This document shows, piece by piece, positions 1-64,000 of a stretch of DNA of 64,000 bases. This stretch comes from a virus: positions 1 through 64,000 of the IMG/VR virus record IMGVR_UViG_3300037808_001421, one strand, 5' to 3'. The notes under the pieces were generated by a model, which worked only from the letters and a program-made list of their open reading frames with translations, made no database searches and was not told where the DNA came from. Every line of letters starts with the position of its first letter. The first letter of the stretch is position 1. A program made the position numbers and the translations under genes.

Positions 1-1244
1 ATGAGCGTGGCGTCAGGCGCGGTGAGTACGAAAGAGCCCTCGGTGGTGTCGACGCCGACGACAGCGTTGTCCGCACTCATGCTGTAAGTTGTGGACTTCG
101 CGACGTGTGCGCTGGCACTCGGCACCGGCACGCCGGACACTTTGTCGGCAGCGGTCGTGTTTTGGGGCGTCAGGTTGTTTGAGCTGACCTGATCGGTCAT
201 CTGCCCTGTGCCGCTGGTGAAGTCGTCCGAGGCGTCGTCGCCCATGCGCCACCAGGCTTCGAGGTGGTCATGCCCGGTGAGGTCTGTAGGGACCCCGCCA
301 TTGTAAAGCGCGGCGACCTCTCCGGCAGTCAGCTCATCATCGAAGAATGCAAGCTCATCTACGTTCCCGGTGAAGTAGTAGCCGCCCGGTAGGTCATCAC
401 GGGAGCCAAGCACGAGGTCCGCGATGTTCGCCGTACTGGCAGAAAACAGCGCACCGCCAGCGAGAGGCGCAGCCACGAGAGAGCCGTCCACATAGACCAA
501 CGGCGCTGCGTTGGTCCCGCGGACGACGAACACGCAGTGATGCCAGCCGCCGTCTGCCAACAGCGTAGTGGACGTCGTGTTGTGCTTCCAGTACGCAGAA
601 GGCCAGGTATTAGTGAGACTGAGCGACAGCTTCCCTTCATTGCCACCCGTGCCATCACCGTAGGTGACCTGATAACCCGCGTACGAGGCAGCGCCGGGAG
701 ACTTGCTAAGGATGAAGCTCAGCGACGGAGCGTACCCTGCGTAGATCTTCAGCCACATCGAGATGGTGAATGATGAAGACCCATCCTTGTCGAGGACGTT
801 CCCGCCAGTCATGTACTGCGACGTGTTGTCTGTTGGGACAGCTATGTCCCCGAGCATCGCAGCGTACGTGTTCGTGAAGGAAGGCACCGCCTTCACATTG
901 GGCTCCAATGTGGCGTACAGCTTCACGCCAGAGCCGTCGTTGATCGCAGTCGCGTGTACGATGTCGACTGCGCTAGGTGTCTGCGTGATAGAGGGATTGA
1001 AGCCCTTACCGAAGTAGAAGACATCCCCGAACGTGACATCCACGGCGGTCGACGCATTCTGCCGGAGCTGCCAGGTGTAGCTCTGCCCCTCTTCGATGTT
1101 CGTTGGGTTTTGAAGCGTGTTCGTTCCTGACGTGTCGAGGTCGACAGAGAACACGATGCCAGTGCTCACGTCTGTGCTGATTGCACCGCCGACATTCGAC
1201 ACCTGCCCTGGAGGCGCTTGAGGAAGTCCGTATTTGTTCGTCAT
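1..1244 (-). CDS. Tail-fibre-type protein with LamG/concanavalin-like domain, 3' end outside window
   Basis: Open reading frame of 414 codons from an ATG at 1244, still open at base 1. Residues about 155-315 read as a LamG/concanavalin A-like jelly roll: SSSFTISMWLKI, then GGWHHCVFVV with a following VDG strand, and FTGNVDELAFFDDEL before an EVAALYNGG turn. This domain is common in phage tail fibres, where it binds glycans. The first 150 residues are beta-rich with no recognised domain. It is the last gene seen in a leftward fibre cluster. The role as a receptor-binding or fibre protein is inferred from the domain and neighbours. Product length is unknown because the gene leaves the window. 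Confidence 0.75.
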   Translation of the reverse strand, partial: MTNKYGLPQAPPGQVSNVGGAISTDVSTGIVFSVDLDTSGTNTLQNPTNIEEGQSYTWQLRQNASTAVDVTFGDVFYFGKGFNPSITQTPSAVDIVHATAINDGSGVKLYATLEPNVKAVPSFTNTYAAMLGDIAVPTDNTSQYMTGGNVLDKDGSSSFTISMWLKIYAGYAPSLSFILSKSPGAASYAGYQVTYGDGTGGNEGKLSLSLTNTWPSAYWKHNTTSTTLLADGGWHHCVFVVRGTNAAPLVYVDGSLVAAPLAGGALFSASTANIADLVLGSRDDLPGGYYFTGNVDELAFFDDELTAGEVAALYNGGVPTDLTGHDHLEAWWRMGDDASDDFTSGTGQMTDQVSSNNLTPQNTTAADKVSGVPVPSASAHVAKSTTYSMSADNAVVGVDTTEGSFVLTAPDATL

Positions 1245-1258
1245 CTTACGTCCGTCCG

Positions 1259-1750
1259 CTATCGAATGACCCAGTTAGTGCCGTCAGAAACCAGAGTCAC
1301 GTTCGCGTAGTCCGATGTCAGGGTGATTGATGCTGCGCTTCCATTGATCGTCTCAGAAGCGTTCGGGTCTACGGTTATTGTGTAGGTCGCACCCTGCACA
1401 GCCATCACGTCGATGGTCTCGCCGGTATGCCCTACCGCCGTCGGGAGGTCGACTTCGACCACGGCGGCTGCCGTGACCTTGTACAAAGTGTTGTAGGTTG
1501 ATGCCGCGTAGGTCGGGCCTGAACTGACGGTGGTGACCGTGAGCGCGCTTCCGCTTGCCGAAGGAAGCGCGGAGATTAGCGCCCACTTCTTCGCCCACCC
1601 GTCAGCGCTGTCTTCCAACAATAGACGGTCACCTGCAACGACAGCGGCTTTCTGCGCCGCTTCGGCGTACTCCGCGTCTGTGTCGGTACGGATGGACGGG
1701 CCTGCGGGGGAGGAATCGTCTACGTTTACACCGTCTTCAAAGATGGGCAT
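1259..1750 (-). CDS. Beta-rich fibre-tip-like structural protein (163 aa)
   Basis: 163 codons, starting 14 bases upstream of the next fibre gene. The C-terminal 60 residues carry the pattern YTITVDPNASETINGS, then ITLTSDYANVTLVSDGTNW. This Asp-Gly-Thr-Asn-Trp ending is seen at the C-termini of many phage tail-fibre and tail-spike proteins. The N-terminal half holds an acidic, Ala-rich stretch. No enzyme motif is visible. It is probably an adhesin or fibre subunit encoded with the LamG protein. The fibre assignment is an inference from sequence style and position. Confidence 0.7.
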   Translation of the reverse strand: MPIFEDGVNVDDSSPAGPSIRTDTDAEYAEAAQKAAVVAGDRLLLEDSADGWAKKWALISALPSASGSALTVTTVSSGPTYAASTYNTLYKVTAAAVVEVDLPTAVGHTGETIDVMAVQGATYTITVDPNASETINGSAASITLTSDYANVTLVSDGTNWVIR

Positions 1751-1760
1751 CTTGTAAACC

Positions 1761-1904
1761 TCAGGTTGTTATTACAGGGGATATGCAGGGCTCTGTGGTC
1801 TTGCCCATGAAGCCCTTCTCGCCGTCAGGCTTGAGCCCCACTCTCCCACCCGCCACTTTCGTGACGCTCTGCATCGTGAGGAAAAATGAGCGGCCGCGGA
1901 GCAT
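1761..1904 (-). CDS. Small protein (47 aa) related to the N-terminus of its upstream neighbour
   Basis: A 47-codon ORF fills the space between two fibre-region genes with gaps of 3 and 10 bases, which argues that it is real. Its start reads GRSFFLTMQSVTKVAG, and the upstream neighbour starts GRSFFLDMLSITKVAG, so the two are paralogues over about 17 residues and diverge afterwards. The remainder has a Gly/Lys-rich stretch and no known domain. It could be a shortened duplicate of the neighbouring gene or a small virion component. Function unknown. Confidence 0.55.
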   Translation of the reverse strand: MLRGRSFFLTMQSVTKVAGGRVGLKPDGEKGFMGKTTEPCISPVITT

Positions 1905-1907
1905 GGT

Positions 1908-2276
1908 CTAACGTCCCTGGTCGAAGATTAGCCGAGCTCGAGCTTCAACGGTAGTCCCCGCCGTGATGATCTCGATGCGGTCGTCTGGCGTCAGCGCAGT
2001 GAAGATGGGCGCGTCGGTGAGCCGTACCGTGACTGCGGTGGTTGTGGCAGTGGACAACGTCATGAAGGTGCCGTCAGGCCATCTCTTGCGCACTGTCCAG
2101 GTCTTAGACCCTACGCCGAGGATGAGCTCGACCTCTACCAGCCATACATGACGCTGGCAATCCCTGATGATGGAGTTGTGCTGCGCCGTGAACTCGGAGC
2201 CGTCGAACAAAGCACCGGCCACCTTGGTGATGCTCAGCATGTCGAGGAAGAATGATCTACCCGGTCCTATCGCCAT
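1908..2276 (-). CDS. Hypothetical fibre-region protein (122 aa)
   Basis: 122 codons with ATG at 2276 and a GGGAG ribosome binding site about 9 bases upstream. The N-terminus (GRSFFLDMLSITKVAG) is shared with the 47-aa gene downstream. The rest is predicted beta-rich (VWLVEVELILGVGSKTW, then VTVRLTDAPIF), consistent with a small structural domain. No catalytic motif is seen. The position between a membrane protein and fibre genes suggests a tail or fibre accessory protein, but nothing in the sequence fixes the role. Confidence 0.65.
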   Translation of the reverse strand: MAIGPGRSFFLDMLSITKVAGALFDGSEFTAQHNSIIRDCQRHVWLVEVELILGVGSKTWTVRKRWPDGTFMTLSTATTTAVTVRLTDAPIFTALTPDDRIEIITAGTTVEARARLIFDQGR

Positions 2277-2316
2277 GGGTCACATTCTCCCACGGGGTGC
2301 TGCAGCATGGAACTGC

Positions 2317-2814
2317 TCACCACCAGGACCAGCGGTCGCTCCGGCCATGCATCCAACGGTCTCGAGGGATCTCTACAAGCTGTCCTGCGGCCCTGCGGGC
2401 GTCCCTTTCGAACCAGTTGTCGTGGTACGCGTGCTTGTCCTTCTGGAAAAGGAAGATGAAGACTGAGTGGCTCACATACGCGATGGGCTGCAGCAGTCCA
2501 AGGATGAAGATCTGAAGAGAGTGCCTGCCCTCGTGAACCATAGTCACTGTGTACCGAGGCTTCTCTTCGATGGTGTCCCTGAGAATAGAGGCGCCCATGA
2601 CCGCGGCGCCGGCCCAGTCCTGCCACAGCTTCATGTACCAATGTGCCCAGCCGAACTCCTCCTCGCGGAGCTCGAAGAACACCACGCCGTGCTGGAATTT
2701 GTAGAACCGAATCCATCCAGGGATCCAGGCGAAGAGGATGTACGCCCACGAGAAGAAGAGGGGCGTCAGCCAGTTGATGCACACGGCGATGAGAACCCAT
2801 GTCAGCCAGTCCAT
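2317..2814 (-). CDS. Membrane-anchored HExxH metallopeptidase-like protein (165 aa)
   Basis: ATG at 2814 follows a GGAG ribosome binding site. Residues 5-35 form one or two hydrophobic segments (LTWVLIAVCINWL, FFSWAYILFAW). HEGRH at 94-98 matches the HExxH zinc-binding signature, followed by SLQ, a hydrophobic helix (about 102-124) and NWFERDARRAAG at 133-144, where the Glu could be the third ligand. HExxHxxQ followed by FERxA is typical of small uncharacterised DUF4157-like peptidases. An overlapping frame at 2267-2800 lacks these features and was treated as a shadow. Substrate unknown; roles in lysis or envelope change would be guesses. Confidence 0.6.
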   Translation of the reverse strand: MDWLTWVLIAVCINWLTPLFFSWAYILFAWIPGWIRFYKFQHGVVFFELREEEFGWAHWYMKLWQDWAGAAVMGASILRDTIEEKPRYTVTMVHEGRHSLQIFILGLLQPIAYVSHSVFIFLFQKDKHAYHDNWFERDARRAAGQLVEIPRDRWMHGRSDRWSWW

Positions 2815-2839
2815 GCTTACTCCAGTGGGGGCTAAGAAA

Positions 2840-2855
2840 AGGCGCCCCCGCGCCT
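2840..2855 (-). terminator. Rho-independent terminator, leftward
   Basis: Read on the minus strand the stem is AGGCGC, loop GGGG, then GCGCCT, followed by TTTTC. It lies 9 bases after the stop codon of the 44-aa gene at 2864-2998 and before the metallopeptidase-like gene. Confidence 0.7.
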
Positions 2856-2863
2856 GTGCAGCG

Positions 2864-2998
2864 CTACGCCTTTTGTGCCCGTCTGGACTTTACCACGTGG
2901 ATCAGCTGATGAGCGAGACCCGAGAAGAAGGGCAGATGGTCCGCGATAGCGAACAGAAAGAAGAAGATGTCGTGCTGTGGGTTTCCGCAAAAATGCAT
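2864..2998 (-). CDS. Small hypothetical protein (44 aa)
   Basis: A 44-codon ORF bounded by two hairpins (3008-3029 upstream, 2840-2855 downstream). The product starts MHFCGNPQHDIFFFLFAI and continues with DHLPFFSGLAHQLIHVVK, rich in His and Phe with one moderately hydrophobic stretch, and ends in a basic tail. No strong ribosome binding site is visible. The precise placement of a terminator just after its stop supports a real gene. Function unknown. Confidence 0.45.
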   Translation of the reverse strand: MHFCGNPQHDIFFFLFAIADHLPFFSGLAHQLIHVVKSRRAQKA

Positions 2999-3007
2999 GG
3001 TGGTAAA

Positions 3008-3029
3008 GGGCCCCGGTTTCCCGGGGCCC
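3008..3029. terminator. Strong GC hairpin at the end of the leftward replication unit
   Basis: GGGCCCCGG, a 4-base loop TTTC, then CCGGGGCCC form a perfect 9-bp stem. On the minus strand it lies 7 bases after the last gene of the replication unit (stop at 3037) and is followed by TTTACC. A weak T-tract on both sides would allow bidirectional use. Confidence 0.65.
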
Positions 3030-3036
3030 CCTCCGT

Positions 3037-3141
3037 TTAGTGGGACTCGAACTGCAACTTCGCGATCAACTGTTCCCGAGACAGGTCATGGTACCCAACA
3101 CCTGCGGCATCGGCCAGCGCTTGCAGCTGGTCATCGTCCAT
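3037..3141 (-). CDS. Small SAP/HeH-like protein (34 aa), start uncertain
   Basis: ORF between the 333-aa gene and the terminator at 3008-3029. The product reads MDDDQLQALADAAGVGYHDL, then SREQLIAKLQF, a helix-extended-loop-helix pattern as in SAP, HeH and Rho-N modules that bind nucleic acid or act as linkers. The reading frame is open further upstream without a good start codon to the stop of the preceding gene, so it could also be the tail of that gene reached by a frameshift. Function inferred only from the fold-like pattern. Confidence 0.45.
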   Translation of the reverse strand: MDDDQLQALADAAGVGYHDLSREQLIAKLQFESH

Positions 3142-3185
3142 GAGCTCGAGTTCGTCGGCGCCGCAAACCAGGTCCGGGCCCCAGA

Positions 3186-4187
3186 TTACTTTCCCTCGTC
3201 GTCACCATCTGCGTTGATGTAGTCCAGGATGTTCAGACCCTGCACGACGAGAGCTTCGCGGTCGTACTCGGTCTTGCCGTCTTCGTCCTCTTCCTCGGTG
3301 TCCGTGGTCTTGTTGATGAAGATGTCGTGCAGCAGCGTGACTGCCGTGACGGTCGTCTCCCTGTTCTCCGCAACCGCGGCCTTCAGGTCCTTGTTCTCCT
3401 TGCGGATGGCCTTCAGGTCCTTGATCACAGGCGCGAGCGCCCCTTCGACCGCGGCGGCCACGATGGCCTCGAGATCGACATGCCCTTGCCCATTGCTGGA
3501 CTCAGGTTCGGGCTCGCTGGTCTTTGCCTTGGCGGGGGTACGTTTGGTACCCACGGATGGCTTGCCGACCTTGCCCGGTTTCGCGCCCGCCTTGCCAGGT
3601 GCCTTGGATGTTTTGCCGCCTTTGTTGATTGTAAGTTTTCCCACTGGTTTCGTTTCCTCTTTTGGTGCCCGTTTCGCAGGCAGTATCAGGTCTAGTTTGC
3701 GTTCCCGCCGGAGGATTTCACGCACACACTGGTTCGTCGACCAGAATATGACAGTGTCCACCGGAAGCTCGAACAGCCCCTCAGGATCGCATAAGTACTT
3801 CCGTAGAACGAGGGCTCGACGGGGCAATCGCTCACCACCGTCTTCGTCATCAGGCTCTTCCCAGCGGAGTTGGTACTCCCTCTGGTCTGCCGTCATCCCC
3901 TCGGTAATCATGCCGTGGAAGTCGGGTATCTCGACGTCCATCAGGTCCATGTCTTCATCCTTTCCTTTGAATCGATGCGCAAGCGCAATAGCTCGGATTA
4001 CGCCCTGGCCGCAGGTCTCGTAGGCCCTGGCTCTTGAGAGCAGGTCTCGATGGGCAAGCTGTACGTAGTCTTCGCATTCGCGTGTTGTCGTAGCCGTGAT
4101 CAGTTTGTCTGCATGGAATGTGCTGCCATCGACCACGTGAGCACAGCCGGTGAGCATTGCGCAGGTCTCACAGATGCGTTCGCTCAA
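3186..4187 (-). CDS. Hypothetical Cys-rich protein with basic linker and coiled coil (333 aa)
   Basis: I place the start at a TTG (4187) that overlaps the previous stop as TTGA, with AAGGA upstream; a longer version would begin at 4217. The N-terminal 30 residues hold several Cys (CETCAMLTGC), suggesting metal binding. The middle (about 190-250) is a Lys/Pro/Ala/Gly linker, and residues about 255-300 look like a coiled coil (APVIKDLKAIRKENKDLK). The C-terminus is acidic. No known enzyme. The layout of a metal-binding head, flexible linker and coiled coil suggests a scaffold or DNA-associated protein. Function unknown. Confidence 0.65.
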   Translation of the reverse strand: MSERICETCAMLTGCAHVVDGSTFHADKLITATTTRECEDYVQLAHRDLLSRARAYETCGQGVIRAIALAHRFKGKDEDMDLMDVEIPDFHGMITEGMTADQREYQLRWEEPDDEDGGERLPRRALVLRKYLCDPEGLFELPVDTVIFWSTNQCVREILRRERKLDLILPAKRAPKEETKPVGKLTINKGGKTSKAPGKAGAKPGKVGKPSVGTKRTPAKAKTSEPEPESSNGQGHVDLEAIVAAAVEGALAPVIKDLKAIRKENKDLKAAVAENRETTVTAVTLLHDIFINKTTDTEEEDEDGKTEYDREALVVQGLNILDYINADGDDEGK

Positions 4188-4507
4188 AGCATCTGGTCCT
4201 TGTTGCGTGAGTAGCAAAGCGCCGCTTGAACATCAGGGCAGCCTGGGCAGTTGGGGCAGCAATCTTTGGGTGCTTGCACCTGCAAACTCTTCCAGTATCT
4301 GCGAAGCCACTTCGATTGTTTGAGCTTGATGAGCTCCAGCGGGCTATGGACGCTTACTCCGCTAAGCGTCTGCAGTGCCTCGATGAGTACTTCCCGGCTA
4401 ATGGCCGCGGTGACTCCAGGCATCTCGAGCCGTTGCGCAATCGTCAACAGCTCAGTGTGGTTCATGAGCTCCCACTTGAGGCGGAAGCTCGGGTCGAACT
4501 TAGCCAC
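4184..4507 (-). CDS. Hypothetical protein with SAP-like N-terminus and Cys cluster (107 aa)
   Basis: GTG start at 4507 overlaps the stop of the RusA gene. The first 50 residues (NHTELLTIAQRLEMPGVT, then REVLIEALQTL) have a SAP/HeH-like helix pattern. The C-terminus has four close cysteines (CCPNCPGC) plus one more, likely a metal site. It is co-transcribed with recombination genes. The combination suggests a small nucleic-acid-binding accessory protein; I do not recognise a family. Confidence 0.6.
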   Translation of the reverse strand: MAKFDPSFRLKWELMNHTELLTIAQRLEMPGVTAAISREVLIEALQTLSGVSVHSPLELIKLKQSKWLRRYWKSLQVQAPKDCCPNCPGCPDVQAALCYSRNKDQML

Positions 4508-4976
4508 CTAAAAACTCCTTCGGGTCCAGTACGTACACCCTGACGGCTACAGACGCCACCTTGCCCAGCACCTTTCTCGCGACGTTCTCAAATATCTGCG
4601 AGTCATTTGGAATGCCTAAGGCTGTAGTGAGCGCATCCTGTAGGAACTTGATTCTGTTATCCACATCAATGGTCTTGTACCGCCACTTCGACCCTGGTTT
4701 ATTCAGGATGTTCGGGAAGCACAACGTGAGTTCCAGCCCGTAGATAACCTCGGGGCTGACAGGAAACTTGCTCGCACCGACGATGTCCTGCGAGACGACG
4801 CGCTTCACGTGCTCCCTGTACTCAACCCCGGTCTTCTTCAAGAAGACGCGCTTACCTCGTTTGCCATACAGGTCATTGACGCTGGGCGGAAGCTCGAAGG
4901 TGTAGTTAACTTGGGAGCTTGATGCCTTTTCGCTTGGCTTTGGAGGGGACTTTGGTTTTCTTCGCAGGTTTAGCAC
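4500..4976 (-). CDS. rusA: RusA-family Holliday junction endonuclease
   Basis: The core from about residue 27 onward reads as RusA: FELPPSVNDLYGKRGKR at the start, KKTGVEY, then TIDVDNRIKFLQDALTTAL with IPNDSQIFENVARK. The conserved acidic residues of RusA (D-x-D-N and DDSQ/NDSQ) are present. RusA enzymes resolve four-way junctions formed during recombination and replication, as dimers. Length 158 is slightly above the usual 120-140 because of a basic N-terminal extension that overlaps the previous gene by about 70 bases, so the true start may lie later. It belongs with the RecA and nuclease genes upstream. Confidence 0.85.
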   Translation of the reverse strand: MLNLRRKPKSPPKPSEKASSSQVNYTFELPPSVNDLYGKRGKRVFLKKTGVEYREHVKRVVSQDIVGASKFPVSPEVIYGLELTLCFPNILNKPGSKWRYKTIDVDNRIKFLQDALTTALGIPNDSQIFENVARKVLGKVASVAVRVYVLDPKEFLGG

Positions 4977-5640
4977 GCGTGGTACTCCGTTTGGTCGTGG
5001 TACTCCGTTGGATTCGCTGGGTCCTTGGCTTCTGGTTCTCTACACGACCACCAAACCCGCGACCTACAGAGTGTGCTTCAGCTTCTTGTCCGCGCATTGT
5101 GATCTCCCTGGAAATGGCCTCGAGGTCACGCTTGGCGATCTCTTGCATGGCCTTCATCAACTCCCAGGTAACCTTCAGCTCTTCGTAATGAGCGTTAGCT
5201 ACGATGTACCGCATGTCCATGCGTGTACGGTCAGATGCCTTTTGGTCGTTCATCTTCTCAGTGTGCTTGTGGTGCTCACGAACCATCGCCCAGAGCAGGC
5301 GCTCCTGCTGGCGAGCCTCGGTCTTTTCGACACCACTCTTCGCAGCTTCTTGTACGACGTAGGCGTGCCAGTTCGCTATCAGGAAGTAAAGGGCAGAGAG
5401 GTGATCGTACCCCAGCTTCTTCACTACAGTGGGCAGCCGCCCATCGAACTGGTCACCTGCGGACAGGTCTTCGAACAGACCCTCGTGCTCTTCTTGTAGC
5501 CGCGGCCTGGGCCGACGGATGAAGCCAGACTTCTGCCAGCGCTCTACTACTCGACCGGCGAACGAGTAAGCCTCTCGTCCGGATTCTTCATCAGCGGCGA
5601 AGTTGTCTAATTCGCTTTGCAAATCGAGAGGGCTGGTCAT
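4906..5640 (-). CDS. Hypothetical helical protein with strongly basic C-terminal tail (244 aa)
   Basis: ATG at 5640 with an AAAGGAG ribosome binding site 5 bases away. The central 90-190 region is predicted helical (ALYFLIANWHAYVVQEAAK, then RDLEAISREITMRGQE). The last 50 residues are rich in Lys, Arg and Thr (TKRSTTRAKPAKKTKVPSK), typical of a DNA-binding tail. It lies between the Cas4-like nuclease and RusA. Perhaps a recombination accessory protein; no family recognised. Confidence 0.65.
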   Translation of the reverse strand: MTSPLDLQSELDNFAADEESGREAYSFAGRVVERWQKSGFIRRPRPRLQEEHEGLFEDLSAGDQFDGRLPTVVKKLGYDHLSALYFLIANWHAYVVQEAAKSGVEKTEARQQERLLWAMVREHHKHTEKMNDQKASDRTRMDMRYIVANAHYEELKVTWELMKAMQEIAKRDLEAISREITMRGQEAEAHSVGRGFGGRVENQKPRTQRIQRSTTTKRSTTRAKPAKKTKVPSKAKRKGIKLPS

Positions 5641-6424
5641 GCTTACTCCTTTGCCCCTGTGGGCAGCCGTGTTGGTACTGGCACTGCTTGCAGTGCCAGC
5701 CGGGGGTAGCTACGGGTCGCTTCTTCTTTTCCGCAGCTTGTAGCACTGGTAGGATGGTCTTGTTCTGAAGGCTATCCCAAATCTTCTGGTCGAACTCGAC
5801 GACGTGCTCTTTGAGCTCGCTGGTGTTCTTACAGAAATACAGGATCAACCCAAAGGGTGAATCGTCCGTTGCCATGTAGCAGGTGAGCTGTCGGATGTTG
5901 TCGGGGAAGGGCTTGTTCTGAATCTTCTCCCAGCCGAAGCTGCCACCCTCCTTGATGCTTTTGATCTCCATGGTGAAGCGCACTCGAGGGAAATCGAAGG
6001 CACCGTCCGCATGGCTTGAAATCTCAAGCTCACCGTTCTTGAGAGACTTCTCCGCCTCAAATTGTACGTCGTACATCGCCTCGAAGTGACCCTGCAACAT
6101 GCCATGCATGGCGGTTCCGATGTCCCAGATGAGTATCGTCCGTCCATCGAAGTCTCGGTCAGGCTCAACCTCGCCAGTTAGCTCGAAGTACACCTTCAGT
6201 AAGCAGACGGTAGGCTTGGCAATCGTCGACGGGTGGATGCTTCCTTCTCGACTGGCGCCGTTGTACCCGACCTGGAACTGGATGGTCACCTGCTCTCCTT
6301 TGGGAGAGTTCAACCATTGAAGGTAGTCGTAGAGGTCGTCTAGGACCGTGACCTGTTTCTTAGCCTCCTTTATCTCGGAGGGGCTGGCGTGCTGTAAATC
6401 GTAGATGGTACGAATCTCACCCAT
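5591..6424 (-). CDS. Cas4-like PD-(D/E)XK nuclease with predicted 4Fe-4S cluster (277 aa)
   Basis: Start chosen at ATG 6424, which overlaps the upstream stop; a longer frame to 6484 reads through the neighbour. Visible nuclease motifs are H107 in GTAMHGML, D140 in HADGAF, and E153-x-K155 in FTMEIKS. One Cys at 73 and three C-terminal Cys at 245, 248 and 254 (HCKQCQYQHGC) reproduce the Cas4/AddB arrangement that holds a 4Fe-4S cluster. Such enzymes degrade DNA ends, usually to make 3' ssDNA for RecA. Placement two genes below RecA fits end resection in phage recombination-dependent replication. There is no CRISPR context here. Confidence 0.75.
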   Translation of the reverse strand: MGEIRTIYDLQHASPSEIKEAKKQVTVLDDLYDYLQWLNSPKGEQVTIQFQVGYNGASREGSIHPSTIAKPTVCLLKVYFELTGEVEPDRDFDGRTILIWDIGTAMHGMLQGHFEAMYDVQFEAEKSLKNGELEISSHADGAFDFPRVRFTMEIKSIKEGGSFGWEKIQNKPFPDNIRQLTCYMATDDSPFGLILYFCKNTSELKEHVVEFDQKIWDSLQNKTILPVLQAAEKKKRPVATPGWHCKQCQYQHGCPQGQRSKHDQPSRFAKRIRQLRR

Positions 6425-6896
6425 TGAACAACGCCTCGAAGTGCCGGGAGTCCAGGACGACGAACCTCTTGTGCGGGAACACACCCTGGAACTCTACTTC
6501 CATGAAGGGAATCTCAGGGCCCTTCGCTTCGGATTCTATCTTCATCAACTCGTCCAGCTTGAGCTTGTACTCCTTGCTGCGCGTGAACTTGCACTCACCG
6601 CGGCGGTCTCCTTCTTTGTGTAGGTCACCTTTGGCGCGGGACTTGTTGCCTGAGCCAGGTTGTGTCCGCATGCCGTAGCGAGATGCAGCCTTGCGCTCTT
6701 GCTCTTGGCTACGGCGCTGGTTGTCATTCTTCTTACGTAGCTTAGGTCTCTTGGGCTTCACAGCAGTGAATAGCTCACCGCAGTTTGGGCAAGTAACGAC
6801 GTTGCTCTTACGTGCGAATAGCGCGTCCTGGTTGACGGTGATTGTCTTCGAGCAATCGGGACAATCCATCTCGAACGTGTTGTCAGACCCGCTCAC
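6417..6896 (-). CDS. Zn-ribbon plus PD-(D/E)XK nuclease (Holliday-resolvase-like)
   Basis: GTG start at 6896 overlaps the RecA stop (GTGA). C12, C15, C36 and C39 form a zinc ribbon (CPDC, CPNC). After a basic linker, PGSGNKSRAKGDL with D91, then GECKFTRS with E101-x-K103, and KLKLDELMKIESEA match the small PD-(D/E)XK resolvase-type nucleases, where the GD and ExK form the active site and the helix after it is conserved. It likely cuts or trims recombination intermediates with RusA and the Cas4-like nuclease encoded nearby. The exact substrate is not readable. Confidence 0.7.
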   Translation of the reverse strand: MSGSDNTFEMDCPDCSKTITVNQDALFARKSNVVTCPNCGELFTAVKPKRPKLRKKNDNQRRSQEQERKAASRYGMRTQPGSGNKSRAKGDLHKEGDRRGECKFTRSKEYKLKLDELMKIESEAKGPEIPFMEVEFQGVFPHKRFVVLDSRHFEALFNG

Positions 6897-8188
6897 GAAT
6901 ACCGTACCAATATCCCTGCTCGCTCAAGCGCTTGCTCACGAATGAGCTCCTGTGCCTCAGGGTGGTCAGCCACGAAGTTGCCGAAGTTCTCTTTGCCTTG
7001 GAACTGCTCACCTGCGAACTTGATCCAAGCACCGGACTGCTCAACGATGCCCATGTCGCAGGCAACCTGCACCATGTCGTCGTAGATGGATGCTCCGCCG
7101 AACCAAGTAGTCTCGTGGTCTCTCCAGAACACAGGCTCAACTTTGGGGAAGTGGTAGAAGTCGTACTTCCCATGCTTCCCATCATGAGTACCTGCTTTGC
7201 CTTTGGTCAGATGGAACCGGACTAGCCGACCGATGGGGTCAGCCTTTGAGTCAGGACGTATCTGAGCACCACGAGTGAGCTCGAGGCTCGCCAAGCAGGC
7301 ATGCTTCCAAGCGAACGCACCCAGCGCACCCTTGGTATTGGGGTCATACTTGGTGCCGCCGATGTTGGCCCTGGCCTGGTTGATGCCGAGAAGCGTTGTC
7401 TCCAGCATCGTACCGTCAGGTCGGTCCATCATGAACAGCGGATAGGCCATGTTCTGATACGTGGTCACGACACCTGCAGGGCCGCCGTAGTGCCTGTCAC
7501 TGACGTCACCTTCTTCGACCATCTTGGTCAGGAACGCGCCCAAGGACTCGATGATAATCAGCTGGAATAGCCCAGCCCTCAGTGCAGACAGCACGATCTC
7601 GAGCCCTGTGTCCGCGGTGTCCGCAGTAAGGATAACGACGTCACCGATCTGGTGCTTCAGGTCTGCTATGTCCTCGGGGCTGAACGGGTCCATGCCTCGC
7701 TTCTGTCGGACCTCATCCATCTCAGCAATCTCATGGTCGCTGTACGCAATGCAGAAGCTGCACATTCGGGCGAAGCTCTTGTCGGGGCGGATCTCTGTAG
7801 AGAACACGAGGATGCGCGAAGCATCTCCGTAGTGCTTTTGAACCTGCCCTGCGGTGAGATTGGCGAAGTAGGTCTTACCGACCGACTCTTCACCTCGGAC
7901 TTCTACAGTTCCGCCGGCATGCCAGCCTCCGCCCAGCGCGAGGTCTGCGCTTAGAATGCCTGTAGACCTGCGCAGTATGAACGGAGTCTTGGCCTCCGAT
8001 GCCAGCACCACCTGCGCTCTTCCAGAGTGCGCTTTGGCTTCTTGTGCAAGCCATTGGCTCGTTGTGAGGTTAGCTAGAGCTCCTGCTTTCTTGGTGGGAG
8101 CCTTCTTCTTGACGGCCGTCTTCTTTTTTCGGGAAGGGGCCTTCTTGGTTGTCGCTTTCTTAGTCGCTGCCTTCTTCTTCGCTGCCAT
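6893..8188 (-). CDS. recA: RecA-like recombinase with histone-H1-like N-terminal tail (431 aa)
   Basis: Start placed at ATG 8188. Walker A is GEESVGKT at 99-106; further RecA-type features are LIIIESLGAFLTK (Walker B region) and LLGINQARANIGG, equivalent to the L2 segment. It should form filaments on ssDNA and exchange strands, supporting recombination-dependent replication. The first 36 residues are almost only Lys, Ala, Thr and Pro (MAAKKKAATKKATTKKAPSR), a histone H1/AlgP-like tail not usual for RecA. A longer frame to 8275 overlaps a Zn-finger ORF and is less likely. Downstream nucleases are translationally coupled. Confidence 0.85.
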   Translation of the reverse strand: MAAKKKAATKKATTKKAPSRKKKTAVKKKAPTKKAGALANLTTSQWLAQEAKAHSGRAQVVLASEAKTPFILRRSTGILSADLALGGGWHAGGTVEVRGEESVGKTYFANLTAGQVQKHYGDASRILVFSTEIRPDKSFARMCSFCIAYSDHEIAEMDEVRQKRGMDPFSPEDIADLKHQIGDVVILTADTADTGLEIVLSALRAGLFQLIIIESLGAFLTKMVEEGDVSDRHYGGPAGVVTTYQNMAYPLFMMDRPDGTMLETTLLGINQARANIGGTKYDPNTKGALGAFAWKHACLASLELTRGAQIRPDSKADPIGRLVRFHLTKGKAGTHDGKHGKYDFYHFPKVEPVFWRDHETTWFGGASIYDDMVQVACDMGIVEQSGAWIKFAGEQFQGKENFGNFVADHPEAQELIREQALERAGILVRYS

Positions 8189-8339
8189 GGGCCCTCTTCT
8201 CAAAAGGTTTCGTCCCATGGGTGGGGCAGGCCCGACCGCTGTCGAGCACCTCCTTGCACCACGGGCACCTGTCATCGCTAGTCTCGCTAGCTTGTTTCGT
8301 CATTTCGTCGTCCAAGGCGACGCCGTACTTCTCCATCAT
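8160..8339 (-). CDS. Small Zn-finger protein (59 aa)
   Basis: ATG at 8339 with a TAAGGAG ribosome binding site, the best in this segment. The product contains CPWCKEVLDSGRACPTHG, a Cys-x2-Cys ... Cys-x2-His zinc knuckle, followed by an acidic tail. It overlaps the end of the HU-like gene by 53 bases and the beginning of recA by 29. Small knuckles of this kind often regulate or accompany DNA enzymes; no specific role can be assigned. Confidence 0.65.
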   Translation of the reverse strand: MMEKYGVALDDEMTKQASETSDDRCPWCKEVLDSGRACPTHGTKPFEKRAHGSEEEGSD

Positions 8340-8604
8340 GGGGACTCCTTAGCTTGGTAGAGGGCCTGAACTTCAGGATCAGGCGCCGCTCCAGCATACG
8401 TGCTTTGCCTCCTCCTGGGGGCTTATTCATGCGCGGTGCCGCCACCTGCCATTTGAGAGTCCCAACCCCTCGAAGTTTGACGGTTTCCCCGTCCAGCAGT
8501 GCGCCCTGGACTTCATCCAGGAAAGTGACACAGACTGCCCTTGCTTCGTCCTCGTTGTACCCAAGCTGCGTTGCAACCCTGGCTGCGAGTTCTTTGACGT
8601 TCAT
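8287..8604 (-). CDS. HU/IHF-like DNA-bending protein
   Basis: MNVKELAARVATQLGYNEDE, then AVCVTFLDEVQGALLDGE and VKLRGVGTLKW, follow the HU/IHF pattern: two N-terminal helices, then a beta-hairpin entering the DNA-binding arms with basic residues (KARMLERRLILKFRPS). HU proteins bend DNA and help replication and packaging. The last 20 residues run in a frame overlapping the Zn-finger ORF and may not be part of the fold. It lies directly below DNA polymerase, start overlapping its stop region. Confidence 0.8.
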   Translation of the reverse strand: MNVKELAARVATQLGYNEDEARAVCVTFLDEVQGALLDGETVKLRGVGTLKWQVAAPRMNKPPGGGKARMLERRLILKFRPSTKLRSPHDGEVRRRLGRRNDETS

Positions 8605-10658
8605 TTGGCCTCCGAGTACCTATCGACTGCGCGCACATCCACGGGGACAGGGACCGCGAGCGGCCACTCTCCATCCGCAAAGGGATGCATCATGTAGTCG
8701 GTAACGAGCTCTATGGAGCGGTCAACATTCTCTTCGGGGCACTCGCCCACGAGTTCATCGTGGACCTGCAGAAGCATCTTGTACTGCAGCATGTTGAGCT
8801 CCGCGCTGTTCTCGACGTTGAGCATAGCTGCTTTCGTCAAGTCTGATGCGCTGCCCTGAATGGGTGCGTTGATGCTTTCACGTTCTGCGTGGGAGCGGAT
8901 GCCCCCCTCGTGGTGGTGAATATCGGGAAGCCTACGGCGCCGATTGATGATGGTCGTAACATGCCCGTCGCGCCTGCACCTTGCGTGCATCTCTCGCATG
9001 TAGAGCTTCACACCTGGGTAGATGCTGAGGTACTCGTCGATCTTTTGCTTAGCTTCTTTCTTCGGGATCTCGAGCTGCTTGGAGATGTTGGAAGGGCCGG
9101 CGCCGTACATGATGCCGAAACCTACGGACTTGAGCTGCTGCCTGTAGAGCAGGAGAAGCTGCTGTCTCTCGTCAGGATCGTCACACTTCTTAGCGGCGTA
9201 GACCTCTTCGTAGTGGATGCCCATCATCAGGGCAACAGTCTGACAGTGGAGGTCTTTGCCATCTAGGATGGCCGCGATCATGCGCTTGTCTTTTGAGTAG
9301 TGCGCTAGGATGCGCATCTCCAACTGTGCGTAGTCCCCGACCAGCAGCTTCCAGCCAGGCCGAGTGATGAATGCGTATCGGACACCCCACTCGTCGTTGT
9401 CGTTCCTGGGCATGTTCTGCCCGTTGGGTGCCTTGTATGAGAAGCGCCCTGTGCGAGCACCGTACTGTTTGACGCTGGAATGGATGCGTCCATCCCGGTG
9501 ATGCCTCGCGTAGATGACCAGGGGCCATACGTAAGTGTTGAGCAGCTTGGCGACACGGCGCCGGCGGCTGATGAACTTACCGATCTCGTGGCCTTCAGCT
9601 GCAAGAATCTCGAGCACACTTGCGTCAGTGGATGGCTGCGGGCCTTTAGCTCCGCCCTTCGTCCACTTGATGACGGGCAGCCCTTTACCACCCTCGCTCG
9701 GGTCTCCGAAGAGTAGGCGGTTCAGTTGCTGGTTGGAGTTCAGGTTGACAGGCCATCCGGCCTCCCTGTTGATCTCCAGGTCCATGCGGTCGATCTCTGC
9801 CTGCATTTGCGGGATGAGACCTTCGAGGAACTTCAAGTCAACATCAATGCCGCGGCGCTCCATTCGGAACAGTGTGCGTGTGATGGGGACTTCGAAGTCG
9901 TGGAAGTACTTAAGCATCGAGTACCCGCCACCCATGTCGATGCATGCGAGGAGCTCAGAGATGTGCTCGTGCAGGAGCAGCGTGGCGTATGGATCGAGGG
10001 ACGTGTAGTCGCAGACCAGATCGCGAGGCAGGTGCCTCAACGCAGTCTTGTACTCGGTAGCCGCCCTGCCGGTCTCAGGATCGATGCATCCCTTGAACAG
10101 GTCTTTGAACTTGGTCATGTTCAAAGCCTTCCAGGGAGTCACTCCTTCGAACTCACCGTCGTATGAACGGATGATGCCGTCCTTGGCGCGGTCCTTCAGA
10201 CCCATACGGTCGTGAAGATTCTCATCCAGTAGGAATGCACCAATCTGGGAATCCACGGAGTTCGCATTGTAGATATCGATGCCGTGGTTCCAGCTGATGT
10301 GCGCGTCGTAGTTCATGTTCCAGCCGCAGAGGTTTGCGTCTGGGTTCTCCATGAGAGCTACGAAGTGGTGGTAGTCTTCACCACGTAAGCAAAAGCGGCG
10401 ATACCTGTCGCCGAACTTAGCGGACAGACCCCAGAAGGTAATCGTATCCTTCATCCAGTCGAGGTCGTCAGTTCCCTTGTTATCCTTCTTGGGTAAACGA
10501 AGAGCGTTCGTCTCTGTGTCAAAGCCGATCCAGTCGCCGTTCCGGCCACCTTCTAATTCAACTTTGCGCAAGAAGAGACGTCTGACCTCGAGGGCCTCTC
10601 TTTCCGACCCGATGAACTCGGGGTCGGGTACATCAAGGTTGAAGCGTGCGTACGCCAT
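8601..10658 (-). CDS. polA: Family A DNA polymerase with 3'-5' exonuclease domain (685 aa)
   Basis: Exonuclease domain: D47 and E49 in IGFDTETNAL, later NYDAHISWN and a YTSLDPYA motif. Polymerase motifs: A, DYAQLEMRILAHYSKD near residue 440; B, RQQLKSVGFGIMYGAG near 505-520, with the R, K, F and YG positions of the O-helix intact and Phe at the position equivalent to E. coli F762; C, LLQVHDELV near 630. There is no 5'-nuclease domain, as in T7-type replicative enzymes. This is the phage replicative polymerase, working with the primase and helicase upstream. A hairpin at 10671-10692 separates it from the Zn-rich protein. Confidence 0.93.
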   Translation of the reverse strand: MAYARFNLDVPDPEFIGSEREALEVRRLFLRKVELEGGRNGDWIGFDTETNALRLPKKDNKGTDDLDWMKDTITFWGLSAKFGDRYRRFCLRGEDYHHFVALMENPDANLCGWNMNYDAHISWNHGIDIYNANSVDSQIGAFLLDENLHDRMGLKDRAKDGIIRSYDGEFEGVTPWKALNMTKFKDLFKGCIDPETGRAATEYKTALRHLPRDLVCDYTSLDPYATLLLHEHISELLACIDMGGGYSMLKYFHDFEVPITRTLFRMERRGIDVDLKFLEGLIPQMQAEIDRMDLEINREAGWPVNLNSNQQLNRLLFGDPSEGGKGLPVIKWTKGGAKGPQPSTDASVLEILAAEGHEIGKFISRRRRVAKLLNTYVWPLVIYARHHRDGRIHSSVKQYGARTGRFSYKAPNGQNMPRNDNDEWGVRYAFITRPGWKLLVGDYAQLEMRILAHYSKDKRMIAAILDGKDLHCQTVALMMGIHYEEVYAAKKCDDPDERQQLLLLYRQQLKSVGFGIMYGAGPSNISKQLEIPKKEAKQKIDEYLSIYPGVKLYMREMHARCRRDGHVTTIINRRRRLPDIHHHEGGIRSHAERESINAPIQGSASDLTKAAMLNVENSAELNMLQYKMLLQVHDELVGECPEENVDRSIELVTDYMMHPFADGEWPLAVPVPVDVRAVDRYSEAK

Positions 10659-10670
10659 GGAAATCTGAAA

Positions 10671-10692
10671 GGGAGGCCCCGAAGAGCCTCCC
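10671..10692 (-). terminator. Intercistronic hairpin upstream of polA
   Basis: On the minus strand GGGAGGC, an 8-base loop and GCCTCCC form a 7-bp stem followed by TTTCAG. It lies 15 bases after the Zn-rich gene and 13 bases before the polA start, so it may act as a partial terminator, RNA-stability element or attenuator rather than a full stop. Confidence 0.55.
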
Positions 10693-10706
10693 TCCCAAAC
10701 TCACCT

Positions 10707-11948
10707 CTAGCTCGCTTCGGACCGTTTCTGGTAGCGCTGGTGCGGCGTGCGGGAACTCCCGCCACCGCCACCTGGGGCGAACAAGTTGTCCTTGTTCAAC
10801 CGCTGTTCCTGAATCGTCGGAGGATCAGGCGCGTAGATCGCATCGAGGTCGAGGCACTCCTTGTGGCGGTCAGCAATCTTCTGCGCTGCCTCCAGAGCCT
10901 TGCCCTCGTCGTTGATGGTGGTATCGATCTGGTACTGCGGGTCGAACAGCCGGGGGTCGGGATCGCCAACCTCAAACTTGTCGCAGACCGTTTTGGTCTT
11001 GTCGCTGACCGTCTCTCGGCGCACCCAGATGGCCGCGTCGTAGAGCCCGTACGGATTGCCTTCGCATTCGTCCGTAGAGCAGACAAGCTGCCCAATCGGG
11101 TTGCCGACGTAGTTGCACTCGGGGCACTGCGCCTTCTCGTCGTTCACCAGCGCGCTGAGCTCGGAGTCCTCGTTCTCGAGAAGCGACCAGGTGCTCTCGC
11201 ACGTAGCGCAGGTGACCGTGTGGTCTGACGTCTCGATGCTGCAGTTCGACTCGTCGCCGGCCTCCGTGCATTTGCCGCACGTGACCAGGTCGACATGCGT
11301 GATGCCGCACTCTTCATTCCCGCAGACGTACTGAGGAACGTACATGAACTCGCCGCAGTCCTGACACAGGCGCTCGATGCGCTCCATGATGGGATCCATG
11401 GCGCCGTTCCAAGCCGCGGCACTGAGCGCGACGTGGAATCGATTGCCGTAGACCTTCGGCCAGTCCTCCTTGCAGTACTTACACGACTTGTTGCCGCAGA
11501 TCTCACGGGACTTGTACGTACCGCTCTTGTCGTCCTTCTGGAACTCGACGACGTGGTGCCACGCCTCGATCCACCCACTGAAGGCGTACGCGGTCTGCGC
11601 GTAGCACTTCTTGAGCAGGTCATCCGGCTGGACATCGTCGAAGCCGAACCGACGCGGCTTGCCGTACGCGCAAACGAGACACTGCTCGCCGGCGCACGTG
11701 AGGTAGAAGCCCTTCGACTTCTTGGTGGGGATGGGGATGTAGTGCCGCTTGAAGCGTTTCCAGGGCAGCTTGATGTTCAGATCGGGGTCTGCGTAACCGT
11801 CCCCGTCGGGCATCTGTGCTCGGATGCGGAGAGAGTGCGTGGGGATGTTGAGCCGCAGGCCGTTTGCCCAGGCCCCGCCTTTCTTACCACTTCGTTCTGA
11901 TCGGTCTGCGTTTCGTGAAGCCTTGCGGCTGTGTCGTAGTCCTGACAT
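10707..11948 (-). CDS. Multi-zinc protein, candidate ssDNA-binding protein (413 aa)
   Basis: ATG chosen at 11948, within the tail of the primase gene. The N-terminal 40 residues are basic, and the next 100 include KFKRH-type basic patches (KRFKRHYIPIPTKKSKGFYL). There are many Cys pairs: CLVC, CGNKSCKYC, CQDC, CGNEEC, CGKC, CATC, CPEC, CSTDEC, enough for four or more zinc ribbons. The C-terminus has an acidic stretch and a Gly5 linker. Lying between primase/helicase and polymerase, it occupies the usual place of an SSB, and T4 gp32 also binds zinc. That role is inference. Confidence 0.6.
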   Translation of the reverse strand: MSGLRHSRKASRNADRSERSGKKGGAWANGLRLNIPTHSLRIRAQMPDGDGYADPDLNIKLPWKRFKRHYIPIPTKKSKGFYLTCAGEQCLVCAYGKPRRFGFDDVQPDDLLKKCYAQTAYAFSGWIEAWHHVVEFQKDDKSGTYKSREICGNKSCKYCKEDWPKVYGNRFHVALSAAAWNGAMDPIMERIERLCQDCGEFMYVPQYVCGNEECGITHVDLVTCGKCTEAGDESNCSIETSDHTVTCATCESTWSLLENEDSELSALVNDEKAQCPECNYVGNPIGQLVCSTDECEGNPYGLYDAAIWVRRETVSDKTKTVCDKFEVGDPDPRLFDPQYQIDTTINDEGKALEAAQKIADRHKECLDLDAIYAPDPPTIQEQRLNKDNLFAPGGGGGSSRTPHQRYQKRSEAS

Positions 11949-12966
11949 GTAATCGCTTTGCCTTTCCCGTCGCTCGGGTTGCGTTATCGAGGAGCCATTG
12001 AGCCCCTGGTAGATCAAAGTCGTCGGGTTGAGCCTCTAAAGGACAATCCGACGGGTAATGACAGGCATACACTGGAAACGAAGCGTTGCCAAGCCTGTCT
12101 GATATGTTCGCTGTGCCTTTTTGACCCGCCTCGTTGGCGTCCAAAAGTATCCATGTTTTCGTGCCCATCTTGCGGATGAGGCGCTCTTGAGTCGCGGACA
12201 TGTGCGCGCCCATCAGGGCGACTACGTTGTGAAAACCTAACTGCACCAACCAGAGGCACGCCTTGTACCCTTCAACGATGATCAAGCCGTCCTTGTTGCG
12301 ACCGTGGTAGATATCGTCGAAGACGAGGTGTGCTCGCCAGAGGTGATCGCGGATGTCACTGCTCGAGTAGTCCGGAAACCACTCGCCAAGTTCGCCGAGG
12401 TCTTCACGACCTTCGACTATTCTCTTCCCGGTGTAGACCTTGTACTTAGGATGCTTGCCTTTCTCAGTGGCCCTGCCGCTGATGCCTATAAGCTGGCCTA
12501 CGAAGTCTCTAATGGGGAAGGTGATGCGGTCGTTGCCGCGGTCGTACCCAATCTGGTGCGCATTCAGAATAGCTTCCTCGAACCCATTATCGATGAGGTC
12601 CATAGGCAGGAAGTCGTACACGCCTAGTAGGGCTTCAGGGAGAGTGTGAACACCTTTGAGCTCACGCTGCGCCTTTACTTGCTGACGCTTCTTTTCAAAC
12701 GATGCGTTCTTACGCCGGTTCTCTCTGGCGTTCTTCAGCTTCTGCTGTATGACACGTGTTGTACCGGCGCCGATTGCCTTGAGTAAGTACCCGAGGTCAC
12801 TCCCGCTCTCCTGGCAGCTGAAACAGCCCCAGCGCCCAGATTCTCGGTGAACCCAGAATGAGGGGGTGTTGTCTGAATGGAAGGGGCAGCTAGCCTGCAG
12901 GTAATCACCTCGGGACTTCACCTTCTCCAGGTGATCCTCTGCGATTTCGTCTGCTAGGTAGGTCAC
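11884..12966 (-). CDS. dnaG: DnaG-type primase (zinc-binding and Toprim domains)
   Basis: GTG start at 12966 overlaps the helicase stop (GTGA). The zinc domain has C27, H30, C48 and C51 in CPFHSDNTPSFWVH and WGCFSC. Toprim motifs are IIVEGYKA with E232 and LLDANEAG with D276; the usual DxD is DxN here, an unusual substitution of one metal ligand. At 360 residues it lacks the C-terminal helicase-binding domain of bacterial DnaG, in keeping with phage primases. It should prime lagging-strand synthesis with the DnaB-like helicase encoded just upstream. Confidence 0.88.
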   Translation of the reverse strand: MTYLADEIAEDHLEKVKSRGDYLQASCPFHSDNTPSFWVHRESGRWGCFSCQESGSDLGYLLKAIGAGTTRVIQQKLKNARENRRKNASFEKKRQQVKAQRELKGVHTLPEALLGVYDFLPMDLIDNGFEEAILNAHQIGYDRGNDRITFPIRDFVGQLIGISGRATEKGKHPKYKVYTGKRIVEGREDLGELGEWFPDYSSSDIRDHLWRAHLVFDDIYHGRNKDGLIIVEGYKACLWLVQLGFHNVVALMGAHMSATQERLIRKMGTKTWILLDANEAGQKGTANISDRLGNASFPVYACHYPSDCPLEAQPDDFDLPGAQWLLDNATRATGKAKRLHVRTTTQPQGFTKRRPIRTKW

Positions 12967-14612
12967 TGTGACCTAAAGCGCTTCATGTTCTTGAACGTGT
13001 CTGCATTCACTTCGGGACGTTCTTCCCCTCGGCCTTCACCAGCCTCTTCCCTGGCAGCTTCTGCAGCAGCTTCCTTCAGCCACTTGCGAGCTTCTTTCGA
13101 GGTGAACTCTTCTTTGATGACCTTGAATTCGTACCCAGGAACTGCTCTAAGCAGAAAGCCATCCAAGGTACCATCGCGGTTGCCGCTCAGCATGACGGCG
13201 ATTTCACCGTACTTTCTTTTGATAGGCATCTTTACCCCAGCTTCTTCTTCTGGGATGTCGTTGCTTATCTGCCTGGCGGTCTTCATACCCTTGTCCTTCT
13301 TGGACTGGTTGCCGAACTTGGTAGGTAGGTACAGGCCAGGTGCTCGCTCGGCTCTTCTAATTTGCCTGCCTTTGACGGCTGCTTCTTTCCGTTCAATCTC
13401 GGCTTTCCAGTAGCCCTCGTACTCTTCCTCGTATAGCTCCTGGCGCCCTTTCTTGAGAACGACGCGCAGGATGAGGTCAACCTCCATTCCGAAAGCGTCC
13501 GAGCCGTACACGTCCGTCAGGTCTTCACCAGCTTTGCCCTGCCCAGACCTGTTGGCCTGGAGGGTGGCGACGATGGGCACGTCCAAATCGACTGCCATCT
13601 CTTTGCCCTGCTGCGCGAGGTGCATGAGCTTCTCTGTTGTGGTTGCTCGATTGCTGACTCCCTCGGGGATGAGCTTATACATACTGTCGAGGTACACAAC
13701 GGTCGGCTCCCACATGGAGATGAACGCTCTGAGCTCGCCGAGCGTCTTAGGCCGGTCAGGTCCGCACAAGCAGATGAGGTCTTCTCGGTCGAGAAGGATC
13801 TTGCCGTCGAGTATCTCGTCAGGCGACTGGGAGAGGTTCGCCGCGACAGCGTCTAGTACCCGCTGGGTGCGTTCCCACAAAGGCTTGGGAAGAATACCGT
13901 TCTTGAGTACCTGGTAGTCCACCTTCGCGAAGATGGATGCAAAGCGCAGGATGCTCTTCTCCCTGCCCATATCCCCGGTCCAGATGAGCACTCTTTGCTT
14001 GTTGACGAAGTAGTCTTCGGCAGCAGCCAGGTACATCAACCAGGTCTTCATCATCTTCATCCTGGAGTACAGGACGATGAAGTCGCCTTTGTGCTTGCCG
14101 AGGGTGTCCCTGTTCAGAGGATCCCAAGGCCACTTGATACCCCAGTTCTTACCAGTCTGTGCGAGGGCGTACTGCTGTCGCACGTAGGTAGCCATATCGC
14201 TGGCGCCGAAGCCTGAGTTCCCCTTGTGGCTAAGGCGTATGCGCGGGAGCGCCATCTGCATGAGATTCAGCGCACCCTCGGGGTCGTCACCAGACTCAAC
14301 GAGCTCTGTGAAGCTCTTGGCTAGGCTGGTCAGGTCCGATTGGATAGAGCCTAGCTTCAGCTCGTGTACGAGAGACGAGAGTCCTGTCCCGTCAGAGTCC
14401 ATGAGTATGAAACCAGGGAACCTCTTCTTTATCTCCCGTAAGCTGGGAAGTTCTCCCGTCGTCTGGGGGTGCTTGTAGTGAGCACTCAAGTACTTGAACA
14501 GCGCCTGCGGTTCAGAGTCTTTGAAGTGCTCTGACTTCAGCCCCTTACTGGCTGCGACGTTCATCCCTTTCTTACGGATGATCTCAGTAAGGACTCTGTC
14601 TTCAATGCTCAC
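12963..14612 (-). CDS. dnaB: DnaB-like replicative helicase (549 aa) with altered P-loop
   Basis: GTG start at 14612. The N-terminal helical domain (1-130) matches DnaB-N in layout. The RecA-like core begins near KGDFIVLYSRMKMMKTW (176-191), where the Walker A keeps Lys-Thr but has lost the glycines of GxxxxGKT. Walker B is VVYLDSMYKL (about 305-314) and the sensor-like ATLQANRSG (349-357) corresponds to the DnaB LSQLNR motif. The C-terminal 60 residues are a charged extension rich in Glu and Arg. It is the likely replicative helicase, paired with the overlapping primase. Confidence 0.85.
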   Translation of the reverse strand: MSIEDRVLTEIIRKKGMNVAASKGLKSEHFKDSEPQALFKYLSAHYKHPQTTGELPSLREIKKRFPGFILMDSDGTGLSSLVHELKLGSIQSDLTSLAKSFTELVESGDDPEGALNLMQMALPRIRLSHKGNSGFGASDMATYVRQQYALAQTGKNWGIKWPWDPLNRDTLGKHKGDFIVLYSRMKMMKTWLMYLAAAEDYFVNKQRVLIWTGDMGREKSILRFASIFAKVDYQVLKNGILPKPLWERTQRVLDAVAANLSQSPDEILDGKILLDREDLICLCGPDRPKTLGELRAFISMWEPTVVYLDSMYKLIPEGVSNRATTTEKLMHLAQQGKEMAVDLDVPIVATLQANRSGQGKAGEDLTDVYGSDAFGMEVDLILRVVLKKGRQELYEEEYEGYWKAEIERKEAAVKGRQIRRAERAPGLYLPTKFGNQSKKDKGMKTARQISNDIPEEEAGVKMPIKRKYGEIAVMLSGNRDGTLDGFLLRAVPGYEFKVIKEEFTSKEARKWLKEAAAEAAREEAGEGRGEERPEVNADTFKNMKRFRSQ

Positions 14613-14615
14613 GAG

Positions 14616-14966
14616 TTAGATTCCTCCGAGACCAAGGCCCCTTTTCGATTCCGCAGCGACTGCGTCGTCCGGAGGGCCTTCTGACTCAGCCACGTCCGCG
14701 CCCGCGGCACCGGAATCGAAGAAGTAGTTCGCGTAGTCTCTCTCGAGTCCAGCGATGAATGCAGCCAGCTTCTGCTGGGTGTCCGTGGAGAGAATTGTGT
14801 TCGTGACTTCCACATGACCCAGCATGCTACCTGACTCAGTGTCGAGGTAGATTACCTTTGCGTTGACCGCAGGAGAGCCTGCGGGATCAGAGACACTGAC
14901 GAGAGCTTCACCACAGAAGATAGCGTTGGCCGCAACACCCGTTGAGCCTTTTGCGCGTTTGTGCAT
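14616..14966 (-). CDS. Hypothetical protein (116 aa)
   Basis: Compact beta-rich N-terminal 60 residues (AIFCGEALVSVSDPAG, NAKVIYLDTESGSMLGHVEV), then a helix ending DYANYFFDSG and an acidic, Gly-rich tail (AESKRGLGLGGI). It lies immediately before the helicase gene. The pattern does not match a family I know. A disordered C-terminal tail next to helicase/primase could mediate protein contacts, but this is speculation. Confidence 0.55.
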   Translation of the reverse strand: MHKRAKGSTGVAANAIFCGEALVSVSDPAGSPAVNAKVIYLDTESGSMLGHVEVTNTILSTDTQQKLAAFIAGLERDYANYFFDSGAAGADVAESEGPPDDAVAAESKRGLGLGGI

Positions 14967-14969
14967 CGG

Positions 14970-15476
14970 CTACTTTCTCTGGTAAGAAGGACGCTTCTTG
15001 GCTTTCGGCTGCAGGGCCTTGGTCGGGACTTTGGACTTTGCTCCACCTACCTTCAAGCCGGGTCGCTGCTTCTTACCAGTAGCTGCCGCTGCTTGTTCGG
15101 CGGTCGGGGCGTCGGTCTTGCCCAGTGCTTGAGCTAGAAGCCCGCTCATTTCATTGAATCCCTTCAAGCAGAATTTCTTTGCGAGCTTCTGCGCCAAGGC
15201 ATGCGCTGCGTGTATCTCTTCTTCGGTTTGTCCGCAGGTGAGCTTGACGTTGACGAAGCAGCCGGCGGCATTGCCGAAGTCGCTTACCTTCATCTCATCA
15301 CCCACAGACATGGAGGCGTTGCCGTCTCCGATGATTGCTGCCAGTTCGTCCATGTATTCCTCAGGTATTGTGAAAGTTTCGTAGTAGTCTTCAAGTGCGT
15401 AGTCGCCTTGGTAAGCGCTCGCTATAACGAGCACCCTATCTAAGAGCGAGACGTCTACAACTTCAAGGTGTTCCAT
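14970..15476 (-). CDS. Hypothetical protein with basic tail (168 aa)
   Basis: An alpha/beta domain of about 120 residues (VSLLDRVLVIASAYQGDY, then ALAQKLAKKFCLKGFNEMSG) followed by a Lys/Pro/Ala-rich tail (KSKVPTKALQPKAKKR). Several proteins of this leftward unit share such tails, suggesting a common way of binding DNA or the replisome. No catalytic motif is visible. Function unknown. Confidence 0.6.
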   Translation of the reverse strand: MEHLEVVDVSLLDRVLVIASAYQGDYALEDYYETFTIPEEYMDELAAIIGDGNASMSVGDEMKVSDFGNAAGCFVNVKLTCGQTEEEIHAAHALAQKLAKKFCLKGFNEMSGLLAQALGKTDAPTAEQAAAATGKKQRPGLKVGGAKSKVPTKALQPKAKKRPSYQRK

Positions 15477-15480
15477 CTAC

Positions 15481-16092
15481 TCAGATGGAGGGAACCGAAA
15501 CAGACGTGGTTTGCTCCCTGCGCTCAACGAATGCTTCCTGTAGGAAGACGCCTAGCTCAGGGTTCTGTGTGATGATGATGCGCGCGACGTCCGCATCCAG
15601 CTTGATGCCTTTGAACCCGCCGCGAGTGAACATTGTGACTAGCCAGTTGACCATGGCTTCTGTCTGCTCAGGGTCTGTCGAGTTGCGAATGCCGTCAGCG
15701 AAAAGCGAGTGGACATCCTTGTCGTCGTAGTGCGCCTGGCGAAAGCTGCGCTTGGCCGTGAATGAGCCTACGGACTGCTTGTGCACTGCGACCAGGGGCT
15801 TGGCGCTGATGATGAGCTCTTCCGCGGCTGTGCGGATGACGTCGATAGCTTCCAGAGCTTCACAGGCTTCGGGGAAGTTCTCTTCGAAGGCAGCGTTGGC
15901 TGCGTGCACTGCTTTGATGGCTTCTTCAGCCTCTTCGACTGCGGCTTCCGCGGCTTCCTTTGCGGCCAGTGCTGCGGCTGCTTTCGCCGCGTCCTTCTCG
16001 GCCTGGGCCTTGCCCACTTTGCTGGGCGTCTTATCGGACGATTTTGAGCCGACCTTTCCGGGTTTCTTTTTGACGTTTAGCTTGAGTACCAC
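15481..16092 (-). CDS. Hypothetical Ala/Lys/Glu-rich protein (203 aa)
   Basis: The best start is GTG at 16092, seven bases after an AAGGAG ribosome binding site; a longer frame reaches 16131. The N-terminus is basic ([18 protein letters not shown]), then residues about 30-70 form an Ala/Glu helix or coiled coil (AAEAAVEEAEEAIKA). The C-terminal domain, about 130-190, includes HYDDKDVHSLFADGIR and EAMVNWLVTMFTRGG. No recognised fold. It is in the operon between the glycosylase and the helicase. Confidence 0.6.
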   Translation of the reverse strand: MVLKLNVKKKPGKVGSKSSDKTPSKVGKAQAEKDAAKAAAALAAKEAAEAAVEEAEEAIKAVHAANAAFEENFPEACEALEAIDVIRTAAEELIISAKPLVAVHKQSVGSFTAKRSFRQAHYDDKDVHSLFADGIRNSTDPEQTEAMVNWLVTMFTRGGFKGIKLDADVARIIITQNPELGVFLQEAFVERREQTTSVSVPSI

Positions 16093-16780
16093 GGGATGCT
16101 CCTTTTGCACGAACCTGGTCGTACACTTCACGTAGTTGGGTTGCGATGTCTGTAATGAGTTCGAGGTCGTCCAGCGTCTTCTCCGCAGGCCCTTGCGGGC
16201 GCCACTTGTTTGTGGCCGGATCGACAGTGTCTTTCTTCAAGATGTGTGCTGGACACAAGATGGGTATGGCCGAGTACGGAACAGCTTTCTCATACTGACC
16301 GGGGATAATAATCTCCCCGCGCTGACCATGCTTGACCGTAATGCCTGACCACTCTTTGCCCATCAAGGCTTCCATGGCCACGGCACCTACGGGAACTATG
16401 ATGAGGGGGTCTACTAAGTAGATCTGGCGGTACACGCGCTCGGCACACGCCTTGCGCTCGGCGCCGGCGGTCTTCCTGTCCAAAGGTGGGTGGCACATGA
16501 CGATGTTCGTGGTGAACACGTCTGCCCTGGTGAGGTTGACGGCACTCAAGAGGGCATCGAAGATCTCGCCGCTGGCACCTACGAACGGCTCACCCTCTTT
16601 GTCTTCATCATCGCCAGGGGCGCCACCTATGAACATCAGGTCCGCGTTAGCGTTCCCGTTCCCGAACACGATTTGTCGTCGGGTTTCGTGGAGGCCGCAA
16701 GCGCCGCAGTCGCGCCACTTCTCGTACAGTTCGTACATCTGCGACGAGCGCCACTCGCGGGACCAAGGCTCTAGGTTCAA
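16031..16780 (-). CDS. udg: Family 4 uracil-DNA glycosylase (Fe-S type)
   Basis: The signature [18 protein letters not shown] at 51-68 matches the family 4 active-site block (usually GEAPG), followed by [11 protein letters not shown]25, C28, C96 and C112 correspond to the four ligands of the 4Fe-4S cluster; MCHPP lies at the third. Family 4 enzymes remove uracil from DNA. TTG at 16780 overlaps the previous stop; ATG at 16738 is the alternative start. The C-terminal 40 residues are a Lys/Arg-rich extension. In a phage it may repair deaminated cytosine or act on host DNA; the genome gives no direct hint of uracil-containing DNA. Confidence 0.85.
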
Positions 16781-17202
16781 CTGCCAGGCCCCGGCTTTCT
16801 TGCAAACGGGCTGGTACCAGGCACCATTTCAATGCCAGTAGCCGCCAACTCGATGGACGCTTCGACGGCCTTCACCATCGCCGTCATGAGGTCTTCGAGG
16901 CCATTGTCTTTCACGTCGAACACTGTAGTAGCAGAGGTCGTGATCTGCTTCAGCGGACCCTTCAAACCAAACAGCGGAATCAACGTGACCGTGGTGTTGA
17001 CGCCCAGGAAGTCTCCGTTGCGCTCCCTAATCGGTTGCTGGAGTTCGAGCATCTGCCACACCTCGGTCAGGTACAGGGACCTGGAGGTGTCTTCTTTCCA
17101 GGCTTCGTAGTCGGCGTACGCTCCCGCTTCTTTGTCATCACCGTCACCCTCGAGGATGCCGTAGTAGTACTTTCCGCCGGGGGTAAGAACAACCAGTTTC
17201 AT
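16777..17202 (-). CDS. Hypothetical protein (141 aa)
   Basis: ATG at 17202 is preceded by AAGGTGG; an upstream extension to 17283 lies inside the helicase gene. The product begins [20 protein letters not shown] and has [16 protein letters not shown] in the middle, reminiscent of small Sm-like or OB-like beta barrels, and an acidic helix at the end. I do not assign a family. It is translationally coupled to the glycosylase and the SF2 helicase. Confidence 0.6.
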
Positions 17203-18617
17203 ACACAGTCCACCTTGCTGAGTTTGTAAGGCCAGTCGAACGCACGCAGAAACCTGCGCAACGACCGACCACACTTGACGCACGCGTTGATCTCGGTGTC
17301 CTCGAACACCCGAACCAGCGGAGCCAGCTTGCCTTCGAAGACTCGTTGGATGCGACCCCAGCCCTGCTGTAGGTCATTGGAGTTTGAGAACATCGTACAG
17401 ACGTAGAGAGTATCGAGCGGAGGCTTGTCTAGCCCTTCTCTCGATAGCTGAAAGGTTCCGAAGACTGGGTTGAAGGTGTCCAGGATGCCCATGCGAACTG
17501 ACTGGTCCGTAGCGCCTACGATGAGGCCCGCCTTGGTACCCGTCCGTTCTTCCCACATCTCTGCGAGCATCTTCAGCTGGTCAACGCTATGGCTAAGAAC
17601 TAAGACGTTCCTCCCAGCGTTGAGGTCGTCCGCCAGCGTGTCCAGGATGTAGTTGTTCCTCCAAACCAGGCACCCTACGTGAGAGCGAATCCTGGAGAGG
17701 TTCATATCTCCGTTCGTATCCCTGATTCCTAGCTCGTCTTCCGGAGTCAGTTCCCATTGCAGCTGGTGGAACAGTGTCTCGGGGATGAGCTCTTGCTGGA
17801 TGTCCGAGTAGAAGACCGGCCCGAGGTGGGACTGGTAGATGTTCTCCATCCTGTCTGTTCGGGTAGGTGTTGCTGTCAGTGCTAGGCGCTGGCCCCAGAA
17901 CAGGTCTGCTGAACCTACGAAGAAGGGCGCGCTCATGTGGTGGCCCTCATCGAAGATGACCAGTCCAAAGTGCTTACGGAACTTGGCGGACCATTCCGCT
18001 CTTCTCCCGGCCAGCGTATGAACTACGGCGAGGACGAGAGGCTTTCCCTCCCAGTCTGCTACCTGACCTTGGATGGTTCCGATGTCGTCCGGCGCCAGGT
18101 GTAGATGCTCTACCGCTCGAGCTACCCATTGCTCAAAGAGCGTGACGTTGTTGACTACGACGATGGTTGGGACCTGTAGATACGCAGCGTACTTGAGGCC
18201 CAGGACCGTCTTGCCTTTGCCGCACCCCAAGTTGAGGGTGCCCTTGCCGGCAGCCAGTAACGCTTCCCAAGCGGTCTGCTGGTTCGCATCACGAAGGTCT
18301 ACATGGTCGGCGAACTCCACCTGGGGGAAGGGTGGGCGGATTACCTGAGTGCGCGCGCCTAGCGTTTCAATGTCGTCGTGGCTAATGAAGTCGCGCGGGA
18401 CAATGATGTGGTCCGCGGTCTCATCCCACAGCCGAAGCTCTTTGCCCTTCAGACCGATGAGCATCTGGGTTTCCTCGTCGATGTCTTCGACGGCGCCCTG
18501 TTGTGCAAAGGTCAATGTCGCGCGGATCATGTCCACGTTCACGATGCCTTTGGGGATGATCAGGTTGTTGGTGCTGTACGCAAGCTGGGGGTCAAGTCGG
18601 TGGAACCTGATGCTCAC
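17199..18617 (-). CDS. SF2 DNA helicase, UvsW/XPB-like (472 aa)
   Basis: Start set at GTG 18617, which overlaps the upstream TGA (GTGA). Motifs: I, GCGKGKT at 131-137; II, FDEGHH (DEGH 223-226); III, LTATPTRTD (248-256); VI, QGWGRIQRV. This is the SF2 order with a compact core and an N-terminal domain (about 1-110) seen in XPB/UvsW-type enzymes that branch-migrate DNA and restart forks. A C-terminal CVKCG pair may bind metal. T4 UvsW works with UvsX, so a functional pair with the RecA-like protein is plausible. Confidence 0.88.
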   Translation of the reverse strand: MSIRFHRLDPQLAYSTNNLIIPKGIVNVDMIRATLTFAQQGAVEDIDEETQMLIGLKGKELRLWDETADHIIVPRDFISHDDIETLGARTQVIRPPFPQVEFADHVDLRDANQQTAWEALLAAGKGTLNLGCGKGKTVLGLKYAAYLQVPTIVVVNNVTLFEQWVARAVEHLHLAPDDIGTIQGQVADWEGKPLVLAVVHTLAGRRAEWSAKFRKHFGLVIFDEGHHMSAPFFVGSADLFWGQRLALTATPTRTDRMENIYQSHLGPVFYSDIQQELIPETLFHQLQWELTPEDELGIRDTNGDMNLSRIRSHVGCLVWRNNYILDTLADDLNAGRNVLVLSHSVDQLKMLAEMWEERTGTKAGLIVGATDQSVRMGILDTFNPVFGTFQLSREGLDKPPLDTLYVCTMFSNSNDLQQGWGRIQRVFEGKLAPLVRVFEDTEINACVKCGRSLRRFLRAFDWPYKLSKVDCV

Positions 18618-19027
18618 TTGAAGAGTTCCCGGAGCCCATCGCGGATGCGACGGGAGAGGACCTTCCGTTCTTTGGGGGGTAAGGTCAATTCGCAATCCTC
18701 CAAAAATTGGGCAACCACCTCGACGACCACACTGGTCGTTCCTGAGATGAAGCCGTTGGTCACTGCGGTGGGTATGTGAACGCCCAGGCGCTCGGCATGG
18801 GCGAGCTCGCGTAGAGTGCGTAGCTCGTCCTGCTCGTGTTCCTGGATGTCGTAAAGTTCGATTAGTTGCTGGAGCTTAGGTCGTGTAGGCGTTTGTTCGT
18901 CCAGCTCGTAAGCTTCGATGACACCGTTGGCCATGCTGAGCGTTTGCTCAACAGGCCAGCGTTTCTTTCTGCAGGCCGCCCGAGCGGTCGCGAGCCTGGT
19001 TCCTAGCTCGCGACCGTGGGCGCCCAT
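18614..19027 (-). CDS. HTH-XRE-like regulator (137 aa)
   Basis: Residues 8-65 fit a Cro/C1-type helix-turn-helix: LGTRLATARAACRKKRWPVE, SMANGVIEAYELDEQTPT, then LQQLIELYDI, followed by a linker DELRTLRELA as in many XRE family proteins. The C-terminal half (about 85-137) is a helical domain with a basic end. Being second in the leftward replication unit and next to the divergent switch to virion genes, it could control the switch between the two. That role is inferred from position. Confidence 0.65.
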   Translation of the reverse strand: MGAHGRELGTRLATARAACRKKRWPVEQTLSMANGVIEAYELDEQTPTRPKLQQLIELYDIQEHEQDELRTLRELAHAERLGVHIPTAVTNGFISGTTSVVVEVVAQFLEDCELTLPPKERKVLSRRIRDGLRELFK

Positions 19028-19060
19028 AGTAGTGTGGGGGTGGCGTGCATGACGTATGTA

Positions 19061-19759
19061 CTACCGACCGTCACCCCAATAATGCTGTCGGAAGAACTCC
19101 GATCCGAACTCGAAGAATCCTTGGAACGCGCCCCAAGAGGCTTCCTTGTAGAACATCTGGAAGAGGGTGTCTCCCTGGTCCTCTTGTTCTACCTCGGCCT
19201 TTGACGCGGGTCTCTTCTTTCCCTCGTCGCGTACGGCGTCGGCTGCTGCCTTCTTGCTGCGAGCCTTATCTCTAAGGCTGTTCATGGATACTCGTTGGCG
19301 ATCCTTGCCTAGTAAGGATGGACGTCGGCTGACTTGGCCTGTTTTCTCTTTAGCCCACTCCGGCTTGGTCTTGTTTATCACGGTGTTTCTACGTTGCCCC
19401 AGGCTGGGCGCACGCGTCTGAAAGCCATATCTCGGCGTTGACGCGGGCGGCGATAGCTTCGTATGGACCTCGGTTTCGCAGTCGTTGAAGTAAGTGCATG
19501 ACCTGCACTCCTTGTCGTATGCGAACTTGTCGGGGTCTGCGAAGCAGCATGGGCCTCCGTACTCGTGGTTGGCCGGGCAGTTCTCACAATCTTTTTCTGT
19601 GCGACCGTTGAAGCAGTCCGAGGTTACCTCCTCGAGCTCCTTCTCTTCGCGGTTTCTGTGGCTGTATCTCTTTGTGTTTCTAAGGGTCAGCAGTTTGGCT
19701 AACCTCCTGTTGCCTACAGTATTGATTGGCTTATCACCTGGATTCTTCAACTTTTGCAT
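19061..19759 (-). CDS. Hypothetical Cys-rich protein (232 aa), first gene of the leftward unit
   Basis: Residues about 45-100 hold nine cysteines (DCFNGRTEKDCENC, GGPCCF, ECRSCTYFNDC), pointing to an Fe-S cluster or zinc site. The flanks are basic. The C-terminal 30 residues are aromatic (FYKEASWGAFQGFFEFG). The 5' end overlaps the divergent promoter at 19775, and the start codon is uncertain because no ribosome binding site is seen before ATG 19759. As first gene of the replication unit it may be expressed early. Function unknown. Confidence 0.6.
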   Translation of the reverse strand: MQKLKNPGDKPINTVGNRRLAKLLTLRNTKRYSHRNREEKELEEVTSDCFNGRTEKDCENCPANHEYGGPCCFADPDKFAYDKECRSCTYFNDCETEVHTKLSPPASTPRYGFQTRAPSLGQRRNTVINKTKPEWAKEKTGQVSRRPSLLGKDRQRVSMNSLRDKARSKKAAADAVRDEGKKRPASKAEVEQEDQGDTLFQMFYKEASWGAFQGFFEFGSEFFRQHYWGDGR

Positions 19760-19774
19760 CGGGTTGCGCGCCGG

Positions 19775-19780
19775 TACAAT
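19775..19780 (+). promoter_or_regulatory. -10-like box TACAAT, six bases before a GTG start
   Basis: GGTACAAT is followed by GGGTCC and the GTG start at 19787. Transcription would begin at or next to the start codon, giving a leaderless mRNA. No good -35 element is visible. The same spacing occurs at 37766, 40120, 45690 and, on the minus strand, 43534-43539. Confidence 0.6.
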
Positions 19781-19786
19781 GGGTCC

Positions 19787-21349
19787 GTGTCCTACTCAGG
19801 TGTGACCCTAGACTTCTATGACGACGGCGGAGCCACGCTGAAGCGGTTCTTCGCCAGTGCGGAAGATCTCCCTGAGGTAATCAAGACCGCTTCAGTTCAG
19901 AAGCCACTTCAGGTCTCGGACGACGCGTTCGCGCTGACGATGCTCGACGACGGGCAGGTGCTCAAGAAGTTCGCGTGCACGGATGCGGGCACGACGGCGA
20001 TGTCAGTGTTGTACTTCCTGACTCATGGCGACAAGCTTCCAGACCTCGCGCAGAAGACCGCGGCTATGGCTCTTCAAAGGGCCTGCCACAAGTACGAAGT
20101 GGGCACCGAGGGCCTGCTGAAGACCGCAGGGTGGTGGTCCCGCTTTCTGCAGGGCGCGGGTAGGGATGTCGCCGCGGGCGCAGGCCCGCGGGTAGCGAAA
20201 GCAACGGAAGAGGCTGCCGGCCAGGCGGCCCAGCACTTTAGGGGTGCAGGTGAAGAGGTTGCAGAGCGTGCGGCCCAGCATTTCCGAGGCGCAGGAGATG
20301 ACCTGCTGAAGAAGGCTCCAGAGGCTGCAGAGGAAGCTGTTCGTAGGGCTGCTGGCGCTGCTGGTGAGATCGGTGCTTCGGCAGGCAGGCGCGTTCTCAC
20401 CACAAGTGGTATTGGCGCCGGCGCCGGTGCGCTGACTGCAGCCCCTGGTAAACGGTGGGAGGGTGCCCAAGAAGGTGCCGCGGCTGGCGTACTGGGTGGC
20501 CTCGCTGGTGCGTCCGTAGGTACCCCACACATGGGCGCTGCGCTGGCCGGTGGTGCTATGGGATTGAAGCCCTGGGAGAAGGCCGCTGGACTGGCCGATT
20601 CGGGTGCGGTAGATGTGACAGGCATGGAACCTGCGCCCAAGTTCGTTTCTGACCGTCCTTCGGATGAGAACCTGTTCGCTGTGACACTGTCAGACGGTAC
20701 GCAGAGATACCCGATCGGCACGTGGACGCAGGTGAAGCAAGCCTCGGCGTACTTCGTTGATGAGAGCGTCCGCATGGACCCCGCGACACGTCACCAGTTC
20801 GCGACCAACCTGGCTGCTCGAGCTCAAGCCATCGGGTTCGACATGCCCGAGATGGTGAAAACGGCGGGTCTGGTTGAACGCGTGTCTGACAGTAGCCTCA
20901 ACGCGGGACTGCAGATGCGAATCAACGCTTTTCCGTGCGGTGAGGCGCCGGCGGAAGCGAAAGAGGCGCTACGCCACATCTTTGAGAAGCGTGCCTCTCT
21001 CACTAGCGACGCGATGGCCGAGGCCATTCACACGTTCGACCAGCACTTCGGTCTACACACTCAGTACCGCAGGTACCTACCGGACCCATGGGAGACTGTC
21101 TTTGAGAAGGTCAAGGTCTCCAAGTTCCTTTGGGAAGACGGTGCGTCCAGAGTGACTGAAGACGAACTCGACAACCTGGCGCTGAACAACGCAGGTGATC
21201 TAGGTGAGATCTTCGCCGCGGAGGGCATGATCAAGGGTTTTGAGAAGGACCCCATCGGTGTCTTCAAGTCGCTGCCCGACACCCATAAACGGGTCGTCGC
21301 GCGGCTGGCACACAGCATCGCCAACAGCGGACGGTCGAGCGGCGCCTAA
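19787..21349 (+). CDS. Probable internal virion protein (520 aa), first gene of the rightward unit
   Basis: GTG start chosen because it follows a -10-like box by six bases; the frame is open back to 19754. Residues about 150-190 contain two copies of AAQHFRGAGE 15 residues apart, embedded in an Ala/Gly/Glu-rich helix, then a Gly/Ala stretch (GAGAGALTAAPG). The motif x-K-T-A or similar occurs at VIKTAS, AQKTAA, LLKTAG, MVKTAG and EKRAS. No enzymatic motif. The composition and the shared motif point to an internal head protein processed by the prohead protease; this is inference. Confidence 0.65.
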   Translation: MSYSGVTLDFYDDGGATLKRFFASAEDLPEVIKTASVQKPLQVSDDAFALTMLDDGQVLKKFACTDAGTTAMSVLYFLTHGDKLPDLAQKTAAMALQRACHKYEVGTEGLLKTAGWWSRFLQGAGRDVAAGAGPRVAKATEEAAGQAAQHFRGAGEEVAERAAQHFRGAGDDLLKKAPEAAEEAVRRAAGAAGEIGASAGRRVLTTSGIGAGAGALTAAPGKRWEGAQEGAAAGVLGGLAGASVGTPHMGAALAGGAMGLKPWEKAAGLADSGAVDVTGMEPAPKFVSDRPSDENLFAVTLSDGTQRYPIGTWTQVKQASAYFVDESVRMDPATRHQFATNLAARAQAIGFDMPEMVKTAGLVERVSDSSLNAGLQMRINAFPCGEAPAEAKEALRHIFEKRASLTSDAMAEAIHTFDQHFGLHTQYRRYLPDPWETVFEKVKVSKFLWEDGASRVTEDELDNLALNNAGDLGEIFAAEGMIKGFEKDPIGVFKSLPDTHKRVVARLAHSIANSGRSSGA

Positions 21350-21357
21350 TAGGGACC

Positions 21358-22230
21358 ATGCTAGTTACTCCTAAGAACTTTGGCCTCGACAGGGCCCATG
21401 CGCCGTCTCCGGTTCGTGGGTCTGCTGAGCCAATCATACGGTTCTTCTCGTACCACGACGCGCACCCCGTTGCGTTGTCGATGGTGCTTGTTAAGGAGTT
21501 CGGGCATCAGTGGACCCTTTGGGACAGGGAGACCCTTCGAACAGAGATCATCAAGACCTTCAGGGCGACCAGCGTCTCCGACCACAACTGGAGTAAAATC
21601 CAAGCCATCCGTACGCTGGTCACGTCAATTGGCGCCTGGAAAGAGTGGCATGTCTTCGAGAAGGTAGTCATCTCGCTCAACAACGTGGTGCCCGACTTCG
21701 GCATGGCGCAGCGGTGTTCGCTATGCCAGCTAACAGCGGGTGTCGACATCATCAGCCAGGTCCGGAAAGAGGAGTACAACCTCGAGGTCTGCGGCTACGT
21801 GGCATCCAGCGCGCTAGCCGAGGGCGTCACCTACCTACCCGACCCCCTGGACTTTGCTCAGGCGTGCCTGGAGGAACCTCAGTATGAGTGCCTCGATTGT
21901 GGGAACATGGACGACGACGACCTGGACGATGAGCGATGTGACGCTTGTGTTGACAGGTACGGTGACGATCATCCCTTCAACGGTAAGCCTGCCGAGAATG
22001 TCCCTGACGAGGTAGGGCGCAACCTGCGCAAGTTCAAGAAACGTGACCCCGCCGCGGTCAAAAAGGCATACTCCAAGTTCCGTGGTAAAGAAGAGGCAGA
22101 CGTAGACCCCGACAACCCTGAAGAGGTGCAGGCTGCAAAGCTGGCAGTCGCGGAGAATTACCGCCGACTTCGGAGAGGCCAATTGGTCGATCAGTTAAAG
22201 GCGCTGAAGACTTGGGTAGCCTCGCCATGA
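21358..22230 (+). CDS. Hypothetical protein with zinc-binding Cys pairs (290 aa)
   Basis: ATG at 21358, eight bases after the previous gene. The first 130 residues are helical and carry FFSYHDAHPVALSMVLVKEF and a CSLC pair. CLDCGNMDDDD and ERCDAC near 180-200 form a second Cys pair set, likely a zinc ribbon. The C-terminal 80 residues are charged and helical (NLRKFKKRDPAAVKKAYSKF). It precedes the portal gene. A role in head assembly or packaging is guessed from position only. Confidence 0.6.
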   Translation: MLVTPKNFGLDRAHAPSPVRGSAEPIIRFFSYHDAHPVALSMVLVKEFGHQWTLWDRETLRTEIIKTFRATSVSDHNWSKIQAIRTLVTSIGAWKEWHVFEKVVISLNNVVPDFGMAQRCSLCQLTAGVDIISQVRKEEYNLEVCGYVASSALAEGVTYLPDPLDFAQACLEEPQYECLDCGNMDDDDLDDERCDACVDRYGDDHPFNGKPAENVPDEVGRNLRKFKKRDPAAVKKAYSKFRGKEEADVDPDNPEEVQAAKLAVAENYRRLRRGQLVDQLKALKTWVASP

Positions 22231-22958
22231 AGAAAGCTCAGTTGCAAGCCCTGGAGTCCGAGCTCATCGCAATCAAGGAGGCATCCTTCGCCAAGAACAT
22301 AGCCACCTTCGCCGGCCGGCTCAAGCCCGGGAACATCATGAAGGGGATGGGCGAGGGCTGGGATATGTCATCGCCCACAGGTCTCTTGAAGGGCACCACC
22401 GAGATGGGTAAGGACTTCAAGAAGGTGCTCGACACTCGGAAGAGTCAGATTGCAGCCGGTGCTGCCGATGGCGCTACGCTAGGGGACAAAGCCAAGGGAT
22501 TCCTGGCGAAGAACCTGGGCGCAGGCCAGTGGCTTCAGCCCGGCGCCAAGACCAGCCAGGGTGCTCAAGGCGTTGCCGAGCGTCTGTCTCGAGGCGGTTG
22601 GACAGGCGAAGGACGTCTCACCAAGTACATGCCTTTGGGGCAGAAGGGCGGGCACGCTCTGTACGCAGGGATGGCTGTTCCTGGTCTGGTGAAGTCCATG
22701 AAGCATGGGGATACCGGACAGGGTGGAGTCGCTGAACAGGCTGGCGGCTTGGCAGGATTCACAATTCCAGGTATTGCAGGTGCAGGCTTGGGCATGACTC
22801 CCTTGGTGATGGCGCTGGGTGCCTCCGAGGCTGGCAAGTACCTGGGGCGTAAAATTGACCAGCGGAACGACCCACAACCCTTCGAACGTCTTGAGCGAGA
22901 CCATCGTTCAGTCAAGTCAAACCTCATGAGACAAACACTAGAGACGGTACCGCGGTAA
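22227..22958 (+). CDS. Probable internal virion protein with targeting-like N-terminus (243 aa)
   Basis: ATG at 22227 overlaps the previous stop (ATGA). It begins MKKAQLQALESELIAIKEAS, one of the recurring N-terminal ELxxI helices of this cluster. The middle is Gly/Lys-rich. Residues about 170-205 are a Gly/Ala/Leu stretch (AGGLAGFTIPGIAGAGLG) that could insert in a membrane. No enzyme motif. Immediately upstream of the portal. Perhaps an injected or internal protein. Confidence 0.65.
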   Translation: MKKAQLQALESELIAIKEASFAKNIATFAGRLKPGNIMKGMGEGWDMSSPTGLLKGTTEMGKDFKKVLDTRKSQIAAGAADGATLGDKAKGFLAKNLGAGQWLQPGAKTSQGAQGVAERLSRGGWTGEGRLTKYMPLGQKGGHALYAGMAVPGLVKSMKHGDTGQGGVAEQAGGLAGFTIPGIAGAGLGMTPLVMALGASEAGKYLGRKIDQRNDPQPFERLERDHRSVKSNLMRQTLETVPR

Positions 22959-24973
22959 TGTCCTCAGATCTTCTACTCACGGGGTCCAGTGCGTCGAGGT
23001 TTACCTCTCGAGCTGGCCGGTCTCTTTCAGGTGAAGGCGTCACGTCCATCAGGTACCCCTCTCCCTTCTTCGACATCGCACACACGTACCTGCCGAACTC
23101 CACGAAGGATCTCCTCAAGTGGTGCAGGTTCTACTTCCTCACGAATCCGCTCATCAACGCGGTCTGCTACAAGATGGCCGAGTACCCGGTCACGGACCTG
23201 CTGTTCGACACCGAGGATACTGAGCTCAAACGCAGGTGGACTCACCTGTTTCGACACATCCTCAAGTTCAAGAAGTTCCAGGTCGAAGCAGGGCTGGACT
23301 ACAACACCTACGGCAACTGCTTCATCTCGATCTTCTACCCGTTCATCAAGTTCCTCATCTGCACGTCGTGCAGGAAGCGCGTTCGGGTTGATCGCCAGAA
23401 GTACACGTTCCGTGAGCATAGGTTCCATGGGACGTGCCGCTCCTGCCAGCACACGGGAGTGTTCAAAGTCTATGACCACTACATCCGGGCGGTGCAGGAC
23501 CTTCGACTCATCCGATGGAATCCTGAGTACATCACCATTCGCCACAATGAGGCGACGGGCGAGAGCCAGTACTACTACCGTATCCCGCCAGGTCTTGCGA
23601 ACGACGTCCGCATGGCGAAGCGGCACACCATCGAACGAACGCCTCAGATCTTTGTGGATGCTCTGAGGAAGAACAAGCAGCTGCTGTTCAGCAGGGACAA
23701 CATCTTCCACCTGAAGCGTCCGACCATCGCACAGAAGGACAAGGGCTGGGGTCTGCCAATGATCCTGCCCGTGCTGAAGGACACCTTCTATCTGCAGATT
23801 CTCAGGAAGGCGCAGGAAGCTATCGCTACAGAGCACATTGTACCGCTGCGCATTCTGTTCCCGCAGTCGGCATCGAACAGTGCTGACGTTTACTCAACGC
23901 TCAACCTGAGTAACTGGCGTAAGAAAATCGAGCAGGAGATCCTGCGCTGGCGTCTCGACAACAACTACATCCCCACGATGCCCATCCCGGTGGGTCAGCA
24001 GACCCTTGGCGGTGACGGACGAGCTCTCATGCTCGCGCAAGAGTACCGTGTCTGGGCGGAACACATCGTCGCAGGCATGGGCGTACCCATCGAGTTCGTC
24101 TTCGGCGGAATGCAGTACTCGGGTTCGAACGTCTCGATGAGAATCCTGGAGAATCACTTCCTGGATTACCGTGCAGACCATCAGGCGCTCATCCGCGACT
24201 TCCTCATGCCCAACATCGCAGCCTTCATGGGCTGGGAGAGGGTGCCGTTCCACTTCCGCAACTTCAAGATGGCGGATGACCTACAGCGCAACGCGTTCCT
24301 CCTGAACTTGAACCAGGCTGGCAAGGTTTCGGACAAGTCGTTGCTCGAGGAGAGCGACTTCGATTCCTTGGTCGAGAACAAGCTCATTGCTGAGGAGCAA
24401 AAGTACGAGCTCGAGAACCAGAGACAGTCCGCAGTCGCCCAGGCACGTATTCAGGGTGAGTCTCAACTGGCGCTGGTCAAGTACCAGAACCGGGCGATGA
24501 TGATGCAGCAGCAGGCGCAGGGCGCCATGCAGCCTGTGGGCCCGAACCAGGCGCCAGGTATGCAGGGCATGGTCAGCCCAGAAGCCATGGGACAAGGCAT
24601 GGTCGCGCAGCAGGGCATGGCTAACATGACCGGCGAAGCGACTGCCGGCCAGCCTATGGAGCCGCCTGAGCAGGACCCTGCGTCCGCGGCCAATGGCGCC
24701 ATGCCAGGAGGCATGGCGTCTCCGCTCAACGAAGAGAGCGAATTCGGCGCCGACCTGGTTAGCATTGCCAAGAAGATCGCGGCACGTCTCGACCAGATGC
24801 CTGATGACCAGAAGCAATCTCACCTGATTGACCTCCAGCAACAGCAGCCTCAGTTGTACAGCTTTGTCCTCCAGTTGCTGCAGCAATCCGCTGGCGCGCA
24901 TGTACCTTCTCAAGCACAGCCGTTGCCCGAGCAGAGACCGCCTCGCCGCGGGCCTGAAGCCGCAGCAGTCTAA
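22958..24973 (+). CDS. Portal protein with embedded zinc ribbon (671 aa)
   Basis: The size, gene position and helical core match phage portals, which form the dodecameric vertex for DNA packaging. Features include KWCRFYFLTNPLINAVCYKM near the start, LKRPTIAQKDKGWGLPMIL (typical of portals where a loop describes neighbouring domains), and a C-terminal Gln/Met/Pro/Ala-rich tail (about 510-600) followed by a helix. Unusual is a zinc ribbon at about 134-164, CTSCRKRV and CRSCQHTG, inserted in the clip/wing region. The tail may be disordered and internal to the head. Confidence 0.78.
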   Translation: MSSDLLLTGSSASRFTSRAGRSLSGEGVTSIRYPSPFFDIAHTYLPNSTKDLLKWCRFYFLTNPLINAVCYKMAEYPVTDLLFDTEDTELKRRWTHLFRHILKFKKFQVEAGLDYNTYGNCFISIFYPFIKFLICTSCRKRVRVDRQKYTFREHRFHGTCRSCQHTGVFKVYDHYIRAVQDLRLIRWNPEYITIRHNEATGESQYYYRIPPGLANDVRMAKRHTIERTPQIFVDALRKNKQLLFSRDNIFHLKRPTIAQKDKGWGLPMILPVLKDTFYLQILRKAQEAIATEHIVPLRILFPQSASNSADVYSTLNLSNWRKKIEQEILRWRLDNNYIPTMPIPVGQQTLGGDGRALMLAQEYRVWAEHIVAGMGVPIEFVFGGMQYSGSNVSMRILENHFLDYRADHQALIRDFLMPNIAAFMGWERVPFHFRNFKMADDLQRNAFLLNLNQAGKVSDKSLLEESDFDSLVENKLIAEEQKYELENQRQSAVAQARIQGESQLALVKYQNRAMMMQQQAQGAMQPVGPNQAPGMQGMVSPEAMGQGMVAQQGMANMTGEATAGQPMEPPEQDPASAANGAMPGGMASPLNEESEFGADLVSIAKKIAARLDQMPDDQKQSHLIDLQQQQPQLYSFVLQLLQQSAGAHVPSQAQPLPEQRPPRRGPEAAAV

Positions 24974-24985
24974 GGGCTAAGAAAA

Positions 24986-25015
24986 CCTCCGCGACGCTAC
25001 TCGAGCGTGCGGAGG
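24986..25015. terminator. Bidirectional hairpin between the portal gene and the leftward island
   Basis: CCTCCGC-g-ACGCT, loop ACTCG, AGCGTGCGGAGG gives a 12-bp stem with one bulge. It follows the portal stop by 12 bases and is followed on the minus strand by TTTTCTT. The last codons and stop of the leftward Zn gene (24997) are inside the hairpin. Confidence 0.7.
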
Positions 25016-25260
25016 CGTTTGATGCATGCAGGACATACGTGCTTGTGCAGGAATGACATCTCCTTTCGGATGCGGTCATCCACCTTGTCGAGGAAGAGCT
25101 CGTTTTCGAACACCTCCATCAGGCATTCGATGGAGCACAGCTTCTTACGTGCCGTGACTCCATCGACTAGGCCCTTTCGGTTGATCTCAAAGATTTCCTC
25201 TTCGCAGGGGAGCTTGCACCTTTCGCACAGGACCCTACGCGCTTTTCTGGGAACGCCCAT
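24997..25260 (-). CDS. Small zinc-finger-like protein (87 aa)
   Basis: ATG chosen at 25260. CERCKLPCEEE near the N-terminus, CSIECLMEVF in the middle and CPACIKRL at the end give four Cys pairs, consistent with two zinc sites. Between them is a basic helix region (INRKGLVDGVTARKKL). It overlaps the stop of the preceding zinc protein by 26 bases and ends inside the terminator. Function unknown; the leftward island may be accessory to the virion operon. Confidence 0.6.
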   Translation of the reverse strand: MGVPRKARRVLCERCKLPCEEEIFEINRKGLVDGVTARKKLCSIECLMEVFENELFLDKVDDRIRKEMSFLHKHVCPACIKRLRTLE

Positions 25261-25771
25261 TCCATAGCCAGCGGAAGAACTCCGCGTCCCAAGTTTCGCG
25301 GGCACACACCCAGTGGACGGCACCGAGTTTCTCGGGCCGGAACATCATGACGGACTTGCCGCCACTCACTGCGCCATACTCAACAACGAGGGCCGTACCT
25401 GGCACGTCCTGTGAGAACTGGCTGTTACATAGGACACACCAATCCATGCGCTCGAACATGCGGATACCACCGTCGTAAGCGCACGCTGCGTGTAGGAACC
25501 GAATACGCGCGTTGTCGCCAAACGCGTCTGGAATCAGGCGAGCAGGATGGCCCGTTGGATACCTGATCGTTCCTGTCCTGAGGCGGACGACAGCGTCGGT
25601 GTTCGGATCTACTTCTTCGAGGCAGCCTGTGCAGCGGATCTGTGGACCCGCCGGATTATCTCTTCTTCGATCAGGAGCTTGCTGAAGAATCCTGCGGCTC
25701 CGAAGAGCCCGGCGAGAAAGCCTGTTGCTGCTAGGCGGAGCATCAGCCCTCGCCTTCTTCGGGAGTCTCAT
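25235..25771 (-). CDS. Zinc-binding protein with unclear start
   Basis: From about 25639 downward the translation is convincing: RCTGCLEEVDPNTDAVVRL, then FLHAACAYDGG and CVLCNSQFS, giving Cys pairs of a zinc domain, and an end with WVCARETWDAEFFRWLW. No ATG, GTG or TTG lies in frame between 25639 and an ATG at 25771, and the extra N-terminal part looks like an out-of-frame reading of the 44-aa gene at 25609-25743. The coordinates give the longest ATG ORF. The real protein may begin at a non-standard codon or by frameshift. Confidence 0.5.
   Translation of the reverse strand: MRLPKKARADAPPSSNRLSRRALRSRRILQQAPDRRRDNPAGPQIRCTGCLEEVDPNTDAVVRLRTGTIRYPTGHPARLIPDAFGDNARIRFLHAACAYDGGIRMFERMDWCVLCNSQFSQDVPGTALVVEYGAVSGGKSVMMFRPEKLGAVHWVCARETWDAEFFRWLWNGRSQKSA
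25609..25743 (-). CDS. Small membrane protein (44 aa)
   Basis: ATG at 25743 overlaps the stop of the acidic ORF (TGATG). The product starts MLRLAATGFLAGLFGAAGFF and continues with a basic/acidic end (EEEIIRRVHRSAAQAASKK), a single transmembrane helix with cytosolic tail. The overlapping start supports translation. Function unknown; holin-like or regulatory small proteins have this layout, but no direct link is visible. Confidence 0.55.
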   Translation of the reverse strand: MLRLAATGFLAGLFGAAGFFSKLLIEEEIIRRVHRSAAQAASKK

Positions 25772-25889
25772 CGTCCTCAGTGTCGTCGTTGGGTGCCCCT
25801 CCGACAGCCTCGTCCATTTCGTCTGAAAATTCGTCGAGGGATGAGCGGTCTCCCTCATTGCCTGGTTGATTTGAAGTGCTATTTGCCAC
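25743..25889 (-). CDS. Small acidic protein (48 aa), first gene of the leftward island
   Basis: Two starts are possible: ATG 25907 (54 aa) or GTG 25889 (48 aa), the latter preceded by a CATAAG box seven bases away, like other first genes of this genome. The product is very acidic (SSLDEFSDEMDEAVGG, then DDTEDDETPEEGEG) and probably unfolded. Very acidic small proteins can mimic DNA, but there is no evidence of that here. Confidence 0.5.
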   Translation of the reverse strand: MANSTSNQPGNEGDRSSLDEFSDEMDEAVGGAPNDDTEDDETPEEGEG

Positions 25890-25904
25890 TACGTCCCTTA
25901 TGCC
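25889..25904. repeat. 16-bp element CTACGTCCCTTATGCC, copy 1
   Basis: Read on the minus strand GGCATAAGGGACGTAG. It agrees at 15 of 16 positions with the copy at 37707-37722. It covers the candidate start of the acidic gene, and its CATAAG core resembles a -10 box for leftward transcription. Confidence 0.55.
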
Positions 25905-25942
25905 CATGCAACGCCTGGGTTTTTATGCGCAGCACAGCCGTG

Positions 25943-25948
25943 TAATAT
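25943..25948 (+). promoter_or_regulatory. -10-like box TAATAT upstream of the RNA polymerase gene
   Basis: TGTAATAT fits an extended -10 (TGnTAnnnT-like). It would give a 5' untranslated region of about 50 bases before the ATG at 26004. It lies in the divergent gap next to copy 1 of the 16-bp element. Confidence 0.5.
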
Positions 25949-26003
25949 GGCCCTTAGACGGCTCGAGCTGGCCCCGCGCCGGTGAAGAAGAGGCGCAGAC
26001 AGC

Positions 26004-29000
26004 ATGACAGAGTTCAATCCTCAAAAAGAGTTCGACAACCTCAAGAGCTCGCTCACCGACACCATCAAGGATTACTTTCCCCTCGAGGGCGCCCGCCGCA
26101 CACTGCGCGCAAAGCGTGTCTGGGTCGATGATAACAAGGACATCGACGACGTCACTGAGCAGAAGGCCGCGAAGATAAAGGGTCGTAGCTGGACGGTGCC
26201 TCTCAAAGCAGAGGTAGAGCTCGTAGACAACAAGACAGGCAAGGTCGTAGACAACAAGACGGTCTCCCTCGCTCAGCTGCCCAAGATCACCCGAAGGTAC
26301 GGGTACATCGTCAAAGGCAACGAGTGGTCCCCCATCAACCAGTTTCGGCTGAAGTCAGGTGTCTACACTCGAGAGAAAGACAACGGCGAGCTCGAGTCGC
26401 AATGGAACCTGGCCAAGGGCTATGGGTTCAAGATGCAGTTCGATCCGGACCCTAAGTCTCGGAAGATGAACATCACCCACGGGACGACGAACACGCCTCT
26501 GTACCCGGTGCTCAAAGCCATTGGTGTGGACGACGACGCCATTGAGAAGGCGTGGGGCAAAGAGCTCCTTACCGCCAACAAGAAGTACGAGGGCAGCCCC
26601 AGGCAGATGCGTCAGCTGTTCAAGACTCTGACGGGCAATGCCCCTCCTGAGAAGATGGAGGAAGTCACTGCCGGCATCCGTGAAGCCTTCGGCAAGACCG
26701 AGTTGCGTCCGGATTCTACCAAGCTGACGCTGGGCAAAGGGTTCGATACAGTCAACGGCTCCGCGCTGCTGACGGGTAGTAGGAAGATCCTCGACATCTC
26801 CAAGGGGAAGGCAGATCCTGATGACCGTGACAGCCTGCAGTTCAAGGACCTGTTCGGAGTGGAAGACTTGCTCACCGAGCGCATAGGTAAGGACCGTCGC
26901 TTCAAGATTCTCAATCGCATGAAGAAGAAGGTTGATAGCGTGAAGAAGGTTCACGACGTCATCTCTCCCGACACATTCGGCAAGCACGTCACGTCCTTCT
27001 TCACGAGCTCGACGCTCGCTGACATGCCGAAGCAGCAGAACCCTGTCAGCTTCCTCGGTGAAGCTCGCAAGACCACCATTGGTGGGCAACACGGGCTGGA
27101 GAGCTCGAGGGCTATCTCGCTCGAGGCCCAGTCCATCAACGCTAGCCATGTTGGGTTCTTAGACCCAGTCAAGACTCCTGAGAATGACCGCATCGGTACA
27201 GTGCTGCAGATGTCCGCGGCGTCAACCAAGAAGGGGAAGACTATTCGTACGCGCGCCTTCAACATGAAGACGGGCAAGCTCGAGTACATCGAGCCGCACA
27301 CGGCATTGAAGTCGCGGCTAGCTTTTCCTGACCAGTACACCTGGAAGAACGGAAAGCCCACAGCCATACATGACCGCGTGAAGATCACGGATGACGAGGG
27401 TGAGATCCGTAGCAGTGCCCCTAAGGACGTAGACTACGTTCTTCGTTCGACCAAGGGCCTCTTCGACCTGTCCACGAACATGATCCCTTTCCTGTCGTCA
27501 GACCAGGGCAACCGTACGATGGTCGCCGCGCGTCAGCTCGAGCAGGCTGTTTCCCTGAAGCACCGCGAGCGCCCGCTGGTACAGACCAAGTCAGAGGGGT
27601 CAACGACTTTCGAAGCCGTGATGGGGAAGCTCAACTCTCACGTTGCTCCCGTGGGTGGGAAAGTCACGAAGGTCACGAAGGACAACATCATCATCAAGGA
27701 CGCCAGTGGCAAGTCTAAGAAGGTTCCGATCTACAACGACTTCCCTCTGAACGACAACCACACCTTCATGACTGCCACTCCTGTCGTGAAGGTCGGTGAC
27801 ACTGTCGAGAAGGGCAAGCTGCTCGCGGATACCAACTACACCAAAGGTGGAGACCTGGCGCTAGGCACCAATCTCAACGTGGCGTACACGCCCTTCAAAG
27901 GATACAACTTTGAGGACGGTATCGTCATCTCAGAGAACGCGTCTAAGAAGCTGACCTCTGAGCACATGCACCGTGAAGGCATCAAGAAAGAGCGGGGCAC
28001 AGTTCTCAGTAAGAAGAGGTTCCTGGCTGAGACTGCGGGCCGGGTTACTAAAGAGCAGGCGGCGAAGCTCGATGATGAAGGTGTCGTCAGAGAGGGTACT
28101 CGACTCGTTCACGGCGACATCATGATAGGTGCGCTGAAGGAAGAGGCTGCCAGCCGGGAGAGGCAGGCGCTCGCGCAGTTCTCAAAGGGTAAGATCAAGC
28201 CCGTCGTTGCGCGGCCCCGCACCTGGGACAAGGAGTACGAAGGCACTGTCTCCCAGGTTGTCAGGCACGGTAAGGACACTACGATCTACGTGAAGACTGA
28301 GACCCCCGCGGGCATTGGTGACAAGATCGTCGGCAGGCACGGCAACAAAGGCATCATCTCTATGGTCCTGCCTGACCACGAGATGCCCCACACCAAAGAC
28401 GGTGAGTCGATGGACGTACTGCTGAATCAGTCAGGCGTTCCGACCCGCATCAACTTGGGGCAGGCTCTCGAGACCGCGGCAAGTAAGATTGCCAAGAAGA
28501 CAGGCAAGACTTACGTCGTCAACAACTTCGACCCCAAGAACCCCGACTACACAAGGGGGATGCTCAAGGAGCTCAAGGATCACGGCCTATCCGACCAGGA
28601 GGAGTTGATCGATCCCCAAACTCGTAAGAGCTACGGCTCTGTTCTCGCCGGCAAGCAGTACATCATGAAGCTCGAGCACCAGGCCGAGAAGAAGATGAAG
28701 AACAGGTTCCGCGGACCGTACAGCGTGAACCGCTCACCCAAGGGTGGTGGTGACTCCGGCGGGCAGCAGATGGACATGTTCGGGCTGACGGCCCTGCTGG
28801 CGCACGGTGCCAAGGAGAATATCAGGGAGTCTCAGACCTCGCGTTCGGACATGAACGATGACTTCTGGATGTCCATCCAGGCGGGCGACCCGATCCCTGC
28901 TCCCAAGATTCCGTTCGCGTACAAGAAGTTCGAGGGCCTGCTACGCGCCGCCGGCGTCGACGTTGAGAAGAACGGTAACGAGCTTCAGCTTGCCCCCTTG

Positions 29001-32000
29001 ACCGACTCTCAGGTCTTGAAGATGAGCAATGGTGAACTCAAGCGACCCGAGCGTAGGCTCGAGGGCAACGCCAAGCCCGCCGAGGGTGGCTTGTTCGACC
29101 CGGAGGTGACAGGTACTCGCTGGCCGAATGGTGAGATGGGCGACAAGTGGAGCCACATCAAGCTGGCGAAGCGTGTACCCAACCCCGTCTTTGAGCAGCC
29201 AGTAAGAACACTGCTGGGCATGACGGGCAAGCAGTTCAACAGCGTCATGGCGGGTACAACCGCGCACGAAGGTGGTACTGGACCTGACGCTATCGTGGCG
29301 TCACTCAACAAGATCAACACCAAGAAAGAGCTCGACCGTCTTCAGACTTCGGCCAAGGCTCTGCGTGGCGCCAAGCTGGACACCGCGAACAAGAAGATTC
29401 GACTGCTGCGTGCGTTGAACGAAAAGAAGTTGAACCCCAAGGCCGCATACACGCTGGGGAACGTTCCCGTGCTGCCCCCGACGATGCGACCCATCTCTCT
29501 GCTGGACAGTGGGGACTTGAATGAAGACGACACAACAGGGCTGTACGCCAACGTTGGGCAGGTCAACTACCAGCTGAAGAACCTGGACCCGCGGCAGCCC
29601 ATAGAGGACAAGCACGAGCTCCACTCTTCGCTCTACGATGGTGTGAAGGCTCTGATGATGACGGGCATGTCGCAGCATGGTCGGCACCGCAGCGGCATCA
29701 TCGATACGATTTCAGGTGCTCAGAAGGGCAGCCCCAAGCACGGTTACTTCCAGAAGAAGATCATGGGCCGGCGCCAAGACCTGTCGTCCCGTGGTGTCAT
29801 CATCCCGGAACCGAGTCTGAGCCTTGACGAGGTTGGGCTGCCTGCGAAGGCGGCTCGAGAAATCTTCAAGCCTTTCGTCGTACGTCGCCTCGTCCACCAA
29901 GGTACGCCTTACTTGCGCGCGCAAGAGGCCGTTCGAGAGAACAAGCCTGAGGCGGAGAAGGCTCTCGAACTCGAGATGAACGAGCGCCCAGTACTCCTCA
30001 AGAGAGACCCCGTCCTGCACAAGTACGGTGTTCAGGCGTTCCGAGCTCGGAAGGTGAAGGGTCGAGCGATCAAGATCCACCCGCTGGTGACCGCAGGCTA
30101 CAACGCAGACTTCGATGGCGATACGATGAGTGCGTTCGTGCCCATCTCTCAAAAGGCTGTTCGTGAAGCCAAGAGGATGATGCCCTCCAAGAACTTGTTC
30201 AGCCCGTCTGATGGCGGCATCACGAATGTCCCGACGCAGGAAGCGGTCCTCGGTCTGCATCACCTAACCAAGAAGGGTAAGAGGACAACGCGCAGGTTCA
30301 AGACTCCTGCGGAAGCAGCATCAGCAGCGTCGAGGGGTGAAATCGGAGTCACGGATGTGGTGACTGTCGACAACACTAAAGCGCTGACTATGCCTATGGT
30401 GAAGACAGCCGCGGCCAAGGGCGGAACGAGGACTACGGTAGGCCGTCTGATGGTTCAAGCAGCTCTGCCCAAGAGCGCACGGAGCGACGCCTTTCTGACC
30501 AGGGACGACGCTACACTGAACAAGAGGAAGGTCAAGGAGCTGCTCACCCGCGTGGCTGACAGTGACCCAGACAGCTTCGCCAAATCTGCAGATAAGCTGA
30601 AGGACCTAGGTAACTACCAATCGACAGGTACATCCTTTGGTCTGAAGGACCTGGTGTCAGATAACGTTCCTCGAGACAAGATTCTCAACAGCATCAAGCC
30701 TGCGGAAAAGAGGATCCTCGACAACAAGAAGCTGACCAAGAAGCAGCGGGATGAACAACTGGTGTCTCTGTACCAAGGTGCAGACAAGGAGATTCAGAAG
30801 GTCACTCGAGCTCGCGCTGAGAAGAGTGACAACCGCATGTACGACCTGGTTCGTTCGGGTGCTCGAGGTAACTGGAACCAGTATCGCCAGATGACAGTGG
30901 CACCGATGCTGGCAGTGGACTCTCGAAGCAAGGTCATCCCCACGTTGATCCCCAAGGCATATTCAGAGGGTCTTGACGTCGGCTCGTACTGGGCCGCTAT
31001 GCACGGCGCGCGCATGGGTACGATCAGCCGGGTGCTCGGAACAGCACTGCCGGGCAAAGAGGCCAAGGCCATCACGCAGTCGACCATCAACCAGGTGATT
31101 ACCTCGGAAGATTGCGGAACAACACGCGGCCTGCGTATGGGTACCAAGGACGGAAACGTCGTGGACCGTGTTCTCGTGGCACCCGTGACCTTGGGCAGCC
31201 GCGGAGGTAAAGAGAAAGGTTCGATCGCAGCAGGTACGATCGTCACCCCCGATGTCGTGGATCGCTTGCGCAACAACAAGGTCAAAGAGGTGTCTGTACG
31301 CACGCCGTACAAGTGCGAGGCAGGCCACGGCATGTGCAGCAAGTGCTTCGGTTTGAACGAGCGCGGTGATTTCCACGAGAAGGGCGTGAACGTAGGTGTG
31401 CTCGCCGCTCAAGCTATCGGTGAGCCTCTTGCCCAGATGTCGATGAACGCTTTCCATGAAGGTGGTGTCGCCGGCGCCAAGGGCTCGAGCGCTGTGAACA
31501 GGTTCAAGCGGATGGAGAACCTGACGCACTTCCCCAAGAAGCTGGCAGGCTCCGCGACTCTTGCGCTCGCCGGTGGCAAGGTCACTAAACTCGTCAAGGA
31601 CCAGGCTACGGGTGGTCACCGTGTCAGTGTCGGTGACCAGGAGCATTACCTCCCTCCACGTAGCGCGGTGCGAGTGAAGAAGGGCCAGACCATCAAGAAG
31701 GGTGACGCCCTGACCATGGGCCCAAAGAACCCTCACGAGATGCTGCCGCTCACGGGCCTCGAGTCTGTGCAGAGGTACCTCACGGAGGAGCTCTCGGACG
31801 CGTACGACAACCGTGAAGGCATCCACCGGAGGAACACCGAAGTCTTCGTCCGGTCGCTAACGAACTTGGGCAGGGTCAAGGACCCAGGGCACCGAGACGA
31901 CCTGCTTCACGGGGATCCGGTGCCCATCTCAGAGATTCGTGCATTCAACCGCGGCCTCGGGTCAGGCAAGAAGCCTGTGCAGGTGGAGCCTTACTTGCGC

Positions 32001-32195
32001 GGCACCAACTTGCTGCCCAAAGAGATGCAGACGGACTGGATGGCCCGTATGCAGCACTCCGGGTTGAAAGATACGATCCTCACCGGCGCTGCCCGTGGCT
32101 GGAAGTCGAACCTTCATGGTACACATCCTGTACCGGGCATGGCGTACGGCAAGGAGTTTGGCAAGGGCACCGACGACGAGCCCTGGTCCTACTGA
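26004..32195 (+). CDS. rpoBC: Single-chain beta-beta' multisubunit-type RNA polymerase (2063 aa)
   Basis: The N-terminal half is beta-like: IVKGNEWSPINQFRLKSGV, HVGFLDPVKTPEN near 381, GYNFEDGIVISE near 633, and GDKIVGRHGNKG near 772 with both lysines of the active site. From about residue 1010 it is beta'-like: GELKRPERR, then a short path to FQKKIMGRRQDLSSRGV near 1255, and YNADFDGD at about 1366-1373, the metal-binding triad. Bridge-helix/trigger-loop region follows near 1654 (EGLDVGSYWAAMHGARMG). The second zinc site is intact (SEDCGT, then CEAGHGMCSKC). The first beta' zinc ribbon is absent. It should transcribe phage genes; packaging in the virion is possible from its position. Confidence 0.95.
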   Translation: MTEFNPQKEFDNLKSSLTDTIKDYFPLEGARRTLRAKRVWVDDNKDIDDVTEQKAAKIKGRSWTVPLKAEVELVDNKTGKVVDNKTVSLAQLPKITRRYGYIVKGNEWSPINQFRLKSGVYTREKDNGELESQWNLAKGYGFKMQFDPDPKSRKMNITHGTTNTPLYPVLKAIGVDDDAIEKAWGKELLTANKKYEGSPRQMRQLFKTLTGNAPPEKMEEVTAGIREAFGKTELRPDSTKLTLGKGFDTVNGSALLTGSRKILDISKGKADPDDRDSLQFKDLFGVEDLLTERIGKDRRFKILNRMKKKVDSVKKVHDVISPDTFGKHVTSFFTSSTLADMPKQQNPVSFLGEARKTTIGGQHGLESSRAISLEAQSINASHVGFLDPVKTPENDRIGTVLQMSAASTKKGKTIRTRAFNMKTGKLEYIEPHTALKSRLAFPDQYTWKNGKPTAIHDRVKITDDEGEIRSSAPKDVDYVLRSTKGLFDLSTNMIPFLSSDQGNRTMVAARQLEQAVSLKHRERPLVQTKSEGSTTFEAVMGKLNSHVAPVGGKVTKVTKDNIIIKDASGKSKKVPIYNDFPLNDNHTFMTATPVVKVGDTVEKGKLLADTNYTKGGDLALGTNLNVAYTPFKGYNFEDGIVISENASKKLTSEHMHREGIKKERGTVLSKKRFLAETAGRVTKEQAAKLDDEGVVREGTRLVHGDIMIGALKEEAASRERQALAQFSKGKIKPVVARPRTWDKEYEGTVSQVVRHGKDTTIYVKTETPAGIGDKIVGRHGNKGIISMVLPDHEMPHTKDGESMDVLLNQSGVPTRINLGQALETAASKIAKKTGKTYVVNNFDPKNPDYTRGMLKELKDHGLSDQEELIDPQTRKSYGSVLAGKQYIMKLEHQAEKKMKNRFRGPYSVNRSPKGGGDSGGQQMDMFGLTALLAHGAKENIRESQTSRSDMNDDFWMSIQAGDPIPAPKIPFAYKKFEGLLRAAGVDVEKNGNELQLAPLTDSQVLKMSNGELKRPERRLEGNAKPAEGGLFDPEVTGTRWPNGEMGDKWSHIKLAKRVPNPVFEQPVRTLLGMTGKQFNSVMAGTTAHEGGTGPDAIVASLNKINTKKELDRLQTSAKALRGAKLDTANKKIRLLRALNEKKLNPKAAYTLGNVPVLPPTMRPISLLDSGDLNEDDTTGLYANVGQVNYQLKNLDPRQPIEDKHELHSSLYDGVKALMMTGMSQHGRHRSGIIDTISGAQKGSPKHGYFQKKIMGRRQDLSSRGVIIPEPSLSLDEVGLPAKAAREIFKPFVVRRLVHQGTPYLRAQEAVRENKPEAEKALELEMNERPVLLKRDPVLHKYGVQAFRARKVKGRAIKIHPLVTAGYNADFDGDTMSAFVPISQKAVREAKRMMPSKNLFSPSDGGITNVPTQEAVLGLHHLTKKGKRTTRRFKTPAEAASAASRGEIGVTDVVTVDNTKALTMPMVKTAAAKGGTRTTVGRLMVQAALPKSARSDAFLTRDDATLNKRKVKELLTRVADSDPDSFAKSADKLKDLGNYQSTGTSFGLKDLVSDNVPRDKILNSIKPAEKRILDNKKLTKKQRDEQLVSLYQGADKEIQKVTRARAEKSDNRMYDLVRSGARGNWNQYRQMTVAPMLAVDSRSKVIPTLIPKAYSEGLDVGSYWAAMHGARMGTISRVLGTALPGKEAKAITQSTINQVITSEDCGTTRGLRMGTKDGNVVDRVLVAPVTLGSRGGKEKGSIAAGTIVTPDVVDRLRNNKVKEVSVRTPYKCEAGHGMCSKCFGLNERGDFHEKGVNVGVLAAQAIGEPLAQMSMNAFHEGGVAGAKGSSAVNRFKRMENLTHFPKKLAGSATLALAGGKVTKLVKDQATGGHRVSVGDQEHYLPPRSAVRVKKGQTIKKGDALTMGPKNPHEMLPLTGLESVQRYLTEELSDAYDNREGIHRRNTEVFVRSLTNLGRVKDPGHRDDLLHGDPVPISEIRAFNRGLGSGKKPVQVEPYLRGTNLLPKEMQTDWMARMQHSGLKDTILTGAARGWKSNLHGTHPVPGMAYGKEFGKGTDDEPWSY

Positions 32196-32199
32196 GTAG

Positions 32200-33375
32200 A
32201 TGGGCACTGAAACCGAATTCGTACCCGCCAACATCGAGACGGGTCGGATCATCAACGTCAACACACGGGACTGGACCGTCGACGTGGTGACCATCTACGG
32301 GGACAAGCGTCACCTCGACATCCCAGTATCTTCTCCGTACTTGCACTTCATCAATGGTGAAGGCATCTACTCCATGCCTGAGGCAGGCGCTATCTGTTGG
32401 GTGTGTCAGCCGAGCGACGGACTGTGGGCACGCCCGTTCGTCATGGGCTTTCAGCCCCCAGTAGACGAACGGACGAGCTCGGTCACAGGAAACCAACTGG
32501 GTGAGTTCGCTGCTGGGCGCCCCAACCTGAACCCCGGCGACATCATGATGCGCACTCGGGATGAGAACTTCCTCATCCTGCGTAGAGGAGGCGTTGTTCA
32601 AATAGGTGCAACGCCTCTCGCGCAGCGCCTCTACCTACCAATAGACAACATCATCCGGGATATGTGTGGGCAGTACAACATGTTCAACCTCGCCGGCGAG
32701 ATGACGTGGACGGTGGACCGGACAGAGAACTCCATCGACGGGCACACCACCACGCACTGCGCCATTCGAGTGAAGGGTCACGCTGACGAGCCTCTCCACG
32801 TAGCCGACCTGACCATTGGCTCTCACGTTGATGAGGACCTAGGGTTGCAGTTGACGATTTACGACACTGGCGCCGAGGACCGCATCGCACAAGTGGATTG
32901 CCAGATCACCAAGACGGGTGACGTCAAGTGGACTATCCAAAAGGACTTCACGGTAGACGCGCAGGGCATCATCGACCTGAAGGCGCAGGGTAACGTATCC
33001 TTAGAGTCCGCTGCGGCCGCGGCCGCGCTCAAGGGCCAGACAGACGTGACCATCGAGGCAGTGACCGGCATCCTTGCTGCTATCGCAGGTACCAAAATCT
33101 CCCTGACGGCTCCTGCCCTCGAGATTCTTGCTCAAGCTATAAGCATCGGTGCTGAGAAGAACGGGGTCAAACCTGCCGTTTTGATTGGTGGATCTTCAGC
33201 CATCGAACCACTTGTTCTTGGAACCAAACTCCGCGTCGCCTTGGAAGCCTTGTGTGATGCCCTCATGTCAACGGTACCTGCGCCCGGTCAATCGCTTGGG
33301 ATAGTTCAACCAGGATTTGCTGCGGTAAAAGCGCAGCTAGCCTTTATACTCAGTGCCAAGCACCGGACCTCTTAG
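32200..33375 (+). CDS. Baseplate spike / gpV-like puncturing protein (391 aa)
   Basis: The first 90 residues fit the OB-fold found in gp5/gpV proteins (GRIINVNTRDWTVDVVTIYG, YSMPEAGAICWVCQPSDG, then RPFVMGFQPP). The remainder is repetitive beta-strand material (KDFTVDAQGIIDLKAQGNV, TKISLTAPALEILAQAISIG) like the trimeric beta-helix or spike stem. This places it at the tip of the contractile tail. It begins five bases after the RNA polymerase gene with no clear ribosome binding site. A lysozyme domain is not visible. Confidence 0.72.
   Translation: MGTETEFVPANIETGRIINVNTRDWTVDVVTIYGDKRHLDIPVSSPYLHFINGEGIYSMPEAGAICWVCQPSDGLWARPFVMGFQPPVDERTSSVTGNQLGEFAAGRPNLNPGDIMMRTRDENFLILRRGGVVQIGATPLAQRLYLPIDNIIRDMCGQYNMFNLAGEMTWTVDRTENSIDGHTTTHCAIRVKGHADEPLHVADLTIGSHVDEDLGLQLTIYDTGAEDRIAQVDCQITKTGDVKWTIQKDFTVDAQGIIDLKAQGNVSLESAAAAAALKGQTDVTIEAVTGILAAIAGTKISLTAPALEILAQAISIGAEKNGVKPAVLIGGSSAIEPLVLGTKLRVALEALCDALMSTVPAPGQSLGIVQPGFAAVKAQLAFILSAKHRTS
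33345..33350 (+). promoter_or_regulatory. -10-like box TATACT before a virion gene
   Basis: TTTATACT lies inside the 3' end of the spike gene, 34 bases before ATG 33385, which has its own TAGGAG ribosome binding site. It could give an internal promoter with a short leader; a chance occurrence is also possible. Confidence 0.35.
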
Positions 33376-33384
33376 GAGCTCATA

Positions 33385-35502
33385 ATGACGCAGCCTCTCT
33401 TTCTCGACCAAGCCCTCGACTTCGGAACCAAGACCGCCGGCACGCTCACTGCGATGAGCGACGACGGTGAGCGATGGGGCGAAGAAGTCCTCAGCGAAGC
33501 CTACCGCCAGATCTCGTTCCTGTCGGACTTCGACGTCAACGTGGCTATCGATAAAGAGGACCAGGAGCGTGGCTACGCTTGGGGTTCCATCGAAGTGCGG
33601 CCGCGCTCGGACATGAGTCCTGAGGAAGAAGGCGGCCGTCCGCTGGCGACGGTGCACATCCCGGTCATCATCAAGGACCAGATGTTGTCGCCGCTGGACC
33701 TCTTCCTCGACATCGACGAGAAGCGCTACCAGCCCCTGACCGAGAGCCGCATGCGCAAAGCGCTCTTCCGTCCTGAGACCTTCGACGCCATTCGCACGGC
33801 GCCGCCGCAGCCCAGTCTCTACAACGAGCTCCAGCCTCCGCTGGGCTCGAGCGTTGGCGGCAGCATCAAGACAGGTGCGTTGGTCGACAAGGGCGTCGGC
33901 GCCGTCATGGGTGGCGTGGTCAAAGGGTCTGGGAAGCTCGCCATGGGTGTGAACATGGGTTCGAACGTGCTGCGCCAAGGTGCAAAGCTGGCGCATGTTC
34001 TGATGACTCCGCTGTTGCCGCAGCTTCAGGGCCGGGTGCGCTCAGACCACATCGCTCGCATCAAGACAGCTGTGATGGACGACGCGCTACATGCGCAGAT
34101 TCTCAACGCTGATGAGGGCGTCCGCGCGGCGTTCAGCTCTGCACTGAGCCTCGAGCCCCCTGACTTGGTCAAGACCGCGGCCGCGCTGTTCCCCAAGCCG
34201 AACGTCGTGCAGGTGAGCAAGGCCGGCAGGGGCAAGTACCGGGTGAAGTACGCCAACACTGGCATGTACGCGCCGGCGCAAGAGCAGGTGGGTCCCGAGC
34301 AGGCGCAGGCCGTACTTGGATCCCCCGATCTGGTGCAGCGGATGGAGGAAGATGGCTCGGTTACCATGAGTCCTGACGCCGCCATCAAGGAGACGTTGGA
34401 CACCGGCGACATCAAGAACGTCGATCAGTTCGGTACCTGGCGGGTGCAGGACAAGATGGGGAACCAGCTCGTCGGCTGGGCGTTCCCGCAGGTCATGAGC
34501 ATGGATCTGCAGCCCCTGCCTATGGTGCTGTTCACCAACGGCTCGCAGTACGCCATCGCCGAGACGATCGCTGGTCGCCTGGTAGGTAAGAGCACTGACC
34601 TGCCGAAGAGCCCACAGCCCGCGGGTTACGGCTTCCTCTATCACGTGGATGATGGGGGAGCTCGAGCCTTCGTCCCGATGACCATTCGGGCGACCTTCAC
34701 CAACCCGGCAGGCACTTTGTCCTACCAGGCCGTGAACGACATGGGCGAGATCGTGACCTTCAACATGGTCGAGGGGTTGAAAACCATCGCCAAGGTGGGC
34801 GAAGGTACTTATGCCGTTCCGCTGAGTTTCCGCTGGCTTCCTCTCAAGGGCCAGACCGAGCTCATCGAGACGGCGGACATGTTCACCAAAACCGCTAACG
34901 CAGACTTCGTCCACAAGGTGTTCCTCCGTGGCGAGAAGGGAGCACACAGCTACAGCTTCGATGGGCCTCCCCTCACGAAGCTCGCCAGTGAAGAGAAGAC
35001 GTTCCTGAACCGCGCAGATGCGGAGTTCCTCGGTGTTTCTCTCGGCATTTCGCCGGGACACATCAAGGTAGCTCTCGACAAGGCGGCCCTCGGTAAGCGC
35101 CTCGAGTTCAACGCGTGTCGCATGCTCACCACCGTCAAGGAGAAGATGGCGGCGGCGCGTGAGGCAGTCAAAGAAGACCTGCTCGACCTCGAGTACCCCA
35201 TTCGCAACTTCAACCTCATCAAAGAGGCGTCAGTTCTTACGGATGCTCTGACCGCGGACAAGATCCTCGGCCTGGGCTTCCTCAACGCGGAGAACGTGGC
35301 GACCTTCGTGGACATGCTGCCTGGGCTCGAGCTGGCTTCCAGCCGTATCGCAGAGCTCTTGGTGTCCTCCCGTCTTGGGTTGGAGGAGGTACCGGAGATC
35401 GCACTCGAGCGGATGCTCGCAGCGATGAACGACGTCATCCTCGGGCTGAACAAGCTCAAACAACGGGAGATCACGTTCGCAGCAGACCAAGAGAGGGTCT
35501 AG
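33385..35502 (+). CDS. Large virion-cluster protein (705 aa), function unknown
   Basis: ATG with a TAGGAG ribosome binding site. The N-terminal 130 residues look alpha/beta (ATVHIPVIIKDQMLSPLDLF), then a Gly/Lys stretch (VGAVMGGVVKGSGKLAMGV), and a beta-rich central region about 270-500 (YAIAETIAGRLVGK, GYGFLYHVDDGGARAFVP). The C-terminal 150 residues are helical. The x-K-[TL]-A motif recurs (FGTKTAG, LVKTAAA, MFTKTAN, LTKLAS). No known domain. Likely a structural or ejected protein; the motif hints at head localisation. Confidence 0.65.
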   Translation: MTQPLFLDQALDFGTKTAGTLTAMSDDGERWGEEVLSEAYRQISFLSDFDVNVAIDKEDQERGYAWGSIEVRPRSDMSPEEEGGRPLATVHIPVIIKDQMLSPLDLFLDIDEKRYQPLTESRMRKALFRPETFDAIRTAPPQPSLYNELQPPLGSSVGGSIKTGALVDKGVGAVMGGVVKGSGKLAMGVNMGSNVLRQGAKLAHVLMTPLLPQLQGRVRSDHIARIKTAVMDDALHAQILNADEGVRAAFSSALSLEPPDLVKTAAALFPKPNVVQVSKAGRGKYRVKYANTGMYAPAQEQVGPEQAQAVLGSPDLVQRMEEDGSVTMSPDAAIKETLDTGDIKNVDQFGTWRVQDKMGNQLVGWAFPQVMSMDLQPLPMVLFTNGSQYAIAETIAGRLVGKSTDLPKSPQPAGYGFLYHVDDGGARAFVPMTIRATFTNPAGTLSYQAVNDMGEIVTFNMVEGLKTIAKVGEGTYAVPLSFRWLPLKGQTELIETADMFTKTANADFVHKVFLRGEKGAHSYSFDGPPLTKLASEEKTFLNRADAEFLGVSLGISPGHIKVALDKAALGKRLEFNACRMLTTVKEKMAAAREAVKEDLLDLEYPIRNFNLIKEASVLTDALTADKILGLGFLNAENVATFVDMLPGLELASSRIAELLVSSRLGLEEVPEIALERMLAAMNDVILGLNKLKQREITFAADQERV

Positions 35503-36332
35503 TGCACCCATCCACCTACTACATCAAGTTCTTACTCGCCCGTAGCCATGGCACGGACGAGCCTGAGGACTGGGACAGTGTCAAAGACCATCTCTCGCAG
35601 CTAGGGCTCCCTCGTCTATGGGAGCCTGCCTTCGACCTGGCAAACGGGGTGTTTGCGCCTCCTATCCCGTTTCGCTTCAATGCCAAGACCCACAAGAGCA
35701 CCGTCGCGTTCATGCGCGATGAGAAGATCTACACCATGTGGAAGAAGGACAAGGAGACCAAAGCTGCACTTCGGATCCTCGAGCGTCCTGCCATGCGGGA
35801 GGTCATCCAAGTACTCATCATGGGTGGCATCGAAGCGGATATCGTTCGGAACCGCATCATAGAGAGGTTCCAAGAGACCCTGTCGGCCAAGTCGATCGAC
35901 GTGTACCGACACTACTTCTGGAACACGGACCTCACCACTATGCAGGAGTGGACAGCCATCCTGCGCGGCGACCCGATGTCCGACCACTACATCGCCGCCC
36001 GGGGCGGCAGCCAGCAGCAGGCGTTGTTCAGGGCAGGCTTCAACCCGCTCATCGAACCGAAGGCTGCGCTCAGGGAAGCGTTCAGGTCTTTGGCTATGCG
36101 AGTCGAGGCCACTCGCAACCTGCCAGACACCAAAGAGACCAACAACATGCTGTGCGCTCTCACCAAAGAGATGACGGCGTTGTACCAGGTGCTCAAGGCC
36201 GACGGCGAAGGCGTCGGCGATGTGGCGAAGGGCCTCAAGAAGTTCAAGATAGCTTTGGACGAAACTCCGGCAGCGTCCATCTTGCAATTGGCAGGCAAGG
36301 GCAACTACAGTCGCTCTGGTGCCAACGAATAA
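35502..36332 (+). CDS. Hypothetical helical protein (276 aa)
   Basis: GTG start at 35502 overlaps the upstream TAG. It is mostly helical with EDWDSVKDHLSQLGLPRLW at the start, ALRILERPAMREVIQVLIMG in the middle and GDVAKGLKKFKIALDETP near the end. No nucleotide-binding or metal motifs are seen. It overlaps the zinc-ribbon gene downstream by 14 bases, so the two are probably made together. It may be a packaging or baseplate component; the sequence does not decide. Confidence 0.6.
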   Translation: MHPSTYYIKFLLARSHGTDEPEDWDSVKDHLSQLGLPRLWEPAFDLANGVFAPPIPFRFNAKTHKSTVAFMRDEKIYTMWKKDKETKAALRILERPAMREVIQVLIMGGIEADIVRNRIIERFQETLSAKSIDVYRHYFWNTDLTTMQEWTAILRGDPMSDHYIAARGGSQQQALFRAGFNPLIEPKAALREAFRSLAMRVEATRNLPDTKETNNMLCALTKEMTALYQVLKADGEGVGDVAKGLKKFKIALDETPAASILQLAGKGNYSRSGANE

Positions 36333-36837
36333 CCCAGAGGCCATCAGCAAAGACGAGTGGGCGATGCTCAAAGAGGCCGCCAGCCTGGAGGTCCCCGATG
36401 TCGAGGGGGCCGTAGAGCCTAACGTCATCACCTACTACACGACCTTGTTTGCCAACTACGTGCACAAGGAAGACACTACGCTCGTACAGCTGTTCCCGCG
36501 TATGGGCGTGGACGACAAGTACTTCACGGGAGTGTTCAAGCCTGTGTGCGCAGGTTGTGGGTACCAGTTCCCGCAGCCGCAGTCCAAGTGTCCGCGGTGC
36601 AGCAATCCCAACAAGGTCTACCAGCCGGGGCGGCTCGAGCAGAAACCTGACTTCGAGTTCCCGCACAACTTGCGGCTGATGGTCAGGGACGCCCTCGAGC
36701 TCATCGAGTACCCAGGTGACTACGCGGTGGACGAGGTCCGTGAGCTCAATGCATTCGTTGTGCAGTTGCCTGTCGCCTGGAAAAGAGACCAGGTCGTGCA
36801 GTTCGTCGAGGCGTTGGACCAGTCTCTCGACGGGTAG
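36319..36837 (+). CDS. Zinc-ribbon protein (172 aa), function unknown
   Basis: GTG start at 36319 inside the previous gene. CAGCGYQFPQPQSKCPRC at about 75-92 is a treble-clef-like zinc ribbon. The N-terminal half is helical (EWAMLKEAASLEVPDVEG), with LKEAA recalling the recurrent K-x-A motif. The C-terminal 50 residues are acidic and helical (VRDALELIEYPGDYAVDEV). Structural, regulatory and packaging roles are all possible. Confidence 0.6.
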   Translation: MPTNNPEAISKDEWAMLKEAASLEVPDVEGAVEPNVITYYTTLFANYVHKEDTTLVQLFPRMGVDDKYFTGVFKPVCAGCGYQFPQPQSKCPRCSNPNKVYQPGRLEQKPDFEFPHNLRLMVRDALELIEYPGDYAVDEVRELNAFVVQLPVAWKRDQVVQFVEALDQSLDG

Positions 36838-36844
36838 CGCGTGG

Positions 36845-36850
36845 TAATCT
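36845..36850 (+). promoter_or_regulatory. Isolated -10-like box TAATCT with GTG at +6 but no long ORF
   Basis: GGTAATCT is followed by CGAAGT and a GTG, the same layout as the leaderless genes, but the GTG frame stops after five codons. The box lies in the 217-base gap 36838-37054, where I see no convincing gene: two short frames exist, one with a hydrophobic segment, and neither has a ribosome binding site. Confidence 0.3.
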
Positions 36851-37016
36851 CGAAGTGTGCACCAATCACAATAGCTGCTGTCCGCCCCCGTAGCCGTAAC
36901 TACTTCTCGTGTGCGGCCGCTTCCTTGGAAACGGAGAAGGCCATGTTCTTCTCATCCTATTCTTACACTGGAGATCCTTTCTCTTTTTCACGTTCAGAGC
37001 TAAACAAACCGCCCCG

Positions 37017-37042
37017 GGCCTGGGCCCTCTCGAGCCCAGGCC
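37017..37042 (-). terminator. Terminator after the leftward gene 37055-37669
   Basis: GGCCTGGGC, an 8-base loop and GCCCAGGCC form a perfect 9-bp stem, starting 12 bases after the leftward stop codon. Minus-strand sequence beyond it is GC then TTTGTTTAG, a weak T-rich tail. Confidence 0.65.
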
Positions 37043-37054
37043 ATTCGACCTCAA

Positions 37055-37669
37055 TCAGCCGATGATGTGGAACGCATCTTCCACTTCGATCGTCGCCCTG
37101 CATGCCTTCTTGACGTGCTCGAGCATGTCTCCGATGTCCCATTGCTCTGGCTGATTTCCGATGTCCCACTGGGTGTTGCCGCCCGCGATGTTTCGCACCA
37201 ACCGACCCGACCCCGGCGCCATCTGCACGCCCAGAGACGTGCTCAGGAACGTGATCGCCAGGAAGGAGTTCACGCCACGTTGCCCCTCGTACAGAGCCTT
37301 CGTGCTGTCGTCGATCTGCGAGTCCGCGAGTACCGCGGGCCCATCGTACAGAACGACTTTGAGGTCACTGACGGGGAGGGCGTCGACCTTGTCCCGATTC
37401 AGGACCATCGTAGGCGCGCCGCGGTGGAGCACCACCTTGTAGTCGTCCGGGTTCTCGGACGTGCGTCCGAACGCCCCAACCACGAGGTCGTGGTGCTCCT
37501 CCGGGATGGCGATGAGCGCGTGACCTTTGTCGTCGAAGCCCAGGCCCTGCTTGAGCTGCTCCGCGATGCAGCCTGCGATGGTGCCCCAGGTGCTCGGATG
37601 GCGCAGCACCGTACCAATGGCGTTGCCATCGATCTGGTTCTGCGCGATTTCGTGAATGCCTATTCTCAT
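37055..37669 (-). CDS. Hypothetical protein (204 aa) in a one-gene leftward island
   Basis: ATG at 37669 with an AAGGAG ribosome binding site. The product starts MRIGIHEIAQNQIDGNAIG and has an alpha/beta core (ALIAIPEEHHDLVVGAFGR, YKVVLHRGAPTMVLNRDK, LKVVLYDGPAVLADSQ). A short repeat (QWDIGNQPEQWDIGD) lies near the C-terminus. It has its own terminator and an upstream copy of the 16-bp element, so it is independently transcribed against the virion operon. No family recognised. Confidence 0.65.
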   Translation of the reverse strand: MRIGIHEIAQNQIDGNAIGTVLRHPSTWGTIAGCIAEQLKQGLGFDDKGHALIAIPEEHHDLVVGAFGRTSENPDDYKVVLHRGAPTMVLNRDKVDALPVSDLKVVLYDGPAVLADSQIDDSTKALYEGQRGVNSFLAITFLSTSLGVQMAPGSGRLVRNIAGGNTQWDIGNQPEQWDIGDMLEHVKKACRATIEVEDAFHIIG

Positions 37670-37706
37670 TGGAACTCCTTGGTAAATGGAAGCCGTGACT
37701 TCCTTG

Positions 37707-37722
37707 CTACGTTCCTTATGCC
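37707..37722. repeat. 16-bp element CTACGTTCCTTATGCC, copy 2
   Basis: One mismatch from the copy at 25889-25904. On the minus strand it reads GGCATAAGGAACGTAG and lies 38 bases upstream of the leftward gene at 37669. CATAAG may serve as its -10 box. Both copies sit in front of leftward islands. Confidence 0.55.
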
Positions 37723-37765
37723 TAGAGACGGGCCGGCGTTTCGTTTCTGACAAGAAGTCCTGAGG

Positions 37766-37771
37766 TATACT
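37766..37771 (+). promoter_or_regulatory. -10-like box TATACT, six bases before a GTG start
   Basis: GGTATACT, CGGCTC, GTG (37778). Predicts a leaderless mRNA for the ATP-grasp-like gene. No clear -35 element. Confidence 0.6.
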
Positions 37772-37777
37772 CGGCTC

Positions 37778-39238
37778 GTGACCAGGGAGAAGTTCGCAGA
37801 CTTCGGCGACATGAAGAATTGGGTGAAGGAAAACCCACTCACGTCTGCGGCTATCGGCGGGGGTATCGCAGCCGCGGGGGTGGTGGGCAAGCACCTGACG
37901 GCCAAGGCGGCTCCGATAGCTTCTCGCTCAGGCAAGCGCATGCAGGATCTCGCTTCGAAGGAAGGGATCGGGTTTGGCTTTGCCACTCAAGCCAAGAAGT
38001 CGACCGACGCACCTACCTTCAAGGAAAGGGTTCGTAGCCGCTTGTTCGCAGGCGGAGCGGAGCCTGTGTACACCACACCGGAGGGGTACGTCCTCAAGAA
38101 TCATGGGCGCAGTCCTAAGAAGGGTGTTGTGACAGGCTTGGACGCGGACGTGGGGGCTCAGGCAGACGTGAACGTTGGCGGCCTTTCTCCGTCAGGCTCC
38201 AAGGCAAAGAAGACCTTGGCCAACCTAGAAAAGCTGGAAGTTGCTGGCAAGCCAGGAGAGACCACCAGGTCTGTTGGCCTGTCCAAGCACTTTGCGCAGA
38301 GTGGCCGCGTTAGCAACACGGCTAAGAAGCTAGGGCTGAGGACGCCGGGCCCTAAAGCATCCCAGGCAGAGCAGGGCCGGTACCTCAACGCGCTGCAGAA
38401 GGGCCTCATCAAAGAGCACGGCGAGTCTGGGTTTTTGATGAAGCCATCGGACCTGGTTGCGAGCTCGGGCGCCTTCCCTTCCAACAAAGGTAATTGGGGT
38501 GCTTCGTGGAAGGACTACACCACTCGCTTGAAGCCTGAGATGGACGCGATGCGTGCGGACATCGCAGCCAACCCTGCCAACTACCCTCCAGGCAAATCGG
38601 CGTCGAACCTCGTCGCTGAAAAGTTCCGGAAGGACCCTGCGTACATAGGCACTGGGCTCGAGGCTGCGCTGAAGGATCCGAGGAGGACTCTTGGGCAGTC
38701 GAAGCTCGACATCATCCCTGGAGCTCGAGGCAAGCCTGCTGAGTACCGTGTACACATGATTGGGGGCGAGGTTCCTGAGCAACTGTCGTACGAACGATAT
38801 GACCTACCGCGCCAGATTATGGGCCGGGTACCAGGTCTGAAGCACCTGCGCAGCAACAAGCGAGGTACCCCGGAGGAGGCGGCTCAATGGGTGCGGGACA
38901 ACATCTCGCCCAACATCAACAAGAAGCTGAAGGACGGTACCTTTGGTTTGGACGTGGTGCGGGTGCGCAACCCAGATGGCAGCCTTGGTTACAAGATGAT
39001 TGAGCTGAACCCGTCCACGCAGGCAGGGCGCTCAGGCTTCTTGGCCGCGGAAGACAACCCGCTACTCGCTGGCGACATGTCCCGATGGCTAACAGGAAAA
39101 GCTACGCCCCTAGGCGCCGCCACCAAGACACTAGCCGCAGCCGGTGCAGGTGGCGGCGCCGTATACACCGGAGCCAGGAATCTGCCTACTGAGCGACTAC
39201 CCGTGCGAGCTTCTTCATCGTCCGAGGAGACAGCTTAG
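37778..39238 (+). CDS. ATP-grasp-like protein (486 aa)
   Basis: GTG start, leaderless. Residues about 20-50 are a Gly/Ala hydrophobic segment (LTSAAIGGGIAAAGVVG). From about 220 the order of elements resembles ATP-grasp enzymes: GESGFLMKPSDLVASSG, then EYRVHMIGGEVPEQ and, near 395-420, FGLDVVRVRNPDGSLGYKMI followed by ELNPSTQAGRSGF, equivalent to the D...ExN metal-binding end of the family. The C-terminus has another Gly/Ala stretch. ATP-grasp enzymes join an acid to an amine. A substrate cannot be named, and a degenerate non-catalytic fold is possible. Confidence 0.5.
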   Translation: MTREKFADFGDMKNWVKENPLTSAAIGGGIAAAGVVGKHLTAKAAPIASRSGKRMQDLASKEGIGFGFATQAKKSTDAPTFKERVRSRLFAGGAEPVYTTPEGYVLKNHGRSPKKGVVTGLDADVGAQADVNVGGLSPSGSKAKKTLANLEKLEVAGKPGETTRSVGLSKHFAQSGRVSNTAKKLGLRTPGPKASQAEQGRYLNALQKGLIKEHGESGFLMKPSDLVASSGAFPSNKGNWGASWKDYTTRLKPEMDAMRADIAANPANYPPGKSASNLVAEKFRKDPAYIGTGLEAALKDPRRTLGQSKLDIIPGARGKPAEYRVHMIGGEVPEQLSYERYDLPRQIMGRVPGLKHLRSNKRGTPEEAAQWVRDNISPNINKKLKDGTFGLDVVRVRNPDGSLGYKMIELNPSTQAGRSGFLAAEDNPLLAGDMSRWLTGKATPLGAATKTLAAAGAGGGAVYTGARNLPTERLPVRASSSSEETA

Positions 39239-39632
39239 CGACACGTTCTGCGAAGTGTTCCTCGGGGTGGATGTCCTCGTACTTCATCAACTGTATGCCG
39301 ACCTGCAACCGAAGCCACGCCAGCCTTACCGGCGACGGGTACTCCGGAAGCTTGAAGGCGTCCGCAACATCCTCATGCTCGTTGACCACATGGTGAGCCA
39401 ACTCGTGGCGGAGCAGGTACTCCGCCCCTTCGTCGTCGTTCTCCTCGTAGCAGAGCAGCGCCCACCAGCCTGCGGCGTGGATGACCCCATCTTTGATGAA
39501 TGCTCTGCACGTGGCCTGACTCCACCGAATGTCCAGGTCAGCGTCGGTGAGCTCCATAGGCACACCGTGTTCTTCCAGGGTGGCTCTAGCCGCTTGTAAC
39601 CTTTCGTCTAACCAGGCAAGTGTTTCACACAT
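39186..39632 (-). CDS. HExxH metallopeptidase-like protein A (148 aa)
   Basis: ATG at 39632 with AGGTGA upstream. YLLRHELAHHVVNEHEDV carries HExxH (HELAH), and EEHFAERVAKLSPRTMKKL gives a conserved C-terminal helix with a candidate third ligand Glu. The pattern resembles SprT/ImmA-type small zinc peptidases. The 3' end overlaps the rightward ATP-grasp-like gene by 53 bases, a convergent overlap. It is a close paralogue of the next gene (shared LSPRTMKKLARV ending). Substrate unknown. Confidence 0.65.
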   Translation of the reverse strand: MCETLAWLDERLQAARATLEEHGVPMELTDADLDIRWSQATCRAFIKDGVIHAAGWWALLCYEENDDEGAEYLLRHELAHHVVNEHEDVADAFKLPEYPSPVRLAWLRLQVGIQLMKYEDIHPEEHFAERVAKLSPRTMKKLARVVAQ

Positions 39633-39644
39633 CAATTCACCTAT

Positions 39645-40082
39645 TCATGCGCAGACTCGCGCAAGTTTCTTCATTGTTCTTGGAGAGAGGCGCCCCACGC
39701 GATCCGCGAATTGTTCTTCGGGAATCTCGCAAAGTGCCCCAGAGATACCCAACCAGACTCCCTCCACGAAGCCTGGGTACTTAGGTATTCGGAAAGCTCG
39801 AGCAACGTCGGGACGCCGCTTGAGTATAAGATGCGCCAATTCATGGCGGAAGATATCGAGGACGTCCTCGTCTTCATCATTTAGGTAGGCGCTCCTGGCC
39901 CACCACCCATTTACATACACTGTGAAGTCGCCGGGACTTTCGTTGACGTATGCATAGCAGGTACACGAAACCCAACTGAGCTTGACCTTGGCGCGCACCA
40001 GCTTGGCCGGTATGCCCCAAGATTTCAGGTCAGTTCGGGCCTCCTTCAGCCTGTCTTGTAACCATCTCTTCAGATTTCTCAC
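39645..40082 (-). CDS. HExxH metallopeptidase-like protein B (145 aa)
   Basis: GTG start chosen at 40082; the longer frame to 40391 lies in the coding region of the next gene. IFRHELAHLILKRRPDVAR holds HELAH; EEQFADRVGRLSPRTMKKL is the shared ending with protein A. N-terminal SVRNLKRWLQDRLKEARTDL is a basic helix. The two genes form a tandem leftward pair, likely an old duplication. They may be anti-repressor-type or host-protein-cleaving peptidases; no evidence decides. Confidence 0.65.
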   Translation of the reverse strand: MRNLKRWLQDRLKEARTDLKSWGIPAKLVRAKVKLSWVSCTCYAYVNESPGDFTVYVNGWWARSAYLNDEDEDVLDIFRHELAHLILKRRPDVARAFRIPKYPGFVEGVWLGISGALCEIPEEQFADRVGRLSPRTMKKLARVCA

Positions 40083-40119
40083 ACTTATCTTATCCCTCCC
40101 CTGGCCCTGGCATTTCCTG

Positions 40120-40125
40120 TACACT
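40120..40125 (+). promoter_or_regulatory. -10-like box TACACT, six bases before a GTG start
   Basis: TGTACACT, AGCCCC, GTG (40132). Same spacing as the other leaderless starts. It lies in the 49-base divergent gap between the metallopeptidase pair and the hydrolase genes. Confidence 0.6.
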
Positions 40126-40131
40126 AGCCCC

Positions 40132-40968
40132 GTGGACGCAGCGACTGACGCCATGTGGGCGGAGCTCGAGAAGATTGCTGCAGAGCTCGACCCGGAGGCG
40201 CTGAAACGCTTCACCGCGAACCTTCGCGCCGGCGATCTGATCAACTTTGACCGAGCGGCCGCGGACGCTGCCACTGAGCAGGCAGGGCTACGCAAGGCGA
40301 TGCTCACAGGGGGCATCAAGCGCCTGTCCAAGTCTCCGCAGCACCACACTGCGATGTACATGGGCCTGGATCCAGAGACGGGCAAGCACATGCTTGGTCA
40401 CAACTTCGAGCAGGGTGGCCGCACGGGCGTATCGCTGGCGCCTCTCGATGAGTTCGCGAACAATTCCAGCTATCACGCGTACCGACCTGCGGGCGTGACA
40501 CCTGAGCAGGGTCAGGCAGCTGCAGATGAGATTCGCCGGCTCTCGCAGGTACCCACGGAGTACTCGAAGCGCAACCTGGTTGCCGCTGGTGTTGCTGAAG
40601 CTGCTGGCGAAGGTGACACTGTCATGAGCCGTGCCGGCCGCGGTCTGGCAAAGCGACTGAGTAAAGTCTGCGACCCAGGGACAGGTATCTGCTCACACCT
40701 GCCGGTAGACGCGTACTCCCCCGGTATGGGTCGGGAGGAGGCGGTGAAGGTATTCGGTGGCGGTAACGTGCCTGTTGATGAGGCGCACTTCCGGGTCACC
40801 CCCAAGACCATTTCACAGTCGCCGCACATGAAGGGCTTGGGTACCTACCAGCCAATGGCCCAGGAATCCTCCACTGTCAAAGCAGTGGGCAAGGGCCTGT
40901 TCAAGTCCCTCAAGACCAAGATGGCGCCTTCACTCGGCACGGCTGTTCGTGCGCTAACCCCAGGGTGA
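40132..40968 (+). CDS. Permuted NlpC/P60-like (YiiX-type) hydrolase A (278 aa)
   Basis: GTG start, leaderless. The N-terminus VDAATDAMWAELEKIAAELD is one of the recurring ELEKIA helices. AGDLINF at about 43-49 and HHTAMYMG near 80 resemble the GDL...HvgiyvG motif of YiiX/LRAT-like papain-fold enzymes, with His as one catalytic residue. The nucleophile could be the Cys in GICSHLPVDAYS near 185, matching the C-terminal Cys of the permuted order. Such enzymes cleave peptidoglycan cross-bridges or amide bonds. With a targeting-like N-terminus it may be a virion-carried lysin. Confidence 0.55.
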   Translation: MDAATDAMWAELEKIAAELDPEALKRFTANLRAGDLINFDRAAADAATEQAGLRKAMLTGGIKRLSKSPQHHTAMYMGLDPETGKHMLGHNFEQGGRTGVSLAPLDEFANNSSYHAYRPAGVTPEQGQAAADEIRRLSQVPTEYSKRNLVAAGVAEAAGEGDTVMSRAGRGLAKRLSKVCDPGTGICSHLPVDAYSPGMGREEAVKVFGGGNVPVDEAHFRVTPKTISQSPHMKGLGTYQPMAQESSTVKAVGKGLFKSLKTKMAPSLGTAVRALTPG

Positions 40969-40971
40969 CCT

Positions 40972-42285
40972 ATGCCTCCTGTTCTACCTAAAGCTCCTGT
41001 AAGTACCTTCAACAAGGCGCGTAACTACGCCAAGGGCGCGATTGGTACCGTGACGGGCCGTAATTGGCGCGACGTCGCGGATAAGTACTACACAGAGGTG
41101 ATGGCGATGCCGCACCTCAAATCGACCGGAAAGCTCTACGGCGATGAGAGCATGAAGGGTACGAACCAGTTTGTGCGAGAGGCGCTGACGGGGGAGACGC
41201 CCACTCCCGGCTTTCGTGGTTCTCTCGTAGACCCAGAAACTGGCGACGTCGTCTCTACGTCACGCAGGCAGATCCAGGCGCTGGCTAAGCTCGAGGAGGG
41301 TCGCCGGAAGGTCATGCTTCAGCAGAAGAAGACACGTACCGCCAGGCGACGCTTGATAGCAGGTGGGCTTACCGCAGTGGGCGCAGGCACCCTTCACAAC
41401 CAAGGTATGCCTGAGATTTCCGTGAAGACTGCGGACCTGTCGGACACTCAAAAGAACGTGGCAGCGGGTGGTCTTGCTGCTGCCGCCGGCGCCGCGCCCA
41501 TCGCACAAGGTCTAAGCTCGGGAGCTCTGCGACTTCGGGCTGACACGGGCACGAACGTCACGGACGTCAAAGATCTGCGGAAGATGATGCAGTCGGGCGA
41601 CGTACTCATGTATGGGCTGCCTGGTACTGAGGATTACGGGAAGGGGTCCATCTCTTTGGTGGGCGGCGACCCTCATGTCCCTCATGTGCAGCAGGTCCAA
41701 AAAGCACACAAAGGTCGTACCGCGTACACAGGCATCGACGCAGCAGGTGGCCGCGGAGGTGGCGCAGCTACAACCGAAGTAGCTGAAGAACTACACCCGA
41801 AATGGAACTACACCATCCGCAGGTTCAAGGATCCTGAGCATCGAAAGGCGTTCCTCAAGAACCTTGGTGCCGCAGAAACTGCGGATGAGGCTTTAGAGGA
41901 TGCTTTTGGTAGCTGGGCGCGCTCTACCAGGTACGACGACCGTAGGTCCACGCCGGCGGCCAAGAGGTCCATGCTTCCTGGGCCCCTGAAGAAGCTCGTC
42001 AAGGCTGACCCAAGTGAGGGTCGGGCCTTTTGTTCTGCGCTTACGGGCAAGTGCTCGCCTGTTCCGCTCACCAAAGGTGTCGAGGGCGCGGACGTGCTTC
42101 CTCACCACGTGCGCTCATCAAAGGTGCTGGAGACCGTTGGCTCCTACAGAGCTCCGACCTCCTTGAAGAACAAGATCTACGACAAAGCTCTGGGAGCGTC
42201 GCACTGGGGTGTTCGAGGCTTGGCCGGCGCCGGGCTTGCGGCAGGTACGTACGTCGGCGCGAAGAAGTTGATGGGGAATGAGTAA
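40972..42285 (+). CDS. Permuted NlpC/P60-like hydrolase B (437 aa)
   Basis: ATG at 40972, four bases after hydrolase A. The first 190 residues are basic and Ala-rich with a Gly/Ala segment (VAAGGLAAAAGAAPIAQG). Then SGDVLMYGLPG, DPHVPHVQQVQKA (candidate His) and, near 352, RAFCSALTGKCSP (candidate Cys) repeat the order of gene A. A VKTADLS copy of the x-K-T-A motif lies at about 155. A hydrophobic Gly/Ala end may insert in a membrane. It is likely a paralogue of gene A; enzymatic activity is not proven by the residues visible. Confidence 0.5.
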   Translation: MPPVLPKAPVSTFNKARNYAKGAIGTVTGRNWRDVADKYYTEVMAMPHLKSTGKLYGDESMKGTNQFVREALTGETPTPGFRGSLVDPETGDVVSTSRRQIQALAKLEEGRRKVMLQQKKTRTARRRLIAGGLTAVGAGTLHNQGMPEISVKTADLSDTQKNVAAGGLAAAAGAAPIAQGLSSGALRLRADTGTNVTDVKDLRKMMQSGDVLMYGLPGTEDYGKGSISLVGGDPHVPHVQQVQKAHKGRTAYTGIDAAGGRGGGAATTEVAEELHPKWNYTIRRFKDPEHRKAFLKNLGAAETADEALEDAFGSWARSTRYDDRRSTPAAKRSMLPGPLKKLVKADPSEGRAFCSALTGKCSPVPLTKGVEGADVLPHHVRSSKVLETVGSYRAPTSLKNKIYDKALGASHWGVRGLAGAGLAAGTYVGAKKLMGNE

Positions 42286-42619
42286 GGTCAGCGACCAACT
42301 CCTTGCTCAACGCTGGGCTGACGAACTCGACCATCTGGAGAAGACGGCGCGCTCCTACGCTAGGAAATCCTAGCGGGAGTGGGCCCGATTGGAACCAAGA
42401 CGTTCGAGTACGGCGTTGCGGACTCAGGGCGTAAGGAACCATCTACGTCTCGAGCTCTGACAGGTGTTGCAGGCGGCCTAGTTGGTGGTGCTGTCTGGCG
42501 GCGCGACTCTCGGGATGTCAGGTTTGATTGGGGGAGGCGCCGCGGCCCTTCAGTACAAGAAGGGGCGGAAGTTCGGCAAGCCCCTCTCCAAGTCACAGAT
42601 CGCAGAGGTTACGGCGTAA
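42278..42619 (+). pseudogene. Frameshifted small targeting-peptide plus glycine-zipper gene
   Basis: The sequence reads as one short gene broken by two compensating shifts. ATG 42278 encodes 31 residues (RWADELDHLEKTARSYARKS) and stops at 42373. The middle continues in another frame from about 42364 or GTG 42379 (TSRALTGVAGGLVGGAV). The end returns to the first frame from about 42485 (LSGGATLGMSGLIGGGAAAL, then YKKGRKFGKPLSKSQIAEV) to TAA 42619. The whole would resemble the 113-aa gene at 58370. Alternatives are two or three separate mini-genes, or sequencing errors. Confidence 0.45.
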
Positions 42620-43211
42620 TTCCACGCATAGCCCTGTGCTTGTCGTGGATCTTCTTTCGTCGCCACTTTCTTAGGAACAACTCGCGATGTAGAGGACATG
42701 GACCATGGGTGTTCAGGCCCTCGTAGTGCTTCTTGGTGCCGTAGCCTTTGTTGTTCTTCCAGTCGTACTGCGGGAAGTGCTTTCCTAGGGACTGCATTTC
42801 TGCATCCCGTGTCACCTTGGCTACAATGCTCGCGGCGCCTACCTGCCAGTACTTAGCGTCTGCTTTGGGCTGCACTTTGGTCTTGCCTTTATACCCTCTG
42901 ACGTCACGGTCGCCATCGATGATGAGAAGCTCAGCATCTGGTACGTGACGCAGCGCCATATCGCAGGCCGTCAGCCAAGCTTCAGCCATGCCGAAATCGT
43001 CTACCCGCTTGGATGTGGCGAAGCCGAAATCGATGAAGTCGGCCTCCTGAACGATGACACGGGCAAGCATTTCACGCGCTGCCTCGGGTACCTTTTTGCT
43101 GTCGTCTACAGCTTGTAGCGAGTCGGGACGGGTGTGTTTGAACCCCGCCACGACTACGACAACTGGTCCAGCTAGAGCCCCTAGCCCGACCTCATCTAGC
43201 CCTAGGATCAT
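42609..43211 (-). CDS. rnhB: Ribonuclease HII
   Basis: ATG at 43211 with an AGGAGGT ribosome binding site. GLDEVGLGALAGP at 4-16 (D6, E7 of the catalytic set), then LIIDGDRDV with the third acid near 99, AASIVAKVTRDA near 130, and HFPQYDWKNNKGYGTKKH give the RNase HII pattern. RNase HII removes ribonucleotides and primers from DNA. In phages it may help remove RNA primers. Its stop overlaps the end of the preceding rightward gene by 11 bases. Confidence 0.9.
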   Translation of the reverse strand: MILGLDEVGLGALAGPVVVVVAGFKHTRPDSLQAVDDSKKVPEAAREMLARVIVQEADFIDFGFATSKRVDDFGMAEAWLTACDMALRHVPDAELLIIDGDRDVRGYKGKTKVQPKADAKYWQVGAASIVAKVTRDAEMQSLGKHFPQYDWKNNKGYGTKKHYEGLNTHGPCPLHRELFLRKWRRKKIHDKHRAMRGITP

Positions 43212-43527
43212 GGGACCTCCTGTAGTTCTTTTCGTGTCGTTGTTTGATGAAAGCCTCGAAGTGAACAGCGCGCTTGTCGATGTTGATTCGAGGCAGCTCG
43301 CAGTCGGACATTGCGGCGTAGCACCTTAGGATGTTACGAAGGGGTTCCCGGCCGTCTTTAGGGACGGCAGAACCAAGTGGTATGGTGATAAGCATCTTGA
43401 GTGGGTCAACGGTCTTGGTTACGCGGACGCTAGCAGGAAACAGCTCCGTGCCGGCCGCCCACCGTAACAATTTGAAGGCATCCTCGAGCCAAGCCAGGCG
43501 TTCGAGGATAATGCGATCTTGGTGCAC
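43192..43527 (-). CDS. Hypothetical protein (111 aa) preceding rnhB
   Basis: GTG start at 43527, six bases from TATACG on the minus strand, so likely leaderless. The product begins VHQDRIILERLAWLEDAFKL, has VRVTKTVDPLKMLITIPLG and a charged C-terminus (EAFIKQRHEKNYRRSHD). No recognised domain. Overlaps the rnhB start by 20 bases, which implies coupled translation; a role beside RNase HII is plausible but untested. Confidence 0.6.
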   Translation of the reverse strand: MHQDRIILERLAWLEDAFKLLRWAAGTELFPASVRVTKTVDPLKMLITIPLGSAVPKDGREPLRNILRCYAAMSDCELPRINIDKRAVHFEAFIKQRHEKNYRRSHDPRAR

Positions 43528-43533
43528 GAGATG

Positions 43534-43541
43534 CGTATACC
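43534..43541. promoter_or_regulatory. Shared palindromic -10 region GTATAC for divergent genes
   Basis: CGTATACC read rightward gives TATACC nine bases before ATG 43551 (terL); read leftward it gives TATACG six bases before GTG 43527. One GTATAC palindrome may serve both directions. Confidence 0.5.
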
Positions 43542-43550
43542 CCGATATCC

Positions 43551-45353
43551 ATGCTGCTTGACGTCGCGAAGAAAGTCCAGGCGAGGCTATCGGAGAGCCG
43601 CTTCGGTGACCTCACTCTCGAGTCTTTTGATAACCCGTATGACTACGTTGAAGAGAACGACGAAGAGAAGGTAGACGTCCTTCCTTCCGAGTTCACTGAG
43701 TACGCCGTCCGAGTACCCGTGGCGGGTGGTCTCGAGGACTTCAGGTTTGCTGATCGCAGGTACCTCAGGCCCATTTACGACACGCCATCCAAGCGCAGGG
43801 TCGTCATTGCAGGCCGTCAGGTTGAGAAGTCAACTCTCCTAGGCAACCAGTCGCTGGCATACATGGCGTTGATCCCTCACTTCAGGGTTCTATACGTCTC
43901 CACGTCGCATACCCAGACCAAAGTTTTTAGCCGTGACAGAATCAAGGAGCCGATGGAGGTCTCCCCCATCCTGGCGCAGTTCACCAGCACGCAGCTTCTT
44001 TCTAACGTCCTGGAGAAGAAGCTCGTCAACGGTTCTCAAATCACGCTCCGGTTCGCGTTCCTCAACGCCGACCGTTGTCGTGGTATCCCGGCGGACTACG
44101 TCAACATCGACGAGTTCCAGGACATCATGATTGAGAACGTACCGGTCATCGAGGAGTGTGCGTCTCACTCGAAGTTTCGGATGTTCACGTATTCGGGCAC
44201 GCCCAAGTCTCTTGGCGGCTCGTTGGAGCATTACTGGTCTAAGTATTCAACACAGAACGAGTGGGTTGTACCTTGCCGCTCGCACACACCGATGCACTGG
44301 AACATTCTCAGTGAGGACAACATCGGTAAGAACGGTCTCATCTGCGACAAATGCAGCAGACCTATTCATGCAATGGACCCGGACGCTCAATGGGCGTCCA
44401 TGAACCCAGAACCTGACGTAGAGCTCCCCTTTGAGGGCTTCAGGCTACCGCAGCTAATGGTCCCGTGGATCGAGTGGCGGGACATCCTGGACAAGCAGCG
44501 CAAGTACAGCCGCGCCAAGTTCTACAACGAGGTGCTTGGCCGCAGCTACGACTCAGGTACCCGCCCTCTTACGCAACAAGACCTGAGAGGGAACTGCAAC
44601 AACGAGCTCTCCATGGATGCTCTTCCAGAAGTGAAGAAGATCATCGGTCAGATCCAGGTCTGCATGGGCATCGACTGGGGTACTGGAGAGAGCTCTTACA
44701 CCGTCATCACGCTGGGTGCGTACCTGCCTTTCGCACCGGACAGGTTCACCATCTTCTATTGGAAACGCTGTGAGGGCCGAGAGGCGGAGCCGAAGGAACA
44801 GCTCAGCATCATCCGTAAGCTGGTCAACGACTACAATATCAGGCACATCGGAGCTGACTATGGCGGCGGGCACTGGCCGAATGATGAATTGCTGCGGGAC
44901 TACGGTTCCAACCGTGTCCACAAGTACCAGTGGGTAGGTAACGTAAAGAAGAAGATCAGCTACGAGCCGAGCCTGGGTATCCCGAGGTTCTTATGTCACC
45001 GCACGGAGATCATGAGTGACTACTTCAACGCGCTCAAGCGTGGTGATGTGTTCATGTTCCCTCGCTGGCCTGAGTTCAAGGACCCCTTCGCTGCGGACCA
45101 CATGAACATCTTCAGCGAGTTCAACGACAGGCTGCGGATGAACGTCTACAAGCATGCTCCTGGTATGCCGGATGACTCCGCGCACTCGGCCATCTTCTGC
45201 TTCCTGTGCTCTTTCTTCTTCAGGAAGAGGCCAGACGTGGTCCTGCCTCGCAAAGAACTGCAACGGCAGAACGAGATCTACGACGGAAGCGTTGGGGACG
45301 TCGAGTCGATGGACATCGATCCCGAATACACCTACGACAATAATCAGAGCTAG
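43551..45353 (+). CDS. terL: Large terminase subunit TerL (600 aa)
   Basis: ATPase domain: Walker A AGRQVEKST at 87-95 (canonical GRQxGKS with Glu for Gly), Walker B VNIDEFQD near 184-191, and coupling motif YSGTPK. A CxxH and CxxC set (VPCRSHTPMHWN, LICDKCSRPIH) after the ATPase looks like an embedded zinc ribbon. Nuclease domain: GIDWGTGESS near 373 and HIGADYGGGHWP near 425, with a last acid near 540 (GMPDDSAHS). It packages DNA through the portal. No small terminase gene is obvious next to it. The 5' region overlaps a divergent promoter. Confidence 0.9.
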   Translation: MLLDVAKKVQARLSESRFGDLTLESFDNPYDYVEENDEEKVDVLPSEFTEYAVRVPVAGGLEDFRFADRRYLRPIYDTPSKRRVVIAGRQVEKSTLLGNQSLAYMALIPHFRVLYVSTSHTQTKVFSRDRIKEPMEVSPILAQFTSTQLLSNVLEKKLVNGSQITLRFAFLNADRCRGIPADYVNIDEFQDIMIENVPVIEECASHSKFRMFTYSGTPKSLGGSLEHYWSKYSTQNEWVVPCRSHTPMHWNILSEDNIGKNGLICDKCSRPIHAMDPDAQWASMNPEPDVELPFEGFRLPQLMVPWIEWRDILDKQRKYSRAKFYNEVLGRSYDSGTRPLTQQDLRGNCNNELSMDALPEVKKIIGQIQVCMGIDWGTGESSYTVITLGAYLPFAPDRFTIFYWKRCEGREAEPKEQLSIIRKLVNDYNIRHIGADYGGGHWPNDELLRDYGSNRVHKYQWVGNVKKKISYEPSLGIPRFLCHRTEIMSDYFNALKRGDVFMFPRWPEFKDPFAADHMNIFSEFNDRLRMNVYKHAPGMPDDSAHSAIFCFLCSFFFRKRPDVVLPRKELQRQNEIYDGSVGDVESMDIDPEYTYDNNQS

Positions 45354-45715
45354 AGGTCAGAGTGGACTGCGGACAGCGCGCGGCGTGCCGACTCAGCAGC
45401 GTTGTAGTTCCCCATTGTGGTTCGAGCAGCAGCCTCGAGCCGCTTGACCCGGTGTTCGAGCTCACAAAGCCTCATGGCCATCTCGTTCACGTCCATGGTG
45501 CGCGTGCTGAGGTAGGCTTCGACACTTTCTCTGGGAATCCAGATGCGGCGGTCGCCCTGATGTTTGATTTTAGGGAGCCTTTTTCGAGAGAGAAGTCTTC
45601 GTACCGTACGCTCGGAAACGCCCACAAGAGCCGCGGTTTCCACGACTGTTAGAAGATCGGGTTCCGTTCCCACATTCAAGGGTGCGTGGTACGGTTTTCT
45701 TGTGTTCGACGACAT
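45350..45715 (-). CDS. Excisionase-type helix-turn-helix protein (121 aa)
   Basis: DLLTVVETAALVGVSERTVR, then RLPKIKHQGDRRIWIPRESV, fit the MerR-like excisionase fold (HTH_17): winged helix that binds short DNA. The C-terminal half is a helix with basic patches (LCELEHRVKRLEAAARTT). The start is uncertain: ATG 45715 overlaps the divergent leaderless gene; TTG 45679 is an alternative. It may be a transcription factor for the virion operon. No integrase is in the window, so it is not evidence of lysogeny. Confidence 0.7.
   Translation of the reverse strand: MSSNTRKPYHAPLNVGTEPDLLTVVETAALVGVSERTVRRLLSRKRLPKIKHQGDRRIWIPRESVEAYLSTRTMDVNEMAMRLCELEHRVKRLEAAARTTMGNYNAAESARRALSAVHSDL
45690..45695 (+). 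promoter_or_regulatory. -10-like box TACGGT, six bases before a GTG start
   Basis: GGTACGGT, TTTCTT, GTG (45702). Weakest match of the set but same GG prefix and the same spacing. It lies within the 5' part of the divergent HTH gene if that gene starts at 45715. Confidence 0.45.
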
Positions 45716-46910
45716 CGATCTGGACATCCGTACTTCAGCAGCGAACGTTAGCCGATCCGACCTGCTCAGTCACGGCCGTCGGGCTGCTGATATGTTCATA
45801 CGTGAATCCGTCCCCCTGACGGAAGCGATTATCAAGGTCGCGCAGGAGACGTCATCGCTGACGCCAGCACACCTCGAGCGCATCACGGAGTTCGCCAACA
45901 CGGCAGCTTTTGAGCGCCTCTTCGAGAAACAAGCCTCAGACAAGAACATCTCGTTCGACATCGCAGACCCCGCCGACGTCGTCAGGGGCATCAACAGCGC
46001 AGCCTGCCCTCAGACCGTGAAGACCTCCTCCGCGGACTACGCGCTGCCCCCGCCTGCGCCCCGTCCGAACGTCGCTGCGATGGATGAGTCGCTCGAGGCT
46101 GCTTTCGCCGTCGAGGGTGGCGGTATGGAGAAAACCGCGTCGGCCGAAACCAAGTGGGACGATCTCGGTCGGAACTGGCAGCGGGCCTGTCGCCTCGAGG
46201 AGCTCGCCGTCGAGACCTACTGGAACGCCAGCGGTATGCAGAAACAAGCTGCCGCTGAGGCCATCGAGAAGGGCTACAGGGAAATCCTGGGCGGCACCAA
46301 CATGGGTGAGCTCATCCACGCGATGGCCGGTATCGAGAACGGTCCAATGCTCAAGGAAGCAGCTTCCGCAATCTCGGACAGGTTGGTACACACACTTCCT
46401 GCGTACCGGGTCCGTCAGATCCAGGCGGACGCCATCAACTACGAGATGCAGAAGGTGGCTTCTGTCCGTATCGCCAACCACGAGCACCCTGTGGTGGAGG
46501 CGTTCGGCGCCTACGTGGCACTGACCCAGAAGCTCGCCGCCATCGAGCACGCCACCAACAAAATCCACGACAAACGGATGCAGTTGGAAGAGCTCGTCAA
46601 AGAGGCAGGGCTCATGAGCGCGGCATCGGGGGCCCTGAAGGGGTTCCAGCGCGGTCGGAAAACGGGCCTCAACCTCATCGACTCTGCGCGCCGCGGCTTC
46701 GAGGGTGCCCAGAAGCGGTACGCTCACACCGCAGGCAAGACCGTCACCAAAGGTGTCGACAAGGCCGCCAAGGGTGGCAAGAAGGCGAAGGACAAGGGCA
46801 TGGGCTGGGGCAAGAAGGCCCTGCTCGCCGGCGGTATCACCGGGGGTACCGGTCTTTACGTCGCCAACGAGGCTGCGAACACCCCCTACGTTCCTCCGCA
46901 CAGGACTTGA
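45702..46910 (+). CDS. Probable internal virion protein rich in x-K-x-A motifs (402 aa)
   Basis: GTG start, leaderless; an upstream extension to 45564 covers the divergent gene. The product is helical with repeated motif copies: IIKVAQ, FEKQAS, TVKTSS, MEKTAS, MQKQAA, LKEAAS, MQKVAS, TQKLAA, VKEAG. The C-terminal 110 residues are Lys/Gly-rich (KGVDKAAKGGKKAKDKGM) ending in a Gly-Ala turn. It resembles scaffold or internal head proteins that are cut into pieces during maturation. No enzyme motif. Confidence 0.65.
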   Translation: MFDDIDLDIRTSAANVSRSDLLSHGRRAADMFIRESVPLTEAIIKVAQETSSLTPAHLERITEFANTAAFERLFEKQASDKNISFDIADPADVVRGINSAACPQTVKTSSADYALPPPAPRPNVAAMDESLEAAFAVEGGGMEKTASAETKWDDLGRNWQRACRLEELAVETYWNASGMQKQAAAEAIEKGYREILGGTNMGELIHAMAGIENGPMLKEAASAISDRLVHTLPAYRVRQIQADAINYEMQKVASVRIANHEHPVVEAFGAYVALTQKLAAIEHATNKIHDKRMQLEELVKEAGLMSAASGALKGFQRGRKTGLNLIDSARRGFEGAQKRYAHTAGKTVTKGVDKAAKGGKKAKDKGMGWGKKALLAGGITGGTGLYVANEAANTPYVPPHRT

Positions 46911-46912
46911 TC

Positions 46913-47545
46913 ATGAAGACATCAAACGAACTGGATATCTTCGAAGCGCAGCTCGAGGAGTTGTCCTTCGACCTCGAGGACGGCCCGACCAAGCTGGCGG
47001 CGCTGGAGAAGGCGGCGTTCAGCCCGCGCGCTTCCCAGGCGATGACCTCCATCGGTATTGGTGCGGCCACCACGCTCGGCAGCGCGCTGGGCGGGACCGT
47101 CATCAACTCCATCCGCAGCGCGATGACCAAGGGCAAGAACTACAAGGGCATGCTCGATGTGAACCCGGACCTAGGGAAGAAAGACTCCAAGCAGGTTCAG
47201 CTGGCGTTCAACACGCTATCCAGGTTCAACCCGCACTATGCGTCGGACCCTTCTGTCGCCGGCGCCTACGTGCGGCAGCAGCTGGACATGGAGCGGGTAG
47301 ACCTCAACAGCATCAACTCGCTGGTTGCTGCGAACAAGAGCATCAGTGGAGGTCAGCGCCCCACCTTCGACCCGGCAGGGTGGCACCAGACTGGTTCGAA
47401 CCTTCTGGGGAACGTGCAGTCCGAGGGTGACCGGCTGCGCTCTCACATGGCGGACGCGAAGTCTCGAGCGGAGTACGAAGCGTACCGCAGGGGTTCAACG
47501 AAGGGCCCTGATGCAAGTGAGCTCAAGCGAGCCTTCGGCGGCTGA
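46913..47545 (+). CDS. Probable virion protein with targeting-like N-terminus (210 aa)
   Basis: ATG 46913 follows the previous TGA. Begins MKTSNELDIFEAQLEELSFD, with LxELx helix, then TKLAALEKAAF, two K-x-A motifs. Residues about 45-70 form a Gly/Ala/Thr segment (GIGAATTLGSALGGTVI) that may insert in a membrane. The remainder is mixed with a basic end. Stop overlaps the next ATG (TGATG). Probably an internal or ejected protein; no known domain. Confidence 0.62.
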   Translation: MKTSNELDIFEAQLEELSFDLEDGPTKLAALEKAAFSPRASQAMTSIGIGAATTLGSALGGTVINSIRSAMTKGKNYKGMLDVNPDLGKKDSKQVQLAFNTLSRFNPHYASDPSVAGAYVRQQLDMERVDLNSINSLVAANKSISGGQRPTFDPAGWHQTGSNLLGNVQSEGDRLRSHMADAKSRAEYEAYRRGSTKGPDASELKRAFGG

Positions 47546-50103
47546 TGCTCACGAAGCTCGCCACGTTCTCAGGCGTCTCTCCCCAAACGGGGGAGCCGCT
47601 CGTCCAAATGTTCCGGCAAGGTGCATCGGTGGAGAAGACCGCCGGCCAAATGTCTCCGGACATCAAGGACTGGCTGAGCACGTACAAGTCTGACAAGGAG
47701 AACGTCCCCCTTCTCGTCAACGCGATGGGCGACTCGCGTATCTGGGGTCAGAACCGAAACGGTGACAACTTCTTCTGGCCGGCACTGTCCCACGACTGTC
47801 GCTGTCACGATCCTTCCAAGCATTCGATCGACAAGTTCACTGGAAAGCGCATCCCGGCGCACGGGTACTGGACCTTCCTCATGGCGCACCCGTTCGTGCA
47901 CCATAAGAACAAAGACCCGGGGCGTGCGTTCGGCAAGGTGGCGGTATCTACGCTCAACCCGTTGATGAAGCGCGTTGAGCTCGTAGTTCTCATCAACAGG
48001 CAACGTGCGGAGCAGTACGAGGCCGGTGAGTTCGTCGCGCGCATCGACCAGGGCGAGTTCCCGGATGTGTCGATGGGGACCAAGATCCCTTACGACACAT
48101 GCTTGATTTGCGGCAACAAGTCGCGAACCAAGAAGGACTACTGCGAGTGCCTCAAGAAGTGGCGCATGGGGGCCATTCTCCCCGACGGCCGCATCGTAGG
48201 CGTAGACAACCCGCACCCGAGGTTCTTCGACATCAGCTTCGTGTTCATCGGCGCTGACAAGACCGCCAAGGTGATGACGAAGCTTGCTTCAGACTCGGGC
48301 CTTTGGGTGCCTGAATCCGTTGTTGATGCCGAACGGCTGTACGGTCCAGAGGAGAGTCTTGTGAAAACTGCAGGCGTCGGCATGACCAATGAAGACTTTC
48401 TTCGTTTCTTCATGGGCAGTAAGGCTGCGAAGAAGGGCGTAGGCCGCTCTCTCGGTACGCACGGACGTACGGATGAGGCCATAGACAAAGACGAGCCCTC
48501 ACGGAACGAAGGCGTTCTACCTACCAACTACACGGAACATGACACTGTCGTGAGCAACGAAGCTCGAGAGAAAGAAGCAGCCGCGAAGCTCCAAGCCCCT
48601 CCGCACAGGGATAGGTATCCGTACGCAGGTCGTATGAAGTTCCGGGGTATGACTATCAACATCGAGAACGCGAAGGGTACTTGGCGCACGGGTGAAGGTT
48701 GGAAGACCTTTATGAAGTTCCCGTACGGTGAGATCGATGGCTCGATGGGCAGCGACGGTGATCCTGTTGATGCGTACATAGGTCCTGATGCCTCTGTTGA
48801 GAACGTGTACATCGTTCACCAGAACCACGTCGCAGGCCCCAACAAAGGTACCTACGACGAAGACAAGTGCATGCTGGGCTTCAAGACCGCGAAGCAGGCA
48901 GAGAAGGCATACAAGGGTCAGTACACTGGCGTTGATCCCTTCCGTTCTATCACCACCATGAAGGTCGACGCTTTCAAGAAGCTGGTCTTCAGTAAAGAGG
49001 GAGTAGGTGAGAAGTTGGCTGGCTGTGCAGAGGACCCCTGTAGCGGCGCTCCCGACACAGCGGGTGACGTCCTCGATGAGTACTTCAACTACGGTAACCG
49101 TCGGCGTCACCGTAGGTTTACAGACAAGGTCACCAACGAGAGTACTACCCACGTAGGTTCGGGCTTAGGTGACACGTTTGAAGACGATGGCGCCGTACGC
49201 ATGAAGACCAAGACTGCGGGCGTGAAGGACGCTGCGTGGAAGTTGGCGGAAATCAAGAAGGTCATCCCTGCGGATAAGGTCATGCCTAAGGTCGTTGAGA
49301 AGCTGGACGCCCGCGAAAAGGACATCCCCAAGGACATCCTGGATATCCTAGGTAAGCTTCCACTTCCCGTGAGCCTATCCACGCCCTCCGCAATGGGCAT
49401 CGTCCTGCGCCCCAAGGAGTTCCAACGAGTCGTACTCGTGCGGATGGGCAAGGGTGACGTAGCAGACAAGCTCGACTCTGACTGCAGCTGCTTCAAAGAG
49501 GGGGACGGGAAGCTGCCTCTCACTGGTGGCTTGGGTTATCCGGCTTTCAGCGCGGCGTTGATGCGGATGCTTCTACCATTCCTGGAGAACCGTTCGTTCA
49601 TAGAGCCTGTTCTGAAGCGCCGCATCATTCGAATCTCGGTAACGGCCCCTGAGAAAAAGGAAGAGAAGGATGCAGATTCACCTCTTCTAACCAAGATAAG
49701 TAGTGCCTACAATTGGTACAGAAGCGAATGTCTCTCCGCGGCCAAACACGCACCGTATGCCATCAAGGAACACCCCGAACTGCAGTTGGCAGTACTGGGT
49801 CCTATGGCCGACGACTTCACCAAAAACGCCAGCGCGCAGGAAGCCGCGATGGGCGCGGCTATCGCTTCCATCCCCATTGCTCTGATGTATGCTTCCAGTC
49901 TGAAGCGGGCCAAGAATCAAGGACAAGCGATGGGAGCTATCAAAAGCTTCATCGCGGATCACCCAAAGCTTACAGCAATGGGAACCTCGGTAATGGCTCG
50001 AGAGCTAATGGAACACCCAGCCGTCAACAAAGCGGTCTCCGACGTGGCTTCGCGGTCACTCAAATCGGTGGCACGCTTCGTTGCACAAGCAGCCGGGGCA
50101 TGA
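47545..50103 (+). CDS. Prohead protease fused to a pyrophosphatase-like domain (852 aa)
   Basis: The N-terminal region resembles capsid maturation proteases: GQNRNGDNFFWPAL near 66-79, MAHPFVHHK near 113 with candidate catalytic His, and FPDVSMGTKI near 173 with candidate Ser. A Cys set (CLICGNKSRTKKDYCEC) follows. Residues about 385-470 match the inorganic-pyrophosphatase-type domain seen in phage polyproteins (FPYGEIDGSMGSDGDPVDAY, then DEDKCMLGFKT). The C-terminal 200 residues include a Gly/Ala segment and helices. It probably processes scaffold and capsid; motif-bearing neighbours would be its substrates. Confidence 0.72.
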   Translation: MLTKLATFSGVSPQTGEPLVQMFRQGASVEKTAGQMSPDIKDWLSTYKSDKENVPLLVNAMGDSRIWGQNRNGDNFFWPALSHDCRCHDPSKHSIDKFTGKRIPAHGYWTFLMAHPFVHHKNKDPGRAFGKVAVSTLNPLMKRVELVVLINRQRAEQYEAGEFVARIDQGEFPDVSMGTKIPYDTCLICGNKSRTKKDYCECLKKWRMGAILPDGRIVGVDNPHPRFFDISFVFIGADKTAKVMTKLASDSGLWVPESVVDAERLYGPEESLVKTAGVGMTNEDFLRFFMGSKAAKKGVGRSLGTHGRTDEAIDKDEPSRNEGVLPTNYTEHDTVVSNEAREKEAAAKLQAPPHRDRYPYAGRMKFRGMTINIENAKGTWRTGEGWKTFMKFPYGEIDGSMGSDGDPVDAYIGPDASVENVYIVHQNHVAGPNKGTYDEDKCMLGFKTAKQAEKAYKGQYTGVDPFRSITTMKVDAFKKLVFSKEGVGEKLAGCAEDPCSGAPDTAGDVLDEYFNYGNRRRHRRFTDKVTNESTTHVGSGLGDTFEDDGAVRMKTKTAGVKDAAWKLAEIKKVIPADKVMPKVVEKLDAREKDIPKDILDILGKLPLPVSLSTPSAMGIVLRPKEFQRVVLVRMGKGDVADKLDSDCSCFKEGDGKLPLTGGLGYPAFSAALMRMLLPFLENRSFIEPVLKRRIIRISVTAPEKKEEKDADSPLLTKISSAYNWYRSECLSAAKHAPYAIKEHPELQLAVLGPMADDFTKNASAQEAAMGAAIASIPIALMYASSLKRAKNQGQAMGAIKSFIADHPKLTAMGTSVMARELMEHPAVNKAVSDVASRSLKSVARFVAQAAGA

Positions 50104-50169
50104 GAGGTCCGCAACCTTGATGAAATGCCACGCCGAACAACTCAAATCACGCCCTCGTAGGAGTCAATC

Positions 50170-50757
50170 ATGGACGAGTTCCTAGCGGACCTCTTTGACA
50201 CGTCAAACAACATCTCGTCGCTCTCAGGCGGTCAGCCCGCTGAAGACCTCGAGAAGCTCGCCCAAGCACACCTCATGAGTGAGATGCTTGCGGCCGACGG
50301 TTTCGACGTCAACAAACTCACCGATGACACAGTCGCCAAAGTCGCGTCTGTGTTGGGCTTCCAAGCGGCGCCGGCGCCCACGGCGCCCGCACCTGCGGCA
50401 GCGCCGACGGAGAAGGTCGCATCGACCGAAGAGCTCCTTACTGCCGCAGGTAAAGAGAAGGTTGCGGAAGCGCAGGCTCTCGGCAAGGTCATCGCGCATT
50501 CGTACGTCAGAGAGCTCGCTGAGCTGAACCAGAAGACGGCTGCCGCAGAAGCTGCCTCGGCTCCGGCAGCTCCCGCCGCCAATGGTGCGCTCGAGAAGCT
50601 GGCCGAGGCCCGCCTCGCTGCGTGGATTCAGGAGCAGCAGGCTGCGCAACCCGCCGCCGCGCCTGCCGATGAGACCACCAAGCTAGCCGAGGCTATCGAT
50701 CAGCGCGCCTACCAGATCGCGGTCGAGCGCGGAATCATCGTGGAGGAAGGGCAGTAG
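50170..50757 (+). CDS. Ala/Pro-rich scaffold-like protein (195 aa)
   Basis: ATG with a TAGGAG ribosome binding site. Motif copies along the chain: LEKLAQ, VAKVAS, TEKVAS, KEKVAE, NQKTAA, LEKLAE, TKLAEA. Ala/Pro low-complexity stretches (AAPAPTAPAPAAAP) separate helices. This composition and position, between protease and capsid genes, fit a scaffolding or core protein that the protease removes. No metal site or catalytic motif. Confidence 0.62.
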   Translation: MDEFLADLFDTSNNISSLSGGQPAEDLEKLAQAHLMSEMLAADGFDVNKLTDDTVAKVASVLGFQAAPAPTAPAPAAAPTEKVASTEELLTAAGKEKVAEAQALGKVIAHSYVRELAELNQKTAAAEAASAPAAPAANGALEKLAEARLAAWIQEQQAAQPAAAPADETTKLAEAIDQRAYQIAVERGIIVEEGQ

Positions 50758-50782
50758 AACTCCCTTCTAGGGTCCTCAAGGA

Positions 50783-51022
50783 ATGAACTCTGTGATGCTG
50801 GCTTCGTTTGAACAAGAGCTCGAGAAGATCGGGGCGAATATCGCGCTCGGTAATCCCGCAGCCTTGGCGAAGCCAGTGCCGCTTGTTTCTTCTAAGGGGC
50901 CCTCGCCTACGGCAACCTCGAAAGCGACCAACTACACGACTGTCCATACAGATGCGCGGCCTGCGGCGGCCAATGTAGCTGCAGGGACTAAGGCCACGCC
51001 GCCCCCGGCAGTCAGAACCTAG
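50783..51022 (+). CDS. Small protein with ELEKI N-terminus (79 aa)
   Basis: Begins MNSVMLASFEQELEKIGANI, nearly the same helix as the genes at 40132 and 58370. The rest is an unfolded Pro/Ala/Thr tail (KGPSPTATSKATNYTT). A targeting peptide on a disordered cargo suggests an internal head peptide. ATG preceded by CAAGGA. Coding status is supported by the shared N-terminus. Confidence 0.58.
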   Translation: MNSVMLASFEQELEKIGANIALGNPAALAKPVPLVSSKGPSPTATSKATNYTTVHTDARPAAANVAAGTKATPPPAVRT

Positions 51023-51029
51023 GAGATCC

Positions 51030-52343
51030 ATGAGCACCCTAATGGACATGTTGAACGACTGCATCTCAGAGTCGATGTCTCAGCTGAGTGACCCCTCAGG
51101 CATGAGCAAGACTGCGGGTAAAGAGTGCGCCAAGTGCGAGCACGACAACTGCCCCGAAGGCTGCCCCAAGGGCTGCTCCTGCAAGCCTTTCGCTGACACA
51201 GGAAAGACCTCGAGCGTAGATCTTAGTGATCCGCTCAGCGTTGCGGATATGTGCGATTTCGTTGCGGATAATCTCGAGAAGGTCGCTGGCGACCCGCCGA
51301 TGAACCCGCCGATGGACGCAGGTATCGCACCGGGTGGTCCCGGCAGCGCGATGGCGACCAACGAAGTTCCCGACAAGCCCCCGCTTCCGGACGCTGGTGG
51401 TATGGGTCAGGCCAGCGGCGCCAACCAGCCTCCGAAGCGGACAGATGCTACGGAGAAGGCCAACGTCAACGACGCAGCCAACGCTTTCCCGACCAACCTG
51501 GACTCTGCTCCAGGCGGCACGACCAAAATGTCCTCGGTCCTCGACCTGTTCGCAGCCGGCCATCTCGAGAAGACTTCGGTCCTCGAGCTCTTCGCCAAAG
51601 AAGCTGCCAACGCCGAGCACCCTGCCAGCATCAGCGCGGGCACGGAGCCAGAGCTTCAGTCCGCCGCCGCCGCCAACTCGGCAGTGAGCCAGGGCACCGA
51701 AGCTGGTGAGCAGGTTCCTTCCGAGATGGGTAGCGACTCAGGTCGGGAGCTCATCGGTTCAAACGACTCGGCTATCAACGCCAGTAAGCAGCAGGCCAAG
51801 ACCAGAACGGTCAAAGCGGATATGGCTGCTTGCCTCTCGGAGACGCCGATGTCGGCGTCGCACGATTCCGCTCTCAATAAGTCGCTCGAGAACACCTCCG
51901 AAGCGGGTGTGAAGATTGCTGCGGCTCGACAACAACTGCAGGAGTTCGCCAACGCGTCTCCAGAGAACCGTGCCAAATTGGCTGAGGCGGTGAAAATCGC
52001 CTTGGACGAGGAAGAGGAAGAAGTACCTCCGGGAAAGAAACTTCCCGGTGGCGAAGCTCCCCCTCCCGAAGCTATGGCGCCACCCCCACCCGGAATGCCC
52101 ATGGGAGAAGCGCCGCCGCGCCTGCCGATGATGGTTCCGGGCCAGGAGCCTGAGATGGTTCCGGGGATGGCTGGTCCCTCTGAAGAAGCGCTGGCAGCAG
52201 CCCAGTCCGGGGTTACGCCAGAAGAACTGGCCGAAGCCATGGTACTGATGGCATCCGCGGCACCGCCCCCGGCCCCCGAGCCGATGGCACCGCCGATGAT
52301 GCCTGGTGGAGCTCCTCCGGTACCGGCAGCACCGGCAGCCTAA
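51030..52343 (+). CDS. Virion-cluster protein with Cys-rich box and Pro/Glu tail (437 aa)
   Basis: ATG with AGGAG upstream. The N-terminus MSTLMDMLNDCISESMSQL is followed by MSKTAGKE and a Cys-rich box (CAKCEHDNCPEGCPKGCSC) with six Cys, likely zinc or Fe-S. Further motif copies: LEKVAG, LEKTSV, FAKEAA, VKIAAA, AVKIAL. The C-terminal 120 residues are Pro/Gly/Met/Glu-rich (EEEEEVPPGKKLPGGEAPP). It may be scaffold or core protein. No enzymatic motif. Confidence 0.62.
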   Translation: MSTLMDMLNDCISESMSQLSDPSGMSKTAGKECAKCEHDNCPEGCPKGCSCKPFADTGKTSSVDLSDPLSVADMCDFVADNLEKVAGDPPMNPPMDAGIAPGGPGSAMATNEVPDKPPLPDAGGMGQASGANQPPKRTDATEKANVNDAANAFPTNLDSAPGGTTKMSSVLDLFAAGHLEKTSVLELFAKEAANAEHPASISAGTEPELQSAAAANSAVSQGTEAGEQVPSEMGSDSGRELIGSNDSAINASKQQAKTRTVKADMAACLSETPMSASHDSALNKSLENTSEAGVKIAAARQQLQEFANASPENRAKLAEAVKIALDEEEEEVPPGKKLPGGEAPPPEAMAPPPPGMPMGEAPPRLPMMVPGQEPEMVPGMAGPSEEALAAAQSGVTPEELAEAMVLMASAAPPPAPEPMAPPMMPGGAPPVPAAPAA

Positions 52344-52361
52344 AGAGGAAAAGAGAACATC

Positions 52362-52742
52362 ATGGAAAAGCTCAGCCAGACCAAGACGGCCTCCTTTCTG
52401 AAGCAGGCCGCGGCTACGATTCGTAGTCAGAAGGAAGACAACGACACGTTGTCCGCCGAGAACTCCGATCTTCGTGAGAAGATTGCGGGTTTCGAACGCG
52501 AGCAGCGTGTCGAGGCTATCGCTCGGGACATGGAGGACAAGGGGTTGAACGACGCCTTGGACTTCAATGAGAAGGTCGCTTCTCTCCGAGAGCAGGACAA
52601 CCTCGATGTCATGGAGGAAGCGGTCAAGGTCGCATCTCCCCAGACGCCGGGCCTGCACTTCCAGACCGACGACGACGCACCCGCTGGTTCCGGTGCAAGC
52701 GCTTTCGAAACCTTCATCGTGACCGGAGAGGTCCCGCAGTAG
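52362..52742 (+). CDS. Coiled-coil scaffold-like protein (126 aa)
   Basis: Starts MEKLSQTKTASFLKQAAATI with a KTA motif at residues 8-10, then a coiled coil (DTLSAENSDLREKIAGFERE). Further motif copies are NEKVASL and AVKVASP. The C-terminal 30 residues are acidic and Gly/Ser-rich and end TFIVTGEVPQ. Located one gene before the decoration-like and capsid genes. A scaffold role is inferred from coiled coil and position. Confidence 0.6.
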   Translation: MEKLSQTKTASFLKQAAATIRSQKEDNDTLSAENSDLREKIAGFEREQRVEAIARDMEDKGLNDALDFNEKVASLREQDNLDVMEEAVKVASPQTPGLHFQTDDDAPAGSGASAFETFIVTGEVPQ

Positions 52743-52784
52743 AGCTCGGAAGTTCGAGTACTCAACCCAAGCTAGGAGATACCT

Positions 52785-53315
52785 ATGTCCCTCGGAGCAC
52801 ACTTCGACCTGATCACGCCCTTCCAGATGTTGGACCGGCGTTCCATGACCGTTGCTGGTGGCGCGGATGGCAACATCCTCGACCCCGACAACGCCCGCCC
52901 GCTCATCGACGGTGAGTGGCTTCAGCCGGATGGCCTCGGCGCCATGGTCCGCGGTGGCACTGGCCACGCGACCAACGACGAGCCCGCCACCGTGCCTCAG
53001 TACGTCTACGTCGCCGAACGTGGTCGCTACGAGACGCAGGGTCTCGGCAAGGGTCCTTTCCTGTGGATCGGTGACTTCGAAGCCGACACGCTGGTCTGGG
53101 CAGGCGCCCCCGGCACGACTTCAGAGAACCCGCCGACTACGGTCGGTCAGCCTCTCGAGGTCCGCAACGTGGTGTTCACCGGCGGTATCATCCGTCGCGG
53201 CTTCGCGCTGTGTCAGTCCGGCAGCTTCGTGGTCGGTTTCGTGACCCGCCTCCCGGCGAACAACGCCAACCGGCTGCGCTTCAGCACCAAGGGCGCGGGT
53301 GGCATCCTGGCGTAA
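52785..53315 (+). CDS. Probable head decoration or stabilisation protein (176 aa)
   Basis: Beta-rich, no enzyme motif: MSLGAHFDLITPFQMLDRRS, then GPFLWIGDFEADTLVWAGAP, RRGFALCQSGSFVVGFVTRL. It has a strong AGGAG ribosome binding site, and lies directly before the capsid gene, where decoration proteins are commonly found. It lacks the internal K-x-A motif, suggesting it is added after maturation. Assignment is positional. Confidence 0.55.
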   Translation: MSLGAHFDLITPFQMLDRRSMTVAGGADGNILDPDNARPLIDGEWLQPDGLGAMVRGGTGHATNDEPATVPQYVYVAERGRYETQGLGKGPFLWIGDFEADTLVWAGAPGTTSENPPTTVGQPLEVRNVVFTGGIIRRGFALCQSGSFVVGFVTRLPANNANRLRFSTKGAGGILA

Positions 53316-53364
53316 GCCTCGGCTTACCTAAGGAAGCACCAAAAGGACCAAAGGAGAATTAGAG

Positions 53365-54489
53365 ATGAGTGCAATTGCAGCCACCGTCGAAATGTTCTGT
53401 CAGCGACTCGACGAGCCCGACGGAAAGACCAAAACAGCAGCCCTGGCGGGCCCCTGGATTCGCGACCGACTTCGCGAAGTGGCGTTCAGCCGCAACATCA
53501 TTCCGCCGGACCCGGTGACCAAGGCCGACTGCCAGCGTTCCGTGAATCACGACACCCTCGTGAAGATCGTGGACGTCGAGCCCCGCTCGCGCGCCATGGC
53601 CATCGACTTCCGTTCCCAGCCCACGGCTCGCTTCATCAGCGCACCGCGTGCTGAGATTCCGTTCTTCACGGTTTCGTCCGAGAAGTACGAGAAGACGGAG
53701 CAGGAGCTTCTCGCCTACGAGATGCCCATCACGAAGATCATCGAAGAGAACAACGTGAAGGACATCCAGGAGGTCGAGGACCGCGAGTTCCTGCGGCATG
53801 GCGAGGCCAGCGTCCAGGGTCTGCAGACGGACACGAATGCCACGGTGGGCGTGAACTTCAACGCCACGAACATCCGCGCCGGCAATGTGAACGCGCAGCA
53901 GATTTCGATCGTCAAGGGTGAGCTCGCGCTCGCCGCCGACGGCATCGACTTCACTGTTCGTCCGCTCCAGCGTCCGGACCTCGTGTCGCTGTTCAAGCTG
54001 CTCGACGGCAACCGCCTGCGCGCTGACCGGATGCTGATGACGGAAGTCGACCACGACGACGTCCTCAACTGGACCGTCGAAGACTTCGGCGACAAGATCC
54101 AGTCGGAGACGGTGGTCGACGGCTACAAGTACAACACCCTTCTGGGTCGTCGGGTGGTTCGTACCATCAAGACCGACATCCTGCGGGCGGGCAACTTGTA
54201 CATCTTCGCGGCGCCGCAGTTCCTCGGGAAGTTCTACATCCTGAACAACACCAAGTTCTACATCGACAAGATCGCGAACTTGATCACGTGGCAGTCCTGG
54301 GAAGACATCGCCATGGGCTTCGTGAACATCGCGGCCATCAGGAAGCTCGAGCTCTACCGAGGGTCCGTCCGTCCCACGGCGACCGACGCCGGTTTCGCAG
54401 CCTTGCTGCCGGTCGAGGAAGAGGACCTGGGCGCGGAGAACAACCGCGTCACGGCCAACCTGCACTTCCCGCAGGTCGCTCAGTTCTAA
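53365..54489 (+). CDS. Major capsid protein (374 aa)
   Basis: A very good ribosome binding site (AAAGGAG), the position after protease and scaffold genes, a following strong hairpin, and the size fit a HK97-fold major capsid protein. N-terminal GKTKTAALAGPW at about 20-31 contains the recurrent K-T-A motif, where cleavage would remove a 25-residue delta region. The rest is rich in alternating beta-strands and helices (IPFFTVSSEKYEKTEQELLA, RRVVRTIKTDILRAGNLYIF). An antisense ORF covers the same bases and is a GC-driven shadow. Confidence 0.72.
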   Translation: MSAIAATVEMFCQRLDEPDGKTKTAALAGPWIRDRLREVAFSRNIIPPDPVTKADCQRSVNHDTLVKIVDVEPRSRAMAIDFRSQPTARFISAPRAEIPFFTVSSEKYEKTEQELLAYEMPITKIIEENNVKDIQEVEDREFLRHGEASVQGLQTDTNATVGVNFNATNIRAGNVNAQQISIVKGELALAADGIDFTVRPLQRPDLVSLFKLLDGNRLRADRMLMTEVDHDDVLNWTVEDFGDKIQSETVVDGYKYNTLLGRRVVRTIKTDILRAGNLYIFAAPQFLGKFYILNNTKFYIDKIANLITWQSWEDIAMGFVNIAAIRKLELYRGSVRPTATDAGFAALLPVEEEDLGAENNRVTANLHFPQVAQF

Positions 54490-54504
54490 GCAACCCACTG
54501 GGGT

Positions 54505-54543
54505 CTAGCACCTGGCTTTTCAATACGCATAGCCAGGTGCTAG
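54505..54543 (+). terminator. Long hairpin after the capsid gene
   Basis: CTAGCACCTGGCT, 13-base loop, AGCCAGGTGCTAG: a perfect 13-bp stem 15 bases after the capsid stop. There is no long T tract (TCTCTC follows), so it may be a partial terminator or mRNA stabiliser that raises capsid over downstream output. Confidence 0.6.
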
Positions 54544-54564
54544 TCTCTCGGTATCGAGAAGCAC

Positions 54565-55368
54565 ATGGATACGCTGTTCATCAAACACCTGCAGCGCAGA
54601 GCTGCAACAAGAACACAGCGTGCTGCTCGACGAGGTGGCCATCGTCTAGGAATCATCTTGGACGACGGGTCTCGTATCCGCCGGAAGGGTCGTAACCGCA
54701 CGACCCCTATCGACTTCGCACTCGCAGTACAAAACAGCTACACGCTTCTCAAAGGTATAGACGATGGTCTGCTGGCCATCCAAAACGCCGCTGGTGAAGT
54801 CTTCTCTCGTGACAACCTCGTTGCCCTGTTCGCAGGGACGGCAGAGGCGCCCGCGGTAGAGACTGAGCCTGAAGTAGAGCCTGTCCCCGAACCCTCCCCG
54901 GACCCCGAGCCTGAAGCGGAGACTCCTGAAGAGGAGACTCCTGCCGAAGAGCCCGAGCCTGAGCCTGAAGCAGAAACTACGGATGACGTAGAGCCTGTTG
55001 CGGACCCAGAGCCCGTCGAGGAGCCCGAGCCCGAAGCAGAGACGCCTGAAGAGGTTGAACCTGCTGAAGAGCCCGAGCCCGAAGCGGAAGCCGAGGAGCC
55101 CCCTTCTGAGGAAGAGCCCGAAGAGCCCGAAGCAGAGGAAGAGGCACCGGAAGAGCCGGCGCTGTACGGGGACGTGGACATCACCAATTCCGTTCTGGTG
55201 CCCGAAGAAGAGGATGGTGTCAGCGAACCTGAAGAGTCGACCCGCGCGGACGAGCTCACGGTCATGAGTCGAACAGCACTCAACAAGCTGGCGAAGAAAG
55301 CGGACATCAAGTTTCGCGGCGTCAAGAAGGACGACCTGGTTGTTCTTCTCGTCGAGGCGGGTGCCTGA
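54565..55368 (+). CDS. Pro/Glu-repeat protein with C-terminal HeH-like domain (267 aa)
   Basis: The N-terminus is basic (HLQRRAATRTQRAARRGGHR). Residues about 95-200 are a Pro-Glu-Ala low-complexity linker (PEPEAETPEE and variants), strongly acidic. The last 40 residues (TALNKLAKKADIKFRGVKKD, then DLVVLLVEAGA) fit a HeH/SAP/LEM-like helix pair. Capsid-gene neighbours with such linkers include head fibres and joining proteins. The role is not readable; length of the repeat may vary between strains. Confidence 0.6.
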   Translation: MDTLFIKHLQRRAATRTQRAARRGGHRLGIILDDGSRIRRKGRNRTTPIDFALAVQNSYTLLKGIDDGLLAIQNAAGEVFSRDNLVALFAGTAEAPAVETEPEVEPVPEPSPDPEPEAETPEEETPAEEPEPEPEAETTDDVEPVADPEPVEEPEPEAETPEEVEPAEEPEPEAEAEEPPSEEEPEEPEAEEEAPEEPALYGDVDITNSVLVPEEEDGVSEPEESTRADELTVMSRTALNKLAKKADIKFRGVKKDDLVVLLVEAGA

Positions 55369-55754
55369 TGCCAAGAGCTTGGAATATCTCAGATCATCCG
55401 GGAGGCCCATTTGCGCCCGCAGCCATCATGGTTGTGGGGTACACGGTCCTTCCAGGACGTTTCATAGACATCCCGCAGGTTTTGTACGACGCAGCTGAGT
55501 CTAAGCTTCTCGACGACGTGGGCCGTGGGCTCATAGCGTTCGGGCAGCAGGCGCCTCTTTCTTACCGGCAGGCCAAAGGGCAGACGCACGCCCCGAAGCC
55601 CGCAGGGTACGTGCCTAGCCATGCTAGGCCGAAAAAGAAGAAGGTGGCGAAGGTGAAGCCAGACAAGCCGCTTTCTCCACCGGGCACTGCCCCACAGGCT
55701 GAAGTTCAGAAGTCGTCAAGGTCAACAAGGGTACGTCGAGCAAGTGAGGGGTAA
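55368..55754 (+). CDS. Hypothetical head-region protein (128 aa)
   Basis: ATG overlaps the previous TGA. The first 60 residues look folded (APAAIMVVGYTVLPGRFIDI), the last 55 are basic and Pro-rich (HARPKKKKVAKVKPDKPLSP). It is between capsid and neck genes, which suggests a connector or head-completion protein. No conserved motif recognised. Confidence 0.58.
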   Translation: MPRAWNISDHPGGPFAPAAIMVVGYTVLPGRFIDIPQVLYDAAESKLLDDVGRGLIAFGQQAPLSYRQAKGQTHAPKPAGYVPSHARPKKKKVAKVKPDKPLSPPGTAPQAEVQKSSRSTRVRRASEG

Positions 55755-56246
55755 ATGGCACTAGTCGCTGACATCAATGACCCGCTCATTGTCCAGGTCA
55801 TCGGCTACACCCGTTTTGCCCTTCGTGACTTCGAAGAGCTCAACAGGTTGACCGTAGGCGTCGACCACTCTGACCGGCACATCTACTGGGCCATCCTCAT
55901 GACACTGTCAGACTGGGCGTCCACGCCGCCGTTTGTCGGGGCAAACTTCCAGTACATCATGAACCACGGCTGGATTGCGCTGTTCGTCCGTGGCGTGATG
56001 TGCGAGCTCATCCAGTCGCTGATGTTCTTACACATGCGGAACTACCTGTCCTACTCGGACGGTGGCGTTCCCGTGCAGACTGAGCATCCGCAGCTTCTCC
56101 AGTCCTCTCTCACCATGATGCGTTCTATCTATGAGCAGCAGAAGCTACGTGCTTTGGTTGCGGCCAACATCGAAGACGCGTTCAACGCTGGCATTGGTAT
56201 ACATAGTGAATATGTACACGTGAACAGCTTCTACGGAGCCATCTGA
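55755..56246 (+). CDS. Hypothetical neck-region protein (163 aa)
   Basis: Starts immediately after the previous stop. Helical and aromatic (HSDRHIYWAILMTLSDWAST, LQSSLTMMRSIYEQQKLR). The motif content and order (capsid, small protein, this gene, internal protein, FN3-like protein, sheath) fit a head-tail connector or adaptor, but the sequence has no distinctive signature. Ends overlapping the next gene. Confidence 0.58.
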   Translation: MALVADINDPLIVQVIGYTRFALRDFEELNRLTVGVDHSDRHIYWAILMTLSDWASTPPFVGANFQYIMNHGWIALFVRGVMCELIQSLMFLHMRNYLSYSDGGVPVQTEHPQLLQSSLTMMRSIYEQQKLRALVAANIEDAFNAGIGIHSEYVHVNSFYGAI

Positions 56247-57415
56247 TGACACCTCACGACGCAGAAATCCTTTCGTTCATCGAGGAACTCGACACCGTCA
56301 AAATCAAAGAGGGTTGGGTCCCTCCCCTGGCAGGCGGTGCTTTGGCAGGCGGTGCTACAGGCGCTGCGCTTGCGGCGAGTCGTGCTGAAGAGGGTGAAAA
56401 GCTTAGGGCAGGCGCCTTAGGCGGCGCGGCGGGTGCAGGTCTTGGCGCCGCGGGCGGCCTAGCAGGTGCTGTCACAGGTGGCATAGGTGGCTCCTTAGCT
56501 GGCATCGCAAGACATGGCAGTGGCATAGGCCAGCGCATGACAAACAGCCAAGTGTTGAAGACGCTGCCCTACACGGTTGGCGGGATGGGTGTAGGTACTT
56601 TGGCGGGGGGTGCGCTTGGCGGTGTCGCTGGTGCCCACCTAGCTCGACGTCCTCCTCGAGAAGAAGAGTTGGAGAAGGCTGCTGCATTGGGCCTCATGAT
56701 GGGTGGTGGTGCCATGGCCGGTGGTACCACCGGCGCAATCATAGCTGCCAAGCGAGCTGAAGAGGGTGAGCGGCTTAGGGCAGCCGCCATGGGCGGTGTT
56801 GCGGGGGCAGGTCTTGGCGCCTTGGGCGCTGGCATAGGTGGCATAGCGGGAGGCGTGGGAGGCATCGGCTTGGGATCTGCGGTTACGAATCCTCCTAGGG
56901 GGAACTTCTCAAAGCTGAAGGCCATAGTTCCGTATGCCAGGGGCGGTGTAGCTTTAGGCAGCGCCGCGGGCGCTGGCATAGGTGGGCTGATGGGCGGTGC
57001 GGGTGCTTCGGAGGTCAACGAGGCTATTCGACGCAGACAGGCCGCGCCTGAAGGAGAGAAGGTCGCTTTTTCTCCTGAAGCTGCAGAAGAATACATGCAG
57101 GAGAAGGGCGCGTCCGCGATGGCAGCTATAGGCTCTGGCATACGCGCCGGGTACAAAGGCGTCAAAAGCGTCGCTTCAAATCTGATGGACGGTAAGAAGG
57201 TCAACGGTCTCAAAGGCGCCCTCGACACTGTCACCGACCCGATGTCCAAGGCGTACAAGGCAAGCAAGAAGCAGAGCGTGAACATCGCCAAGAGGCCGCT
57301 CAAGGAAGGCGGCAAGGCAGCCAAGAGCCGCAGCATGGATACCGCAGTTGGTGTAGGTACTACTGCAGCGGGCGCGGCAGGCGCGGCAGGTATCGGAGGG
57401 TACGCGGTTAGCTGA
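56246..57415 (+). CDS. Glycine-zipper membrane protein with internal duplication (389 aa)
   Basis: Begins MTPHDAEILSFIEELDTVKI, an ELxxI-type N-terminus. Two copies of a Gly/Ala-rich unit with RAEEGE in the centre (GEKLRAGALGGAAGAG and GERLRAAAMGGVAGAG) lie about 124 residues apart, at 56333 and 56705, with long near-identical DNA stretches, so the duplication is recent. Glycine zippers (GxxxG) across 250 residues suggest several transmembrane helices. Further motif copies: LEKAAA, GEKVAF. A DNA-injection pore or internal membrane-active protein is plausible. Confidence 0.62.
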   Translation: MTPHDAEILSFIEELDTVKIKEGWVPPLAGGALAGGATGAALAASRAEEGEKLRAGALGGAAGAGLGAAGGLAGAVTGGIGGSLAGIARHGSGIGQRMTNSQVLKTLPYTVGGMGVGTLAGGALGGVAGAHLARRPPREEELEKAAALGLMMGGGAMAGGTTGAIIAAKRAEEGERLRAAAMGGVAGAGLGALGAGIGGIAGGVGGIGLGSAVTNPPRGNFSKLKAIVPYARGGVALGSAAGAGIGGLMGGAGASEVNEAIRRRQAAPEGEKVAFSPEAAEEYMQEKGASAMAAIGSGIRAGYKGVKSVASNLMDGKKVNGLKGALDTVTDPMSKAYKASKKQSVNIAKRPLKEGGKAAKSRSMDTAVGVGTTAAGAAGAAGIGGYAVS

Positions 57416-57488
57416 GACGTTTAGCTTCGGGAAGCACCGAGCTACCCGTAGAATTGGGTCAGAGGGGCGCCTAACGCCCATCCAGTGA

Positions 57489-58370
57489 ATGCTTGAAGTC
57501 ACGAAGCTAGTTGTCCGAAGCTTTGACCTCGATCATCTCGATGTGTACTGGGAGATCAGCACATCAACAGATGCACCGGAGAGGTACCACTTCGACGTCC
57601 TTAGGAGTGTGGACGGCCCGGCCGGACCTTTTGAGGTTCTAGCAGCCGACCTATTGAACACGTTTACCTTCAGGGACGGTAGCGTGCAGGCGCTGCACAA
57701 GTGGCGACAGTACTTCTACAAGATTCGCGTACGTGACCTCGACAGTGGCGAGGACCGAGAGTACGGCCCCAAGATGTTGGCCGCGGAGCCTGACCGCATC
57801 GCTCTTGAGATTCAGCGACGGCATCAGCTGGTGAAGCAAGAGTTCACGGGTAGGAAGTGCTTGCTGTTCCCTGCACTGACGACAGGCTTTCGATGCCGTA
57901 GCTGCTACGTGACCAATGATCGAGGGAACTCGCTGGGTCGGCAAAGTACCCAGAATTGCCCGACGTGTTTCGACACGACCTTTGTGGGCGGGTACGCGAC
58001 TCCGATCCTTGTTTACCTGCAGCTCGAGCCCTCTCCCAAGCACGTGCAGAGGTCAGACATCAACGAGAGGGCGCCATCTGACACAACGGGGCGTCTTGCT
58101 GCATTTCCTCCAGTCAAGCCAAAGGACGTTGTCGTTGAGGCCGAGAACCGAAGGTGGCGCATAGAAAATGTGTCTTCTACTCAGAAGCTGCGCGCCACTC
58201 TTCACCAGGAGCTAAGGCTGCACGAGCTCCCGCGGGACGACATCAACTTCAAGCTTCCCGTCAACCTCAGTTTGTTCGACACTGAGTTCTCTCCTGAGAG
58301 AGAGTTCACACGCCCAATGTCGTTAGGCAATGACACTGTCAGAGCCATCCCGGATTTGGTACCTCTGTAA
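57489..58370 (+). CDS. FN3-like and zinc-ribbon virion protein (293 aa)
   Basis: The first 100 residues look like a fibronectin-type III fold (LDVYWEISTSTDAPERYHFD, then KWRQYFYKIRVRDLDSGED). Residues about 135-160 have CRSCYVTNDRG and CPTCFDTTF, a zinc ribbon. The C-terminal part is beta-rich. Placed four genes before the sheath, it may be a neck, collar or tail-completion protein. ATG without a clear ribosome binding site. Confidence 0.62.
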   Translation: MLEVTKLVVRSFDLDHLDVYWEISTSTDAPERYHFDVLRSVDGPAGPFEVLAADLLNTFTFRDGSVQALHKWRQYFYKIRVRDLDSGEDREYGPKMLAAEPDRIALEIQRRHQLVKQEFTGRKCLLFPALTTGFRCRSCYVTNDRGNSLGRQSTQNCPTCFDTTFVGGYATPILVYLQLEPSPKHVQRSDINERAPSDTTGRLAAFPPVKPKDVVVEAENRRWRIENVSSTQKLRATLHQELRLHELPRDDINFKLPVNLSLFDTEFSPEREFTRPMSLGNDTVRAIPDLVPL

Positions 58371-58711
58371 TGAACGCAGTCACCACAGAAGCCTTTACTA
58401 GCGAGCTTGAGAAGATTGCTCAAAGGTACCCAGCCACCAAAGAGCGGCTGAAGACTACGGCCAAAGCAATGGGCATCTTTGCTTTGGGCTATGGGCTAGG
58501 TTCTGGTCTAGGTAGAGTAGCGGGCCATCAGATAACAAAAAGCGCACTTCCAGGTCTGACCAACGCTGACCTGAAGAAAGTATCCGTAGGTGTCGGGCTT
58601 CTTAGCGGCGCCGGCGCGCTAGGTATGGCTGCGTCCAAATCTCAGCTACGCAACCTGTGGAAAGAGGCTGACAAGGTCACGGACTCCAGGTTCTCAAAGG
58701 CAGGCAAATGA
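58370..58711 (+). CDS. Small protein with targeting-like N-terminus and hydrophobic segments (113 aa)
   Basis: Begins MNAVTTEAFTSELEKIAQRY, an exact ELEKIA. Residues about 32-52 and 72-90 are Gly/Ala/Leu segments (GIFALGYGLGSGLGRVAG, VGLLSGAGALGMAASKS). A basic/charged tail follows. The whole layout matches the reconstructed gene at 42278-42619. Likely an internal, membrane-active peptide. ATG overlaps the preceding stop. Confidence 0.6.
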   Translation: MNAVTTEAFTSELEKIAQRYPATKERLKTTAKAMGIFALGYGLGSGLGRVAGHQITKSALPGLTNADLKKVSVGVGLLSGAGALGMAASKSQLRNLWKEADKVTDSRFSKAGK

Positions 58712-59448
58712 GCGCGCCTGCAACCATTCGCGAGTTTGAAGCTGGGGACGGAAGTCTTGCCAATGACCCAATGGTCTACTTGGCGAAGCTGTGGACCTTC
58801 TTTCTGCAGAACATGTTCAACACCTTCCCTGAGGGTTGCGGCTTCCACTGGCGCCCCAGCGAAGAAGACACTGAAGTTACCATCTCGAACGAGAAGCCTA
58901 CGCTCGAGGCCATCGAAAAGACTCCGCACATCACTGTGGTCATTGGTCCTGGGCAGATGCACGGCCTATCGATGGACCAACACGTTTTTACCGATTCACA
59001 CACGGGAACGCGCGAGCACACTGACCTTGCATCTGCTTCTGTTGCGTTCCATTGCCAGGCTCGAAATGGCCTGATGGCTCGTCGCATGGCCTGGAACGCA
59101 GGCTTTTACACGAACGCCCTCCGACGCATGGTGATGCGCCAGGATGGTATTCATCATGTCAACCCGGGCTGGAATATGTCCGGCGAGACACCCCCAACGG
59201 CCTATACAGGCCCCCTTTCAAAAGAAGAGCTGGTTGCCGTTGTGGTGACCGTTTCCTTCTATTGGCAACCTCACTGGACTATAAAAGAGTGTGTGAGCAC
59301 CTTGCTCGATTCATTCGCAGTGACCTTGTCCGTTCGGGACAGGGACTTGAGCGTAATTCGGGTCAACGGCGTTCCGTTGAAGAACATCACTCTGGTGGAC
59401 ATTGATGCGGCGGTGCCCGAGCTCGTCCAGCAAGTTGAAGTGGAGTAG
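58708..59448 (+). CDS. Hypothetical tail/neck protein (246 aa)
   Basis: ATG overlaps the previous stop (ATGA). Alpha/beta protein with PHITVVIGPGQMHGLSM, VAFHCQARNGLMARRMAW and LSVIRVNGVPLKNITLVD. Its position one gene before the sheath and its size fit a tail-terminator or neck protein, but no conserved residue pattern is recognised. Lacks the K-x-A motif. Confidence 0.58.
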   Translation: MSAPATIREFEAGDGSLANDPMVYLAKLWTFFLQNMFNTFPEGCGFHWRPSEEDTEVTISNEKPTLEAIEKTPHITVVIGPGQMHGLSMDQHVFTDSHTGTREHTDLASASVAFHCQARNGLMARRMAWNAGFYTNALRRMVMRQDGIHHVNPGWNMSGETPPTAYTGPLSKEELVAVVVTVSFYWQPHWTIKECVSTLLDSFAVTLSVRDRDLSVIRVNGVPLKNITLVDIDAAVPELVQQVEVE

Positions 59449-59457
59449 GAGAACCTG

Positions 59458-62400
59458 ATGGTTGCAGCAGCGCTTCCCCGTCCGGGTGTTGAGATCGTTC
59501 AGACCTTTGCCTCGACGTCGCCGACAATTCTCATTCCGACGCTGGTTCCGGTCAACGTCGGTCCTTTCTTCGAGGTCATCGATGCTCTCCAGAGCGATGG
59601 CACGGTCAACAGTGCTGCGGCCTTGGCGTCTCCGTACGCACAGCTCGGTCTGACCATCCCGCAGAGTTCCTTCCCGGCGCCTCGAGGAAACATCGCCGAG
59701 CTCAACGTAGATGAAGACTCTGTTCGGTGCTTCTTCAACGTGGGTGGGGCACTTCAGGAACTGTCCAGGACCTCGGGCTTCCTCATTACGCTCACAGGTG
59801 CTCACACAGGAGGTACTTCTGCTTCTACGGCGGCAGTTCTCGAAGCGTCAGGTGCTACGTACCCCGTAAGCGTCGATGGTGTTGTCTTGCGCATTGCGCA
59901 CAACACGCACAACGCAGTGGGCGTCTCTCTTCCGGACCTGGCCAACTTCCCGGCGGCTCTGGATACGGACATCACGTTGGAAGGTGCGGCCGCGACCATC
60001 GTCAACGTCATCGACCAAATCAACGCTGTCTTCCCCGGAATGGCGACGAACAACTCTGGGCAACTTCGCCTGACGTCGTCCAAGTTCGGTGCGCAAAGTT
60101 CTGTCTGCGTGAAAGCAGTCGGAGCCAACGTCACGCTGGGCTTCACTGCTGTTGACCAGGTTGCGGTTGGTGCAGGTCTCTACGCCATCGACGACGGGGA
60201 TAGTGACCCGACCTCAGCGCGCATTGAGTTCTTCATGGGCGCTGAGACCCGTGACGCTGGGGACGTAAATGTGGACGTCACGGGTGTCACCGCGCCCAAC
60301 TTCGTCACGAATCAGGTGCAGGTAGGCGATGCGGTTACCGCGGACGGCGTGGCTATCGGCCTTGTCCAGACAGTTACCGCCTCGCGGCTGGTCATGTCGA
60401 TTGAGCAGAACATCATGTCCGCTGCGGCGGGTGGTTTTGCGCCGAGATACGCGTGGGTCCAGGCCAATGGGCTAGTGTTCCCTGCTCCCGCGGCCAGCAC
60501 TGCCGCTGTAATCCTCGGTACCGAGCAAGCGGCAGTTGCGTCAGTCGCAGCCATCACCAGCGCTGCGGGTACGTACCCCTACGAAGTCGGTCAGACCATC
60601 ACCTACGAGGTGTGGCAGGGCGGTGTGTCCTTGGGTGAGGAGATTCTCACTTCGGACAGCGCCTACGCCAACGCTGCGACCGCAGCAACAGCGCTGGATG
60701 CTTTGGCGACCAATGTTGTCATCACAGACAGTGGCACGTCTCTGGTCTTCACGGCCTTGGCCGCCAACACGGGTTCGGGCTCTCGAGTCACGTTCTCGAG
60801 TGAGTCTGTAGGCGATGGTGCCACTGGCTTTACGCCAGGCGACACTGACATCGGTGAGAACATCAGGTTCCCCGCCAACTTGAACGGTGAAGTGTTCGAG
60901 TGGTCCTTGGACAACAATGCCCAAGAGTACTCCGTCATGTTCTCCAGCGATGAGGACGACGGCGGTGTCTCGCTGCAACAGGTGCTCGACCTCATCAACG
61001 GGGAGACACCGCTAGTAGCTACTGAGTCGCTGACAAGTGCGCGAGCGGTGCTACTCACCTCGGGCATGGTGGGCGCAGGTTCTGCCATCACTATCCGTGA
61101 CGGCTCTGCGAATGACGTCGGTGGTGCGGGGCTCGGGTTCACAGATGACAGCACGACCGTCGGACTGGGCAGACCTGCTCCTGACTTCGCGATGGACATT
61201 TCAGGCAACGCGATCATCCAGGACCAGATCCTACGAGACGCTTTGCAAGGTGTTCCGTTCGTGGGTGTTGGTGGGCAGGCGGTTACTTACTTGCAGCACA
61301 AGGCGCTGCGATTGGACCTCTCTGCTCAAGCCGCCGCACCAGGGCTGCTGACAGTCAACGATACTGCAGCCCTAGCGTCTGCAGCCAACCCGGTGACTAC
61401 AGAGAATCCCGGCGCACTGATGACGCACCTTTGCCTGCTGAACTCTCCGGGGTCGCTGGTGAAGGCGCTTGGTGTGTCCGCGACTTCTTCAGATGCGCCC
61501 AACGGCACACCTGCGGCCTACGCGGAGGCAGCGAGTTTCCTCGAGGCCCAGGAGGTCTACTCCATTGCCGCGGCCACGGATGACCCGGTCGTCCACCAGG
61601 CGTTCCTGACACACGTCACCACGATGAGCGCGCCCAAGAACAAGGGCGAGCGCATCTACTTCTTCAGCTCGCCGGAGCCTGTGCGTGCGTTGAACACGAT
61701 CTACGGGTCGGGTAACGACGCGAACACTACGCCAACGCCCAAGGAAGTCACCATCGAGGTGAACATCGCAACGGCGCTCATCAACGCAGGTATCGATCCC
61801 GCGAACGTCAACCCGTCTTCGGGTGCCATCGTCAACGAGGTCTACCTGGACATCGCAGGTGACGCAAACAACTACCTCATCGAGAGTGTGACGGGTGGTG
61901 TGACTATCCTCGTGCGGACAACGTTCGCTTCCACCGAGAACACCGATGCGTTCTTCACCACAGTCACACCAGCTGCGGTGGTCAGCGATGACTGGTCGGT
62001 GGCCCTGCGCGGAGCACTTTTGCTCAACCCGGGAACGACAGATCCGAACAAGCAGTTGATCGCGGAGACGGTCTCTGGTTACGGCGCCGCGATTCAGAAT
62101 CGTCGAGGCTTCAACGTCTTTCCGAACTCGGTTGGTATCAACATCACTGGGCTCGAGCAGATCGTTGCGGGGCACTTCGCCACGGCGTGTATCTCGGGGA
62201 TGGTGGCCAACCAGCCGCCGGCACAGCCGTTCACAAACCTACCCATCACGGGTTTGACCAAGGTTCAGGGGTCTCACGACCGCTTCACCGAAAATCAAAT
62301 GGACGTGATGGCGGGCGGTGGTACTTACATCCTCGTCCAAGACACGGAAACGGGTCCGGTGGTTTGTCGCCACCAGCTTTCGACCGATACGACCACGATT

Positions 62401-62688
62401 GAGAAGCGCGAGCTCTCGATCACCAAGGCCATCGACTTCACGGCTAAGTTCTTGCGGACGGGTCTGAAGAACTTCATCGGTCGAAACAACATCACCACCT
62501 CGTTCCTGGACCAGATCTCGACGGTCGTTCAGGGACTCATCGACTTCTTGGTCGACGGCGGTGTTCTCGCAGGTGCGTCCATCAACAACATCATCCAGGA
62601 TTCGGCACAGCCGGACCGCATTCTCATCGATGTGGTCTTGGATGTTCAGTATCCTTCGAACTACATCCGCCTGACCTTGGTGGTGTAA
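59458..62688 (+). CDS. Contractile tail sheath protein, unusually long (1076 aa)
   Basis: ATG after AGGAG. N-terminal PRPGVEIVQTF is typical of sheath proteins (start of the interlocking strand), and the C-terminal domain FTAKFLRTGLKNFIGRNNIT, then DRILIDVVLDVQYPSNYIRL, matches the conserved sheath end. The middle 700 residues carry inserted beta-rich domains that make it far longer than usual sheaths (about 400-700 residues). It shows the virion is a myovirus. The protruding domains probably decorate the tail surface. Confidence 0.82.
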   Translation: MVAAALPRPGVEIVQTFASTSPTILIPTLVPVNVGPFFEVIDALQSDGTVNSAAALASPYAQLGLTIPQSSFPAPRGNIAELNVDEDSVRCFFNVGGALQELSRTSGFLITLTGAHTGGTSASTAAVLEASGATYPVSVDGVVLRIAHNTHNAVGVSLPDLANFPAALDTDITLEGAAATIVNVIDQINAVFPGMATNNSGQLRLTSSKFGAQSSVCVKAVGANVTLGFTAVDQVAVGAGLYAIDDGDSDPTSARIEFFMGAETRDAGDVNVDVTGVTAPNFVTNQVQVGDAVTADGVAIGLVQTVTASRLVMSIEQNIMSAAAGGFAPRYAWVQANGLVFPAPAASTAAVILGTEQAAVASVAAITSAAGTYPYEVGQTITYEVWQGGVSLGEEILTSDSAYANAATAATALDALATNVVITDSGTSLVFTALAANTGSGSRVTFSSESVGDGATGFTPGDTDIGENIRFPANLNGEVFEWSLDNNAQEYSVMFSSDEDDGGVSLQQVLDLINGETPLVATESLTSARAVLLTSGMVGAGSAITIRDGSANDVGGAGLGFTDDSTTVGLGRPAPDFAMDISGNAIIQDQILRDALQGVPFVGVGGQAVTYLQHKALRLDLSAQAAAPGLLTVNDTAALASAANPVTTENPGALMTHLCLLNSPGSLVKALGVSATSSDAPNGTPAAYAEAASFLEAQEVYSIAAATDDPVVHQAFLTHVTTMSAPKNKGERIYFFSSPEPVRALNTIYGSGNDANTTPTPKEVTIEVNIATALINAGIDPANVNPSSGAIVNEVYLDIAGDANNYLIESVTGGVTILVRTTFASTENTDAFFTTVTPAAVVSDDWSVALRGALLLNPGTTDPNKQLIAETVSGYGAAIQNRRGFNVFPNSVGINITGLEQIVAGHFATACISGMVANQPPAQPFTNLPITGLTKVQGSHDRFTENQMDVMAGGGTYILVQDTETGPVVCRHQLSTDTTTIEKRELSITKAIDFTAKFLRTGLKNFIGRNNITTSFLDQISTVVQGLIDFLVDGGVLAGASINNIIQDSAQPDRILIDVVLDVQYPSNYIRLTLVV

Positions 62689-62710
62689 GCTCAACAGGCA
62701 GGAGAAAGAT

Positions 62711-63514
62711 ATGACATCCAGAGCATTCAGCGGACAAATCGCCGCACGACCCCACCTGGTCGCCCCCGGTAAGCGAGGGCTGCCCGGTGAGATTGCTGAC
62801 CTGCGTTCCGACGTCGAAGCAGCCATCGATGCGGTCGAGGACCAGATCGAACAGCAGGACGTCGCGTGCGCCGTTCTTCGGCTGGACGTTCAGCCGACTG
62901 AGGACGATGAGCTCGTCATCGGCGCCGATACCTACCAGTATCGTGACACCGCCGGCGGCGAAGACGCGGGGAACATCAACATCCAAACGGGCGTCAGTGC
63001 GGCCGCGGCGCTGTTGAACACCATCGCGGCCATCAATGCTAGCGGGACTGAGCGAGTCTTCGCGTCGCTCTACAACACGGACTTCCTGCTCGTCCAGCAG
63101 GCCAACGAGCCTGGTGGTCTTCCGGCAGGGACGCTGCTTCCGGGCGCCCCAGTCTCCGTCGCGCTGACGGAGACGTTGACCGACGTCGAAACGTGGTCGC
63201 ACGCCAACATGAACGAGACGGGTCACGGTGGTACTGGTCTGCGTACGGTCATTCGTGTCGCGTGCACCACGGCCAACATCGCGGCGACCTACGATCACAT
63301 TCTGCGGTTCAAGCCGATGACGATCCGCTGCCTCGCGGTGACGGACGTCGCGGGTGTCATCTCGGCGGCCAAGACCGATTCGATGAACACGGCCATCGCC
63401 ACGACGGCCATTATGGTCCCGGCCAGGAATGCGATCACGTTCGTACTCGCCGCCGGCGCCACTGACCCCATCGACACCGACATCGCGTGGTTCGAGGTCG
63501 TCGGTCAGCTGTAG
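62711..63514 (+). CDS. Beta-rich tail protein (267 aa)
   Basis: AGGAG ribosome binding site. Starts MTSRAFSGQIAARPHLVAPG, then helical SDVEAAIDAVEDQIEQQD and beta segments (DDELVIGADTYQYRDTAGGE, NITFVL-type strands near the end). The strand pattern and small Gly/Thr-rich turns resemble the insertion domains in the sheath, and it may decorate the tail or be a sheath-associated protein. No specific family. Confidence 0.6.
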   Translation: MTSRAFSGQIAARPHLVAPGKRGLPGEIADLRSDVEAAIDAVEDQIEQQDVACAVLRLDVQPTEDDELVIGADTYQYRDTAGGEDAGNINIQTGVSAAAALLNTIAAINASGTERVFASLYNTDFLLVQQANEPGGLPAGTLLPGAPVSVALTETLTDVETWSHANMNETGHGGTGLRTVIRVACTTANIAATYDHILRFKPMTIRCLAVTDVAGVISAAKTDSMNTAIATTAIMVPARNAITFVLAAGATDPIDTDIAWFEVVGQL

Positions 63515-63557
63515 TAGCCCCGTGCTACTCTGAAGGCGAGCAAAGGAGAGGTAGTCA

Positions 63558-64000
63558 ATGGCCAGGTTGTCACAATGGAAGCCGTACCAGCAGTCCGTGC
63601 AAGCGGGCATGGTGGATGGGCAGTTCCTCAACGCGTCGTTCACTCTGTTGGCCGCGGGTCCGCCCCGCATTTCCAACGTGGGCTCGGCGGTGTTCACGGG
63701 TGACATCCTGGCCTCGGCTAACGCCGACCAGATTGTCTTCCCCATCGGCATCGTTCAGAACTTCAACATCTCCCACAACCGGCAGTTCACGCGGGTGTGG
63801 GAGGTGGGTTCCGAGCGTTCGTTCTGGATCTCCGGCCGTACGGTCGGTCAGATTGGGCTGTCACGGATTCTTTACATGGGGCCCTCGCTCCTGAAGACCA
63901 TGTACGCCTACTACCAGGACCTCGTTCCGCCCACGCTGGTGAACAGCCTGCTGGGTGCCACGAACCTCGGGTTCATCACGGCGCCGAACCCCCACGACGT
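63558..64000 (+). CDS. Probable tail tube or tail structural protein, 3' end outside window
   Basis: ATG after AAAGGAG. 147 complete codons are visible. The start MARLSQWKPYQQSVQAGMVD and strands FPIGIVQNFNISHNRQF, VWEVGSERSFWISGRTVGQI are in keeping with a tail tube protein, which usually follows the sheath gene. Because most of the downstream portion is missing I give this as probable only. A TACTCT box at 63526-63531 may be a promoter. Confidence 0.55.
   Translation, partial: MARLSQWKPYQQSVQAGMVDGQFLNASFTLLAAGPPRISNVGSAVFTGDILASANADQIVFPIGIVQNFNISHNRQFTRVWEVGSERSFWISGRTVGQIGLSRILYMGPSLLKTMYAYYQDLVPPTLVNSLLGATNLGFITAPNPHD

What the first reader, a model, noticed from the sequence alone, without database searches (positions are those of the whole stretch)
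26004..32195. Phage-encoded beta-beta' RNA polymerase as one polypeptide
Seen: one uninterrupted 2063-residue ORF has beta motifs (GYNFEDGIVISE, GDKIVGRHGNKG) followed by beta' motifs (NADFDGD, bridge helix, second zinc site with correct Cys spacing). Known: phages of the phiKZ group have split, divergent multisubunit polymerases, and crAss-like/YonO polymerases are single chain but much more divergent; fused rpoB-rpoC is known in Helicobacter. A canonical-looking fusion with both halves in a phage virion cluster is unusual. Inference: it transcribes phage genes independent of the host core.
Basis: partly seen in the sequence, partly recalled or inferred. Interest (0 to 1): 0.92.

Follow-up and report, generated by a model that had tools for sequence, protein, structure and literature searches.

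The report
Phage RNA polymerase in one chain
This virus of bacteria carries the two big catalytic halves of a bacterial-style RNA polymerase joined into one protein, and the same joined enzyme turns up in well over a hundred related phages, apparently as a distinct, overlooked branch of phage transcription machines.

Summary
ORF 26004-32195 encodes 2063 residues that run as RpoB, then RpoC, joined almost without a linker and without the N-terminal zinc site of beta'. It is not an assembly join: of 231 IMG/VR locus entries fetched with RNAP queries, 205 (122 distinct sequences) hold the same fusion in one ORF. The catalytic Lys pair and Asp triad are invariant. AlphaFold gives one confident fold (core pLDDT 88.6, pTM 0.81). 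The setting is a myovirus structural cluster (portal, RNAP, TerL, capsid, sheath).

The family forms its own clade (support 100/100), outside the sampled bacterial groups. It is also distinct from a second phage clade with separate genes in the order beta'-beta. That second clade, not this one, matches the published mReC lineage better (T4-type capsid in 4/18 long records versus 0/27 here).

Isolated relatives exist: Salmonella phage Arash and Vibrio phage D69. They carry the same beta-beta' junction but split beta' at the cyanobacterial rpoC1/rpoC2 point. Arash's fused protein was the most abundant in its virion proteome (PMC10585845).

Best reading: a single-chain, alpha-less virion RNA polymerase. 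Activity and independence from host RNAP are not shown. New variant of a known kind.

The parts
26004..32195 (+). Fused beta-beta' RNA polymerase gene, 2063 aa
26004..28964 (+). beta moiety (residues 1-987); residues 1-600 fold like bacterial beta (TM 0.79-0.84 normalised to the query)
28965..28979 (+). beta/beta' junction, about 5 residues (...AGVDVE-KNGNE-LQLAPLTD...); no linker and no acidic tail as in some bacterial beta
28974..32192 (+). beta' moiety (residues 991-2063), lacking the N-terminal zinc ribbon
28317..28352 (+). GDKIVGRHGNKG, beta barrel catalytic lysines K774/K782 (each 100% in 74 aligned homologues)
30102..30122 (+). NADFDGD, Mg2+-binding Asp triad D1369/D1371/D1373 (100%)
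30369..30371 (+). Residue ~1456: where beta' is split in isolates Arash, D69 and in L089; same place as the cyanobacterial rpoC1/rpoC2 boundary
30963..31073 (+). Bridge helix (residues ~1654-1690)
31113..31346 (+). Second zinc site C1704, C1771, C1778, C1781 (bacterial spacing)
31395..31475 (+). Trigger-loop N-terminal region (residues 1798-1824)
22958..24973 (+). Portal protein; profile of 63 homologues matches annotated Arash portal gp204 (E 1.6e-141)
32200..33375 (+). Conserved downstream neighbour (62 of 70 loci with room), unknown function
33385..35502 (+). Conserved downstream neighbour (66 of 70), unknown function
35502..36332 (+). Conserved downstream neighbour (60 of 70); weakly matches an Arash ORF
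43551..45353 (+). Terminase large subunit
53365..54489 (+). Major head protein (phrog_2522, E 2e-8); no match to the mReC capsid family PF07068
59458..62688 (+). Tail sheath (phrog_279): myovirus
17199..18695 (-). XPB/Rad25-like SF2 helicase, divergent from the RNAP cluster; matches in 21 of 27 records

Best explanation
The gene makes a complete bacterial-type, two-barrel DNA-dependent RNA polymerase core in one chain. Shown: beta and beta' are joined head to tail with almost no linker, and the fusion is conserved and catalytically intact across a large phage family. Inferred: because the halves are covalently joined, the enzyme assembles without the alpha dimer that bacteria need. It is made late with the structural proteins, packaged into the virion and delivered with the DNA, where it starts phage transcription. 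Promoter choice probably comes from a phage sigma-like factor in at least part of the family. Host RNAP may still be used for some genes.
For: Sequence: RpoB and RpoC families over the whole length, all catalytic motifs invariant. Structure: residues 540-1700 predicted as one body, pLDDT 88.6, pTM 0.81; over 1000 PDB matches, the top ones bacterial beta'; residues 1-600 match bacterial beta, TM 0.79-0.84. Conservation of the fusion: 205 single ORFs, 122 distinct, and no free-standing beta or beta' gene in the clade. No second RNAP locus and no alpha gene (control rang in 13 of 14) in 25 of 25 long records. Late/virion cluster: portal upstream in 60 of 62 loci, TerL downstream in 44 of 54. Virion: the Arash homologue gp206 was the most abundant virion protein by spectra (3516) with gp216 (beta' C part) 1210 and sigma gp10 467 (PMC10585845). 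Sigma-70 region 2 or 4 matches over cut-off in several long records.
Against: No activity has been measured for any family member. The Arash particle preparation also held replication enzymes (ribonucleotide reductase, ligase, primase), and its authors allow that abundant infection proteins were carried over. No convincing sigma factor lies in this 65-kb fragment: the only hit is a weak HTH ORF, and most long records show none over the cut-off. The RNAP position in the structural block fits packaging but does not prove it.
Confidence: 0.65

Rival explanations
1. Active single-chain RNAP that is non-virion: made during infection for middle or late genes, with early genes read by host RNAP.
For: Only one RNAP copy per genome, unlike phiKZ with a virion and a non-virion set; the Arash virion preparation contains other replication enzymes.
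Against: Gene sits in the structural cluster next to portal; the Arash homologue outnumbers the major capsid protein in spectra.
Confidence: 0.22
2. A member of the published mReC lineage (Weinheimer and Aylward 2020), i.e. already described, with the fusion simply not mentioned.
For: Both are deep phage clades with readily alignable beta and beta'; a fused contig (L240) comes from the same metagenome, 3300017989, as mReC1 and mReC3; some members' terminases match PF03237; one joint phage clade is not rejected, p-AU 0.10.
Against: mReC is described as encoding beta and beta' subunits with capsid PF07068. That capsid rings in 4 of 18 records of a separate-gene clade and in 0 of 27 here; two separate-gene contigs, 149 and 106 kb, come from the same metagenome. 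The two clades are separately supported.
Confidence: 0.3
3. Recent capture of a host's fused rpoBC (as in Helicobacter or Wolbachia).
For: Best NCBIfam model is the fused beta/beta' one; a planctomycete MAG also has a fused rpoBC.
Against: 528 bits against a cut-off of 5372; the phage family is its own clade (100) on a long branch, and the fused planctomycete groups with other planctomycetes.
Confidence: 0.02
4. Assembly or frame artefact joining two genes.
For: Single metagenomic contig.
Against: 122 distinct homologues with the same ungapped junction; three isolated phages carry the same junction.
Confidence: 0.01

Closest known systems
Salmonella phage Arash gp206+gp216 and Vibrio phage D69 VPHD69_0261+0264
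   Same: Same beta-beta' junction in one ORF, about 32% identical, also downstream of a homologous portal gene; Arash protein found in virions (PMC10585845)
   Different: beta' is cut at residue ~1456 into a second gene; annotated only as 'beta subunit' or 'hypothetical protein'
mReC phages (Weinheimer and Aylward 2020, PMC7481178)
   Same: Deep phage clade with readily alignable bacterial-type beta and beta'
   Different: Described as two subunits with T4-type capsid PF07068; the best-matching clade here has separate genes in the order beta'-beta
phiKZ/AR9-type jumbo phage vRNAP and nvRNAP (PMC7598289, PMC7824862)
   Same: Phage-encoded two-barrel RNAP without alpha; virion form exists
   Different: Split into four or five polypeptides, two paralogous sets, far more divergent
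crAss-like gp66, P23-45 gp64/gp96, YonO (PMC10770324)
   Same: Both barrels in one chain; crAss and P23-45 have virion forms
   Different: Very divergent, little detectable RpoB/RpoC sequence similarity
Helicobacter/Wolbachia fused RpoBC (NCBIfam PRK09603, PRK14844)
   Same: Head-to-tail beta-beta' fusion
   Different: Cellular, about 2840-2890 aa, nested among bacteria

Membership tests
Bacterial-type two-barrel RNA polymerase core | DxDxD triad in the beta' barrel and two lysines in the beta barrel | tested here: met
   100% conserved in 74 aligned members
Bacterial-type two-barrel RNA polymerase core | Overall beta/beta' fold | tested here: met
   AlphaFold plus Foldseek; active-site distances not measured
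Bacterial-type two-barrel RNA polymerase core | Template-dependent RNA synthesis | not testable with these tools
   needs purified protein
mReC (multimeric RNAP-encoding Caudovirales) | Beta and beta' outside the cellular clades | tested here: met
mReC (multimeric RNAP-encoding Caudovirales) | Major capsid protein of PF07068/VOG11186 | tested here: not met
   0 of 27 records including the window; the same search rings in 4 of 18 separate-gene records
mReC (multimeric RNAP-encoding Caudovirales) | Terminase of PF03237/VOG01069 | tested here: inconclusive
   7 of 27 records, not the window; VOG not available
mReC (multimeric RNAP-encoding Caudovirales) | RNAP falls in the mReC clade | tested here: inconclusive
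   separate clade in the trees; joint phage clade not rejected, p-AU 0.10; published sequences not at hand
phiKZ-type jumbo phage RNAP | beta and beta' split over four or more polypeptides, two paralogous sets | tested here: not met
   one ORF, one RNAP locus in 25 of 25 records
Highly divergent single-subunit RNAPs (crAss, YonO, P23-45) | Single chain | tested here: met
Highly divergent single-subunit RNAPs (crAss, YonO, P23-45) | RpoB/RpoC similarity not readily detectable by sequence | tested here: not met
   NCBIfam rpoC 500 bits, rpoB 397 bits
Cellular fused RpoBC (PRK09603/PRK14844) | Score over curated equivalog cut-off | tested here: not met
   528 vs 5372 and 493 vs 4632 bits
Virion RNA polymerase | Packaged in the particle and used for early transcription | not testable with these tools
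   homologue abundant in Arash particles (PMC10585845); this phage is not isolated

The most novel reading that the evidence does not exclude
A phage transcription lineage separate from mReC and phiKZ, of ancient origin, in which one self-assembling alpha-less polypeptide is at once the virion enzyme and the only phage RNAP, so that the whole phage programme runs on a single-chain bacterial-type polymerase.
Probability: 0.3. Interest if true: 0.85.

Novelty: new variant of a known kind. Interest (0 to 1): 0.64.

Why it matters
Bacterial RNAP needs alpha to bring beta and beta' together. A natural one-chain enzyme that still looks bacterial gives a simple system to test how far the core can be reduced, and it links the divergent single-chain viral enzymes to the cellular ones. 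It also suggests that deep-branching phage RNAPs fall into at least two clades with different gene architecture and different capsids. Isolated relatives make it testable now. Its rifampicin contact residues are replaced, so a drug-insensitive phage transcription signal is predicted.

Tried and rejected
A single-protein scan of viral contigs found nothing; alignment queries were needed. My first working idea was that the family simply equals mReC; the scan with separate-gene beta' queries and the capsid search made that the less likely reading. Phage-collection hits to Staphylococcus, Enterococcus, Listeria and Salmonella 'phages' with rpoB/rpoC look like host DNA contamination and were not used. 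The weak sigma region 4 hit in the window (45350-45727, minus) is better explained as an HTH_17 protein. A beta' tree rooted with RPB1-like sequences from viral contigs did not resolve the order of bacteria, the separate-gene phage clade and the fused clade. A second AU test (bacteria as one clade) did not finish. T7-type RNAP search gave nothing, but its control did not ring either. Literature searches for a described fused phage rpoBC found none in the held library; subscription journals and preprints are not held.

Full report
What is there. The window is positions 1-64000 of a 65,482-base linear virus record, probably a fragment of a larger genome: relatives with the same gene lie on contigs of up to 208 kb. 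ORF 26004-32195 is one frame of 2063 codons. Pfam assigns RpoB domains to residues 343-914 and RpoC domains to 1109-1962. NCBIfam aligns rpoB up to residue 988 and rpoC to 1087-2006. The best solved relatives by sequence are bacterial beta' chains.

Junction. Bacterial beta ends in ...LQSLxLDV and beta' begins ...IRIGLASPEQIR. In the window these read ...LLRAAGVDVE-KNGNE-LQLAPLTDSQV, so about five residues join them. The beta' N-terminal zinc ribbon is missing; the second zinc site has the bacterial spacing. In 65 of 74 members the segment 975-1010 has the same length, and conservation there equals the family average.

Family. Alignment-based scans of IMG/VR gave several hundred relatives. Of 231 locus entries fetched, 205 hold the whole fusion in one ORF (122 distinct); 16 more run off a contig end. 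The few broken ones are mostly interrupted by in-frame TGA. In L060, L243 and L067 these fall largely at invariant tryptophan columns, as expected if TGA is read as Trp; one (L246) falls at a variable column. Several members carry intein-like inserts at catalytic motifs. The catalytic lysines and Asp triad are 100% conserved.

Relatives in culture. Salmonella phage Arash and Vibrio phage D69 have the same beta-beta' junction but end the first protein at window residue ~1456 and encode the rest of beta' in a second gene. This is where NCBIfam's cyanobacterial rpoC1 and rpoC2 models meet. Both share a homologous portal gene upstream. The Arash paper reports gp206, the fused part, as the protein with the most spectra in virions, with gp216, a sigma factor and a helicase also present; its authors note possible carry-over (PMC10585845).

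Structure. AlphaFold with 62 family members predicts residues 540-1700 at pLDDT 88.6 and pTM 0.81; the best PDB matches are bacterial beta' chains. Residues 1-600 (pLDDT 92.3) match bacterial beta with TM 0.79-0.84. Coordinates are not exported, so active-site distances were not measured.

Setting. In relatives, portal lies upstream in 60 of 62 loci, three conserved genes follow, and TerL follows in 44 of 54. The window also has a head protein, tail sheath and a replication block. In 25 long records there is one RNAP locus each and no alpha. Sigma region 4 scores over the cut-off in 7 and region 2 in 4. An XPB/Rad25-like helicase is found in 21 of 27 records, in most of them 6-14 kb from the RNAP and divergent from it. 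A Rad25-like helicase has been linked to RNAP in phiKZ-group phages (PMC7824862).

Relation to known lineages. In concatenated trees the fused family plus Arash/D69 is one clade (100), apart from all bacteria sampled. A separate scan found a second phage lineage with beta' (~900 aa) followed by beta (~1010 aa) as two genes in 46 of 80 loci. Four of its 18 long records carry the PF07068 capsid, the capsid reported for mReC, and two of its contigs come from the metagenome of mReC1 and mReC3. The fused family shows PF07068 in 0 of 27. I therefore think the published mReC corresponds mainly to the separate-gene clade, but a fused contig from that same metagenome exists (L240) and I could not read their supplementary list. 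With an RPB1-like outgroup the fused clade keeps 100/100 and the separate-gene clade 98/94, while their order relative to bacteria is unresolved; a joint phage clade is not rejected (p-AU 0.10).

Mechanism. Shown: one conserved, catalytically intact, bacterial-type core in one chain in a structural cluster. Inferred: covalent fusion replaces alpha-assisted assembly; late synthesis, packaging and early transcription. At rifampicin contact positions the window has D516K, H526E, R529K, S531T, R540S and N568R (E. coli numbering), so drug-insensitive transcription is predicted.

Verdict. Real, widespread, not described as a fusion in the literature I could search, but clearly within the known two-barrel RNAPs: a new variant of a known kind.

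Noticed in passing
L114:8042-15901: A planctomycete MAG contig has rpoB and rpoC as one 2620-aa ORF, a cellular fusion outside Helicobacter and Wolbachia; it groups with other planctomycetes in the tree.
   Followed up: partly
L044, L058, L078, L079, L085, L317, L189: Roughly 330-460-residue intein-like inserts at catalytic motifs of the phage RNAP, such as after GRHGNK and inside NADFDGD; L317 seems to hold two.
   Followed up: partly
L060:9950-16021, L243:7923-13901, L067:9947-16018: In-frame TGA codons within the fused RNAP gene, many at invariant Trp columns, suggesting TGA read as Trp in some members.
   Followed up: partly
L335-L409: A second phage RNAP clade with separate genes in the order beta'-beta, some with T4-type capsids; probably the published mReC.
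   Followed up: partly
window 17199-18695, minus: XPB/Rad25-like helicase divergent from the RNAP cluster, found in 21 of 27 records; a possible transcription partner.
   Followed up: partly
L089:8168-12748: A 183-kb contig binned in a Thermoguttaceae MAG carries an Arash-type RNAP ending at the same split point; host link or binning error.
   Followed up: no
window 47545-50103: 852-aa protein with head maturation protease and minor head protein matches, and an InPase-type (PF18823) domain in the middle.
   Followed up: no
phage collection records H4, H5, H7-H11: Deposited 'phage' records whose rpoB/rpoC hits look like host chromosome contamination.
   Followed up: no
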